Below, in pieces: positions 1 through 40,525 of a DNA stretch of 40,525 nt. The notes beneath the pieces were generated by a model. It had not been told where the DNA came from. It did no database searches and was given only the letters and a program-made list of their open reading frames with translations. Source of the stretch: a virus. The position numbers were made by a program, and so were the translations under genes. The stretch lies in IMG/VR virus record IMGVR_UViG_3300042892_003290, positions 1 to 40,525 of that record, one strand, 5' to 3'. Position 1 is the first letter of the stretch. Each line of letters starts with the position of its first letter.

Positions 1-2
1 TT

Positions 3-503
3 GGCGACATGGTGGATGACCCGGAAGCAGCCCAAGGAGGTGACCAAACTGCCCCGGAAGCGGAACCAGCACCAGTTGATCCAGCAGCAGCGGCTGTACC
101 TGCAGAAGAACCAGTACCGCAAGAGGCTGTGGATCCCGACAATCCTAGGGACTACGAAAGACCAGCGATTGATCGTAAGAAGTCAGGCGAGCCACCGTTG
201 ACCATGAAAGATGTAGAATACAAAGACGACAAGCCCAAACGTGATTTCGAAAAGAGAAAGCAGAGGCTCAACACCGAAGAATTAGCAGAGTTTATCACAT
301 CATTTTATGATCGTGACACCGGCACATTCCCCAAAGGCCCAGAAGGCGTTGCTATCATGGTAGGTAAGAAATTTGGTGAACAGGCAGAATCAGTGGCTCG
401 TAGATTTGTAGAAAGAATGGCACCGAACCAGACAACTGATCAAAATCCAGAGTTGTCACGTATTAGAGAATTGTCAGGCATTAGCCAAGGCATTGGAATG
501 TAA
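3..503 (+). CDS. Acidic Pro/Ala-rich phage protein, 3' part
   Basis: The frame is open from the left edge, so this is the C-terminal part of a gene; an ATG at 9 exists but need not be the start. The first ~60 residues are Ala/Pro/Glu-rich and look disordered. A compact domain of about 85 residues follows, charged at first (KRDFEKRKQRLNTEELAEF) and then with a GTFPKGPEGVAIMVGKKFGE stretch and a helical end. A strong terminator follows at 525. I do not recognise a function. A disordered acidic linker before a small helical domain would suit a virion or scaffold-type protein, but that is inference. Confidence 0.8.
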   Translation, partial: GDMVDDPEAAQGGDQTAPEAEPAPVDPAAAAVPAEEPVPQEAVDPDNPRDYERPAIDRKKSGEPPLTMKDVEYKDDKPKRDFEKRKQRLNTEELAEFITSFYDRDTGTFPKGPEGVAIMVGKKFGEQAESVARRFVERMAPNQTTDQNPELSRIRELSGISQGIGM

Positions 504-524
504 CAGTTTCGTCGCAGTTAGATC

Positions 525-549
525 GGGCACTTCGGTGCCCTTTCTTTTG
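525..549 (+). terminator. Intrinsic terminator
   Basis: A perfect 6-bp stem GGGCAC/GTGCCC is closed by a UUCG tetraloop and followed by TTTCTTTT. It lies 22 bases after the stop of the first gene. Confidence 0.9.
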
Positions 550-566
550 GCTAAATGAAATCAAAC
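541..566 (+). repeat. Post-terminator repeat, copy 1
   Basis: The U-tract of the terminator runs into CTTTTGGCTAAATGAAATCA. Nearly the same string follows the next terminator at 1065-1092. The two copies are the only ones I noticed. Confidence 0.5.
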
Positions 567-579
567 TTTTGTGTAAACG

Positions 580-594
580 TTTAGTCCTACTAAA
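580..594 (+). promoter_or_regulatory. Inverted repeat upstream of the secreted-protein gene
   Basis: TTTAGT-CCT-ACTAAA is a perfect 6-3-6 inverted repeat 60 bases upstream of the ATG at 655. It is followed at 598-608 by an A/T run (TTATATATATA) that could serve as a -10. No good -35 is visible, so a regulator-dependent promoter is possible. The gene itself has an AAAGGAA Shine-Dalgarno. Confidence 0.4.
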
Positions 595-654
595 GCGTTA
601 TATATATACGTAGGGAATATTCTTTACGTAAAACAACCTAAAGGAAACTTTAAA

Positions 655-882
655 ATGAAATCCATCGCAATCGTAGTAGCATCATTGTTCGCAGTATCGG
701 CATTTGCACAAGCACCTGCAAAGAAAGAAGAAGCCAAGCCAGCAGCGCCAGCTGCTACAGCAAGTGCTCCAGCACCAGCTAAGGTAGAGGCTAAGAAGGA
801 CGAAAAGAAGCCTGCAAAAAGCGAACCTGCTAAGAAAGAGCCAGCTAAAGCAGACGCAAAAGCCGCTACTCCAGCGAAGTAA
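655..882 (+). CDS. Secreted Lys/Ala/Pro-rich small protein
   Basis: 75 aa. Residues 1-19 form a clear Sec signal peptide (MKS start, hydrophobic core, cleavage after AFA). The rest is almost only K, A, P and E in repeated AK/KKE/PAK words, so the mature protein should be a disordered, basic periplasmic or secreted chain. This style of protein is common in Burkholderiales and related proteobacteria, which hints at host origin. It stands alone between two terminators, with its own upstream region and a good SD (AAAGGAA). The function is unknown; binding to anionic envelope polymers is a guess from composition. Confidence 0.8.
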   Translation: MKSIAIVVASLFAVSAFAQAPAKKEEAKPAAPAATASAPAPAKVEAKKDEKKPAKSEPAKKEPAKADAKAATPAK

Positions 883-1057
883 TTTCGGATTAGATGGCAG
901 TGATCTCATCTTAGATGATGAGATCACATTTGGCCGTAATCGGCGAGCAGCAGAGTTCGGTAAGGTAGTTGAAGATGAGTTATCGGACTATGTAAAGTTT
1001 AGATTATGGTTAGCAAGGCAATTAGCAATGGCAAAGTATAAGGAAAAGTGGGCATGA
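881..1057 (+). CDS. Startless ORF: conserved-looking 58-aa tail
   Basis: This frame, +1 relative to the preceding gene, is open from about 788 to the TGA at 1055. From 887 it reads like a real protein, with LILDDEITFGRNRRAAEFGK and a helical end ELSDYVKFRLWLARQLAMAK. I find no ATG, GTG or TTG start upstream of the conserved-looking part. It may be a gene that lost its 5' end when the KAP-rich gene moved in, a product of frameshifting out of that gene, a non-standard start, or a sequencing slip. The stop codon lies inside the terminator hairpin. T4 keeps gp33/gp59 near gp32, but I see no basis for naming this one. Confidence 0.45.
   Translation, partial: NFGLDGSDLILDDEITFGRNRRAAEFGKVVEDELSDYVKFRLWLARQLAMAKYKEKWA
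901..926 (+). other. Perfect 10-bp hairpin at the gene junction
   Basis: TGATCTCATC, a 6-nt loop TTAGAT, then GATGAGATCA form a perfect stem 18 bases after the stop of the KAP-rich gene and inside the startless ORF. There is no U-tract, so it is not a classic terminator. It could be an mRNA 3'-end stabiliser or a translational element. Confidence 0.6.
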
Positions 1058-1072
1058 CCCGCTTTTTCTTTT
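1044..1072 (+). terminator. Intrinsic terminator before gp32
   Basis: AAAAGTGGG-CATGA-CCCGCTTTT (one G-U pair) is followed by TTCTTTT. It insulates the gp32 promoter from upstream transcription. Confidence 0.85.
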
Positions 1073-1092
1073 GGTAAAATGAATCAAAAAAA
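1065..1092 (+). repeat. Post-terminator repeat, copy 2
   Basis: TTTCTTTTGGTAAAATGAAT, then CAAA, matches the string after the terminator at 541-566 with small changes. Confidence 0.5.
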
Positions 1093-1105
1093 TAGCAGAT
1101 AATCA

Positions 1106-1134
1106 TTGACCTTGATAAATAAAAAGCGCATAAT
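1106..1134 (+). promoter_or_regulatory. Sigma-70-like promoter of gp32
   Basis: TTGACC, 17 bases, CATAAT. The spacer contains TTGATAAATA, which also carries a T4 late-type ATAAATA box (1115-1121). A nearly identical TTGACCTTGAyAAATA block sits at 29906, upstream of the GNAT-like gene. Combined early and late control would fit gp32, which is needed throughout infection. Confidence 0.6.
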
Positions 1135-1191
1135 AAAACATGTGCATAAGGCATATAAAACATTTTAGGCATAACATAGGAGGCATTTAAA

Positions 1192-2160
1192 ATGGCGTCA
1201 CTCGCAGAAATCCGTGCTAAACTTCAAGAAGCACAATCAAAGTCCACAGGACAATCCACCGGCGGTGGAGACAACGCAATTTACCCACATTGGAACATGC
1301 AAGAAGGCAAAGAAGCTGTCGTACGTTTCTTACCTGATGGCAATCCCAACAACACATTCTTCTGGGTAGAACGTGCAATGATCAAATTGCCGTTTGCAGG
1401 TATCAAAGGTGAAACAGACAGTAGGTCAGTACAAGTACAAGTTCCTTGTGTGGAAATGTACAACGACGGCACAGTTTGCCCAATCCTTTCAGAAGTTCGT
1501 GGTTGGTTCAAAGACAAGAGTCTTGAAGAAATGGGTCGTAAGTATTGGAAAAAGCGTTCATACATTTTCCAAGGCTTTGTGGTTGAAGATCCACTCAAGG
1601 AAGATAAACTTCCAGACAATCCTATCCGTAGATTTATTATCGGTCCCCAGATTTACGCTATCATCCGTTCAGCATTGATGGATCCGGAATTGGATGAGTT
1701 GCCAACAGACTTCTTGAAAGGTCTGGACTTCCGTATTGCTAAGACATCTAAAGGTGGCTTCGCTGACTACTCTACTTCAAAGTGGAGCCGTCGTGAGCGT
1801 TCATTGACTGATGTCGAATCAGCGGCAGTAGAAGCACATGGTCTTTTTGATCTCAGCGGATTCTTGCCAAAGAAACCCACTGATGTAGAACTCAAGGTCA
1901 TGAAAGAAATGTTTGAAGCTTCCGTTGATGGTGAAGCCTATGACATGGATCGTTGGGGTCAATACTTCAAACCAGCAGGCATGAGTCAAGCCACTGGTGA
2001 TCCTAATAGACCAGCAGCCGCTGCCGCCTCTGTGCCAGACGCTGATGACGAACCAGCTCCTGTAGCCAAAGCTGCTCCAGCAGCCGCTCCAGCAGCTTCA
2101 ACAGAATCTGCCAGTCGTGCGCAAGACATCCTTGCCATGATTCGCAATCGTCAGAAGTAA
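1192..2160 (+). CDS. gp32: gp32-like single-stranded DNA-binding protein
   Basis: 322 aa, close to T4 gp32 (301 aa). The order N-terminal basic arm, OB-fold core with the KYWKKRSYIFQGFV segment, and A/P-rich C-terminal linker matches T4-like gp32 proteins. It coats ssDNA in replication and recombination and works with UvsX/UvsY, encoded just downstream. The zinc region looks reduced: only two cysteines (PCVEMYNDGTVCPIL) remain, where T4 has H-C-C-x2-C. The C-terminus ends in RAQDILAMIRNRQK rather than the long acidic tail of T4 that recruits partners. It has a strong SD (AGGAGGC) and a downstream terminator. Confidence 0.93.
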   Translation: MASLAEIRAKLQEAQSKSTGQSTGGGDNAIYPHWNMQEGKEAVVRFLPDGNPNNTFFWVERAMIKLPFAGIKGETDSRSVQVQVPCVEMYNDGTVCPILSEVRGWFKDKSLEEMGRKYWKKRSYIFQGFVVEDPLKEDKLPDNPIRRFIIGPQIYAIIRSALMDPELDELPTDFLKGLDFRIAKTSKGGFADYSTSKWSRRERSLTDVESAAVEAHGLFDLSGFLPKKPTDVELKVMKEMFEASVDGEAYDMDRWGQYFKPAGMSQATGDPNRPAAAAASVPDADDEPAPVAKAAPAAAPAASTESASRAQDILAMIRNRQK

Positions 2161-2173
2161 TTAGACTAAACAT

Positions 2174-2203
2174 AGAGTGTGGGGCAACTCACACTCTATT
2201 TCT
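2174..2203 (+). terminator. Hairpin/terminator between gp32 and uvsX
   Basis: A perfect 8-bp stem AGAGTGTG/CACACTCT with an 8-nt loop is followed by ATTTCT. The weak U-tract suggests partial read-through into uvsX, so it may set the gp32:UvsX ratio. Confidence 0.7.
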
Positions 2204-2221
2204 CAACAGGGCAAAAAAATA

Positions 2222-3301
2222 ATGGCAAAAGCATTTGATATTTCTAAATTTAGAAAGTCAATCACTAAATCTATCGACGGTTTAAGTATTGGCTTCAACG
2301 ACCCAACCGATTGGGTTAGTACAAACAACTACGCATTAAACTATCTTATCAGCGGAGACTTTAAACGTGGTATTCCACTAGGCAAGGTAACTGTGTTTGC
2401 TGGTGAAAGTGGTGCAGGTAAATCATTTATCTGTTCAGGCAACCTAGTCAAGAATGCACAAGCACAAGGCATCTTTCCAATCTTAATTGATACAGAAAAC
2501 GCACTTGATGAAAAGTGGTTACACGCACTTGACGTCGACACAAGCCCAGACAAGTTGTTAAAACTTAACATGGCCATGATTGACGATGTGGCAAAGACTA
2601 TTACAGAATTTGTGGCGGAATATAAAACAATGCCCGAAGACGAGCGTCCTAAAGTATTGTTCATTATCGACAGTCTTGGAATGTTACTGACTCCCACTGA
2701 TGTTAACCAGTTTCAAGCCGGGGATCTTAAAGGTGACATGGGTCGTAAACCTAAAGCACTAACAGCACTTGTTCGTAACTGTGTAAACATGTTTGGTAGT
2801 CTAGGCATTGGGCTGGTAGCAACTAATCACACATACGCAAGTCAGGATATGTTTGACCCAGATGACAAGATCAGTGGTGGTCAAGGTTTCATTTATGCAA
2901 GCTCAATCGTAGTTGCTATGCGTAAATTAAAACTAAAACTTGATGCAGATGGCAATAAGACCACAACTGTGCAAGGTATCCGTGCAGCTTGCAAGATCAT
3001 GAAAACTCGTTACGCAAAGCCGTTTGAAAGTGTACAGGTTGAGATTCCTTATGAAACAGGTATGAGTCCATATAGTGGATTAGTCGACTTGTTCGAAGCC
3101 AAAGGCATGCTCAAGAAAGAAGGTAACAGCCTTGTCTACACTACTAAAGACGGTGAGATCATCAAGCAGTTCCGCAAGGCTTGGGAACGCAATGAGAAAG
3201 ACGGCTTAGACATTGCCATGGAAGACATTTCAAAACATGGCGAAATTTCCGCTTCAGAGATAACTACTATTGTTGAACCTGAAACGGAGATTACTGAATG
3301 A
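2222..3301 (+). CDS. uvsX: UvsX RecA-like recombinase
   Basis: 359 aa, with strand-exchange recombinase features. Walker A GESGAGKS lies at residues ~61-68, Walker B in VLFIIDSLGMLL, and an ATNHTYASQ segment follows in the RecA-core style. It drives T4-type recombination-dependent replication with gp32, UvsY and UvsW. I start it at the ATG at 2222 (MAKAFDISKF) rather than the in-frame codon at 2177, because the extra 15 residues would lie inside the terminator hairpin. The next gene overlaps by 4 bases. Confidence 0.95.
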   Translation: MAKAFDISKFRKSITKSIDGLSIGFNDPTDWVSTNNYALNYLISGDFKRGIPLGKVTVFAGESGAGKSFICSGNLVKNAQAQGIFPILIDTENALDEKWLHALDVDTSPDKLLKLNMAMIDDVAKTITEFVAEYKTMPEDERPKVLFIIDSLGMLLTPTDVNQFQAGDLKGDMGRKPKALTALVRNCVNMFGSLGIGLVATNHTYASQDMFDPDDKISGGQGFIYASSIVVAMRKLKLKLDADGNKTTTVQGIRAACKIMKTRYAKPFESVQVEIPYETGMSPYSGLVDLFEAKGMLKKEGNSLVYTTKDGEIIKQFRKAWERNEKDGLDIAMEDISKHGEISASEITTIVEPETEITE

Positions 3302-3531
3302 AAGAAGATTTAATTGCCGACTTATGGCATGTGGTAATTGGGCATATACCTGAAAAACAAAGGCCAGATGTGGCCACTGATTTTGTAAACACACTGTTGG
3401 ACTACGGTATCAAAGAAAGTGTATTGGACAGCCTGCAAGGAGTAGATCCCTTTCTTGACGAAGCTATCACATATGCTATCGACGGTGAAGAGATTGAAGA
3501 CGATGCCGACAGCTACGACGAAGAGGAATAA
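3298..3531 (+). CDS. Small acidic phage protein between uvsX and uvsY
   Basis: 77 aa with an ATGA overlap to uvsX. It has a helical N-terminal part (DLWHVVIGHIPEKQRPDVA, then DFVNTLLDYGI) and a very acidic tail (EEIEDDADSYDEEE). It lies in the same operon as uvsX and the UvsY candidate, with one base pair or less between them. Tight coupling suggests a replication or recombination role, but I do not recognise a family. Confidence 0.85.
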   Translation: MKEDLIADLWHVVIGHIPEKQRPDVATDFVNTLLDYGIKESVLDSLQGVDPFLDEAITYAIDGEEIEDDADSYDEEE

Positions 3532-3987
3532 ATGAATTGGTACGACAAGGTTAGTAAAGATATAAGCAACATTCCAGATGCTGCGGCCTATTATGAAGCT
3601 GAGTTAATCGAAGCAAAACAAGATGTCCGCATAGCGGGTAACATCGAGAAGGCAAGTTCGCAAATGCCCGGCATCGTGGAAGAACGCTTTAATCAACTTC
3701 AAGAAATTGAAGGTATCCTTGAGTACTTAAACATTGAACTTCGTAGACTTCGCAGTCAACATTTTCGCAAATATTTAGAAAACTATCAACGAGCTTTATC
3801 TTCTAGGGACTGTGAAAAGTTCGTAGAAGGTGAAGCTGATGTTGTAGATTTTGAAAAGATCATCAACGATTTTGCCCTACTACGTAACAAGTGGTTGGGT
3901 ATTATCAAAGCACTGGATCAAAAACAGTGGCATTTAAGTAACATTGTTAAACTACGAGTATCTGGGTTAGAAGACGCCAGTCTTTAA
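3532..3987 (+). CDS. uvsY: UvsY-like recombination mediator
   Basis: 151 aa (T4 UvsY 137 aa), starting directly after the preceding stop. It is all-helical and charged. Its C-terminal part, with WLGIIKALDQKQWHLSNIVK and a final LR, has the same layout as the UvsY end, where a Trp-bearing helix precedes an I-K/N-I-x-x-x-R motif. The position immediately downstream of uvsX is where T4-like phages often keep it. UvsY loads UvsX onto gp32-coated ssDNA. The assignment rests on position, size and motif layout; overall similarity could not be tested. Confidence 0.65.
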   Translation: MNWYDKVSKDISNIPDAAAYYEAELIEAKQDVRIAGNIEKASSQMPGIVEERFNQLQEIEGILEYLNIELRRLRSQHFRKYLENYQRALSSRDCEKFVEGEADVVDFEKIINDFALLRNKWLGIIKALDQKQWHLSNIVKLRVSGLEDASL

Positions 3988-4002
3988 TGCTGGGTAATAT
4001 AC

Positions 4003-4018
4003 GCAGATAAATATCTGC
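4003..4018 (+). promoter_or_regulatory. Palindromic late-type promoter abutting a start codon
   Basis: GCAGATA-AA-TATCTGC is a perfect palindrome. It contains the late box ATAAATA (4007-4013) and ends one base before the ATG at 4019. The 5-nt gap puts the expected start of transcription on the A of ATG. No SD is present. Confidence 0.6.
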
Positions 4019-4786
4019 ATGAAACGCATTGTACTAATCACAGGGGGTTTCGATCCCCTTCATTCTGGGCACATCGCCTATATCAACGCAGCTAAAGAAC
4101 TTGGCGATTCGTTAATCGTCGGAGTTAATTCTGATGAGTGGTTACGCCGAAAGAAAGGGCAAGAATTTATGCCCTGGGAAGAACGTGCATCTATCATTGC
4201 CGCACTTCACTATGTTGATCGAGTTATTAACTTTGACGACAGCGATAACAGCGCCAAAGACGCCATTAAGAAAGTCAGAGCAATTCATCCAACAGCTCAG
4301 ATAATCTTTGCCAACGGCGGAGATCGAACAAAAGAAAACATCCCAGAGATGGATCTACTTCAAGAAATGCTTCACTTAGACTTTGTGTTTGGAGTTGGCG
4401 GCGAAGATAAAAAAAATTCTAGTAGTTGGATTTTACAAGAATGGAAAGCACCTAAGACAGAACGTCCGTGGGGCTACTATCGTGTATTACACGAAGTACC
4501 AGGAATGAAAGTAAAGGAACTTACTGTTAATCCTGGGTGCAGTTTAAGTATGCAACGGCATCAACATAGATCGGAATATTGGATTGTAAGTGAAGGCAAC
4601 TGTGCAGTAAATAGTACAATGCCTAACGGTTATGCACTTCCAAGTAAACAACTGTCAATACACGATGAATTTAAAATACCAGTGCATGATTGGCATCAGT
4701 TAACTAATCCGTATACTACACCTTGTAGAATTGTAGAAATACAATACGGTGAACAATGTGTTGAAGAGGATATAGAAAGAAAATGA
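4019..4786 (+). CDS. Cytidylyltransferase / mannose-6-P isomerase-type cupin fusion
   Basis: 255 aa, two domains. Residues 1-~135 are an HxGH-type nucleotidyltransferase (TGGFDPLHSGH near the N-terminus, with VGVNSDEWL and NGGDR motifs), as in the RfaE C-domain and TagD. Residues ~145-255 match the cupin of type II phosphomannose isomerase/ManC (RPWGYYRVLHE, then LSMQRHQHRSEYWIVSEG). It probably makes or channels an activated sugar for the glycosyltransferases that follow. It is the first gene of the sugar island and overlaps the next by 4 bases. Substrates are not readable from sequence. Confidence 0.85.
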   Translation: MKRIVLITGGFDPLHSGHIAYINAAKELGDSLIVGVNSDEWLRRKKGQEFMPWEERASIIAALHYVDRVINFDDSDNSAKDAIKKVRAIHPTAQIIFANGGDRTKENIPEMDLLQEMLHLDFVFGVGGEDKKNSSSWILQEWKAPKTERPWGYYRVLHEVPGMKVKELTVNPGCSLSMQRHQHRSEYWIVSEGNCAVNSTMPNGYALPSKQLSIHDEFKIPVHDWHQLTNPYTTPCRIVEIQYGEQCVEEDIERK

Positions 4787-5463
4787 TTAATATTTTTATC
4801 GGGTACGACCCGCGAGAAGCTATTGCATTTCATGTGTGTACTAACAGTATTATTAGACATTCTAGTAAACCCGTAGCTATAACTCCGCTTGCTTTAAAGA
4901 ACATGCAAGACTATGAAGAAAAACACACCGACGGTAGTAATCAATTTATCTATAGTCGTTTCCTTGTTCCACATCTTATGGAATATAAAGGATGGGCAAT
5001 CTTTATGGACGGCGATATGCTGTTACGTGATGACATCGAAAAACTATGGGCGTTGAGAGATGAGTCAAAGGCGGTTATGGTTGTCAAGCACGACTATAAA
5101 ACTAAGATGACAGAAAAGTATCTAGGGTCAAAGAACGAAGACTATCCTAGAAAAAATTGGTCAAGCGTCATCCTCTGGAACTGCGAACACGCTGCAAATA
5201 AAGTAGTTACTACTGAGTTTATAGAGAATGCCACTGGCGCACAGTTACATAGATTTACATGGTTAACCGATGATCTAATTGGAGAACTTCCTGCTGAATG
5301 GAATTGGTTGGATGTAGAATATGATCGTAACCCGTTAGCAAAATTAGTTCATTATACGTTAGGTACTCCATGTTTTCATGAGTTCGCTGACCAAGGAGAT
5401 TTTGCAAACGAATGGCATAGAGAAAGGCTCTATGTTGATTACTGTTTACAGCGCGGCTTATGA
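4783..5463 (+). CDS. GT-A glycosyltransferase (GT8-like)
   Basis: 226 aa. The N-terminus INIFIGYDPREAIAFHV and the catalytic region WAIFMDGDMLLRDDI, with a DxD metal/nucleotide-sugar site, are typical of small phage and bacterial GT8-like enzymes. It would transfer a sugar from a nucleotide donor in the cytoplasm. It overlaps both neighbours by 4 bases, so it is translated together with the cytidylyltransferase fusion and the first GT-B-like paralog. The acceptor is unknown. Confidence 0.85.
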   Translation: MINIFIGYDPREAIAFHVCTNSIIRHSSKPVAITPLALKNMQDYEEKHTDGSNQFIYSRFLVPHLMEYKGWAIFMDGDMLLRDDIEKLWALRDESKAVMVVKHDYKTKMTEKYLGSKNEDYPRKNWSSVILWNCEHAANKVVTTEFIENATGAQLHRFTWLTDDLIGELPAEWNWLDVEYDRNPLAKLVHYTLGTPCFHEFADQGDFANEWHRERLYVDYCLQRGL

Positions 5464-6257
5464 TATTTCTCAGCAAGAACGGCGAAGATCCGTATATTAA
5501 CATGTTTGCACAAGGCTGTAAGACTAAATTTACAGCAACTGATAATTTTCAATACAGCAGCAGTCAAGATCCTATTGTGCTGAGAGGCATTCTTAAAAAG
5601 AAAATAATTCATAAGTGTTGGGAAGATCAACGTGATTTCTATTATATGGATACAGGTTATTTCGGTAACGAGATCACAGATTCTAATCCCAACGGATGGA
5701 AGTACTGGCATCGCATAGTAAAAAATGATCTACAGCATAACACTGTGATAAAGCGACCCGATGACAGGTTCCGTCATTTTAATAAAAAAATACACGAATG
5801 GAAGCCGCCTGGTAGAAAAATATTGATTGCGAAACCTGACGACAAACCCATGAGATTTTACGACTACGATATGCAGACATGGCTGGATCATGTAGTGTCA
5901 ACTATTAAACAGCATACCGATCGTCCGATAGAAATTCGTGATCGTGCAGCTAAAAGATTAGATCGAATGGTTACTAATACACTTCAAGAGGCACTAGATG
6001 ACGATGTGTTTGCTCTAGTGACTTTCAACAGTGTAGCAGCCACAGAAGCTGTGTTTTATGGCGTTCCTGTTTTTACGTTAGCCCCTTCAAACGCAGCAGC
6101 TCCAATGGGACTACAAGATCTCAGTTTGATAGAAACTCCTCGGTACCCGGACACAGATGAGAGATACCAGTGGGCCTGCCATTTGGCTTACGGGCAGTTT
6201 CACAACAGCGAGTTATCTTCCGGACGTGCATTAGAATTATTACAGAAGAATTTTTAA
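5460..6257 (+). CDS. GT-B-like paralog A
   Basis: 265 aa, first of five related proteins in the island. Shared marks are YMDTGYFGNE and WHRIVKND in the N-part, a middle ILIAKPDD strand, helix WLDHVVSTIKQHTDRPIEIR, then FNSVAATEAVFYGVPVF, and the tail PDTDERYQWACHLAYGQF. The NSxAAxEAxxxGVPV block resembles the donor-side loop of GT-B/capsule-synthesis-type transferases. The call is family-level only; the N-terminal Rossmann half is short compared with full GT-B enzymes, so it could be a diverged or partner-dependent enzyme. Confidence 0.75.
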   Translation: MIFLSKNGEDPYINMFAQGCKTKFTATDNFQYSSSQDPIVLRGILKKKIIHKCWEDQRDFYYMDTGYFGNEITDSNPNGWKYWHRIVKNDLQHNTVIKRPDDRFRHFNKKIHEWKPPGRKILIAKPDDKPMRFYDYDMQTWLDHVVSTIKQHTDRPIEIRDRAAKRLDRMVTNTLQEALDDDVFALVTFNSVAATEAVFYGVPVFTLAPSNAAAPMGLQDLSLIETPRYPDTDERYQWACHLAYGQFHNSELSSGRALELLQKNF

Positions 6258-6260
6258 AAT

Positions 6261-7367
6261 ATGAAAGCACTAATAAGCGACAAAGAGATAGCAAATTTTT
6301 TAGTGACACTGATTACTAAAAGTTTCAGTGACGCTGATATAGAAACTGCGTTATCTCTAGAATACAATGAGCAAGAACTAGGTAATGAAATTTTAAATGT
6401 CATTGAAAAACGAGATTCTGGAAAACTACACAAGTTCAAAGATAAGATAAAAGGAAAACTGCACTCAGCAGTAAGCAACGATCTACGAGCACATGTTAAT
6501 AAACTTCAAAATTTTTTAGACGGTACCCGCAAGAGAAAAGAATATGTTATTAGAAAAAATATTACAGCGATTATAGAAACCTTAGGTGCTGACAATATTC
6601 TGCAATTATACAAAGACAGCAATGAACAAGGATTTGTTAAATCAACAGCATTGCACATTGACTCGAATACAGAGTTAGTTAGGCGGTCAGTTTATCAAGA
6701 ATCCGCCGAAACATGCTTTTTTAGAAACATGGACGGTAATGAACAAATGTTACTGTCGAGAATGGGAGGAGGGCATCCATTCTGGTTTATTGATACAGGG
6801 TATACAAACTTTTTACACGGAAAACAGAAAGTATGGCATCGATTGGTTAGAAATAACTTGCACCATTCGGCAATGTTTAATCCCCCAGTAGATAGGTTGG
6901 GAATTTTTGAATCGTTTCCACAATCTTGGAGAGAAGGCGGTGATAAAATTTTAATTATAGAACCCGGCGGATTTTCTGCAAGAACGTTTGGTATTGATAT
7001 CGCCCAGTGGAAAAAAGAAGTCGAAGTTGAAATTAGAAAATATACTGACAAAAAAATAGTTATTAGAGAAAAACTAAGTAAGAAAGTTAGACAAAATCTA
7101 TATAAAGAATTGTGCGACGATGATTACTATTGTGTTATAAACATCAATTCAAATGCTGCTACAGAAGCAGTGTGGGCTGGCGTACCTATAATCACACTTG
7201 ATAAACATATTACTAATTCAATTAGTCGATCAAAGATTTCGGAAATAAATGATCTTGCAAGACCTCATCTTGCCAACTGGTTGTGTACGCTCAGTTACAG
7301 CCAATTTACCTATGATGAATTAATAGACGGTACTGCATCAACAATAGTAAAAAAATATCATGTCTAA
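6261..7367 (+). CDS. GT-B-like paralog B with helical N-extension
   Basis: 368 aa. From residue ~165 it aligns with paralog A: WFIDTGYTNFLHG, VWHRLVRNNLHH, ILIIEPGG, WKKEVEVEIRKYTDKKIVIR, INSNAATEAVWAGVPIITL, and LANWLCTLSYSQFTYDELI. Residues 1-~160 are an extra Lys/Glu-rich helical region with no match I recognise; it may be a coiled-coil or membrane-proximal adaptor. The gene is visibly A+T-richer than the replication genes. Confidence 0.75.
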   Translation: MKALISDKEIANFLVTLITKSFSDADIETALSLEYNEQELGNEILNVIEKRDSGKLHKFKDKIKGKLHSAVSNDLRAHVNKLQNFLDGTRKRKEYVIRKNITAIIETLGADNILQLYKDSNEQGFVKSTALHIDSNTELVRRSVYQESAETCFFRNMDGNEQMLLSRMGGGHPFWFIDTGYTNFLHGKQKVWHRLVRNNLHHSAMFNPPVDRLGIFESFPQSWREGGDKILIIEPGGFSARTFGIDIAQWKKEVEVEIRKYTDKKIVIREKLSKKVRQNLYKELCDDDYYCVININSNAATEAVWAGVPIITLDKHITNSISRSKISEINDLARPHLANWLCTLSYSQFTYDELIDGTASTIVKKYHV

Positions 7368-8304
7368 ATATACTGCTGTTGCATACTTTAGCGGAATCCC
7401 CCCTAATAATACTAATCAAGAAAAACCGTTAATTTTAACTAATTTCTGCCAAGGTGTTACGGCATCGGGCGACACTGGAATTTTACATAAGGGCATGGAT
7501 GCGATTCCCTGCGATGTAGCATTAATTCAGGGATTTGTACACGAGCACGGCAAAGATGCACCTCATCTTAGATTAAGAAGAGCGGCCATAGATCTACAAA
7601 AAACAAATAACAAACGATCGTTAATCGTCGACAGCAGCTTGTTCCTTTATACAAATAAAGCAAATCCTTTACACTATCTTAGATATAGTTTTGATGGAGT
7701 ATTCCCAACAACAGGTTTTTATTTCGATACCGAGACTGATCCTAGCCGCTGGCAAAAAATCAGTAATAATTTAAATTTAAGTTTAAAAGACTATCGATCT
7801 CAAGGTAACCATATATTGATTTGCCTACAGCGAAATGGCGGGTGGAGTATGGCAGGCCTCGACGTTCAAGATTGGGCTATACAGGTTGTTAACACATTAA
7901 GACAATACACAGACCGTCCTATTGTTATTCGAGCTCACCCCGGCGATAAAGCAGCACGTGATTATCTCGATCCTAGAAGCCCTAAATGTAAAATAAAATT
8001 TTCTAAAGCAGTTAGGCTCAGTACTAATGTAGACTTAGTAGATGATCTTAAAAATTGTTGGGCAGCAGTTAATTATAATTCTAGTCCCGTTGTAGGAGCG
8101 GCAATAGAGGGTGTTCCTATCTTTGTTATGGATCCACTCAATAGTCAATGTGCAGAAATTGCCAACACTGATCTAGCGAAAATTGAAACACCAAACATGC
8201 CGGATAGACAGCCATGGGTTGAAAGAATCAGCATGTTTCACTGGAATTTTCAAGAACTGGTTAGTGGAGAGTGCTGGCAGCACATACGTAAGTTTATTAA
8301 ATAA
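7360..8304 (+). CDS. GT-B-like paralog C
   Basis: 314 aa, overlapping paralog B by 8 bases. It keeps the family core: HILICLQRNGGWSM, the helix WAIQVVNTLRQYTDRPIVIR, followed by AHPGDKAARDYLD, then NYNSSPVVGAAIEGVPIFVM and the tail ETPNMPDRQPWVERISMFHW. The AHPGDK segment is the clearest active-site-like motif of the five copies, because His-Pro at this place is usual in capsule and teichoic-type GT-B enzymes. The N-terminal part differs from A and B. Confidence 0.75.
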   Translation: MSKYTAVAYFSGIPPNNTNQEKPLILTNFCQGVTASGDTGILHKGMDAIPCDVALIQGFVHEHGKDAPHLRLRRAAIDLQKTNNKRSLIVDSSLFLYTNKANPLHYLRYSFDGVFPTTGFYFDTETDPSRWQKISNNLNLSLKDYRSQGNHILICLQRNGGWSMAGLDVQDWAIQVVNTLRQYTDRPIVIRAHPGDKAARDYLDPRSPKCKIKFSKAVRLSTNVDLVDDLKNCWAAVNYNSSPVVGAAIEGVPIFVMDPLNSQCAEIANTDLAKIETPNMPDRQPWVERISMFHWNFQELVSGECWQHIRKFIK

Positions 8305-8308
8305 CTTA

Positions 8309-9121
8309 ATGTACAAATTTCAAATAACACACCAAGACTTTGTTGAAAATCCATGGTTTCAAAATTGGCAAAACACAAAGGTTGTCGATACCTGGGAACA
8401 TGTGTCATCAGACATTCCGGTAATCACAGCGTCAAATTTATTACGATATGAGGTAAGACGCTGGCTTAAAAATTCTCAACCTGCAATCTATATAGGACGA
8501 GGGTATCTTGGTAACCATATAGGCAAAGGTCGATGGTGGTGGCGGTATAGTGTGAACGGATGGGCTAATACACAATTGATGCCAATACCATATTCTAGAT
8601 GGGGTTTAACCGAACTTCCCAGACATCCTTGGAAGGTTAAAACAATTAAAAATATTTTATTGGCTCCTAGTAAAATGACAGGTAAGGTGTGGGAGTCTAA
8701 TCAAAACGGCAGCTGGACTGATCAACTGATGGATAAATTTCCAGGAGCAACAGTTAGGATTAGACCAAAAGCAAGAAAATCTGCATTACGATGGGCAACG
8801 ATCTGGGATGATCTAGATTGGGCAGATCTTGTAATTTCTCAATCATCTGCAATCACCTGCGAAGCATTTTGGTATGGAAAAAAAGTAATAAGTCTAGAAC
8901 CATGCCCGACATGGGCAGCTGGAAGAACTTTCTTAGATAATTGGCAAGATCCTACAGAACCAGCAGGGAGAGATCAATGGCATGAACATCTAGCATGGAG
9001 TCAATTTTCTAGAACTGAATGGGAAACTGGAGAAGCCCTAAATCTTATAGAAAAATATCTAGGGCCTGTGGTAGATTACAAAAACTACTACAATTACAAC
9101 TTATTAGAAAATTTTAATTAA
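8309..9121 (+). CDS. GT-B-like paralog D
   Basis: 270 aa from the ATG at 8309; an earlier in-frame start at 8183 would overlap paralog C by more than 100 bases and is rejected. It shares YIGRGYLGNHIGKGRWWWR with the N-part of A, ILLAPSKMTGKVW, a VRIRPKARKS arm, SQSSAITCEAFWYGKKVISL in place of the GVP loop, and the tail AGRDQWHEHLAWSQFSRTEW. The GVP loop is changed to GKKVI, so donor specificity may differ. Its stop overlaps the stop of the convergent minus-strand gene. Confidence 0.75.
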   Translation: MYKFQITHQDFVENPWFQNWQNTKVVDTWEHVSSDIPVITASNLLRYEVRRWLKNSQPAIYIGRGYLGNHIGKGRWWWRYSVNGWANTQLMPIPYSRWGLTELPRHPWKVKTIKNILLAPSKMTGKVWESNQNGSWTDQLMDKFPGATVRIRPKARKSALRWATIWDDLDWADLVISQSSAITCEAFWYGKKVISLEPCPTWAAGRTFLDNWQDPTEPAGRDQWHEHLAWSQFSRTEWETGEALNLIEKYLGPVVDYKNYYNYNLLENFN

Positions 9122-9932
9122 ATTTTTTCATTTCAGCAATCATTGTATCGTAGTCAACAATATCGAAATTAAATTCATTACGAGTATCTATTAAAATTTT
9201 ATTAACTGGCTTAGGACCTTGTGTTCTAATTATTGTTTTGTTGAAAGCATACACTTCATTTATTTTGCACAGTAGATCATATTTGTTAATTTTATTTTTA
9301 TTACTAACAAGATGATAAATCCCAGATATCGTAGGATCATTTATATATTTGTCAATGCATTTAGCAAGTTCTAAAGTAGTAATACCATTCCACCAGGCGT
9401 TGTCCCAACCTTGCAATTCTTGTTGAGGATTAGTCGAAATCCAATTAAACAACCCGGTGCCATTTGTTTTTATTTCCGAACCAATTATACTCATTCTAAA
9501 TGTAATATCTTTAGAATTATTAACTTCACCGTTTGATTTCGAGCTGCCGTAGGCATTCATTTCGGTGTGAATATCATTTTCGACGTACTCGCCTTTCTTT
9601 CCGTCAAACACACAATCCGTAGACAGATGTATTAGTCGAGTACTGGAATCTTTAAGATTGTATTCTAGATAATGCGGAAACCAAGAGTTAATAATTGCTG
9701 CTCTATCGGGTCTGTCAATGCTATCTTTAACCAATAACCCAATACAGTTAATAACAAAATCATAATCTGTTAACATTGTAAAAAATGAATCGTTGTGGCT
9801 AATTTTTTCAATGTCTATATTGATATTAGAATTCGATCTAGCCGAAGTAGTGACTTTATGACCTTGCTGTTTAAGATATCGAGTGATAACATGCCCGGCC
9901 ATTCCATTGGCACCAATTACTAAAACTTTCAT
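9114..9932 (-). CDS. NAD(P)-dependent sugar reductase (RmlD/FnlB-like SDR)
   Basis: 272 aa extended SDR. The N-terminal nucleotide-binding motif is VIGANGMAGHV; active-site parts are LSTDCVFDG and YGSSK (Y-x-x-x-K). The sequence resembles reductases that reduce the 4-keto intermediate of dTDP-L-rhamnose, or of UDP-L-FucNAc/QuiNAc synthesis. Its direct partner upstream (4-base overlap) is a CapE/FnlA-like dehydratase acting on UDP-GlcNAc, so the UDP-6-deoxy-HexNAc branch is the better guess. The product should feed the island's glycosyltransferases. Confidence 0.8.
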   Translation of the reverse strand: MKVLVIGANGMAGHVITRYLKQQGHKVTTSARSNSNINIDIEKISHNDSFFTMLTDYDFVINCIGLLVKDSIDRPDRAAIINSWFPHYLEYNLKDSSTRLIHLSTDCVFDGKKGEYVENDIHTEMNAYGSSKSNGEVNNSKDITFRMSIIGSEIKTNGTGLFNWISTNPQQELQGWDNAWWNGITTLELAKCIDKYINDPTISGIYHLVSNKNKINKYDLLCKINEVYAFNKTIIRTQGPKPVNKILIDTRNEFNFDIVDYDTMIAEMKKFN

Positions 9933-10909
9933 ATAAACTTACCTTTCTTAAGCATTTCTTTAATTTCTTGCTTATTCATAATCTTAGTTACAGACGAAAA
10001 TTCGTTGTAAGGAAATGGAGTATGATCTTGATAACGAGTGGCCAATGCCTGATTATACCCAGCCGGTAACGTTAAGAAATAGTTGTTGTCGTAACAGAAT
10101 GACAACTGCGATTCATGATGTGAAATTAACATCTCGTCTAACTTTTCACCTGGTCGCATACCTGTTTCTTTAACTTCAACTACTCCGTATTCGTCCATTA
10201 ATACTTCTGCAAGGTCTTTAATATAACATGCAGGCATGTTCATTACAAATGTTTCCCCGCCTATACTGTCAATGCTTGCTTTGAATAACAACAGGATAGC
10301 TTCTTCTAATGTTAAAAAGAAGCGTGTCATTTTCACGTCCGTGATTGTGATAGGTCCGCCTGACTTGATCTGTTCAATAAAGAACGGAATAACAGAACCG
10401 CTAGATCCCATTACGTTGCCGCCGCGAATACAAACAAACTTTGTGTAGTCGCTTAGATCATTGGCTTGAACAATAATCTTTTCGCCTACTGCTTTGGTCA
10501 TTCCGTACAGATTAATCGGTTCTACAGCTTTATCTGATGAAACATCAATGACTTTCTTTACACGATTTTCAATGGCGGCATTGACTATGTTAGTAGTCCC
10601 GTTGACATTTGTTTTAATTGTTTCTTGAACATTCTCTTCACACACCGGAACATGTTTTAATGCGGCAAGGTGAAAAATATAATCAACATTCTTTGTGGCG
10701 ATTCTAACAGCTTCATAATCTCGAATGTCACCGATGATGAATTTAAGTTTAGAATTATTAAACTTTCGTTTCATTAACACCTGCTGTAACTCGCCTCTAG
10801 AAAAACATATAATTTCTTTTACATTATATTTTTCTAATAGCATTGCAATTAATGTCTGCCCCCATGAGCCAGTAGCACCACTAACAAAGATTCTAGTACC
10901 GTTAAACAT
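9929..10909 (-). CDS. UDP-GlcNAc 4,6-dehydratase-type SDR (CapE/FnlA/WbjB-like)
   Basis: 326 aa. Motifs: VSGATGSWGQ (NAD binding), FHLAALKHVPVCE, DVSSDKAVEP, LYGMTKAVGEK (Y-x-x-x-K), RGGNVMGSSGSVIPFF and ETGMRPGEKLDEMLIS. These mark the polysaccharide-biosynthesis dehydratase family that converts UDP-GlcNAc to a 4-keto-6-deoxy sugar, often with 5-epimerisation. It sits between a methyltransferase and the RmlD-like reductase in one minus-strand operon. The 2-epimerase (WecB-like) needed for finished UDP-L-FucNAc or QuiNAc is not in this window. Confidence 0.88.
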   Translation of the reverse strand: MFNGTRIFVSGATGSWGQTLIAMLLEKYNVKEIICFSRGELQQVLMKRKFNNSKLKFIIGDIRDYEAVRIATKNVDYIFHLAALKHVPVCEENVQETIKTNVNGTTNIVNAAIENRVKKVIDVSSDKAVEPINLYGMTKAVGEKIIVQANDLSDYTKFVCIRGGNVMGSSGSVIPFFIEQIKSGGPITITDVKMTRFFLTLEEAILLLFKASIDSIGGETFVMNMPACYIKDLAEVLMDEYGVVEVKETGMRPGEKLDEMLISHHESQLSFCYDNNYFLTLPAGYNQALATRYQDHTPFPYNEFSSVTKIMNKQEIKEMLKKGKFI

Positions 10910-11462
10910 CTTGACTCCTTAACATGTTGATTATTTCATCATCTGAATATAATTTTTTGGTTTTTATAAATTCCATAAATTCAGCATATGATACAGATTT
11001 ATATGATTCTGCTGGATTAATTTTAGTGGCCGGAAGTTTGATCAATGTAAATCCAAAATTAGTGTCCATTGGATATATTTCAAATGATGTTTCCTGTAGC
11101 ATGTAATACAAGACCTTAAAAGAGTCTGAACATCGACTAGACTGGACATATTTTCTAGAAGGTGGAATCATATCATGCAGTAGAATCCATTTGGTAGCAT
11201 GGTCTATTGAATTGTTAAAATCTCGTACTACATAGTCGTAATCATGATTCGCATCAATGAAGATGATATCAAATTTTTCTTCAGCTGGCAAAGAATTAAA
11301 ATATTCATCAGTTGTTCCGGTATACATCGCCTTGCCATTCATATCCACTGAGAATTTATTTTTAGCCTTGATCGAATTAAAATTAACATTGTCATTAACT
11401 CCTAATTCTAAGTAAGAATATTCTTCAATCTTGTGTAGATGGTTGATAATAATACTACTCAT
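10902..11462 (-). CDS. SAM-dependent methyltransferase (Methyltransf_24-like)
   Basis: 186 aa. YSYLELGVNDNVNF stands in for motif I, and DIIFIDANHDYDYVVRDF plus WILLHDMIPP match the class I methyltransferases found in sugar and polysaccharide clusters. It overlaps the dehydratase gene by 8 bases. The probable role is methyl capping of a glycan; no substrate can be read from sequence. Confidence 0.78.
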   Translation of the reverse strand: MSSIIINHLHKIEEYSYLELGVNDNVNFNSIKAKNKFSVDMNGKAMYTGTTDEYFNSLPAEEKFDIIFIDANHDYDYVVRDFNNSIDHATKWILLHDMIPPSRKYVQSSRCSDSFKVLYYMLQETSFEIYPMDTNFGFTLIKLPATKINPAESYKSVSYAEFMEFIKTKKLYSDDEIINMLRSQDV

Positions 11463-11471
11463 ATGTGTTCC

Positions 11472-12113
11472 TTATATATATTTTCTTGACTTTCGAGGAG
11501 TCGCTACTGTGCTATCAGCTGCTAAAAATGTAGTATCGATTGCTGGGCCTAGATCATAGTCATAGTGTTCTTCGGTCAATTTTCTTTTTACAAAATCTTT
11601 AGAAGCCTTTGCTTCTGGATTATATTGCGGATTATCTGTGTCAATCCATTTCTGCAAAAAATGTATTCTTGATTGATTGTAATTCCATGACGATCTACTT
11701 TTAGAATATGCAACTTCTTCAGTTATATACATGGCAATGTTAGCTTCCTGCAAGCGAATATAAAAATCATCATCTTCGTACCCGCCACCAACGAATCGCT
11801 CATCCATCATTCCGATTTGCCTCATCAATTGTTTTTTAAAACCAAAAAATCCAAATCTATACAGTCCAACTAATCCGTACCCTTGGTTGATGAGAGACAC
11901 TGTTTTCTGCACATCAGCGGCGGTTGGCAAAACCTTATCAGACATTATGATTACAATTTCAGTGTCTGCTTTTGCTGTACACTCATTTACTAATTTTGAA
12001 AAAGAAGGATATCCGGTGCCGTCGAAATAATTAATTTTTTCAGGAGTTATGTTCTGTTTAATGGGATCAAACAGATGAGGTTTATTTGAAATCACATAAC
12101 AACTATATGACAT
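11472..12113 (-). CDS. GT-A glycosyltransferase with GGYEDDD motif
   Basis: 213 aa from the ATG at 12113, preceded by a GGGGGA SD; the in-frame codon at 12143 lies inside the upstream gene. VIIMSDKVLPTAAD fits a donor-binding region, and the GGYEDDDFYIRL motif is typical of GT2/GT7-like galactosyltransferase C-terminal domains, where the acidic run binds acceptor or acts as base. It is part of the minus-strand transferase operon. Confidence 0.78.
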   Translation of the reverse strand: MSYSCYVISNKPHLFDPIKQNITPEKINYFDGTGYPSFSKLVNECTAKADTEIVIIMSDKVLPTAADVQKTVSLINQGYGLVGLYRFGFFGFKKQLMRQIGMMDERFVGGGYEDDDFYIRLQEANIAMYITEEVAYSKSRSSWNYNQSRIHFLQKWIDTDNPQYNPEAKASKDFVKRKLTEEHYDYDLGPAIDTTFLAADSTVATPRKSRKYI

Positions 12114-12795
12114 TAAAATTCCCCCAATAACTTGTCTTTGCATTTGTTAAACTTTTTTTGCCATCCTTTTTAGTCAACGCCATACCCATTACGTAGTTAT
12201 GTACTTGAATTATGACATGATGTTGATTGATAGCATTGTCGGCAGGGAGATATGTTTTAGCATATGTGTTTAATAATTTTTCAGCGGCTGCTGGCTTGAT
12301 TGCGTATCCACAACAACCTGGCATCGAGCTCTGATAGTAATCAGCTGCCGACGCCTCACCTTCGGGATTATCGTAGTAATGACGATACCTGTCAGTTTTT
12401 TTAGGGTGACCTAACGCCAACACCAGCACATCCTTCCATTCAACCGGTACATAAGGTCTCACCAGAACAATGTCGTCTTCCCAAATAACAATAGGTTCGT
12501 TGAGCTCCACACACTTTTGCCAAAGACGATAATGACTATAAAAGCATCCTTGGACACCCGGACTCCAATGTGAATCTGGATCCATAGTCTTAATGACACC
12601 ATCGGCAGGAGGACCTTTAATGCCCCAAGGATGAATAGTTCTTCCCTCGTCCTTCATCATTTTTGTGGCATCATTCCCATAGGTGCCTTCAAATAATTCT
12701 ACTTCCTCGCCGAACTCAACTAATTGATTTTTTAACTTAGTAGCGGTATCAAGTGATGCTTGAATCTTCGATAAACAAATAATAAAATTTTTCAT
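12103..12795 (-). CDS. GT25-like glycosyltransferase
   Basis: 230 aa from the ATG at 12795, overlapping the upstream stop as ATGA. FIICLSKI near the start, GVQGCFYSHYRLWQKCVE and PIVIWEDDIVLVRPY are the marks of the GT25 family (LPS core/collagen-type transferases), and GCCGYAIKPAAAEKLL occupies the usual late position. It is likely a UDP-sugar transferase acting on LPS-like or protein-bound glycan. Confidence 0.82.
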   Translation of the reverse strand: MKNFIICLSKIQASLDTATKLKNQLVEFGEEVELFEGTYGNDATKMMKDEGRTIHPWGIKGPPADGVIKTMDPDSHWSPGVQGCFYSHYRLWQKCVELNEPIVIWEDDIVLVRPYVPVEWKDVLVLALGHPKKTDRYRHYYDNPEGEASAADYYQSSMPGCCGYAIKPAAAEKLLNTYAKTYLPADNAINQHHVIIQVHNYVMGMALTKKDGKKSLTNAKTSYWGNFNVI

Positions 12796-13625
12796 TGCCA
12801 ATACGCTTCTGTTCTTTGAACTTTTAGATCTTCAGGTTTACTACGACCTAATTTCTTTCTACCACCTTTGAGATGATCTAACCATGCGCCCCATTGACTA
12901 TTAATTAATGGGTGTCCTTCGCCTGACGTCATTCCCGGTGCTGGGCGTAGATCATGCAAGTGTGCTGCCCAATCTAGTTGTCGCATCTGCGGAAATTTTA
13001 CTCGTACCGCATCGAACACAAAACTGTCATGCCACTCAGCTAACTGAAAAATTCCTTGCTCTGCTTGATCATAGAATCTTTGGAATTCTTTGAGAAAAAG
13101 TTGAATGTTAGGTGATCGCAGATTCATAGCATACAGGCCGCATTCCGAATATTTGCCTTTTCTGCCAAGATAGCATAGTTCAGAATCTGCAGGAATCATT
13201 CTATAAAGATCTTTCATAGTGATAGGACTGTGACAAATAGTATCTGCATCCATCCACACTAAAATATCTGCATCTGTTTCCTTGGCACAATCAAAGATTG
13301 CATAAACTTTGTGAGCAAATCTCACAGCATGCCATTTAAATCCCTTACCTGAATCTTTTCTTAGAGATCTCACCGGATCGGCTGAAACATCGCCGTTGGC
13401 CTTAGGCACATCTTTCCATTGATTTTTAAAAGTCATCAATTCCGGAATCTCTTCTAGTCGTTTTAGAGTAACATGGCTGTGGTCACGAATGGCAGGATTA
13501 CATTGTTCTGGATAGATGTGTAAAATTACTTCATGAGGCCAGTTTGCACAGAATGTATCAATCATACGTTGTGCATATTTTTGTAAACCTTCTTCGTGGA
13601 AGGTGGTAACAACTGCTATTTTCAT
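12792..13625 (-). CDS. GT-A glycosyltransferase with DAD motif
   Basis: 277 aa. The N-terminus KIAVVTTFHEEGLQKYA and the metal site ILVWMDADTICHSPI define a GT-A fold of the type found in many phage and cyanophage genomes. Later CGLYAMNLRSPNIQLFL and EWHDSFVFD fit acceptor and divalent-ion regions. It overlaps both neighbours by 4 bases. Confidence 0.8.
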   Translation of the reverse strand: MKIAVVTTFHEEGLQKYAQRMIDTFCANWPHEVILHIYPEQCNPAIRDHSHVTLKRLEEIPELMTFKNQWKDVPKANGDVSADPVRSLRKDSGKGFKWHAVRFAHKVYAIFDCAKETDADILVWMDADTICHSPITMKDLYRMIPADSELCYLGRKGKYSECGLYAMNLRSPNIQLFLKEFQRFYDQAEQGIFQLAEWHDSFVFDAVRVKFPQMRQLDWAAHLHDLRPAPGMTSGEGHPLINSQWGAWLDHLKGGRKKLGRSKPEDLKVQRTEAYWQ

Positions 13626-14020
13626 CTATAATGTTCCCATACGTGAAATATTCCCTGAAGACTGGTACAGGCCCATCCAGAGTCGTATAAAATTTTTACT
13701 TTTTCATTTTCTACACGATCGCCGCCTTCGACAAACAGTTTTGCATTGTGTTTACGCCATATAACTTCTACTTTATCAAGATGATCCAACTGGTCAATGT
13801 CAACAAAGATTGATGACATATCCTGCAAGTGATCTAATTTAACAAAGTTTTCTTTATACACGAGATTTTTTGCCTTAATATCCGGCGGCACTTCGCTGAC
13901 CACAAATACTGTGTCATAAATTGCCAAGACTTGGTCTAAAATACCAAAAGCCGAACCTAACACCAGAGCATGCGTGTTGTTACGTGACAGTTTCATCAGT
14001 CTTTTTTGAAATTTATTCAT
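13622..14020 (-). CDS. Small Rossmann-like phage protein
   Basis: 132 aa from the ATG at 14020; a GTG at 14035 in frame would place the start inside the promoter box. ALVLGSAFGILDQVL, DTVFVVSE and SIFVDIDQLD read as alternating strands and helices of a small Rossmann fold, possibly a degenerate methyltransferase or sugar-nucleotide-binding fold. It is the first gene of the minus-strand operon, with a 4-base overlap to the next transferase. The function is unknown. Confidence 0.72.
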   Translation of the reverse strand: MNKFQKRLMKLSRNNTHALVLGSAFGILDQVLAIYDTVFVVSEVPPDIKAKNLVYKENFVKLDHLQDMSSIFVDIDQLDHLDKVEVIWRKHNAKLFVEGGDRVENEKVKILYDSGWACTSLQGIFHVWEHYR

Positions 14021-14025
14021 AATCC

Positions 14026-14063
14026 ATAAATACACAACAGTATTAACTACGTAGATTATTTAT
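14026..14063. promoter_or_regulatory. Divergent late-type promoter region
   Basis: Two ATAAATA late boxes face opposite ways. The plus-strand box at 14026-14032 points to the gene at 14071; the minus-strand box at 14057-14063 points to the operon starting at 14020. The spacer is A/T-rich. Confidence 0.5.
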
Positions 14064-14070
14064 TAAAATT

Positions 14071-14895
14071 ATGCGCTTCAGATTATATCGCGAATATGGT
14101 GCTTTGAACAGTCCGCCGGTGTTTGACGCCCTAGAACACGGCCTAAAACAAATGGGTCATGAGATTGTCAATGACCAAGAAGATGTGGCTGTGATTTGGT
14201 CTGTGCTTTGGGCTGGCCGAATGAGATCAAATAAAATGATCTATGACCGATGCCAACAGCAAGGCAAACCTGTAATGATTATAGAAGTCGGAAATCTCAA
14301 ACGTGGGGAGACTTGGAGATTAAGTCTCAATCATATCAATAATCTTGGTAGTTTCGGTAATGAAAAAAATCTAGATCATTCACGTCCCCAACAGTTAGGC
14401 ATGAAATTACAGCCAGTTTCGGAAAAACGTCGTGGCGAAATATTAATTGCCTGCCAGCATCAAGAAAGTCTGCAGTGGCAGGGGATGCCTGAGATGAAAA
14501 ACTGGGTAGCAGACACTATTGAAAAAATAAAACAGAATACTCATAGACGAATACGTGTGAGATATCACCCTCGTTCGGCATTTCCGTTCAAGCAGTCTGG
14601 TGTAGTAGTAGAACGGCCCGTGCTGGTTCCGGGCAGTTATGACGATTTTGATATTTTTTACAATTATCATTGTGTAATCAATCACAACAGTGGCCCAGCT
14701 GTTCAAGCAGCTATCAGCGGTGTGCCTGTACTCTGTGATCAATCCAGCCTTGCAGCTGACCTTAGTGTTAAATGGTCAGAATTAGACAGTCCGAGTCTGC
14801 CTGACAGAACTGAGTGGTTCGTGAAACTTTGCCATACTGAGTGGACTGTGGAAGAAATACGCCAAGGCATACCAATCACAAGATTATTCGGTTGA
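14071..14895 (+). CDS. GT-B-like paralog E
   Basis: 274 aa, fifth member of the family at 5.5-9.1 kb. The core is ILIACQHQESLQW, the helix WVADTIEKIKQNTHRRIRVR, then YHPRSAFPF, INHNSGPAVQAAISGVPVL, and the tail SPSLPDRTEWFVKLCHTEW. YHPR corresponds to AHPG in paralog C. It is separated from its relatives by the minus-strand operon, which suggests an inversion or separate insertion. The stop codon TGA lies inside the -35 box of the next promoter (GGT-TGA-CA). Confidence 0.78.
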   Translation: MRFRLYREYGALNSPPVFDALEHGLKQMGHEIVNDQEDVAVIWSVLWAGRMRSNKMIYDRCQQQGKPVMIIEVGNLKRGETWRLSLNHINNLGSFGNEKNLDHSRPQQLGMKLQPVSEKRRGEILIACQHQESLQWQGMPEMKNWVADTIEKIKQNTHRRIRVRYHPRSAFPFKQSGVVVERPVLVPGSYDDFDIFYNYHCVINHNSGPAVQAAISGVPVLCDQSSLAADLSVKWSELDSPSLPDRTEWFVKLCHTEWTVEEIRQGIPITRLFG

Positions 14896-14920
14896 CATCC
14901 TGAATTCAAGGCTGTATACT
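14892..14920 (+). promoter_or_regulatory. Sigma-70 promoter, leaderless type
   Basis: TTGACA, 17 bases, TATACT, then exactly 6 bases (TGAATA) to the ATG at 14927. The predicted start of transcription is the start codon; no SD is present. Confidence 0.8.
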
Positions 14921-14926
14921 TGAATA

Positions 14927-16111
14927 ATGCTATCATCAGAATTTGCCGAAGACATATTTGTTGAGTTTTACAAACTGGTTGTCCAACAGACGATCTCTAT
15001 TCAAGGTCAAGATTTCTCGCCCATCTCAAGTTTTCATGAAAAAATCATCAATGGTAGCGAGCTTACTAAAAATCAGGCAAATTTTCTCATAAAATTATTG
15101 GAAAAATACAAGATCGTATCTGCTCAGGCAGGAATTGATTATAGACCTCAACTACAAGATCTTAAATGGCGCACTGGATTTCGTGTACTTGATCTCAGCA
15201 AAAAAATCTACGTAGAACTGCGCGAAAAGAAACTGGAAATCTGTCTAAAATTTCCTTATCAGCTGAAAAAAGAATTCGAAGACGAGATCGACAACGGAAA
15301 AAATATTCAAGCACACAGTTTTTGGGATCACGAACAAAAGGTCAGACGCTTGGATTTCTATCAGTATAATCTAATTGCATTATATGAATTTGCTCTAAAA
15401 CATAATTTTGAAATCGATGACACATTTATGAATGTGCTGGCCGATGTTGAGGAAATTTGGCAAAATTCTGAACATGCAGTGCCGAGAAGTGAAATCACTA
15501 TCTACGGAGTATCATTAAAAAACGCCTCTGAAGAAACTCAAACATGGTGGGCAGATAATAGGACCAATGACCCTTACAAAGATCTACTGTTGGCCAAAAG
15601 CATGGGGTTTTTATACCACGAAAAACCACTGAATTTAGCAGAAAAAATCGCCAGCAGATCTGAAAACACTTTCTGGATCAAAGATAATAAAGATTTTTTT
15701 GCGTTGACAAAACTGTTTTCTGGAAGGATCTGTGTGCTGTTGGATAGGAGTAGTGCTACTCTGCCGTGGTTACAGAATTTTGTGGCAGATGCTGATAAAA
15801 ATGGTGTTTCACGTGAAGAAATTAAAGTGTGTTTTCGAGATAGCAAAGATGCTAACAGCGGCCTTAATGAGTGGATCAGAATTGCAGAAGTCGGTGGTCG
15901 AGTTGAAACCGGAAAGATTTTAATCTTCGAATCTAAACCTGCCAAGTGGTTGTTTAAGTTCAGCAATGATGTTACACTGTTAGTAACAAATAACATTTTT
16001 CCGCCAACAAACATCATGGCGAGAGATTGGTTCAGCTGTCATCCTTGTGTAATATATCTCGGTGACACTAAACCAACAGAAACCAAAGGACAAAAAATTG
16101 TCGAATTGTAA
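14927..16111 (+). CDS. Conserved-looking phage protein upstream of uvsW
   Basis: 394 aa, not recognised by function. The protein has a helical N-terminal half (LTKNQANFLIKLLEKYKI, then a WRTGFRVLDLSKKIYVE segment) and a C-terminal half with a nucleotide-binding-like strand (ICVLLDRSSATLPWLQ), GKILIFESKPAKWLF, LLVTNNIFPPTN and HPCVIYLGD. The alternation of strands suggests a RecA/helicase-like or Toprim-like core without a Walker A. It overlaps uvsW and is expressed from the leaderless promoter, so a role beside UvsW in replication or repair is likely by context. Confidence 0.8.
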   Translation: MLSSEFAEDIFVEFYKLVVQQTISIQGQDFSPISSFHEKIINGSELTKNQANFLIKLLEKYKIVSAQAGIDYRPQLQDLKWRTGFRVLDLSKKIYVELREKKLEICLKFPYQLKKEFEDEIDNGKNIQAHSFWDHEQKVRRLDFYQYNLIALYEFALKHNFEIDDTFMNVLADVEEIWQNSEHAVPRSEITIYGVSLKNASEETQTWWADNRTNDPYKDLLLAKSMGFLYHEKPLNLAEKIASRSENTFWIKDNKDFFALTKLFSGRICVLLDRSSATLPWLQNFVADADKNGVSREEIKVCFRDSKDANSGLNEWIRIAEVGGRVETGKILIFESKPAKWLFKFSNDVTLLVTNNIFPPTNIMARDWFSCHPCVIYLGDTKPTETKGQKIVEL

Positions 16112-17552
16112 GTTAACAATTAAAGATGAAGTAAACATCAAGGTAGACGGACTGCGAGTTGAAACACGACGAAAAATTGTCAATAAATTAAAGTTCGATT
16201 TGCCTTATGCCCGGCATATGCCTGCATATAAATTAGGTCGCTGGGATGGAACTAAAACCTATTTTAATATCGGCGGCAGTGGATATCTTGCACACCTTGA
16301 TGTGATTCTAGCAGTGATCGATGACGAAGGATATGACATCGAGGTTGAAGATTTAAGGACACATCAGGAATTAAAATTCGCCGCCATCGATGAAAATTAT
16401 TGGGCCAACTTAGGTAAGACGTGGCCTAAAGGACATCAACAAGCCGGAGAACCTATTGTGCTGAGAGACTATCAGTACGAGGTAATCAACAAGTTCTTGG
16501 AGAATCCACAGGCCTTGCAAGAAGTTGCTACCGGTGCTGGTAAAACGATTACCACTGCGACACTGAGTCATTTATGTGAACCATATGGACGCACAATGGT
16601 AATCGTGCCTAACAAGAGTCTTGTGGTGCAGACAGAAGAAGACTATCGAAATTTAGGGCTGGACGTTGGTGTATACTTTGGCGATAGAAAAGAATTAAAC
16701 AAGACACATACTATATGTACTTGGCAGAGTTTGAATGTGTTAGACAAGAAAAGTTATGACAATGACACTATGACATTGGCAGAATTCTGTGAAGGTGTCT
16801 GTGCAATCATTGTTGACGAAGTTCATCAAGCCAAGGCCGAAGTATTAACTAAACTACTAACACAGAACTTTCGCAACTGTCCTATTCGCTGGGGGTTGAC
16901 AGGAACTGTACCTAAAGACGCATGGGAATTTCAAGGCATATTAGCCAGTATAGGTCCTGTGATAAATCAAGTGTCTGCACATGATTTGCAAGAAAAAGGT
17001 GTACTGGCACAATTGAATATCAATGTGTTGCAGACCAATGATGTGCAGGTGTTTACGTCATTCCAGGACGAATACGCATTTCTTGTCACGGACGACACTC
17101 GATTGCAATGGATTGCTAATAAGATTGCTGCGTTATCCGCCACCGGCAACACTCTGGTATTGATCAATAGGATCGACACCGGCAATAAATTAATCGCACT
17201 ACTACCTCAAGCAGTGTTTGTCAGTGGCGGCATGAAGTTAGACGACCGCAAGGAAGAATACGATGAAATTAAAACAAGTGATGACAAGATTATTTTGGCG
17301 ACTTATGGTGTGGCCGCTGTGGGTATTAATATTCCAAGGATTTTTAATCTGGTTCTTCTTGAACCCGGAAAGAGCTTTGTCCGCGTTATACAAAGCATTG
17401 GGCGAGGCATTAGAAAAGCAGAAGACAAAGATCACGTAGAAATCTGGGACATAACCAGCGCCTGCAAATATAGCAAGAGACATCTTACAGAAAGAAAAAA
17501 GTTTTATAAAGAGGCCAAGTACCCCTTTACCATTACCAAGGTTAACATATGA
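16098..17552 (+). CDS. uvsW: UvsW-like DNA/RNA helicase
   Basis: 484 aa (T4 UvsW 503 aa). It is an SF2 helicase: motif I ATGAGKT at residue ~143, motif II VDEVH at ~239, WGLTGTVP as motif III-like, and IQSIGRGIRK as motif VI. The small N-terminal domain with YKLGRWDG matches UvsW. It resolves R-loops and branched DNA and switches origin replication to recombination-dependent replication. I prefer TTG at 16098, because AAAGGA lies 7 bases before it and the overlap is small; GTG at 16062 would add 12 residues. Confidence 0.93.
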   Translation: MSNCKLTIKDEVNIKVDGLRVETRRKIVNKLKFDLPYARHMPAYKLGRWDGTKTYFNIGGSGYLAHLDVILAVIDDEGYDIEVEDLRTHQELKFAAIDENYWANLGKTWPKGHQQAGEPIVLRDYQYEVINKFLENPQALQEVATGAGKTITTATLSHLCEPYGRTMVIVPNKSLVVQTEEDYRNLGLDVGVYFGDRKELNKTHTICTWQSLNVLDKKSYDNDTMTLAEFCEGVCAIIVDEVHQAKAEVLTKLLTQNFRNCPIRWGLTGTVPKDAWEFQGILASIGPVINQVSAHDLQEKGVLAQLNINVLQTNDVQVFTSFQDEYAFLVTDDTRLQWIANKIAALSATGNTLVLINRIDTGNKLIALLPQAVFVSGGMKLDDRKEEYDEIKTSDDKIILATYGVAAVGINIPRIFNLVLLEPGKSFVRVIQSIGRGIRKAEDKDHVEIWDITSACKYSKRHLTERKKFYKEAKYPFTITKVNI

Positions 17553-18055
17553 GAATACTTACACTAAACAATCAAGCATTTGATCTAAATGAATTACCAG
17601 ACGAGGTAGACGAAGATACTAGATTTTCTGTGTTGGACAACTCGAATCCACAGGAACCTGATTTCTTTTTCATGCCTTTGATATTCCTAGAATCATTTAA
17701 CTCGCCTGCTATAGTTTTAAATATAGGCGGGTATCAAGTACAAATGCCATTAGACTGGTGCATGGTAGTAGGCGACAAAGACTGTGGTCTTGATCCAGAA
17801 GTACTTCCACTAACATCGATCAATGAGCGAGGGTTTGATGCATTAGTATTCAATCCAATTAAAGGATTTAGAGCAGAGTTTATGCCCGTAGAAATCGTTA
17901 ACATATATCAAGACGTGCGATGGTATTTTCCTAAAATGAAAAACGGACAGCTGTTAACTGTGCCGCTCAGCGAAGAGACAAACCCACCTTGTGTGTTTTT
18001 TGTCAAAGAAATTTCAAGACAAAGTGAAGTACTACAACTTCACAAATTGATCTAA
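17549..18055 (+). CDS. T4-like hypothetical protein downstream of uvsW
   Basis: 168 aa, ATGA overlap with uvsW. It is beta-rich, with FFFMPLIFLESF, VQMPLDWCMVVGD, DVRWYFPKMKNGQLLTVPL and PPCVFFVKE. The even spread of short hydrophobic strands suggests one compact domain. I recall similar proteins next to replication genes in T4-like phages, without function. It is co-translated with UvsW, so it may belong to replication or late-transcription control. Confidence 0.85.
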   Translation: MRILTLNNQAFDLNELPDEVDEDTRFSVLDNSNPQEPDFFFMPLIFLESFNSPAIVLNIGGYQVQMPLDWCMVVGDKDCGLDPEVLPLTSINERGFDALVFNPIKGFRAEFMPVEIVNIYQDVRWYFPKMKNGQLLTVPLSEETNPPCVFFVKEISRQSEVLQLHKLI

Positions 18056-18081
18056 TTAAATATACACATTAAGGAGTTGTT

Positions 18082-18426
18082 ATGAAAGCTGGTAAAGTAT
18101 GGGGTCAAACAGAATTGTTAGAAGCCAACGGTGTTTTAGAGTTTCATCGAATTGAAGCCAATGCCGGTGGCGTATGTTCAAAGCACAAACACAAGTATAA
18201 GTGGAATGGCTTTTTTGTTGAATCGGGTGAAATGATTATTCGAGTGTGGAAAAATAATTACGACCTAGTAGACGAAACACTACTCAAGCCCGGGCAATAT
18301 ACTAAAGTAGCTCCGGGTGAATATCACCAGTTTGAAGCAGTCACTGATTGTGTGGCCTTTGAATTATATTGGGCTGAATTCGATCACGACGATATCGAAA
18401 GAGATACTGTAGGATATACCAAGTGA
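18082..18426 (+). CDS. Small cupin protein
   Basis: 114 aa. A single cupin barrel: motif 1 SKHKHKYKWNGFFVESGEM and motif 2 PGEYHQFEAV supply the histidine metal ligands. Its own SD (AAGGAG) sits 7 bases before the ATG, with a TTAAATA box upstream. Such lone cupins act as sugar isomerases/epimerases or bind small molecules. The following gene is a methyltransferase whose GTG start overlaps this stop, so the two may modify one metabolite. Confidence 0.82.
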   Translation: MKAGKVWGQTELLEANGVLEFHRIEANAGGVCSKHKHKYKWNGFFVESGEMIIRVWKNNYDLVDETLLKPGQYTKVAPGEYHQFEAVTDCVAFELYWAEFDHDDIERDTVGYTK

Positions 18427-18989
18427 CTATCACTCCGGAATACACAGAAAGTTTAAAAAAACTTCACGAAAGAAAAACATTCGGAATTCGAACAACAATA
18501 CCTTCTGAAGTTATTAGATGTATTACGGAGTATAACATACAAAGTATTTTAGATTTTGGTTGCGGCAAAGGCAATGTTGTTACAGAATTAAAAAAAATGT
18601 TTCCAAATTTAATTGTGTACGGATATGATCCAGCCCAAGAAGAATTTAATTCGTTACCGAGCAATGTTGACATGATATTCAGTACTGATGTATTAGAACA
18701 TGTTGAGCCGCATTTATTAGATAAAACTTTATTAGAGTTGTCCAACAAAACTAATAAAGTAATGTATCATTTAATTGCATGTCATCCTGCAAAAAAATAC
18801 TTACCAGATGGACGAAATGCGCATCTTATAATAGAAACTCCAAATTGGTGGCAAGAAAAACTATTATCGATAGTAAAATGGAAGATGTACAATGAGATGG
18901 TCGATGAGTACACGGCTCAACCTAAAAAAGGCCAAACAATTCAAATTGTAAAATATTCAGTAACTTTAGAAAAAAATGGGATCACTTAA
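18423..18989 (+). CDS. Class I SAM-dependent methyltransferase
   Basis: 188 aa with a GTG start overlapping the cupin stop. Motif I is ILDFGCGKGNVVTEL, with acidic loop VYGYDPA and post-motif MIFSTDVLEHVEPHLLD, which is the ubiE/small-molecule type rather than a DNA methylase (no NPPY/DPPY). WWQEKLLSIVKW may be a surface helix. The substrate is unknown; the cupin neighbour hints at a sugar or other small molecule. Confidence 0.88.
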   Translation: MTITPEYTESLKKLHERKTFGIRTTIPSEVIRCITEYNIQSILDFGCGKGNVVTELKKMFPNLIVYGYDPAQEEFNSLPSNVDMIFSTDVLEHVEPHLLDKTLLELSNKTNKVMYHLIACHPAKKYLPDGRNAHLIIETPNWWQEKLLSIVKWKMYNEMVDEYTAQPKKGQTIQIVKYSVTLEKNGIT

Positions 18990-19224
18990 ACCTGGTGCAA
19001 CATATATCTATGAAAAAGCAGACGGTATAACCTATGCTAGAGAGTTTGGCGCACCGCATAATGATCGATTCGAAATTGGCAGAGACTATCAACGATTCTT
19101 ACAAGACGAACTACAACTTTGGGAAGAAATAGTTCGAGAAGGTCGGACAAATCCAGTATTGCAAGACGCCCTAGATCGTGTTAAAATTGTATATCACTTG
19201 AGTAAAGACCATGGCAAAAAATAA
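18976..19224 (+). CDS. Small phage protein (YEKADGITYARE type)
   Basis: 82 aa, overlapping the methyltransferase by 14 bases. It carries IYEKADGITYAREFG near the N-terminus and LWEEIVREGRTNPVLQDALD followed by VYHLSK at the end. I recall related short proteins in other T4-like phages, of unknown role. Confidence 0.82.
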   Translation: MGSLKPGATYIYEKADGITYAREFGAPHNDRFEIGRDYQRFLQDELQLWEEIVREGRTNPVLQDALDRVKIVYHLSKDHGKK

Positions 19225-19690
19225 ACACGTAGACCTTTTTAAAGACATAATACCTTGCGTAGATCAGGGTATCAAAGAACTTTGGGATGCTGCCACAGAA
19301 GAAGGCCGCAAAGAAATCAAAGGCGATCTGTGGAATCTCAATCGGTATATCAGTAGTGTATCGGGCTCTAACAGAGAAATACAAGAACACTATCTACTCA
19401 CAGTTAATCAATACTATAATAAAAACTGGGCAAACATCAGTCAACATCCCAAGCTACAATGGTTGACGTTAGTAGCCTGTAGTCATGAAAGCAAGGCCAA
19501 ACAGTTTCATGAGTGGATCGCTCTGAAAAAAGAAAAGAACAAGAAAGAAGAATTCCTTGCTACGATATTTCCAACGATGAAGAGGGCAGACATTGCTACA
19601 CTTGCAGTTATTACCACAGATAGAGAAATCAAAGACTATTGTCAAAACCTTGGCTGGGACAAAAAAGAAGTCAATGCAATTAAATTTTAA
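19211..19690 (+). CDS. Helical phage protein, possible clamp-loader small subunit
   Basis: 159 aa, all helical and basic. The layout YISSVSGSNREIQEHYLLT, WANISQHPKLQWLTLVACS, then a Lys-rich linker and a C-terminal helix pair reminds me of short gp62-like proteins in T4-like phages of marine and fresh water. The clamp (gp45) and gp44 are not in this window, so context does not confirm it. It overlaps both neighbours by 14-17 bases. Confidence 0.75.
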   Translation: MAKNKHVDLFKDIIPCVDQGIKELWDAATEEGRKEIKGDLWNLNRYISSVSGSNREIQEHYLLTVNQYYNKNWANISQHPKLQWLTLVACSHESKAKQFHEWIALKKEKNKKEEFLATIFPTMKRADIATLAVITTDREIKDYCQNLGWDKKEVNAIKF

Positions 19691-20357
19691 ATGCGAACAT
19701 TGCAGTAAATTATTTGCCAAAGAAAAAACTTTGGTTGTGCATATTTGTGAACAGAAACGTCGCCATCTCAGCCGTAATGAAAAACATGTGTTGATGGGAC
19801 TGTTGACCTTTCAAAGATTTTATCAACTTACGCAGAAAGCTCAACAGCCCAAGACATTTGAAGAGTTTGCCACTTCCAGTTTCTATACAGCCTTTGTGAA
19901 ATTCGGTAGTTTCTTGGTCAATACAGCACCTATATACCCCGAACGATTTGTGGACTATGTGGTCAAGAGCGGAGTTAAACTGGATCATTGGTGTAGAGAT
20001 GAATTATATCAAAACTATATTGCAGAATTGATCAAAGTAGAGCCAGCCGACGGTGCTATACAACGCAGTATCATGACCATGATGAGCTGGGGTGAATCAA
20101 ATTCTGCAGCATGGGAACATTATTTTTCCTACGTAAATCTAAATCGGGCCACACATGACATTAAAGAAGGGTTAGTGTCACCATGGATGATATTAAATAC
20201 CCGAGCAGGCAAAGAAATGTTGACTCGTATGAATGACGAACAGCTAGAGATCATCGGCCCTGTGATAGATCCTCAGTTTTGGCTGCGTAGATTTAAAGCT
20301 CTACCAGCAGATCATGAATTAGTAAAAGATGTCATCAAGGAGGCCAAAATACTGTGA
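19674..20357 (+). CDS. Zinc-finger phage protein
   Basis: 227 aa from the ATG at 19674; the longer frame from 19593 would lie inside the preceding gene. The N-terminus holds a C2H2-like finger (CEHC, 12 residues, then H-x-C) with the basic stretch KRRHLSRNEK after it. The remainder is helical (FVKFGSFLVNTAPIYPERF, GVKLDHWCRDELYQNYI). A DNA- or RNA-binding accessory role in replication is plausible from the finger and neighbours; I do not know the family function. Confidence 0.82.
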   Translation: MQLNFKCEHCSKLFAKEKTLVVHICEQKRRHLSRNEKHVLMGLLTFQRFYQLTQKAQQPKTFEEFATSSFYTAFVKFGSFLVNTAPIYPERFVDYVVKSGVKLDHWCRDELYQNYIAELIKVEPADGAIQRSIMTMMSWGESNSAAWEHYFSYVNLNRATHDIKEGLVSPWMILNTRAGKEMLTRMNDEQLEIIGPVIDPQFWLRRFKALPADHELVKDVIKEAKIL

Positions 20358-20551
20358 CAGAAGAAAACAAACAAGAATTAATTTCTAGTGATGACATTGA
20401 TATAGAGGTTATGAGTACAGAAGAAGACAATGAGCATTGTGTGTATGTTAAATTTTCAAACTTCGCTGACGAAGAATCTGCAGAAGAATATGCACAATTT
20501 TTAGCAGAAACATTACCGTTGTTGTTATTTGAAACTACAAGGATGCAATAA
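20354..20551 (+). CDS. Small acidic protein
   Basis: 65 aa, GTG start overlapping the previous stop. Strongly acidic (SSDDIDIEVMSTEEDNEH) with a hydrophobic helix near the end (YAQFLAETLPLLLFE). The next gene starts on its last base. No family recognised. Confidence 0.8.
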   Translation: MTEENKQELISSDDIDIEVMSTEEDNEHCVYVKFSNFADEESAEEYAQFLAETLPLLLFETTRMQ

Positions 20552-20751
20552 TGAGTAGACAGTTATTAGATGGCAGCGTAGTTGAAGAACAGGATACAGC
20601 ATCAGAGCTCAGTATCAGAACCAAATGCCCAGCCAAGTGGTTATTAGTTGACAGAGAAACTGGAGAAATATACACTGCCTATACTACTCCAGGTCCACGT
20701 CAATGGAAGAAAATTGATTATGCTACATGGAGCCCTCCAACTGATGCCTGA
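20551..20751 (+). CDS. Small protein upstream of the DnaE-like gene
   Basis: 66 aa. CPAKWLLVDRETGEIYTAYT and GPRQWKKIDYATW suggest a small beta-rich domain. It overlaps the DnaE-like gene by 8 bases, and a GGAG SD for that gene sits in its end. Function unknown. Confidence 0.78.
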   Translation: MSRQLLDGSVVEEQDTASELSIRTKCPAKWLLVDRETGEIYTAYTTPGPRQWKKIDYATWSPPTDA

Positions 20752-21322
20752 CATAGATATAGATTTTGTGGATAGAGATTCCGCATTAAAATTATTCAAA
20801 CATATACCAGCCAGCCGTGTTGACAACGAAACGCTGACCAAACATAACACAGGTGTATATTTACAAAGTGTTCCGATGGATGCTGAGAAAGCTGTGTGCA
20901 GTGTACCGTACGATCACAGTGACGCGGATCAATATTTCAAGATTGATTTTTTAAATGTGGGTATCTACAAAGGTGTTCGAGATGAGGCACACCTTATTCA
21001 ACTCATGGAGACTGAGCCATTATGGGATCTATTACAAGACAACGATTTCGTCCAGAACCTGTTCCATGTGAATGGGCATGGGTCTATTCTGAGACAAATG
21101 AAACCAGAATCTATAGAGCAGTTGGCCGCAGTACTGGCAATGATCCGACCCGCGAAACGTTATCTGATTGGGAAAGAATGGACTACGGTGATGACAGAAG
21201 TTTGGATGAAACCTGACAATGAAGAATACTTCTTCAAGCAATCGCATGCCACTGCATATGCTGTGGCCATTGTGGTGCAGATGAATTTAATCTGTGAACA
21301 GATCAGTTACGGATATCAATAA
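20744..21322 (+). CDS. Miniature DNA polymerase III alpha (C-family)-like protein
   Basis: 192 aa from the ATG at 20744. The first residues MPDIDIDFVDRDSALKLF match the PDIDIDF catalytic-aspartate motif of DnaE. MKPESIEQLAAVLAMIRP matches the KPxSxxDLAAxxALxRPG region, and FFKQSHATAYAVAIVVQMNLI matches the FxKSHAxAYxxxxYxxAxLK region. These three blocks are spread over ~1000 residues in DnaE but packed into 190 here, so a full polymerase is impossible. It may be a deleted remnant given a new job, or a regulator that mimics the host polymerase. Confidence 0.8.
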   Translation: MPDIDIDFVDRDSALKLFKHIPASRVDNETLTKHNTGVYLQSVPMDAEKAVCSVPYDHSDADQYFKIDFLNVGIYKGVRDEAHLIQLMETEPLWDLLQDNDFVQNLFHVNGHGSILRQMKPESIEQLAAVLAMIRPAKRYLIGKEWTTVMTEVWMKPDNEEYFFKQSHATAYAVAIVVQMNLICEQISYGYQ

Positions 21323-21975
21323 TGGAAACTGTTAATCTTTCAAATATCGGTATTGTTAAATCCCGAGCCAGTCCTGAATTGTTATCAATTATTGGAGCAG
21401 AAATATCAAAAATCCAATCAGATTTTTCTAAAGCAGTTGCTAAAAATCAAACTCTTGCTGGCAATATCTTGCACGAATATCAACTTTTTGATTGTTGTTC
21501 CGCCCTAGAAATAAAGACTCGAGAAATGGCTATGTTGCACCAGGAAACATATAGTGATAATTATACTACTGGTTTAAATGCACATACTAATATATTAGAA
21601 AGCGGTAAAATACCTAAACTAAAATTAAAAAGCGCATGGGTTAACTTTCAGCAAAAGGGAGAATTTAATCCGTTACATAATCACACAGGATTATATAGTT
21701 TTGTTTTATGGTATAAAATTCCTTACTATGCTAACATAGAAGAAAGAGCTGGACCTGGTAGAAAATCTAAAAATCAGTTATCTGGAAAGTTTCAATTTCA
21801 TTATACAGACATTCTTGGAAATATAACCGGCGCGGCATTACCAATAGATAAACAATGGGAAGGACAGATATTATTATTTCCATCGTTGCTCAACCACTCC
21901 GTTTATCCATTTTACAGCAGCAATGATTATAGAATAAGTATAGCAGGTAATTTATTTCTAGTACAGGAAGATTAA
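21322..21975 (+). CDS. 2OG-Fe(II) oxygenase-like protein 1
   Basis: 217 aa. AWVNFQQKGEFNPLHNHTG holds the His-x-His metal-site region; FVLWYKIPYYANIE and LLFPSLLNHSVYPF, then R in DYRISIAGN, fit the distal His and 2-oxoglutarate-binding Arg of the phage-type double-stranded beta-helix family. Start codon and previous stop overlap by one base. Its substrate could be a nucleic acid base, protein or sugar. Confidence 0.82.
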   Translation: METVNLSNIGIVKSRASPELLSIIGAEISKIQSDFSKAVAKNQTLAGNILHEYQLFDCCSALEIKTREMAMLHQETYSDNYTTGLNAHTNILESGKIPKLKLKSAWVNFQQKGEFNPLHNHTGLYSFVLWYKIPYYANIEERAGPGRKSKNQLSGKFQFHYTDILGNITGAALPIDKQWEGQILLFPSLLNHSVYPFYSSNDYRISIAGNLFLVQED

Positions 21976-21976
21976 T

Positions 21977-22570
21977 ATGCAACCATTTAAAATAATAGAT
22001 AATGTCATTTCAAAAGAATATCAAGATTATATTGAAGAACTTCTGTTAAACAGCAATGACTTGCCTTGGTTTTTAAATAGGAATCTCAATGATCATGATC
22101 AAACTGATAATTCATTACCTGGGTTGGCTATTCAATCTATCAGTGACGGGAAAGATCATGGTATGCTGGCATTGATATTTAGAAGCTTGGCGTATAGTTT
22201 GGCAGAAAAACTTGATATTTCAATTAATGAAATTTTCAACGCTAGAACATTTTTACAACTACCTGGCGGTAATCTCAGCGAAACAATTGCAAGAGAATAC
22301 CATGTAGATTATGCTAAACCGCATAAAGTATTATTGTATTATGTGAATGATTCGGACGGTGATACTATAGTATTGAAACAAAAATATCCTTTCTCACACA
22401 ATAGGATCAGTGGTCTGACTCAAGGAGAGATATTACAAACGATATCTCCAAAAAAAGGAAGAGTAGTGATGTTTGACGGATCACATTTTCATTCTAGTAC
22501 CGTGCCCAGCAAACAACTAAGATGTGTAATTAATATAGACGTTACATTGACAAGTTATAAAAACAGTTAA
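21977..22570 (+). CDS. 2OG-Fe(II) oxygenase-like protein 2
   Basis: 197 aa. HVDYAKPHKVLLYYVNDSDG supplies the H-x-D pair, and MFDGSHFHSSTVPS with a following R (LRCVIN) the distal His and 2OG-binding Arg, in the prolyl-4-hydroxylase-like spacing. It follows the first oxygenase by 1 base and shares no obvious sequence with it outside these motifs. Its stop overlaps the convergent gene's stop. Confidence 0.85.
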   Translation: MQPFKIIDNVISKEYQDYIEELLLNSNDLPWFLNRNLNDHDQTDNSLPGLAIQSISDGKDHGMLALIFRSLAYSLAEKLDISINEIFNARTFLQLPGGNLSETIAREYHVDYAKPHKVLLYYVNDSDGDTIVLKQKYPFSHNRISGLTQGEILQTISPKKGRVVMFDGSHFHSSTVPSKQLRCVINIDVTLTSYKNS

Positions 22571-22938
22571 ACTATCTTTCTAACTAGAGTAATTGATTTA
22601 CGCTTGATTCTCTTGACAATAATATCGTTGAGACTGGTGCAAGGCCCATGCACAAGTTTGACATCTTTGGTTGAGAAATTCTTGATCACATATCTAAAAT
22701 CAAGAATTTCGCGAGCCAAGAAGATATTGATAGGAATTTGCCTGTTGGACTCCCACCACCATGCTTCTCCTAGCTCTATAAACCGCTGTTTTTCTTCGTC
22801 GGTTTTTATAGCAGAATAGTCGTACATGCTGGTGACCTGAGCATCTTGGTTGATAATGATGCCCACATATTCGTGGCTGACATGCACTATAACGCTGATA
22901 AAAGGGAAATTTTCTTGTAGGTTAGTTGTTATTCTCAT
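22567..22938 (-). CDS. T4-like hypothetical protein (WWWESNRQIPINIFL type)
   Basis: 123 aa. FISVIVHVSHEYVGIIINQD, RFIELGEAWWWESNRQIPIN and KDVKLVHGPCTSLNDIIVKR give a compact alpha/beta protein with a basic C-terminus (KRIKRKSITLVRK). I recall relatives across T4-like phages of aquatic bacteria, unnamed. It is an isolated minus-strand gene between two plus-strand runs and is convergent with oxygenase 2. Confidence 0.85.
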   Translation of the reverse strand: MRITTNLQENFPFISVIVHVSHEYVGIIINQDAQVTSMYDYSAIKTDEEKQRFIELGEAWWWESNRQIPINIFLAREILDFRYVIKNFSTKDVKLVHGPCTSLNDIIVKRIKRKSITLVRKIV

Positions 22939-22941
22939 TCG

Positions 22942-22948
22942 ATAAATA
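22942..22948 (+). promoter_or_regulatory. T4-like late promoter box
   Basis: GATAAATACT, with the ATAAATA box 21 bases before the ATG at 22970; no sigma-70 -35 is visible. Late expression suits the virion-like gene that follows. Confidence 0.55.
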
Positions 22949-22969
22949 CTGCTAAAGGTCCATTAGTGT

Positions 22970-23797
22970 ATGCAATTCAATCCTGTTTATTTGTATGTCA
23001 ACAAACTCGATGTATTTACCACCCCGACGGACACTTGGTCAACTGAGAGGTATCGTAGAGTGTACAATAGAAATCTAAAAATATTTCGTGGTGTTGATAA
23101 TCGCATTGACATCCAGGTTCGTAATAGTGATCAAAAAGCCAGCAACATCGCAGGCAGCACTTTGGTATTTAATCTCGTAAGCCAGGCCACTAAAGATTTA
23201 ATACTACAGAAAGATTTCACAGCCATGGATCTTGCCACAGGCAAAGTCACTGTAATAGTCACTGCCGACGATCTCTTAGATCTTGACATTGGATTCTATA
23301 ATTACAGTATAATCAAGGAAGTTCGATCTACTGTAGACAGCACAGACTACACTGTGACTTCTAAAATGCCATTATATATGGACAGTCAATACTCCACAGT
23401 GGGCACTCTGGAGATTACCGGAGATGTATACGGCGGTGTAGCAGACAGCGTAAACGTCAGTACTTTCAACTATACTAATCCTTTCACTCAAGGTGAAGAC
23501 GAACCGTTTCCGTGGTACGTCAGCGAAATCATAGATGCTGCACCCAATACATCACCGGCATACCCTATACACACATTCCAATTTTATACAACCAATTACA
23601 CAGGCACGGTAGAGATTCAGGCCAGTCTTGACGCTCAGGGTGCTACGCCTAGAGAAACCAAATGGGCTACCATAGCCACTGTAAATTTGCTCACAGAGCA
23701 ATATAAAAACGTCACAGGCAAGTACAATTGGTTTAGAATCAAGCACACTCCGGCAACAAACAACACAGGAACCGTTGACAAGATACTGTATAGATAG
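22970..23797 (+). CDS. Probable virion protein (baseplate/fibre type)
   Basis: 275 aa, beta-rich and cysteine-poor. The N-terminal ~150 residues (NRIDIQVRNSDQKASNIAGS, DFTAMDLATGKVTVIVTADD, LLDLDIGFYNYSII) have the look of BppU-like N-terminal domains of baseplate or fibre proteins. The C-terminal part (FQFYTTNYTGTVEIQASLD, WFRIKH) looks like a discoidin/carbohydrate-binding-like sandwich. A late box precedes it. The 3' end runs into the next promoter: its VDK codons are the -35 box. Confidence 0.65.
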   Translation: MQFNPVYLYVNKLDVFTTPTDTWSTERYRRVYNRNLKIFRGVDNRIDIQVRNSDQKASNIAGSTLVFNLVSQATKDLILQKDFTAMDLATGKVTVIVTADDLLDLDIGFYNYSIIKEVRSTVDSTDYTVTSKMPLYMDSQYSTVGTLEITGDVYGGVADSVNVSTFNYTNPFTQGEDEPFPWYVSEIIDAAPNTSPAYPIHTFQFYTTNYTGTVEIQASLDAQGATPRETKWATIATVNLLTEQYKNVTGKYNWFRIKHTPATNNTGTVDKILYR

Positions 23798-23803
23798 TAT
23801 ACT
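23775..23803 (+). promoter_or_regulatory. Sigma-70 promoter of primase, leaderless type
   Basis: TTGACA, 17 bases, TATACT, then 6 bases (TGTAGT) to the ATG at 23810. The -35 is inside the coding end of the upstream gene, and the -10 starts right after its stop. Confidence 0.8.
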
Positions 23804-23809
23804 TGTAGT

Positions 23810-24829
23810 ATGACTCTTGTCGTTGATAAATTTCGAACACTACTGCCGCCTCGTGCTAAATCCAGCCCATCAGGTTGGACATCATTCAACGCACCCTGTT
23901 GCCAGCATAGAGGCCATAGTCCAGATACTCGCAAACGTGCTGGTATAAGATTTGACGGTAATGGCGTAGTCTATAACTGTTTTAATTGCAAATTTACCAC
24001 TGGATGGCAACCTGGCAGCAGCATCGGCGAGAAGATGAAAACGCTGTGCAGATGGTTGGGGGCCAGCGAAGACACTATCAAAGAATTAGTGTTTGAGGCA
24101 CTGAAAACCGAAGGCAATGAGTATCAACCGTTGGCGCAGCAGACTCAGTTGACATTTGAAGATAAACCATTACCAGAAGGTGCAATGCCTTTGTTAGAAT
24201 GGGTAAACAGTAAGTATTGGAAAGACATCCAACACGAACTTGAACCAGTTATTGCATATGTTGTTAGCCGAGGCTACGATCCGTTTGACGGTAACTATTA
24301 TTGGAGTCCTGCTCCTGGCTACGACGGCAGAGTAATAATTCCTTTTATGTGGGAAGGTCGTGTTGTAGGGAATACTGCACGAAAAGTAACTGCTGGTAAA
24401 CTCAAATATCTTTCAGACCAACACCCTCATTTTGTATTCAACTTTGATCAACAAAAAGAAAATCAGAAGTATATATTTGTATGTGAAGGCCCCTTTGATG
24501 CTCTAGCAGTCGGTGGTGTTGCACTGCTTACCAATGAGATTGCTGAACAGCAAAGTCGTATTATTAATAGTTTGGGTGCAGAAGTTATTGTAATTCCCGA
24601 TCAAGATCGAGCGGGGTTGGTGTTGTTTGATCGTGCAGCAGAACTTGGGTGGGCAATAGCTATGCCCAACTGGGACTCTGATGTAAAAGATGTAGCAGAC
24701 GCAGTATTAAGGTATGGAAAATTGTTTGTGATTGTTGATGCAATAAAAACTGCACAACAAGGGCAAATCAAAATCAACATGGCCAAGAAGCAACAAGAAC
24801 ATAAATTGGAACTATTAGAAAATGTTTAA
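23810..24829 (+). CDS. gp61: gp61-like DNA primase
   Basis: 339 aa (T4 gp61 342 aa). The N-terminal zinc-binding module carries CCQHRGH and later CFNCKF; the Toprim core has FVCEGPFDALAVGG and VIPDQDRAGL (acidic metal residues). It makes RNA primers for lagging-strand synthesis with the gp41 helicase, encoded two genes downstream. It has no SD; the leaderless promoter puts the ATG at the predicted 5' end. Confidence 0.93.
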   Translation: MTLVVDKFRTLLPPRAKSSPSGWTSFNAPCCQHRGHSPDTRKRAGIRFDGNGVVYNCFNCKFTTGWQPGSSIGEKMKTLCRWLGASEDTIKELVFEALKTEGNEYQPLAQQTQLTFEDKPLPEGAMPLLEWVNSKYWKDIQHELEPVIAYVVSRGYDPFDGNYYWSPAPGYDGRVIIPFMWEGRVVGNTARKVTAGKLKYLSDQHPHFVFNFDQQKENQKYIFVCEGPFDALAVGGVALLTNEIAEQQSRIINSLGAEVIVIPDQDRAGLVLFDRAAELGWAIAMPNWDSDVKDVADAVLRYGKLFVIVDAIKTAQQGQIKINMAKKQQEHKLELLENV

Positions 24830-24938
24830 AAGAATAATAGATTTTCTGCTCTATCCTTGGAACAGATATCAAGAACACCGAAGATTCAAACGTAAGTTGA
24901 AAGAACTACGTAAACGTGATCCGTTTATCTACAAATGA
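24822..24938 (+). CDS. Tiny basic membrane-associated protein
   Basis: 38 aa. MFKRIIDFLLYPWNRYQEHR is followed by a Lys/Arg-rich helix ending in KRDPFIYK. An amphipathic or membrane-dipping N-terminus with a basic tail. It overlaps the primase by 8 bases and the carbamoyltransferase by 4 (ATGA), so translational coupling makes it a real gene. Similar short proteins occur beside primase in other T4-like phages as far as I recall. Confidence 0.78.
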   Translation: MFKRIIDFLLYPWNRYQEHRRFKRKLKELRKRDPFIYK

Positions 24939-26404
24939 TTACTTGGGGAATCTCTGCTGCCAGCCATAACGCTGCCCTGGCCGTGTTTCGAGATAATCAA
25001 TTGGTATTTGCCAGCGAAAGCGAAAGATTCAGCGGAGTAAAAAACGATCCTGACCTCAATCAGAAGTTAGTAGATCATGCAAGAACATTCGGCGAGCCTG
25101 ATCGTGTATGCTGGTACGAAAAGCCATGGAGGAAAACTCTAAGGCAGTTGACAGCAGGTCAGGGCTGGCATGATAATAATGTTAAGAGATATCTCAAGAA
25201 GTATAATATTACAGCACCCGTTCGCACTGTAGATCATCATCTCAGCCATGCGGCTGCAGGATATTTCACCAGTGAATTTGACAATGCCTGTGTACTGGTA
25301 ATTGATGCCATCGGTGAATTTGAAACAATGACCCAATGGGAAGCTGTAGGCGACAAGTTAACCAAACAGCGCAGTGTAGAATATCCCAACAGTCTCGGCC
25401 TGTGGTATTCTGCAATGACACAGCGAATTGGGCTCAAACCCAATGAAGAAGAATATATTCTGATGGGCATGGCAGCATTAGGCAATCCTAATAAATTAAC
25501 CAGAGATCTGTTAACTGATTTTGTTGCATTGCCTAATGACGATTATCAATTGCCTTTTAGAATAAAAAACAATCTACATCGTGGCTGTGAGTCTTGGCGT
25601 CAAGATCTCAATACCATGAATGACCGATTTAATATCGCAGCTGCCACTCAGGCAGTTTATGAATTGGCTTTTGAAAGAATACTGCAAACAGCCATGTCTA
25701 CTACCAACAGTCGCAATCTTGTGCTGATGGGAGGGTGTGCATTGAACTGTGCCGCTAATCACATAGCCTTTAAGTATTTTGATCGTGTATGGATCATGCC
25801 TGCGCCCGGAGACAGCGGCAGCAGTATAGGTGCAGTCTTAGCAGATCGTAAACAACATACAACTTGGCCTGGACCATATCTAGGTTACGATATGGGGTAT
25901 ACCGCCACTAACAGAGAAATTGTTGAATATATCACAACCCATAAGATCTGCGGAGTGGCACGTGGTCGTGCAGAATTTGGACCTAGAGCATTAGGCAATA
26001 GAAGTCTCGTAGCAGATCCTCGAGGCCCACAAGTCAAGGATCGAGTTAACATGATCAAAGGCAGAGAAAATTTTAGACCATTCGCTCCTGCAATCCTAGA
26101 AGAACATGCAGATCGATATTTTGAAATGCCCACAGAAAAAACTCCTTACATGCAGTTCACTGCCAAATGTCGCAAACCTGATTCATACCCTGCTATCATA
26201 CATGCAGATGGCACCAGCAGAGTTCAAACCGTAGGCAAGAACGATAATCCAGAATTTAGAGCCTTGCTAGAAACTTGGTATGATCTCACCGGCTGTCCTA
26301 TGCTGTTGAATACCAGTCTTAACATCAAAGGCAAGCCCATGGTCAATGATCACGCAGATCGACTGAATTGGCAGGCCAAGCATGGTTTACCTGTGTTTAA
26401 TTAG
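24935..26404 (+). CDS. Carbamoyltransferase (NodU/CmcH/TobZ family)
   Basis: 489 aa. The N-terminal ASKHA/Kae1-like domain has GISAASHNAALAVF, VDHHLSHAAAGYF (metal His) and MGGCALNCAANHI. The C-terminal YrdC-like domain has GRAEFGPRALGNRS, the carbamoyl-adenylate signature, and LLNTSLNIKGKPMVND. Both active domains are present, so it should carry carbamoyl from carbamoyl phosphate to an O-acceptor through carbamoyl-AMP. The acceptor could be a phage sugar or modified nucleotide. It is somewhat short for the family (~540-570 aa). Confidence 0.93.
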   Translation: MITWGISAASHNAALAVFRDNQLVFASESERFSGVKNDPDLNQKLVDHARTFGEPDRVCWYEKPWRKTLRQLTAGQGWHDNNVKRYLKKYNITAPVRTVDHHLSHAAAGYFTSEFDNACVLVIDAIGEFETMTQWEAVGDKLTKQRSVEYPNSLGLWYSAMTQRIGLKPNEEEYILMGMAALGNPNKLTRDLLTDFVALPNDDYQLPFRIKNNLHRGCESWRQDLNTMNDRFNIAAATQAVYELAFERILQTAMSTTNSRNLVLMGGCALNCAANHIAFKYFDRVWIMPAPGDSGSSIGAVLADRKQHTTWPGPYLGYDMGYTATNREIVEYITTHKICGVARGRAEFGPRALGNRSLVADPRGPQVKDRVNMIKGRENFRPFAPAILEEHADRYFEMPTEKTPYMQFTAKCRKPDSYPAIIHADGTSRVQTVGKNDNPEFRALLETWYDLTGCPMLLNTSLNIKGKPMVNDHADRLNWQAKHGLPVFN

Positions 26405-26414
26405 AGTGTATAAT
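26386..26414 (+). promoter_or_regulatory. Sigma-70 promoter of gp41, leaderless type
   Basis: TTTACC (weak -35), 17 bases, TATAAT (26409-26414), then 7 bases to the ATG at 26422. No SD is visible in the A/T-only spacer. Confidence 0.65.
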
Positions 26415-26421
26415 ATATTAT

Positions 26422-27837
26422 ATGATAAAAGATTACGGATACGAAATACAAAAGTTATATCTTGAACTCATGCTGGCAGATGCAGAAGTGTTTGTTCGCT
26501 GTCAAGGTATTTTTGATCACAGCCTGTTTGATCGAAAACTACAAGATGCCGCAGAGTTTGTGAATGTGTATGCCAAAGAATATAGTGTGCTGCCAGACTA
26601 TGACATGGTAAATGCTTCTTGTAGAACTGATTTAAAGCGACCAGAAGAGATCAAAGAAGGCCACAATACTTGGCTCATGGATGAGTTTGAAAAGTTCACA
26701 CAACATAAAGCATTAGAACGTGCAATCATTCAATCAGCCGATCTTCTTGAAAAACATGATTACGGTGCAGTAGAGGTTCTAATCAAAGAAGCAGTACAGA
26801 TTGGTCTTGCTCGCGACATGGGTACAGATTACTTTGCTGATCCTCGCGGCAGACTGTTAGGCATCAAAGACAAGAACGGACAAGTAAGCACAGGCTGGCC
26901 CTGTATGGATCGTAAACTGTTTGGTGGTATGAATCGCGGTGAATTGAATATCTTTGCAGGTGGATCAGGTGCAGGTAAATCATTATTCTTGGCTAATCTA
27001 GGTGTTAACTGGGCCTTGGCAGGTTTGAATGTGGTATATCTAACACTAGAACTTTCAGAAGCACTGGTCAGTATGCGTATCGATGCAATGATAACAGGCA
27101 CGTCGACTAAAGACATTTTCAAAGAATTAGATGATGTTGAAATGAAAGTTAAAATGATTGGCAAGAAGTCAGGCATGTTACAGATCAAATATATGCCTTC
27201 AGGTAAGACTGCCAACGACATTCGCGCATATCTAAAAGAATATGAAATCAAAGTAGGCAAGAAAGTAGATGTATTGTTAGTCGACTACTTAGACTTGTTG
27301 ATGCCTGTGAGCAAGAAGATTAGCCCAGCAGACTTGTTTATCAAAGACAAGTATGTGTCAGAAGAACTGCGCAATCTAGCAGTGGAAAAGAACTGTGTGT
27401 TTGTGACAGCGGCGCAGTTGAATCGTGGTGCTGTAGAAGAAGTAGAGTTTGATCATAGTCATATTAGTGGTGGCTTATCTAAGATCCAGACAGCAGACAA
27501 TGTGTTTGGTATCTTTACAAGTCGTGCTATGCGTGAACGTGGACGCTATCAAATTCAGTTAATGAAGACACGTTCATCAAGTGGTGTGGGCATGAAGATT
27601 GATCTAGAATTTAATCTAGAAAGTCTGCGTATCAGTGATCTTCCAGAAGACGAACAAGAAAGCACAAATGGTGGATCTCGCGGCGGATCCAGCATCATTG
27701 AACAGATCAAACGTAAAACTGAGATCAGCAATAGAGAAGAACCCTCTGAAGGCATACCTGTGGCCAAGGTGCGAGCACAGGTCGAAAGCACTAAACTTCG
27801 TGAAATTTTAAACAGCATGAACGCAGATGAAGAGTAA
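26422..27837 (+). CDS. gp41: gp41-like replicative DNA helicase (DnaB superfamily)
   Basis: 471 aa (T4 gp41 475 aa). A helical N-terminal domain is followed by the RecA-like motor: Walker A GGSGAGKS at residue ~181, Walker B VDVLLVDYLDLL near 283, and the late motif SGGLSKIQTADNVFGI. It unwinds the fork 5'-3' on the lagging strand and pairs with gp61. The C-terminal ~60 residues are polar. Its 3' end overlaps the following small gene by 11 bases. Confidence 0.95.
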   Translation: MIKDYGYEIQKLYLELMLADAEVFVRCQGIFDHSLFDRKLQDAAEFVNVYAKEYSVLPDYDMVNASCRTDLKRPEEIKEGHNTWLMDEFEKFTQHKALERAIIQSADLLEKHDYGAVEVLIKEAVQIGLARDMGTDYFADPRGRLLGIKDKNGQVSTGWPCMDRKLFGGMNRGELNIFAGGSGAGKSLFLANLGVNWALAGLNVVYLTLELSEALVSMRIDAMITGTSTKDIFKELDDVEMKVKMIGKKSGMLQIKYMPSGKTANDIRAYLKEYEIKVGKKVDVLLVDYLDLLMPVSKKISPADLFIKDKYVSEELRNLAVEKNCVFVTAAQLNRGAVEEVEFDHSHISGGLSKIQTADNVFGIFTSRAMRERGRYQIQLMKTRSSSGVGMKIDLEFNLESLRISDLPEDEQESTNGGSRGGSSIIEQIKRKTEISNREEPSEGIPVAKVRAQVESTKLREILNSMNADEE

Positions 27838-28066
27838 CAGATTTGAACTTTATCATTGGCACACACGCAACGGTAAAGATATAATAGAAGTAGACTGGCC
27901 CAAAGTACACAAAACTGTAGGAGTAGATCTAATAAATTGGATCAACAAACAGCCCAAGGAAAAATGTCAGTTAGTGGTAGATAAACTCAACGACGATTTC
28001 AAGCTCATAGCAGAATTTTACGATCAGCAGACATTAGTAGCTTATCATTTAATGTGGGCTAAATAA
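27827..28066 (+). CDS. Small protein after gp41
   Basis: 79 aa. ELYHWHTRNGKDIIEVDWPK and LVVDKLNDDFKLIAEFYDQQ suggest a small alpha/beta fold. It overlaps gp41 by 11 bases. Its last codons, GCT AAA TAA, form part of the next late box (CTAAATA). No family recognised. Confidence 0.78.
   Translation: MKSNRFELYHWHTRNGKDIIEVDWPKVHKTVGVDLINWINKQPKEKCQLVVDKLNDDFKLIAEFYDQQTLVAYHLMWAK
28059..28065 (+). promoter_or_regulatory. Late-type box CTAAATA with leaderless spacing
   Basis: CTAAATA lies 4 bases before the ATG at 28070 and covers the stop of the upstream gene. No SD is visible. Confidence 0.5.
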
Positions 28067-28069
28067 TGG

Positions 28070-28411
28070 ATGCGAGCAAAAGAGTTTATAACTGAACGAG
28101 AAATGTCCGATCGTAAGAGTCGGGCGTTGAATACTACCTTTGAGTTTCCTACTATGCCCAGTTCAGATGGGTATCAGGCCTATAGATTCGGTGTTGCTAT
28201 GGCCAACCACGAAGAACCGCCTTACGGTCCTACGTCACAACATGCTGTGATCAGTGCGTATACTCCTGAAGAGGAAGAGATCATACATGCAGCAGAAAGA
28301 GTCACTGGTCATCGAGGACGATTAATCGCTGATCGAGGTAGTCGAGAGCCCAAGAGCACAGAAACACAAAGTCCTGTGGCCAAACCCAAACGCAATCGCT
28401 ACGGAGTTTAA
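28070..28411 (+). CDS. Protein with capsid-targeting-like N-terminus
   Basis: 113 aa. The start MRAKEFITER resembles the T4 capsid-targeting sequence (MKTYQEFIAE), which sends internal proteins into the prohead core. The rest is polar and mostly disordered, with a central helix (YTPEEEEIIHAAERVTGH) and a basic tail. A late-type box precedes it. An internal head or core-type protein is the best guess. Confidence 0.65.
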   Translation: MRAKEFITEREMSDRKSRALNTTFEFPTMPSSDGYQAYRFGVAMANHEEPPYGPTSQHAVISAYTPEEEEIIHAAERVTGHRGRLIADRGSREPKSTETQSPVAKPKRNRYGV

Positions 28412-28412
28412 C

Positions 28413-29123
28413 ATGCGACTGCGAGAATTTTCCCAAACAGATTTTGTCACGGTAAACTCAGAGCTGAATCCCAAACTATGGCAGGGCGGAAGACTAGACG
28501 GCAAAGTACGTCTCAAACTATTGGAAATTGCCAGAGCATTTGTGGATTTTGTAGGCGTGGATCTTGATGTCAAGGATTATACTATAACAGGGTCAAATGC
28601 CAATTATACTTGGAGCAAGTACAGCGATCTTGATCTGCATGTGATCATTGAGGGCGAAGTCTCAGATGCACAGCGAGAACTTTTTTCAGCGAAAAAGGCA
28701 CTGTGGGCAGAATACCATGATATCACTGTGCGAGGCCTGCCTGTGGAGTGTTATGTACAAGGCGAATCAGAAACGCATCACAGCACTGGTGTTTACAGCA
28801 TCATGAACAACAGTTGGTTGATTAAACCTCAGAAAACAGAACCCGAGTTTGATGACCAAGCAGTGGAAGCTAAAAAAGACAGTATGCTCAGTCAGATAGA
28901 GCAGGCTCTGCTCGCAAAAGATCTTGAAAAATTACGAGCAGTTAAAGATAAGATTACCACAATGCGCAGAGCTGGACTGGATCGTGCTGGCGAATATTCA
29001 GTGGAAAACGTGGTGTTTAAGATACTGCGTAATCTAGGTCTGATAGATCAAATCACTGAAAAGATAAGAGAGTTGGAAGATGCCCAACTCTCTTTAGAAC
29101 AACAGACTGCTGTGTTAGATTAG
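28413..29123 (+). CDS. Nucleotidyltransferase-like protein with targeting-like N-terminus
   Basis: 236 aa, one base after the previous stop. DYTITGSNANYTWSKYSDLD plus LHVI is a Pol-beta/OAS-type nucleotidyltransferase motif: GS helix, then D-x-D. A third acidic residue could be in LPVECYVQ. The N-terminus MRLREFSQTD resembles the MRAKEFITE start of the gene before it, so both may be packed into the head. The C-terminal ~90 residues are helical (coiled-coil-like). A terminator hairpin is buried in its last 60 bases. Confidence 0.75.
   Translation: MRLREFSQTDFVTVNSELNPKLWQGGRLDGKVRLKLLEIARAFVDFVGVDLDVKDYTITGSNANYTWSKYSDLDLHVIIEGEVSDAQRELFSAKKALWAEYHDITVRGLPVECYVQGESETHHSTGVYSIMNNSWLIKPQKTEPEFDDQAVEAKKDSMLSQIEQALLAKDLEKLRAVKDKITTMRRAGLDRAGEYSVENVVFKILRNLGLIDQITEKIRELEDAQLSLEQQTAVLD
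29066..29095 (-). terminator. Terminator inside the coding end (11-bp stem)
   Basis: AAGAGAGTTGG-AAGATGC-CCAACTCTCTT is a perfect 11-bp stem in the 3' coding part of the nucleotidyltransferase gene. On the minus strand it follows the Bax-inhibitor stop by about 25 bases and is followed by ATCTTTTC, so it can end both convergent transcripts. Confidence 0.75.
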
Positions 29124-29818
29124 TCTTTTCTGCCGCCGAACAGCTGTAGCAGATTCAGGAACAGATTAATAAAGTCCATGTACAGGGTCAACGCACCCGA
29201 TACTTCCACAGCAGGGTTGGTATCCACTGAAACCATTTCACGGATCTGTTGTGTGTCATACGCAGTCAATCCCAAGAAGATAATGATAGCCAGAACTGAA
29301 ATTACCATCTGCATGACTGTGCTGCCAATAAAGATGTTTACAATAGATGCAATGATAATGGCAATCAAGCCCACAATCATGAACTTGCCCATGCTGTCTA
29401 GACTGCGTTTGGTGAAGTAACCGTAACCGCTCATCACAGCAAACAGTATGGCTGCACCCATGAATGCACTAACAATACTGCCCATGGTAAACACAGCAAA
29501 GATCATTGCAAAGCTGAGACCCATCAAGGCTGCAAATCCATGTAGGCATAGTTGAGCAACTTCTTTGGTAGGATTGTTACCCAAGACATAGCTGACACCA
29601 AAGATTGCAGCCAAGGGTGCAAAGATCACGATCCATTTAAGCACACCTGTGAAAAAGAACTGTAGAAGTTCTGGGCTGGTGCCTACGAAGTAGCTGACCA
29701 GCATTGACACCAAAACTGCCAGGCTCATGTGTCCGTAGACACGACCCATGGCTGAGTTGACTTCTTCTGCTGAACGATAATTTAATGTACCGTCACTGAC
29801 ATAATTTGTTCCGAACAT
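29120..29818 (-). CDS. Bax inhibitor-1/YccA family membrane protein
   Basis: 232 aa with seven hydrophobic segments and the family C-terminal signature FLGLTAYDTQQIREMV. The bacterial member YccA binds and restrains the FtsH membrane protease. In a phage it could protect phage proteins from FtsH or keep the infected envelope intact; both are inference. A full sigma-70 promoter and AAGGAG SD precede it, and it stands as a single-gene unit at the left end of the minus-strand early region. Confidence 0.93.
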   Translation of the reverse strand: MFGTNYVSDGTLNYRSAEEVNSAMGRVYGHMSLAVLVSMLVSYFVGTSPELLQFFFTGVLKWIVIFAPLAAIFGVSYVLGNNPTKEVAQLCLHGFAALMGLSFAMIFAVFTMGSIVSAFMGAAILFAVMSGYGYFTKRSLDSMGKFMIVGLIAIIIASIVNIFIGSTVMQMVISVLAIIIFLGLTAYDTQQIREMVSVDTNPAVEVSGALTLYMDFINLFLNLLQLFGGRKD

Positions 29819-29847
29819 TTGGACTCCTTGTGGTTGATATAAGTTTA

Positions 29848-29876
29848 ATTATACAGTACAATATTTACTAAGTCAA
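29848..29876 (-). promoter_or_regulatory. Sigma-70 promoter P1
   Basis: Read on the minus strand: TTGACT, 17 bases, TATAAT, about 30 bases to the ATG at 29818. It lacks the GG and TTGG extensions of the other promoters in the region. Confidence 0.82.
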
Positions 29877-29905
29877 CTCTTGATTGCGCCAAAAATCAGC
29901 AATTT

Positions 29906-29934
29906 TTGACCTTGACAATAAATACGCATATAAC
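29906..29934 (+). promoter_or_regulatory. Promoter of the GNAT-like gene, gp32-like type
   Basis: TTGACC, 17 bases, TATAAC; the spacer contains an ATAAATA late box (29916-29922). The TTGACCTTGAyAAATA block is shared with the gp32 promoter at 1106, implying the same control. P1 fires the other way from 30 bases upstream. Confidence 0.65.
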
Positions 29935-29945
29935 TAGGAATTCAC

Positions 29946-30383
29946 ATGCTGCATATCATCACAGACATTCGAGACAATCTCATGAATCTCATCAAAGACG
30001 ATCCAGTACGGCCCGAATTGCCTGCGGATTTTCGTGTAAATTCAAACTCAAAAATCTTCGTGTTGCAGGACGATGAAACCCAGCAGCCCCTGGCAGTGAC
30101 CTGCGTGAAGTTCCTAAATCAAATTCCTCACAATGTAGATGAATTAGCAGAGCTCACTGTGAATACCAATACTGCGGTGTTCTATACCATTTGGAGTTAT
30201 GCTGCTGGTGCTGGCCGTAGACTGATAGAAGAAGCACAGCAAGAAATTCAGAAGCAACAGCCTGAAATTGACACTTACGTGACTCTGAGCCCTAAAACAG
30301 AAATGGCTCGCAGATTCCATCTGAAAAACGGTGCGGAAGTGTTCAGAGAAAACGCAGAAACAGTGAACTATCTGTACAGATAA
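29946..30383 (+). CDS. GNAT-like protein
   Basis: 145 aa. LAVTCVKFLNQIP, TNTAVFYTIWSYAAGAGRRL and the end TEMARRFHLKNGAEVFRE follow the strand-helix order of GNAT acetyltransferases, with the AGAGRRL stretch in place of the Q/R-x-x-G-x-G/A acetyl-CoA loop. The substrate is unknown. It is convergent with the next gene; no terminator hairpin is visible between them. Confidence 0.7.
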   Translation: MLHIITDIRDNLMNLIKDDPVRPELPADFRVNSNSKIFVLQDDETQQPLAVTCVKFLNQIPHNVDELAELTVNTNTAVFYTIWSYAAGAGRRLIEEAQQEIQKQQPEIDTYVTLSPKTEMARRFHLKNGAEVFRENAETVNYLYR

Positions 30384-30593
30384 TTATTGACGTACTGTGG
30401 GTGTATACAGTTTCACAAAACCCTGCCATGTGTCGCCAGTTCTAGCTGACATACGATCAGCCAACTGTCGAGCTGTGTCTTCAGCTAGAACTCGCTGACG
30501 CTGTGTGAATCTTGTGCCAGTGAGATCCTGAGTTTTCACAGTCTGTCCTGTGATCATGTTGCGGGCCATGGGTAATAGATATTGTTCGCTCAT
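30384..30593 (-). CDS. Small phage protein with leaderless late start
   Basis: 69 aa from the ATG at 30593 (MSEQYLLPMARNM). A helical, Arg-rich protein with QRQRVLAEDTARQLADRM and WQGFVKLY. I recall related short proteins in large aquatic myophages without function. TATAAATA ends 5 bases before the ATG. The longer ORF to 30647 would start inside the upstream gene. Confidence 0.78.
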   Translation of the reverse strand: MSEQYLLPMARNMITGQTVKTQDLTGTRFTQRQRVLAEDTARQLADRMSARTGDTWQGFVKLYTPTVRQ

Positions 30594-30598
30594 ATGAA

Positions 30599-30606
30599 TA
30601 TTTATA
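30599..30606 (-). promoter_or_regulatory. T4 late promoter TATAAATA, leaderless spacing
   Basis: A perfect T4 late box on the minus strand, 5 bases (TTCAT) before the ATG at 30593. It overlaps the stop codon (TAA) of the upstream gene. Confidence 0.65.
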
Positions 30607-30952
30607 CCAAATGCTGTGCAAGAACCATACAGCTTATCCACGCCCATATGGTGTTAAATCCCACAAGCGTAGGTAACAGTTTCTTTTCACTTGCCCAAAT
30701 CAAGGTCAACGATGTGAACAGTGTAAAGAAGTACAGCCACCATATTGAAACACCAAAAATCAATCCGGGAACTATAATAGTGGCTTTGGCAAACCAGGAT
30801 AGAAACTCCACGGTGTTATAGTCCGTCCAATATTCACGTTTGAACCACATGCCGTAGCATTCACGGATCTTGGCGAATGTGATGTGATTGTAGACCAAGT
30901 ATAATAAGCATAAGGCAGCGAGATTTGCTGCGATTAGTTGTGTTAGTGTCAT
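30602..30952 (-). CDS. Multi-pass membrane protein
   Basis: 116 aa with about three transmembrane segments: LIAANLAALCLLYLVYN, TIIVPGLIFGVSIWWLYFFT and NTIWAWISCMVL. A cytoplasmic loop FAKIRECYGMWFKREYWTDY lies between the first two. It is the last gene of a cluster of tiny overlapping membrane-protein genes; its ATG overlaps the upstream stop (ATGA). Confidence 0.8.
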   Translation of the reverse strand: MTLTQLIAANLAALCLLYLVYNHITFAKIRECYGMWFKREYWTDYNTVEFLSWFAKATIIVPGLIFGVSIWWLYFFTLFTSLTLIWASEKKLLPTLVGFNTIWAWISCMVLAQHLV

Positions 30953-31041
30953 GATTTTCCTTGTTTGATGTTATAGACGTAGGCGACTGCACACACTGAG
31001 ATGATCAGCAGAGTGGGCACTAAGATCAACCAAGTTACCAT
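30949..31041 (-). CDS. Single-pass membrane micro-protein
   Basis: 30 aa: VTWLILVPTLLIISVCAVAY as one transmembrane helix, then a short basic tail (NIKQGKS). It overlaps the upstream gene (ATGGTAA) and the downstream gene (ATGA). The tight coupling is the main support. Confidence 0.6.
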   Translation of the reverse strand: MVTWLILVPTLLIISVCAVAYVYNIKQGKS

Positions 31042-31145
31042 AGATCACACTGCCGTATTTTTTCAGCATCTTGTGTGGGGTCTCGTGAAAGATACACAAC
31101 AGCAAACACCGCCCAAAACGCTAGGAATAAAATGTAGCCTATCAT
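31035..31145 (-). CDS. Single-pass membrane micro-protein
   Basis: 36 aa from the ATG at 31145: one N-terminal transmembrane helix MIGYILFLAFWAVFAVVYL and a charged tail SRDPTQDAEKIRQCDLW. It is linked to both neighbours by stop/start overlaps. Confidence 0.65.
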   Translation of the reverse strand: MIGYILFLAFWAVFAVVYLSRDPTQDAEKIRQCDLW

Positions 31146-31312
31146 GGTTTCACCATGAACACAAACATCGAGACTATGCAAAACACTACCACAAACCACA
31201 GTGCGTACCCAGCCCATGCTTGTTGTTCCGCTTCTGTGGGCGGTGTTTCATCTTGTACCTTCTTCCAACCCATTTCTTCACTGCGATCTTTTAGAGGATC
31301 ATATTTTACCAT
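31142..31312 (-). CDS. Tail-anchored small membrane protein
   Basis: 56 aa. The charged N-terminal half (DPLKDRSEEMGWKKVQDETP) is followed by a C-terminal transmembrane helix (WFVVVFCIVSMFVFMV). It has a good SD, AAAGGAG, 8 bases before the ATG. It is the first gene of the four-gene membrane cluster; a weak promoter (TTACAC, 17 bases, CATATA) may lie upstream. Confidence 0.72.
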   Translation of the reverse strand: MVKYDPLKDRSEEMGWKKVQDETPPTEAEQQAWAGYALWFVVVFCIVSMFVFMVKP

Positions 31313-31419
31313 AGATTCTACTCCTTTGAGTGTATATATGCGATTTGAGATTCAGCGGTGTAATTCCTGGCGAAGCCGAGCGCAAAATTTTTTTTGTGCA
31401 GAGCACACAGCGCAGATTT

Positions 31420-31536
31420 TTAGCTGTCTTCCACACACTGTATGCGCCCGCCTAGAGCACGTTGATATATCTCAGCACAGCTCAACAGATTGAATGGAAT
31501 AATCGCACCGTTGTCTAATATCAAGTGATAGCGCAT
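31420..31536 (-). CDS. Micro-protein with late-type leaderless start
   Basis: 38 aa: RYHLILDNGAIIPFNLLSCA, then EIYQRALGGRIQCVEDS. It reads like a small folded protein. GTAAATA lies 4 bases before the ATG, as in other late-type leaderless starts here. There is no SD. No family recognised. Confidence 0.5.
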   Translation of the reverse strand: MRYHLILDNGAIIPFNLLSCAEIYQRALGGRIQCVEDS

Positions 31537-31540
31537 GGTG

Positions 31541-31547
31541 TATTTAC
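31541..31547 (-). promoter_or_regulatory. Late-type box GTAAATA
   Basis: On the minus strand, GTAAATA then CACC then ATG. This is one base off the ATAAATA consensus; the call rests on the repeated spacing. Confidence 0.4.
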
Positions 31548-31781
31548 ATGCTAGAACTATATATGTATATGTTAACTCTAGTAGACAGCACAGGTGAATA
31601 TAACTGCACAGTGACCATCAAGGGTCCCATGGGTGTGATACGCATACACGATCTAGTATGGTGTCCTAAGGATAGACAAGACTTGTGGGAGATCTACTAC
31701 TGGCAATCATACGCTGTGCTGCAAGGTGCGTATCACTGCTGTTTTAGCTTACCTGGTAAGGTACAGTTGTTGAGCTCGTAG
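31548..31781 (+). CDS. Possible plus-strand small gene in a minus-strand region
   Basis: 77 aa. MYMLTLVDSTGEYNCTVTIK, GVIRIHDLVWCPKDRQDLWE and a QSYAVLQGAYHC segment look protein-like, and no minus-strand ORF competes over most of the span. It overlaps the end of the minus-strand gene at 31749 by 33 bases and has no clear SD or promoter. If it is not a gene, this 200-base stretch holds nothing else I can name. Confidence 0.4.
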   Translation: MLELYMYMLTLVDSTGEYNCTVTIKGPMGVIRIHDLVWCPKDRQDLWEIYYWQSYAVLQGAYHCCFSLPGKVQLLSS

Positions 31782-31943
31782 TATCCACGGTGTTAAATGG
31801 GCTAGAAACATCACAAACCACATCACTGCCATTTCATAAGGCCAAGCACCGCATATGCTCATGGGCGTGAACACGCTGTAGATAAACCCTAGCAAGAATG
31901 CAGGAGCAGGAGCAAGACTCAGTATTGTGTATAGTGTTCGCAT
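31749..31943 (-). CDS. Two-pass membrane protein
   Basis: 64 aa with two hydrophobic segments (ILSLAPAPAFLLGFIYSVFT and MAVMWFVMFLAHLTPWIL). CTAAATA then 5 bases precede the ATG; there is no SD. It is likely an inner-membrane protein of late expression. Confidence 0.68.
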   Translation of the reverse strand: MRTLYTILSLAPAPAFLLGFIYSVFTPMSICGAWPYEMAVMWFVMFLAHLTPWILRAQQLYLTR

Positions 31944-31948
31944 GAGAA

Positions 31949-31955
31949 TATTTAG
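31949..31955 (-). promoter_or_regulatory. Late-type box CTAAATA, leaderless spacing
   Basis: On the minus strand, CTAAATATTCTCATG: 5 bases between box and ATG. It closely resembles TATAAATATTCATATG at 30593. Confidence 0.55.
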
Positions 31956-32001
31956 CAGCCCAAAATGGGTCTACAGGGCTAAAAAATACAGCGCAGTTTT
32001 T

Positions 32002-32271
32002 TTAAATAGCGCCTCGCAGTATGCTCATGGTGATTTCAGCGTCCGCTATACGATACACGTTGTAGCACTCTCGACGAATCCGCTTTAGACTGGGTTTGCT
32101 TCTGCGGCCACCTGCATCACTGCTTAATGGCTGTAACTGTAGTTGATTACTGGCTTCGTAGACCTTTATAACACGAGCTAGAATGATTCTATTGTGTTCT
32201 GTAACTAGGCAATGATCTCCGGGTGAGAGATGACAGCCAGCAATGTCTCTGTGTTGTAGTGTGTGCGTCAT
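32002..32271 (-). CDS. Small basic protein, possible nucleic-acid binder
   Basis: 89 aa. GCHLSPGDHCLVTEHNRIIL then ARVIKVYE is a small beta-barrel-like (KOW/SH3-like) stretch; GGRRSKPSLKRIRRECYNVY is strongly basic. No clear SD is visible upstream. Function unknown. Confidence 0.6.
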   Translation of the reverse strand: MTHTLQHRDIAGCHLSPGDHCLVTEHNRIILARVIKVYEASNQLQLQPLSSDAGGRRSKPSLKRIRRECYNVYRIADAEITMSILRGAI

Positions 32272-32451
32272 AGTAGAAAAAGAGTTTGAAGTTGGAAAAA
32301 ATTTGCGGCGTAAAAAATTTGGGTGGAGTACTTTTCATTTCAAGGTGGTGATTTATGACCCCATAGCACTGTGTTAGCGCATACTAACATACTGTGCATA
32401 TACCGGTCACCCCACCATGACCACCACCCACCCCTCACCCACCGACGATGC
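32272..32451. other. Non-coding gap with a small hairpin
   Basis: There is no convincing gene in these 180 bases. TGTTAG-CGCATA-CTAACA (32372-32389) is a perfect 6-6-6 inverted repeat. The part nearest the lipoprotein end is C-rich on the plus strand (CACCC words). Confidence 0.45.
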
Positions 32452-32634
32452 TCATTGACACTTCACTGTGACACCACACTGCTGCTGCCAGTTGGGCATC
32501 TGATCGAACAGGCTCTGGCCCTGAGATATCTTTGGATCGTAGGCTGTGTCTCTACGATCGTGTGTGGCGCAGCCCGTGACTGCTGCTGTGCTACAGAGCA
32601 GCAATACGCTGCAGATACGCTGTAATGTCTTCAT
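32452..32634 (-). CDS. Small lipoprotein (spanin-like candidate)
   Basis: 60 aa. A type II signal peptide: MKTLQRICSVLLLCSTAAVT, then GC with the Cys at residue 22 as lipidation site. The mature part (ATHDRRDTAYDPKISQGQSL, then FDQMPNWQQQCG) is short and polar. It has an AGAGGA SD and overlaps the previous gene by 44 bases. Outer-membrane spanins (Rz1-like) are short lipoproteins, so lysis is one possibility, but no Rz-like inner-membrane partner is embedded with it. Confidence 0.75.
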   Translation of the reverse strand: MKTLQRICSVLLLCSTAAVTGCATHDRRDTAYDPKISQGQSLFDQMPNWQQQCGVTVKCQ

Positions 32635-32815
32635 GTACGTCCTCTACTTGATCTAGTTGTGCTGCTGTCATAAGCTCACGCATAACAACAGCACGGTTCT
32701 TATACGCAGGGGGCATAGCGTTAACCATAGCGTCCACTGCCTCTAGTGTATCACAGTTCCACAACAGCTTGCATATCTGCACGTCCTGCTTGCTGAGTCC
32801 TTGTAGTTGGATCAT
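32591..32815 (-). CDS. Small helical protein
   Basis: 74 aa. GLSKQDVQICKLLWNCDTLE and YKNRAVVMRELMTAAQLDQV suggest a three-helix protein. It is third in the P2 operon; its end overlaps the lipoprotein start. No family recognised. Confidence 0.72.
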   Translation of the reverse strand: MIQLQGLSKQDVQICKLLWNCDTLEAVDAMVNAMPPAYKNRAVVMRELMTAAQLDQVEDVHEDITAYLQRIAAL

Positions 32816-32833
32816 GCCTGTGCCTTCAAGTAA

Positions 32834-33148
32834 TCACACATGTTCTGCCATGTGTTTACAGGTACCTCTATAGGTAAATCCGGGACAGCTACATGACTGT
32901 TCGGTGACTGTGTACGTTTGCCCTTTACTACCAATAACTGTACGTGCATTTGATTCTTTCTTAGTTGTGAATAGGTTCTTGTTGCCTGGCGTGAACTTCC
33001 TGCCTCTCTTGTCGAATCCTTTGATGGGATTCTTGAAGTAGAATGGAGTTGTTTCGCCCTTCTTTACATATGCTACTAGGTTGTTGCCGTCTAGTAGGTA
33101 TGTGTGGGCGGGGAATTGGCCCCCTGTGGTTTCTACTAGAGCTTCCAT
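32834..33148 (-). CDS. SWIM-type zinc-finger protein
   Basis: 104 aa from the ATG at 33148, one base after the upstream stop (the ORF from 33193 lies inside that gene). CSCPGFTYRGTCKHM near the C-terminus is a SWIM zinc finger (CxC, then CxH). Basic middle part: KGFDKRGRKFTPGNKNLFT. SWIM fingers bind DNA or protein; a host-takeover role is plausible from the early promoter. Confidence 0.82.
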   Translation of the reverse strand: MEALVETTGGQFPAHTYLLDGNNLVAYVKKGETTPFYFKNPIKGFDKRGRKFTPGNKNLFTTKKESNARTVIGSKGQTYTVTEQSCSCPGFTYRGTCKHMAEHV

Positions 33149-33149
33149 G

Positions 33150-33341
33150 TTATTCAGCGTCGTAGTAGTCAGACACTCGCAGGGCCAAAACACCGCAATA
33201 CATTGTCAGCAGTCCCACCACACTCACTGCCAGGGCACTAAGGAGCTCTGTGTCTGTAACACTCTGCTCTACGCCACCTACTGCGCCAAAGGTTACTAAA
33301 AGTCCTGTAATGAATACGAACATTGCTGTGCTGGATTTCAT
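33150..33341 (-). CDS. Two-pass membrane protein
   Basis: 63 aa with two transmembrane helices (AMFVFITGLLVTFGAVGGV and LLSALAVSVVGLLTMYCGVL) joined by a short acidic loop. First gene of the P2 operon, with SD AAGGAG. Confidence 0.78.
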   Translation of the reverse strand: MKSSTAMFVFITGLLVTFGAVGGVEQSVTDTELLSALAVSVVGLLTMYCGVLALRVSDYYDAE

Positions 33342-33367
33342 GTGTGCTCCTTAGTGTGTATGTGTTT

Positions 33368-33396
33368 ATTATACGATCGTTTGGCTACTTTGTCAA
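33368..33396 (-). promoter_or_regulatory. Sigma-70 promoter P2
   Basis: GGTTGACA, 17-base spacing, TATAAT on the minus strand. The leader AAACACATACACAC plus SD is almost the same as at P3. Confidence 0.9.
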
Positions 33397-33398
33397 CC

Positions 33399-33416
33399 AA
33401 AAGCCCTAGGGCTTTT
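33399..33416 (-). terminator. Palindromic terminator fused to P2
   Basis: AAAAGCCCTAGGGCTTTT is a perfect 18-base palindrome. Its T-run continues as TTTTGGTTGACA, the -35 of P2. It ends the transcript of the 33421 gene. Confidence 0.8.
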
Positions 33417-33420
33417 AGGG

Positions 33421-33774
33421 TTAATCCAACCTGCTGCCCGCATAGATATCTTCGATGCCCAGCTCTTGTTTCATCACTGCTGCGTAGGCCACAGCGCCGT
33501 GATCTGCTGCATCCACGCTCTGACCGTGCCACCAGCTGTTCCAAAGTTGCAGGCCGCCGGTGTAACTCTTGCGGAATCCCACGGCACTCAGGGCCTTGCC
33601 CAGCTTGGAGTTAGAACGTACCTTGTAGACGTTGACCCAAGCAAAGCCACATGCGCCCCCGTCTCTACCATTGAAATGCTTGTTGGAGAAAGCCTGTGCT
33701 GCTGCTCGGGCAGCTGCCATGGCCTTGTCGTGTGCTTGTTGAACTTGTGCTGCGTCGATAGTTGCTGTAGTCAT
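33421..33774 (-). CDS. Conserved-looking phage protein
   Basis: 117 aa with SD AAAGGAG. Helical Ala-rich N-terminus (AHDKAMAAARAAAQAF), then a compact Gly/Trp-rich domain (GACGFAWVNVYKVR, GLQLWNSWWHGQSVDAADHG). I recall similar proteins in several large phages, unnamed. Single-gene unit between P3 and a terminator. Confidence 0.82.
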   Translation of the reverse strand: MTTATIDAAQVQQAHDKAMAAARAAAQAFSNKHFNGRDGGACGFAWVNVYKVRSNSKLGKALSAVGFRKSYTGGLQLWNSWWHGQSVDAADHGAVAYAAVMKQELGIEDIYAGSRLD

Positions 33775-33803
33775 TTCATGCTCCTTTGTGTGTGTATGTG
33801 TTT

Positions 33804-33832
33804 ATTATACGATCAAGCTGCCAATTTGTCAA
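33804..33832 (-). promoter_or_regulatory. Sigma-70 promoter P3
   Basis: GGTTGACAAATTGG extended -35, 17-base spacing, TATAAT. The TGA of the upstream gene is inside TTGACA. Confidence 0.9.
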
Positions 33833-34014
33833 CCAAAATAGTTTTCAACGGAACCCTCAATGCCCTCTTCAAAGGTGTCGCTGTAAAGTCCCTCAATGTC
33901 CTGCTCAAAGAACTCAGTCAGTTGTTTCTTAGAGGGGGTCTTGCCTGTGAGTTCCTTGGCGTACTCTTTGACTGCTTTGATAGCGGATTTAGGTACAGTG
34001 ATAGTGATTTCCAT
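33829..34014 (-). CDS. Small protein, possible ribbon-helix-helix fold
   Basis: 61 aa from the ATG at 34014 with SD AAGGAG. MEITITVPKSAIKAVKEYAK has the strand-helix start of small DNA-binding or antitoxin-like ribbon-helix-helix proteins; the rest is acidic (EFFEQDIEGLYSDTFEEGIE). Ends in YFG, with the stop inside the P3 -35 box. Confidence 0.75.
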   Translation of the reverse strand: MEITITVPKSAIKAVKEYAKELTGKTPSKKQLTEFFEQDIEGLYSDTFEEGIEGSVENYFG

Positions 34015-34040
34015 AGTGTGCTCCTTGTTGCGATGTGTCA

Positions 34041-34069
34041 ATTATACGGTCAAGCTGCCAATTTGTCAA
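34041..34069 (-). promoter_or_regulatory. Sigma-70 promoter P4
   Basis: GGTTGACAAATTGG, 17-base spacing, TATAAT. It shares a near-identical ~30-base block with P3 (one base different), and the upstream gene reads through the -35 box. Confidence 0.9.
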
Positions 34070-34190
34070 CCAAAATCAACTGTGGCTTTCCTACAACACG
34101 GCCCCCATTGATGTTAGCATACATCTCAGCCACTGCTCTCACGTAGAACTGCTGTTGGGTGCCATTGGGATATATCACTGTGTAGGCCAT
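34050..34190 (-). CDS. Small protein ending through promoter P4
   Basis: 46 aa. AYTVIYPNGTQQQFYVRAVA and INGGRVVGKPQ read as a small beta hairpin protein. Its last residues ILVDKLAA are encoded by the P4 -35 region. The ATG overlaps the upstream stop (TAATG). Confidence 0.68.
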   Translation of the reverse strand: MAYTVIYPNGTQQQFYVRAVAEMYANINGGRVVGKPQLILVDKLAA

Positions 34191-34393
34191 TACGCTCGCT
34201 CCAGGACACGCATGAGTTCGTTGTGCAGGTAATCAACCTCTGATTGATCCACGTAGAAATCAGTGCGGGGATCGTAGTAGGCTCCCTCTCGGACATCGTA
34301 GTAGAGTGGGCGGCCACCTATGTTGAACGGTCCCTCTAGGCCCTTGCGTGGAGTGTATCCCTGGAGCACATCGTTGACGATTCTGTAACCCAT
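34190..34393 (-). CDS. Small Tyr-rich protein
   Basis: 67 aa, one base after the upstream gene. YRIVNDVLQGYTPRKGLEGP, YYDVREGAYYDPRTDFYVD and a C-terminal helix. Unknown function. Confidence 0.72.
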   Translation of the reverse strand: MGYRIVNDVLQGYTPRKGLEGPFNIGGRPLYYDVREGAYYDPRTDFYVDQSEVDYLHNELMRVLERA

Positions 34394-34394
34394 G

Positions 34395-34508
34395 TTATGC
34401 TCCAGCTATGGCGATCAGTACACCTGCAGTGATCATCAATGTGGCCTGGATCAAGCCTGTGATCCAACCAATGTAAACGACAGCTACGATTCCGATCAGC
34501 TTCAACAT
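34395..34508 (-). CDS. Single-pass/re-entrant membrane micro-protein
   Basis: 37 aa, hydrophobic throughout: KLIGIVAVVYIGWITGLIQA, then TLMITAGVLIAIAGA. SD AAAGGAGCG before the ATG and promoter P5 upstream make it a real early gene. First of a three-gene operon. Confidence 0.72.
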   Translation of the reverse strand: MLKLIGIVAVVYIGWITGLIQATLMITAGVLIAIAGA

Positions 34509-34535
34509 GGTTCGCTCCTTTGTTGCTAAGTGTTA

Positions 34536-34564
34536 ATTATAACGCCGTCTTACCAAATTGTCAA
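34536..34564 (-). promoter_or_regulatory. Sigma-70 promoter P5
   Basis: GGTTGACAATTTGG, 17-base spacing, TATAAT. The TGA of the 34561 gene lies inside the -35. Confidence 0.9.
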
Positions 34565-34797
34565 CCAATTTCTGTGTTGCAAAACTGCCACATCTTCAGT
34601 GCATCGCCCTTGAGCCCCATCAACACTCCCTCGTAGTCTCTGTAGGAACAGCAGGCCCACGTGCTTTGAGGACGGTAAACCCAACCATCGTGTTCCCGCT
34701 CGGTGTTGTGTTGAGTAACAATGCGGCGAGCAGTTGCTGCCTTCTTGTAATACTTCTCCATCCACCCGCTCTTGGTGTCGTATACTACCCATCCCAT
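34561..34797 (-). CDS. Small protein downstream of the structured RNA
   Basis: 78 aa. WVVYDTKSGWMEKYYKKAAT, ARRIVTQHN, DGWVYRPQSTWACCSYRDYE. It looks like a small folded alpha/beta domain. SD AGGAG lies 6 bases before the ATG. The nearest promoter is P6, so its mRNA would carry a ~250-nt structured leader. Confidence 0.75.
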   Translation of the reverse strand: MGWVVYDTKSGWMEKYYKKAATARRIVTQHNTEREHDGWVYRPQSTWACCSYRDYEGVLMGLKGDALKMWQFCNTEIG

Positions 34798-34804
34798 TGC
34801 ATTC

Positions 34805-35046
34805 TCCTGCTGCTGTTGATGTTAGACGGGGATGTTTGATAGAAGAAACAGTTTTGAACCTGCCCTACCGTGCCGTCCACGGACTTGTCTATCAACCACA
34901 TTACAGGCCAACTTGATCCGGCGTGCTCGTCCTCCCAGAGGCTCTGGGTGATCTGCTTTCGTGTATTCCAAGTAGAGCCTAGCCGTCACTAGGAATAGTT
35001 CTCTACTTGGGTACCTACCGGAGTTGGTAACCCCTAATCTCTAACT
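34805..35046 (-). ncRNA. Structured RNA or long structured leader
   Basis: About 240 bases with no gene, transcribed from P6. On the minus strand I see a perfect 10-bp stem (35001-35010 with 34968-34977) topped by a perfect 5-bp stem CCTAG/CTAGG; a 6-bp stem CCCAGA/TCTGGG (34934-34948); CCGTG/CACGG (34868-34882); an 8-bp long-range pair TTGATAGA/TCTATCAA (34836-34843 with 34888-34895) enclosing it; and a bulged stem at 35009-35033. It is visibly G+C-richer than its neighbours. It matches no RNA class I know and could be a stand-alone sRNA or a riboswitch-like leader. Confidence 0.7.
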
Positions 35047-35052
35047 GTCTCT

Positions 35053-35081
35053 ATTGTAACACCAGTTGCTCAAACTGTCAA
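35053..35081 (-). promoter_or_regulatory. Sigma-70 promoter P6 (structured RNA)
   Basis: GGTTGACA, 17-base spacing, TACAAT. The TGA of the 35078 gene is inside the -35. Confidence 0.85.
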
Positions 35082-35308
35082 CCAAACGCTCGATATAACC
35101 CTACAAAGCCTATGGCTAATGCAATCACGTTTACCGTAAACTGCGGCAAGTTGCGAACACGGACAGTCCATGCTAGGAATGCCACTGTGCCCACAAATGC
35201 TGCGATGATGTTCCAGGGATATGCTTCGGGCCCCATTGCGTTCAACACATGCATGGCGATGATGGCCACTGCTCCGGTCCACTGTAGAATGTCATTTGTT
35301 TTGTTCAT
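35078..35308 (-). CDS. Membrane protein with leaderless start
   Basis: 76 aa from the ATG at 35308; the longer ORF from 35347 would begin upstream of the promoter. Two to three hydrophobic segments: LQWTGAVAIIAMHVLNAM, IIAAFVGTVAFLAWTV, VIALAIGFVGLYRAF. TATAAT then 6 bases then ATG, no SD. The stop overlaps the P6 -35. Confidence 0.82.
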   Translation of the reverse strand: MNKTNDILQWTGAVAIIAMHVLNAMGPEAYPWNIIAAFVGTVAFLAWTVRVRNLPQFTVNVIALAIGFVGLYRAFG

Positions 35309-35314
35309 GTGTGT

Positions 35315-35343
35315 ATTATAACACTGATGAGCCGATCTGTCAA
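35315..35343 (-). promoter_or_regulatory. Sigma-70 promoter P7, leaderless type
   Basis: GGTTGACAGATCGG, 17-base spacing, TATAAT, 6 bases (ACACAC) to the ATG. Confidence 0.88.
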
Positions 35344-35345
35344 CC

Positions 35346-35370
35346 AAAATGACTAAAGCCCTTTCGGGCT
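35346..35370 (-). terminator. Terminator fused to P7
   Basis: AGCCC-GAAA-GGGCT with a GNRA loop, followed by TTAGTCATTTT, whose T-run continues into GGTTGACA of P7. Confidence 0.8.
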
Positions 35371-35379
35371 GTAGGGTTA

Positions 35380-35529
35380 TTACAGTTGTTCGATTTGAGC
35401 GGCTGCAAAATCTATTATATACACGCTGTGGTTGGCTTGTACAGGGTAAGCAGCGCAGGCAACAGAAGCTGCGGCAAATGTGTAGTAGAACTGGATTGCT
35501 TGTGTAGCTGTGTTAACGATTGCGTACAT
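35380..35529 (-). CDS. Small Ala-rich protein
   Basis: 49 aa with AAAGG SD. AIQFYYTFAAASVACAAYPV is a hydrophobic, possibly membrane-seeking segment; the end is HSVYIIDFAAAQIEQL. Single-gene unit between P8 and a terminator. Confidence 0.72.
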   Translation of the reverse strand: MYAIVNTATQAIQFYYTFAAASVACAAYPVQANHSVYIIDFAAAQIEQL

Positions 35530-35555
35530 GGAGTGCCTTTTGTTGCTAAGTGTTA

Positions 35556-35584
35556 ATTATAGCGCACTTTGTCCAAAATGTCAA
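35556..35584 (-). promoter_or_regulatory. Sigma-70 promoter P8
   Basis: GGTTGACATTTTGG, 17-base spacing, TATAAT. The leader TAACACTTAGCAACAAA is shared with P5. The TGA of the 35581 gene lies inside the -35. Confidence 0.9.
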
Positions 35585-35979
35585 CCAGTTTGGGTGTTGT
35601 TTTTCTGCAACAGATCGGCGCCGTCTTCTTTGGCAACCACCACCTTACAGGGCGTAAGGTTTTGATTCAATCTTTCTATCAATCCCTGGGAATCCTGTCC
35701 CTGGCCTAAGAACTGGTTATCACTCTTGCGATACGCGAAGATCTCTGTGCCTACCTGCTCAAGTTTGACATCAACCACGGTGCTATCCGTGGCTCCCTCG
35801 TCATCATCCAGCTGCCATTCCTTGGATTGGATCTTGATCATAGCCCGGAGCAGGTCCTCTTCCGTGACCTTCAAGGCCTTGAGCAGCTGACGGAATCCAT
35901 CAAGATGCACCTGTCTTGATGCCCGCCATCCTATGAAGATCCCTACGGCTGCTGCGATGATTAGTTCTATCATGTCCAT
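35581..35979 (-). CDS. Membrane-anchored phage protein, leaderless
   Basis: 132 aa. One N-terminal transmembrane helix (MIELIIAAAVGIFIGW), then a soluble domain with FRQLLKALKVTEEDLLRAMI and EIFAYRKSDNQFLGQGQDSQ, then GLIERLNQNL. I recall similar proteins with this layout in other T4-like phages, unnamed. TATAAT lies 6 bases before the ATG at 35979; a second ATG at 35973 is possible. The stop overlaps the P8 -35. Confidence 0.82.
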   Translation of the reverse strand: MDMIELIIAAAVGIFIGWRASRQVHLDGFRQLLKALKVTEEDLLRAMIKIQSKEWQLDDDEGATDSTVVDVKLEQVGTEIFAYRKSDNQFLGQGQDSQGLIERLNQNLTPCKVVVAKEDGADLLQKNNTQTG

Positions 35980-35985
35980 ATTTAT

Positions 35986-36014
35986 ATTATACTGCGGTTT
36001 GACTCAAATGTCAA
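35986..36014 (-). promoter_or_regulatory. Sigma-70 promoter P9, leaderless type
   Basis: GGTTGACA, 17-base spacing, TATAAT, then ATAAAT and ATG. The string also contains TATAAATA, so a late box overlaps the early promoter. Confidence 0.85.
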
Positions 36015-36015
36015 C

Positions 36016-36049
36016 CAAAAAAAGAGACCCTAGGGTTAGTAGGATCTCT
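36016..36049 (-). terminator. Terminator fused to P9
   Basis: AGAGATCC/GGGTCTCT (8 bp with one U-G pair), 11-nt loop, then seven T residues running into GGTTGACA of P9. Confidence 0.8.
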
Positions 36050-36082
36050 GTTAAGGTTGCTGATTACCGGGAGCGAATCGGT

Positions 36083-36394
36083 TTATTCAGCAACAGCTGC
36101 TGCCTTCACGACAGTAGTTGTAGTTACCTTGGCAGCTGTGGCCGAAGGGTTCTTTTTGACTACGTATGCAACAGCGGCTTCGATAGCTGCGTTGCCCTTG
36201 CCAAAGCCAGTGGCGATCATGTGCTGACCGATCTCTGCCTTGGTCATCTCATGTGGAAGATCCACGAGCTGCACGTCCGAGTGACCGTTCTTGGCCAGGA
36301 TCTTGACACGCATAGTGTCGTTAGCGAAGCGGACCTTGGTCTTGCCTTCGAATGTTGAAACGCCTGCTACAGCGAATTTCTTATCAGTTGCCAT
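36083..36394 (-). CDS. Small basic/Ala-rich phage protein
   Basis: 103 aa from the ATG at 36394 with SD AGAGGT. ATDKKFAVAGVSTFEGKTKV, RFANDTMRVKILAKNGHSDV and MTKAEIGQHMIATG; Ala/Thr/Val tail. A small beta-sheet plus helix protein, possibly nucleic-acid binding. Own promoter and terminator. Confidence 0.82.
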   Translation of the reverse strand: MATDKKFAVAGVSTFEGKTKVRFANDTMRVKILAKNGHSDVQLVDLPHEMTKAEIGQHMIATGFGKGNAAIEAAVAYVVKKNPSATAAKVTTTTVVKAAAVAE

Positions 36395-36449
36395 GTTGTT
36401 ACCTCTTTCTGTGTGTGTTAAAAATATGCCAATCATTCAGCATGTTATT

Positions 36450-36478
36450 AGTATAGCATACCAAATCCAATCAGTCAA
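36450..36478 (-). promoter_or_regulatory. Sigma-70 promoter P10
   Basis: GGTTGACTGATTGG, 17-base spacing, TATACT. Longer leader (about 50 bases) than the other promoters. Confidence 0.85.
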
Positions 36479-36482
36479 CCAT

Positions 36483-36662
36483 TCATTTTACCAAATTAAC
36501 CTGAATAGTCACTGACTCTTTCTCGTCAAGGGCGGTGATGAACTCATCGTCAAAGACCAGATCCTGCATGGTAAGATCGATCATTTCCTCGACCCTAGCC
36601 ATATCGGGTGTGCCCGTACCAGCACACTCAACTGTGAACTTGAAATTATAGATTCTGGGCAT
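36483..36662 (-). CDS. Small protein, third in P11 operon
   Basis: 59 aa from the ATG at 36662. PRIYNFKFTVECAGTGTPDM, ARVEEMIDLTMQDLVFDDEF, VTIQVNLVK: strand-helix-strand, likely a small folded domain. It overlaps the previous gene by 17 bases. Confidence 0.72.
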   Translation of the reverse strand: MPRIYNFKFTVECAGTGTPDMARVEEMIDLTMQDLVFDDEFITALDEKESVTIQVNLVK

Positions 36663-36939
36663 TTTCCCAAAACTCCTTGCGTAATTGAAACATGACCAAT
36701 GCTTCCTCTTTAAGGTATACGGCACTCTTCTCTGAATCCCATGCCCAAACAGGTTGGATCCCATCGAAGTTGTCAGCCCGAGCCAGTGCTTGCTCTGCAC
36801 TCGGACCAAACTGTGTCCAGAGCCAGTTGCGGACTCTGATCCACTGTTTGATCCTGACATCTGGACCACCGTAGAACTCAACCCTATGACTAAAGTAGTG
36901 ATAGCCGTTGTAGTTGCGGTTGAGCTTGACTACATTCAT
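36646..36939 (-). CDS. Small Trp-rich protein, second in P11 operon
   Basis: 97 aa from the ATG at 36939, ATGA overlap with the Api92-like gene. NRNYNGYHYFSHRVEFYGGP, IKQWIRVRNWLWTQFGPSAE, WAWDSEKSAVYLKEEA. A compact alpha/beta fold is likely; no family name. Confidence 0.75.
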   Translation of the reverse strand: MNVVKLNRNYNGYHYFSHRVEFYGGPDVRIKQWIRVRNWLWTQFGPSAEQALARADNFDGIQPVWAWDSEKSAVYLKEEALVMFQLRKEFWENAQNL

Positions 36940-37553
36940 TCTGCGATCAAAGCCTTCTTCTCGGCTCCGTCCTTGATCCAAGCAGTGAGTTCTTCTTCGT
37001 TCTCTGCTTCGTATTCCCGCATGCATTCTGAGATACCAAAGGCCTCATCCAGCTCAGGATGGTCACGCTCAATGTCATCAGCACTTAGGCCTTCGAGGTT
37101 GATCTCTTGATCACCGTGCTCATCGTAGGAGCCAGCATAGGCCATACCGCCTTCGTAATACATGGCGTTGACTCCAAAGCCCAACTCTACCAACTTGTCA
37201 TAGGCGTAGACTGGTGGGCTCCAGGCGGAATCGAATGATGTGTGTAGCATCTTGCCATCAGGGTGGATATCAGTCTGACCATCACCACCTACATCCCACT
37301 TGGTTCCCCACTCACCCACGCAGTAGTCATACCAGTTGCCATAACCGTATTTCTCTAGATTCTCAGCGGTCTTGCGTTCCAGTTCTCTCTGCTCGTCACC
37401 GTCACCTACTCGTCCTGATACGATCTGAAGATCCGCTGGCACTGGAATGAACTCATTGAGGAACTCTCCGCGATCCAGTGCTTCTTTGGCACGAAGGATC
37501 ATCGCTGGATCTTCGTGTGTGAGTGTTAGGTTGTTGTTGCACCAATTAGGCAT
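36936..37553 (-). CDS. Api92-like/DUF1281-type ferredoxin-fold protein
   Basis: 205 aa from the ATG at 37553, SD AAAGGAG. MPNWCNNNLTLTH at the start, FNEFIPVPADL-like middle, and NWYDYCVGEWGTKWDVGG are marks of the Api92/YubB-like family found on plasmids and phages. These are ferredoxin-like alpha/beta proteins of unknown biochemical role. It heads a three-gene operon from P11. Confidence 0.88.
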   Translation of the reverse strand: MPNWCNNNLTLTHEDPAMILRAKEALDRGEFLNEFIPVPADLQIVSGRVGDGDEQRELERKTAENLEKYGYGNWYDYCVGEWGTKWDVGGDGQTDIHPDGKMLHTSFDSAWSPPVYAYDKLVELGFGVNAMYYEGGMAYAGSYDEHGDQEINLEGLSADDIERDHPELDEAFGISECMREYEAENEEELTAWIKDGAEKKALIAE

Positions 37554-37749
37554 GTTCGCTCCTTTGTTTAGTATTACTATTATACAACGATTCTTCCACA
37601 TTGTCAACCAAAATCTGTTCCAATTTATCCGCAGATTTGGTTAGGATCTGTCCCATAGTCCGTTCCACTTTGATCCGGGCTGTGAGGCTCAAGGGTTCTT
37701 CCAGGGCCTTGACGGCTCGCTGAATGTATTCAAATTCCTGTGGGGTCAT
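37546..37749 (-). CDS. Small helical protein ending through promoter P11
   Basis: 67 aa. FEYIQRAVKALEEPLSLTAR, IKVERTMGQILTKSADKLEQ, then ILVDNVEESLYNSNTKQRSE. The last 20 residues are encoded by the complete P11 promoter and SD, and the stop overlaps the next start. It overlaps the upstream gene by 20 bases. Confidence 0.7.
   Translation of the reverse strand: MTPQEFEYIQRAVKALEEPLSLTARIKVERTMGQILTKSADKLEQILVDNVEESLYNSNTKQRSEHA
37579..37607 (-). promoter_or_regulatory. Sigma-70 promoter P11
   Basis: GGTTGACAATGTGG, 17-base spacing, TATAAT, lying wholly inside the 3' coding part of the upstream gene. Confidence 0.9.
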
Positions 37750-37951
37750 AGTCTTTCACCATTCGATATAAGGGGTCGATGATCTCCACGTGCTCAAGTT
37801 CGAAATCGTCTGTGGCCCAGTCCATCCATTCTTCGTTGAACACTTCCACTTCTCCATTCTGGAGCATCACTCGAGCCTGTTCCTCTGTGTCGCATTCAAC
37901 CACATAGAGCTCTGAGATGATAGCATTACGCCAAAAAGTAAACTTCTTCAT
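37730..37951 (-). CDS. Small acidic protein, second in P12 operon
   Basis: 73 aa, ATGA overlap with the gene before. FTFWRNAIISELYVVECDTE, EQARVMLQNGEVEVFNEEW, VEIIDPLYRM. It is like many small phage proteins that read out as a DpnD/PcfM-type strand-helix unit; unnamed. Confidence 0.75.
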   Translation of the reverse strand: MKKFTFWRNAIISELYVVECDTEEQARVMLQNGEVEVFNEEWMDWATDDFELEHVEIIDPLYRMVKDYDPTGI

Positions 37952-38214
37952 CGGTAATCTTTCTTTTCACCGTAGAGTTCGTTGTAGGTGTAGCCTGCTT
38001 GGTACTCTGCTACTTCGTCAGCGGTCAACTGATCAACACGCTTACCACTGTCGCCCCCCACACCACCATAGTGTGGATCACGTCTGCGACCGTAGTAGGA
38101 ATCGGCACTGCCACGATCATACAGGCAACCATGGGTGCCTCTGACGAACTGCCAACCCTTCAGGGCCTGGACAACCTTCTCTTGCTCTTGTTCTGTGGTT
38201 AGTTTAATATACAT
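37948..38214 (-). CDS. Small protein, first in P12 operon
   Basis: 88 aa from the ATG at 38214, SD AGGAGCG. YIKLTTEQEQEKVVQALKGW, QFVRGTHGCLYDRGSADSYY, GRRRDPHYGG. Polar, Tyr/Gly/Arg-rich loop region; function unknown. Confidence 0.75.
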   Translation of the reverse strand: MYIKLTTEQEQEKVVQALKGWQFVRGTHGCLYDRGSADSYYGRRRDPHYGGVGGDSGKRVDQLTADEVAEYQAGYTYNELYGEKKDYR

Positions 38215-38242
38215 CTTCGCTCCTATCATTTACTATACTCGT

Positions 38243-38271
38243 AGTATAACATCACGCAGCCAAATTGTCAA
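38243..38271 (-). promoter_or_regulatory. Sigma-70 promoter P12 with operator-like repeat
   Basis: GGTTGACAATTTGG, 17-base spacing, TATACT. TATACT-ACG-AGTATA is a perfect 6-3-6 inverted repeat over the -10. See also P13 and P14. Confidence 0.88.
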
Positions 38272-38584
38272 CCAAAATCTCACGTGCTGGATAGGTGATC
38301 TTTCCCTCGTATTCCAGTTGTGATTTCTCGAACTCTGTAAGGTAGTCATCGGCCACAATCTCTGTGCCGATGATGTATTCCCTGAAGTAGGCCGTGTCCT
38401 CTTCAAATCGTCCACGCACTTGAGCCAAGATCGCTCCCACACCTTGATCACCTTGATCATAGTTTCGGATCACGTAGTCATTGCCGCCCTTCATCTTCCA
38501 GTACTGGGGGCATGAACCGGTACCGTCCCAATCGTGGGCGCCGTAGTTCTCTTGGACTTGGGTGGTGATCAACAGTTTGGACAT
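38252..38584 (-). CDS. Phage protein ending through promoter P12
   Basis: 110 aa from the ATG at 38584, SD AAGGAG. KLLITTQVQENYGAHDWDGT, GSCPQYWKMKGGNDYVIRNY, FREYIIGTEIVADDYLTEFE. I recall the QVxENYG...YWKxKGG pattern in many large phages, of unknown role. Its last residues ILVDNLAA are the P12 -35 region. Confidence 0.82.
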   Translation of the reverse strand: MSKLLITTQVQENYGAHDWDGTGSCPQYWKMKGGNDYVIRNYDQGDQGVGAILAQVRGRFEEDTAYFREYIIGTEIVADDYLTEFEKSQLEYEGKITYPAREILVDNLAA

Positions 38585-38611
38585 CGTCAGCTCCTTATTC
38601 ACTATACCTAT

Positions 38612-38640
38612 AGTATAACACCAAGGATCCAATCTGTCAA
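38612..38640 (-). promoter_or_regulatory. Sigma-70 promoter P13 with operator-like repeat
   Basis: GGTTGACAGATTGG, 17-base spacing, TATACT. ACTATA-GG-TATAGT overlaps the -10 and start site. Confidence 0.88.
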
Positions 38641-38658
38641 CCGTTTTTTGGAATAACC

Positions 38659-38985
38659 CTATGTACGTCTGGGTTTCAGCAGAGCCTGCGCTTCCTTGCG
38701 CAGTTGTCCCGCTTCCTTGTACAGCCGGTCGGCGTTCTGTGTCATCGCCTGTGATCGTTCCTTGGCCAGTTTGCCGCCGCCGAACTCACGATCGATGTAG
38801 TACTGGATCAGGATGTTCCTGATCATAACTGTGAGGTCACTGCCCGAGTCCTCAGGACAAATGAACCTCACAGGGCATCGGCCCCAACCACCGTACTCTA
38901 GGAACTCTGCGTAGTAGCGTCTGTGATCTTTGTTATAAGGATCGAAGGCCACTAAGGGCCTTGCGAAGTACTCTAATTTGCTCAT
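38659..38985 (-). CDS. Conserved-looking phage protein, last of P14 operon
   Basis: 108 aa from the ATG at 38985 (TGATG overlap with upstream gene; a TTG one codon earlier is possible). VAFDPYNKDHRRYYAEFLEY, GGWGRCPVRFICPED, MIRNILIQYYIDREFGG, then a helical basic end. I recall this NKxHRxYYAEFL...WGxCPVRF pattern in other T4-like phages. Confidence 0.82.
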   Translation of the reverse strand: MSKLEYFARPLVAFDPYNKDHRRYYAEFLEYGGWGRCPVRFICPEDSGSDLTVMIRNILIQYYIDREFGGGKLAKERSQAMTQNADRLYKEAGQLRKEAQALLKPRRT

Positions 38986-39152
38986 CAACTATTTATTGTG
39001 GAGTAAGGACTGTGTTCTTCACTGTCCTCTACTCCCATCTCCTCTAGTTGCTGCAGAACCATCTCGATGGGGCACTCCAACAACGCAGCGATCATCTTAG
39101 CACTATGGCCTTCAATGTACAGTTGCTCGATATCGTATGCAAGTTCACTCAT
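38985..39152 (-). CDS. Small helix-turn-helix-like protein
   Basis: 55 aa. YDIEQLYIEGHSAKMIAALL then ECPIEMVLQQLEEMGV has the helix-turn-helix spacing of small resolvase-like or sigma-like DNA-binding domains (IEQLYxEGxSAKxIAxxL). ATGA and TGATG overlaps tie it to both neighbours. It could be the regulator of the nearby promoters, by context only. Confidence 0.75.
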   Translation of the reverse strand: MSELAYDIEQLYIEGHSAKMIAALLECPIEMVLQQLEEMGVEDSEEHSPYSTINS

Positions 39153-39274
39153 TTTACAGACTCCTTCATGACCTCTTGGGTCTTGCCCACAGCCTTATCA
39201 ACAGCAGATGCCACACCTGAGATTCCCACAGTGGCTACGAACATGCCAGCGATGAATGCTAAAAGGATTTTCAT
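39149..39274 (-). CDS. Small exported or membrane protein
   Basis: 41 aa. ILLAFIAGMFVATVGISGVA is a signal peptide or transmembrane helix, ending at a possible ASA cleavage site; the tail VDKAVGKTQEVMKESVK is an amphipathic helix. TAATG overlap with the upstream gene. Confidence 0.7.
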   Translation of the reverse strand: MKILLAFIAGMFVATVGISGVASAVDKAVGKTQEVMKESVK

Positions 39275-39420
39275 TAGTCTTCACTCCATTCACGAAAGTT
39301 AGGTTTAGGATCATTGCGATGTTTAAAACGATACCACAACAGTTGCGGAATGCCCATGCGCCAAGCCCACAGCACATCCATCACTACAAGGCCTACTACA
39401 AATCCGATTATCAGTTCCAC
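39274..39420 (-). CDS. Small membrane protein, GTG start
   Basis: 48 aa. MELIIGFVVGLVVMDVLWAW is one transmembrane helix, followed by a basic polar tail (RFKHRNDPKPNFREWSED). GTG at 39420, with SD GGAGCGG; promoter P14 upstream. First of four overlapping genes. Confidence 0.72.
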   Translation of the reverse strand: MELIIGFVVGLVVMDVLWAWRMGIPQLLWYRFKHRNDPKPNFREWSED

Positions 39421-39452
39421 TCTACCGCTCCTTGCTTTCTTAATATATCTAT

Positions 39453-39481
39453 ATTATAACACCAATCTATCAAGATGTCAA
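39453..39481 (-). promoter_or_regulatory. Sigma-70 promoter P14 with operator-like repeat
   Basis: TTGACA, 17-base spacing, TATAAT. AATATA-GA-TATATT follows the -10. No GG/TTGG extension at the usual place. Confidence 0.85.
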
Positions 39482-39510
39482 GACCTAGATTACACGCACA
39501 CGTAAGCAGC

Positions 39511-39538
39511 GGGGCCTGTGGCTAAAAAGCCACACCCC
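39511..39538 (-). terminator. Strong hairpin after the VWA gene
   Basis: TGTGGCT-TTTT-AGCCACA (7 bp) stacked on GGGG/CCCC with a 2-nt bulge, 7 bases after the stop. There is no U-tract after it, so it is a likely transcript end or 3' stabiliser rather than a standard terminator. Confidence 0.6.
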
Positions 39539-39545
39539 CTGGCAC

Positions 39546-40525
39546 TCAAGCCGTCTCTGTCTCCGTCTCATAGATCACAGTCTGTCCAAATGGTGCATTC
39601 GCAGAGGTGTTGCCTTTGACGATAAAGATTGTATCGCAGTAGTCCTCATCACCCCAACTGCCACATGGGTAGCCGTCTGTGAACATAATGAACTTCTTGG
39701 GTTGGATCTGATTCTCTTCCATGAAGGTCCAGTTGACTTCGAAGTCTGTGCCACCGCCACCTTCTGGAACATATTCCTCTAGCTCATGAGCTTCGTCATG
39801 TGTTATAGTCTTCCAGTTGTAGATGTCTGTGTCAAAGCACCACAGGTTGATGCGGTAGTCTTCGTACTGGTCCATGATGCCTTTGATCTCGCTCAAGAAC
39901 GCAGTTGCATCTTCTTCACCAATGCTTCCACTCATGTCAATAGCAATGGCCACGTCAATGGTAGTTGCTTCTTTCATGCCCGGAAGGATTGCGCCTGAGT
40001 GCATACTCTTGCGATTCACACGCTGAAAGGAGTAGTCGTTGCGAACAATGCTTTGGATCTCTTGTTGCACCAACTGGCGCCAATCGATCTTAGGCTCAGT
40101 CATAGACTTGATCATACGCATGATGCCTGCGGGGGTCTTGCCTGCACCAGCGGCCGCGGCACTTTGGATCATGGCTTCTTTGATCTCTTGACGCAGAGCT
40201 TCTGCTTCTTCTTTGCTGAGACTAGGCTTGCCCTTGCCGTCTTTGGTCTTGTCGCCTTCTGAGCCAACGCCTTCTTCTTCTTTGATGTGCTCGTCCAAGA
40301 GTTCACCAAGTTGTGCCAGCAGTTGCGACATAGGGATCTTCTCTGCTTTTTCGTAGAGCTCGTCGTAGATCTCTTCCCAAGCCATGCCACGATACTTTGG
40401 ATCATAGCAGATCTTAACTTCGGTGATCTTCTCACCAATGCGTTCGTCTACAAGGATCTGGTTGACAGCGTAGTCTTGTGCGATGTTGCAGAGCATACGA
40501 TCACGGCTACCAGCACGACCAAAGT
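39546..40525 (-). CDS. DUF2201-type VWA protein, 5' end outside window
   Basis: 326 codons visible; the frame is open past the right edge (RDRMLCNIAQDYAVNQIL region precedes and covers the first ATG at 40496), so the start is missing. The C-terminal VWA domain has a MIDAS motif in VAIAIDMSGSIGEED and later FIMFTDGYPCG. The N-terminal region matches the metallopeptidase-like part of DUF2201, with a charged helical linker between. Such proteins work with MoxR-type AAA ATPases as chaperone-like pairs; a MoxR gene is expected to the right of the window. Early or middle expression is likely. Confidence 0.88.
   Translation of the reverse strand, partial: FGRAGSRDRMLCNIAQDYAVNQILVDERIGEKITEVKICYDPKYRGMAWEEIYDELYEKAEKIPMSQLLAQLGELLDEHIKEEEGVGSEGDKTKDGKGKPSLSKEEAEALRQEIKEAMIQSAAAAGAGKTPAGIMRMIKSMTEPKIDWRQLVQQEIQSIVRNDYSFQRVNRKSMHSGAILPGMKEATTIDVAIAIDMSGSIGEEDATAFLSEIKGIMDQYEDYRINLWCFDTDIYNWKTITHDEAHELEEYVPEGGGGTDFEVNWTFMEENQIQPKKFIMFTDGYPCGSWGDEDYCDTIFIVKGNTSANAPFGQTVIYETETETA

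Follow-up and report, generated by a model that had tools for sequence, protein, structure and literature searches.

The stretch of about 220 bases at 35046-34821 on the minus strand of the window (the whole DNA analysed, a virus record of 40,525 bases) is very probably a phage gene whose product, a structured RNA of about 220 nt, acts in trans. Where the gene was found, there is one copy per record. At least 95 distinct cores with the same fold, the window's included, were detected in uncultivated phages by pattern and covariance-model searches. Comparison of these sequences showed the fold, its preservation on this strand, the lack of a fixed downstream gene and two genomic settings. A preliminary description had proposed an unknown structured RNA with its own promoter. 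Both parts stand, the promoter as a prediction, and of the three guesses made there on the role, the stand-alone phage RNA agrees best with the results.

In the window the RNA is preceded on the minus strand by a predicted sigma-70-type promoter with 11 of 12 consensus matches and TG before the -10 box (Table 1). The core starts with GGTTACC 20 nt after the end of the -10 box, and from this spacing the RNA would start near 35046, at P1. The stretch terminates in CCCCGTCTAAC at 34821. Downstream follow AGGAG (34808-34804) and a 78-aa gene with its ATG at 34797, as described before. The earlier characterization as G+C-richer holds mainly against the whole window (0.51 vs 0.42), but hardly against the surrounding 4 kb (0.49). 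The stretch had also been called gene-free, and no large ORF was found over it in the window. A 55-aa frame with GTG start (34822-34989) overlaps the RNA. It is unlikely to be a gene, because the core lengths of the 95 relatives are spread over all three frames (21, 47 and 27) and stops occur in every frame of the core in 81 of the 95; one frame without stop was present in 14. On the same strand, at 33368-36014, seven perfect TTGACA-17-TATAAT promoters lie within 4 kb, by eye mostly preceding small ORFs.

Table 1. Features of the RNA locus in the window
Feature	Position	Strand	Remarks
Sigma-70-type promoter (predicted)	35053..35081	-	TTGACA 35081-35076, 17 nt, TACAAT 35058-35053
Structured RNA gene	34821..35046	-	putative start; 3' end set where P1 ends
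P1, 5' strand	35031..35045	-	GTTAGA 35045-35040 and GGGG 35034-35031; inner GGGG/CCCC covaries
P1, 3' strand	34821..34831	-	CCCC 34831-34828 and TCTAAC 34826-34821
P2, 5' strand	35018..35027	-	CCAAC, CCGG; pairs with 34921-34908; covaries across types
P2, 3' strand	34908..34921	-	CCGG, GTTGG; covariation in A5
P3 arm	34963..35014	-	GTA/TAC; P3a 10 bp (35010-35001/34977-34968); P3b 5 bp (34993-34989/34982-34978); loop TGACGG; covariation
P4 arm	34925..34956	-	weakly supported outside type 1
Conserved GUAAUG junction	34899..34904	-	invariance partly by selection (in later search pattern)
3' domain	34833..34898	-	P5 34898-34889/34842-34833; P6 34882-34868, loop GACGG; P7 34863-34848
78-aa gene, downstream of RNA	34564..34797	-	not tied to the RNA in relatives

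In the fold, P1 is the closing helix; P2, P3a/P3b and P4 make up the 5' domain, and P5, P6 and P7 the 3' domain. The stems claimed in the preliminary description are all present: P3a stacked with P3b, the 8-bp pairing TTGATAGA/TCTATCAA, which is P5, as well as P6 and P7. The outer 6 bp of P1 are found in the window and are replaced in L026 and L032. P1 is long in most relatives. With its own partner strand a mean of -28.0 kcal/mol (n=91) was calculated, vs -16.5 kcal/mol (n=898) with swapped strands; both means still include L192, which was rejected by model R1. The P1 of the window is itself weak (-15.7 kcal/mol, about equal to the swapped mean). Pairing of P4 is also weak: in type 1 the inner part is paired to 59% and the 2-bp base to 100%, and across types the base reaches 50%. 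Of the 13 type 1 rows, 11 have a P4 with GAAA or GCAA as cap. The arm of the window is 11 nt longer than in 11 of these 13 rows, and the hairpin CCCAGAGCCTCTGGG (34934-34948) accompanies this 11-base insertion, which is found only in the window and L026 among them. In a few sequences the P3b and P6 loops seemed by eye to contact each other, but this was inconsistent and was rejected. A possible resemblance of GGUUACCU to the complement of the 3' region of 16S rRNA was set aside; these letters lie in P1/P2.

Folded as a single sequence, the RNA of the window gave a modest result (-79.8 kcal/mol vs a shuffle mean of -70.0 kcal/mol, z -2.02; 5 of 200 shuffles did equally well). For the fold it is the relatives that decide. 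Covariation had been named in the preliminary description as a check, and it was strong in the alignments A2 and A5 and in a mutual-information scan. P2, P3, P5, P6 and, in most relatives, the long P1 are maintained by compensatory changes. A2 contains 13 full-length type 1 sequences and was made, like A1, by plain MAFFT. In A2 94.1% of the cells were paired, vs at most 41% in slid versions. Changes on both sides were counted in 46 cells vs 13.3 in shuffles, and 20 of 54 pairs showed a double change vs 7.2 in shuffles; none of 500 shuffles reached either value. A5 comprises 93 distinct rows of the 5' domain; A3-A5 were fitted to the model, so that their pair counts and the A5 mutual-information scan lean towards its structure. 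For A5, 83.6% paired cells (slid controls 28-47%) and 639 double-changed cells (216.9 in shuffles, 639 reached by 0 of 500) were obtained. The number of pairs with double change and the number of pair types were weak measures, reached by 53 and 19 of 500 shuffles, respectively. In the mutual-information scan 8 of the 10 top column pairs were proposed pairs. A single pair of P2 was seen in A5 as GC (28), UG (25), UA (21) and CG (18). G-U pairs on the minus strand, in 25, 18 and 10 rows at three pairs of A5, set the strand of the RNA. For the 3' domain, 30 distinct type 2a sequences, selected by a pattern fixing their ends, showed that P5 and P6 vary largely by compensation, and the P6 loop was GACGU or GACGG in 26 of the 30. 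A chance fold in an ordinary spacer would agree with the modest z value of the window; against the covariation in A2 and A5, the A5 column scan and model matches with E of at most 1.4e-12 in four records that had not entered the model, its probability is negligible.

These records belong to eight that were fetched solely for a relative of the 78-aa gene; four of them gave a model match (E 1.4e-12 to 4.1e-17). The relatives were collected with a pattern for the P3 arm, which led to seven stretches with the RNA, and with wider patterns combined with the covariance model R1, which gave the at least 95 cores. GGTTACC, TAGG and GTAATG were part of the search patterns, therefore their invariance is partly due to selection. 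In one batch of 70 loci, 68 had an R1 match at E < 1e-8, L117 had none and a T4 stretch scored 15.5 bits; in another batch R1 matched 99 of 100 loci. L192, which passed the pattern and not R1, was removed (96 to 95 cores, 35 to 34 copies without tRNAs). L117 was dropped for want of an R1 match, and L059, L061 and L065 were dropped as pattern matches without the motif. L029, L046 and L066 are cut by contig ends and were left out of the 95; L077 and L125 were confirmed as members. One match each was present in 46 of 50 virus records, of which 42 had been chosen for carrying the pattern; in the other four, which may be fragments, no match was detected. In L027, L028, L030 and L031 similarity is limited to window positions 35033-34830. 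In L005 the upstream DNA of the window is kept, but the RNA (type 2) has diverged strongly and the downstream gene is a different one.

Two settings of the RNA were distinguished. For 42 of 76 distinct well-flanked copies tRNAs were found within 700 nt, frequently as long clusters; in the stretch of L185, 23 tRNA matches share the strand of the RNA. No tRNAs were found near the window copy. A promoter with its -10 box ending 20-30 bases before the core was found in 21 of the 34 copies without near tRNAs, compared to 1 of 42 copies of the tRNA group and 94 of 3500 random positions. This placement supports the own promoter of the preliminary description. In 10 of the 34 copies the promoter was located 114-136 bases before the core, with the element RNA-B (see below) in between in all ten. 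This distant class is not specific, because a match 105-145 nt before the core was also seen in 14 of the 42 tRNA-group copies. Only three of the 34 (L037, L182, L203) had neither promoter class. In L027, L036, L071 and L073 a hairpin (e.g. TATAGTG..CACTATA) was noticed by eye just upstream of the RNA, among tRNAs. Its 3' arm is the 5' strand of P1, thus hairpin and P1 are mutually exclusive. The hairpin is perhaps a processing signal.

The preliminary description had also considered a sensing leader for the small gene, meaning that the RNA would control the 78-aa gene in cis, as a riboswitch or a switch of translation. The window indeed has the RNA between the promoter and the AGGAG of this gene with no promoter-like site between, and the two were found within about 1 kb in 6 of 24 loci. 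In L002, L004, L005, L017 and L018 the RNA lies upstream of the gene with other genes between, in L024 downstream. Hence, both share a neighbourhood and not a fixed order. The arrangement of the window was not found elsewhere: the 420 bases before the 78-aa gene held other genes and in none of the 24 IMG/VR loci the RNA, although one contig begins close to the gene and may show less than the full length. L026 and L032 are 98.5% identical to the window over 273 bases including the promoter and then diverge into unrelated sequence, where the next gene follows about 240 bases further, by eye behind another promoter-like site. A downstream ORF was found in 23 of 31 copies; five pairs were alike and 13 had no relative. 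Some of the ORFs inside tRNA clusters are probably spurious. Among the 23, the 78-aa gene occurred only in the window's copy. A conserved association with one downstream gene family, as expected for a riboswitch or leader, was thus not found, and 42 of the 76 well-flanked copies lie near tRNAs. By these loci a general role as cis leader is ruled out; for the 78-aa gene of the window such a role is very improbable.

The second check named in the preliminary description was an Rfam scan. The window gave no Rfam 15 match above the gathering cut-off. At E<=5 the sole match in the region was Atu_Ti3 (E 0.47), inside the 78-aa gene and on the other strand. In 12 loci of relatives tRNAs and weak matches were obtained at E<=1, none of them over the RNA, and in 12 further loci at gathering only tRNAs. 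No tRNA or tmRNA was detected in the window by ARAGORN or Rfam. A blastn search of the INPHARED isolate phages with the window and two relatives resulted only in matches of 19 and 31 bases (E 8). In nine isolates including T4, R1 with stricter filters gave none at E<=10; the best matches of model R3, 14.9 bits (E 1.08) in Atu_ph07 and 16.7 bits (E 0.27) in Vibrio phage 2.275.O, were taken as chance. One strict pattern scan of bacterial genome contigs gave two matches, both without the rest of the motif. No published description of the RNA family was found in the literature searched; its novelty rests on this and on Rfam 15.

Known phage RNAs are comparable in setting. RNA C and RNA D of T4 (species 1 and 2) are two stable RNAs of small size and unknown function that belong to the phage tRNA cluster without being tRNAs, as given in the T4 record annotation and parts of PMC9697503. 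The RNA described here is also small; tRNAs lie within 700 nt of 42 of its 76 well-flanked copies and not near that of the window. Homology to RNA C/D was rejected: one R1 match of 15.5 bits in T4 (79,320-79,438, E 0.09) lies away from rnaC/rnaD, and neither R1 with stricter filters nor R3 gave a match in T4. GOLLD and ROOL, in the parts of PMC12286853 dealing with them, are structured phage RNAs of unknown function often located near tRNA islands, and many GOLLD members exceed 800 nt. Their tRNA setting is alike, whereas our RNA has about 220 nt and no Rfam match to either. The wcaG, manA and glnA RNAs are likewise structured RNAs in genomes of T4-like phages, in their case cyanophages; they are classed as cis-regulatory in the relevant part of PMC9964418, in contrast to the present RNA, which has no fixed downstream gene and no Rfam match. 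The best reading is that the RNA resembles T4 RNA C/D, GOLLD and ROOL in setting and is unrelated to them in sequence. Among the loosely grouped structured phage RNAs that lie near tRNAs and have no known function, it forms a new family, and it may work like one of those named. A strongly covarying family of at least 95 distinct cores, without Rfam 15 match where tested, indicates that uncultivated phages hold structured RNA genes missed by gene finders. The double setting, own promoter or tRNA cluster, offers a handle on the purpose of the non-tRNA RNAs in phage tRNA clusters, such as T4 RNA C/D, GOLLD and ROOL. Furthermore, the RNA models and the fixed architecture ease tests by expression, probing and deletion.

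The place among tRNAs, the conserved loops on fast-changing stems and the single copy suggest a partner in translation or the tRNA machinery, or a defence attacking it. For the trans-acting RNA the following course is conceivable. The predicted promoter would fire and the RNA would start near 35046 at P1; the long P1 of most relatives would delimit and protect the mature RNA; and the conserved apical loops (GACGG/GACGU), displayed on the arms of the stable RNA, would be bound by a partner belonging to the infected cell's translation or tRNA machinery. This binding is proposed tentatively, as one possibility well short of an even chance. Somewhat less probable is that the RNA counters, as a decoy or antagonist, a host defence directed at tRNAs or RNA, e.g. 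an anticodon nuclease. Such a role would account for the position among tRNA genes, and conserved apical loops on fast-changing stems are expected of a binding site; but the RNA of the window resembles no tRNA in the searches with ARAGORN and Rfam, and some copies do not lie near tRNAs. Still more doubtful is a function as ribozyme or, in the manner of ROOL and GOLLD, as an RNA-only assembly. The multi-branch fold with invariant junction letters and the tRNA-near setting known for ROOL and GOLLD from that part of PMC12286853 would suit, but the RNA is far smaller than GOLLD, has no Rfam match over it, and a column scan of the 5' domain revealed no pseudoknot.

Further candidate RNAs were noticed beside the structured RNA. 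RNA-B is a conserved element of about 95 bases between promoter and RNA. Thirteen sequences were aligned (mean column identity 69%) and 29 loci, some on the same contig, were found by nhmmer. It lies directly upstream of the RNA in L002, L004, L017, L029, L031, L034, L064, L114, L116, L139, L153, L171 and L177. RNA-B was not found in the window and gave no Rfam match in the five of these loci that were scanned. Downstream of the RNA, before the next promoter, stem-rich and apparently gene-free stretches of several kinds were observed (L037, L031, L116, L055, L121, L139, L153, L026, L187, L198). Four seeds from these stretches recur in 11, 3, 2 and 4 loci and are absent from the window. The stretches are candidates for further structured RNA genes. 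Speculatively, and with less confidence than for the loop-binding partner, the RNA could be the most widespread of a set of small structured RNA genes, at least RNA-B and several candidates, arranged head-to-tail in these uncultivated phages behind one promoter or among tRNAs. Such a set would form an RNA-based toolkit acting on the translation or tRNA apparatus of the host, of a kind not described so far.

On the plus strand the window encodes a RecA-like protein and a DnaB-like helicase; the latter reaches about 51% identity at best with helicases of large phages (e.g. PA5oct, Atu_ph07). Genes at 4783-14895 may be glycan genes by their look. Positions 4019-4786 code for a protein that combines a cytidylyltransferase-like domain with a mannose-6-phosphate isomerase C-terminal domain, and 24935-26404 for a carbamoyltransferase. 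On the minus strand, a membrane protein of the Bax inhibitor-1 family (PF01027, E 6.2e-53) was found in this phage at 29120-29818, and a protein with DUF2201 metallopeptidase-like and VWA-like domains at 39546-40496.
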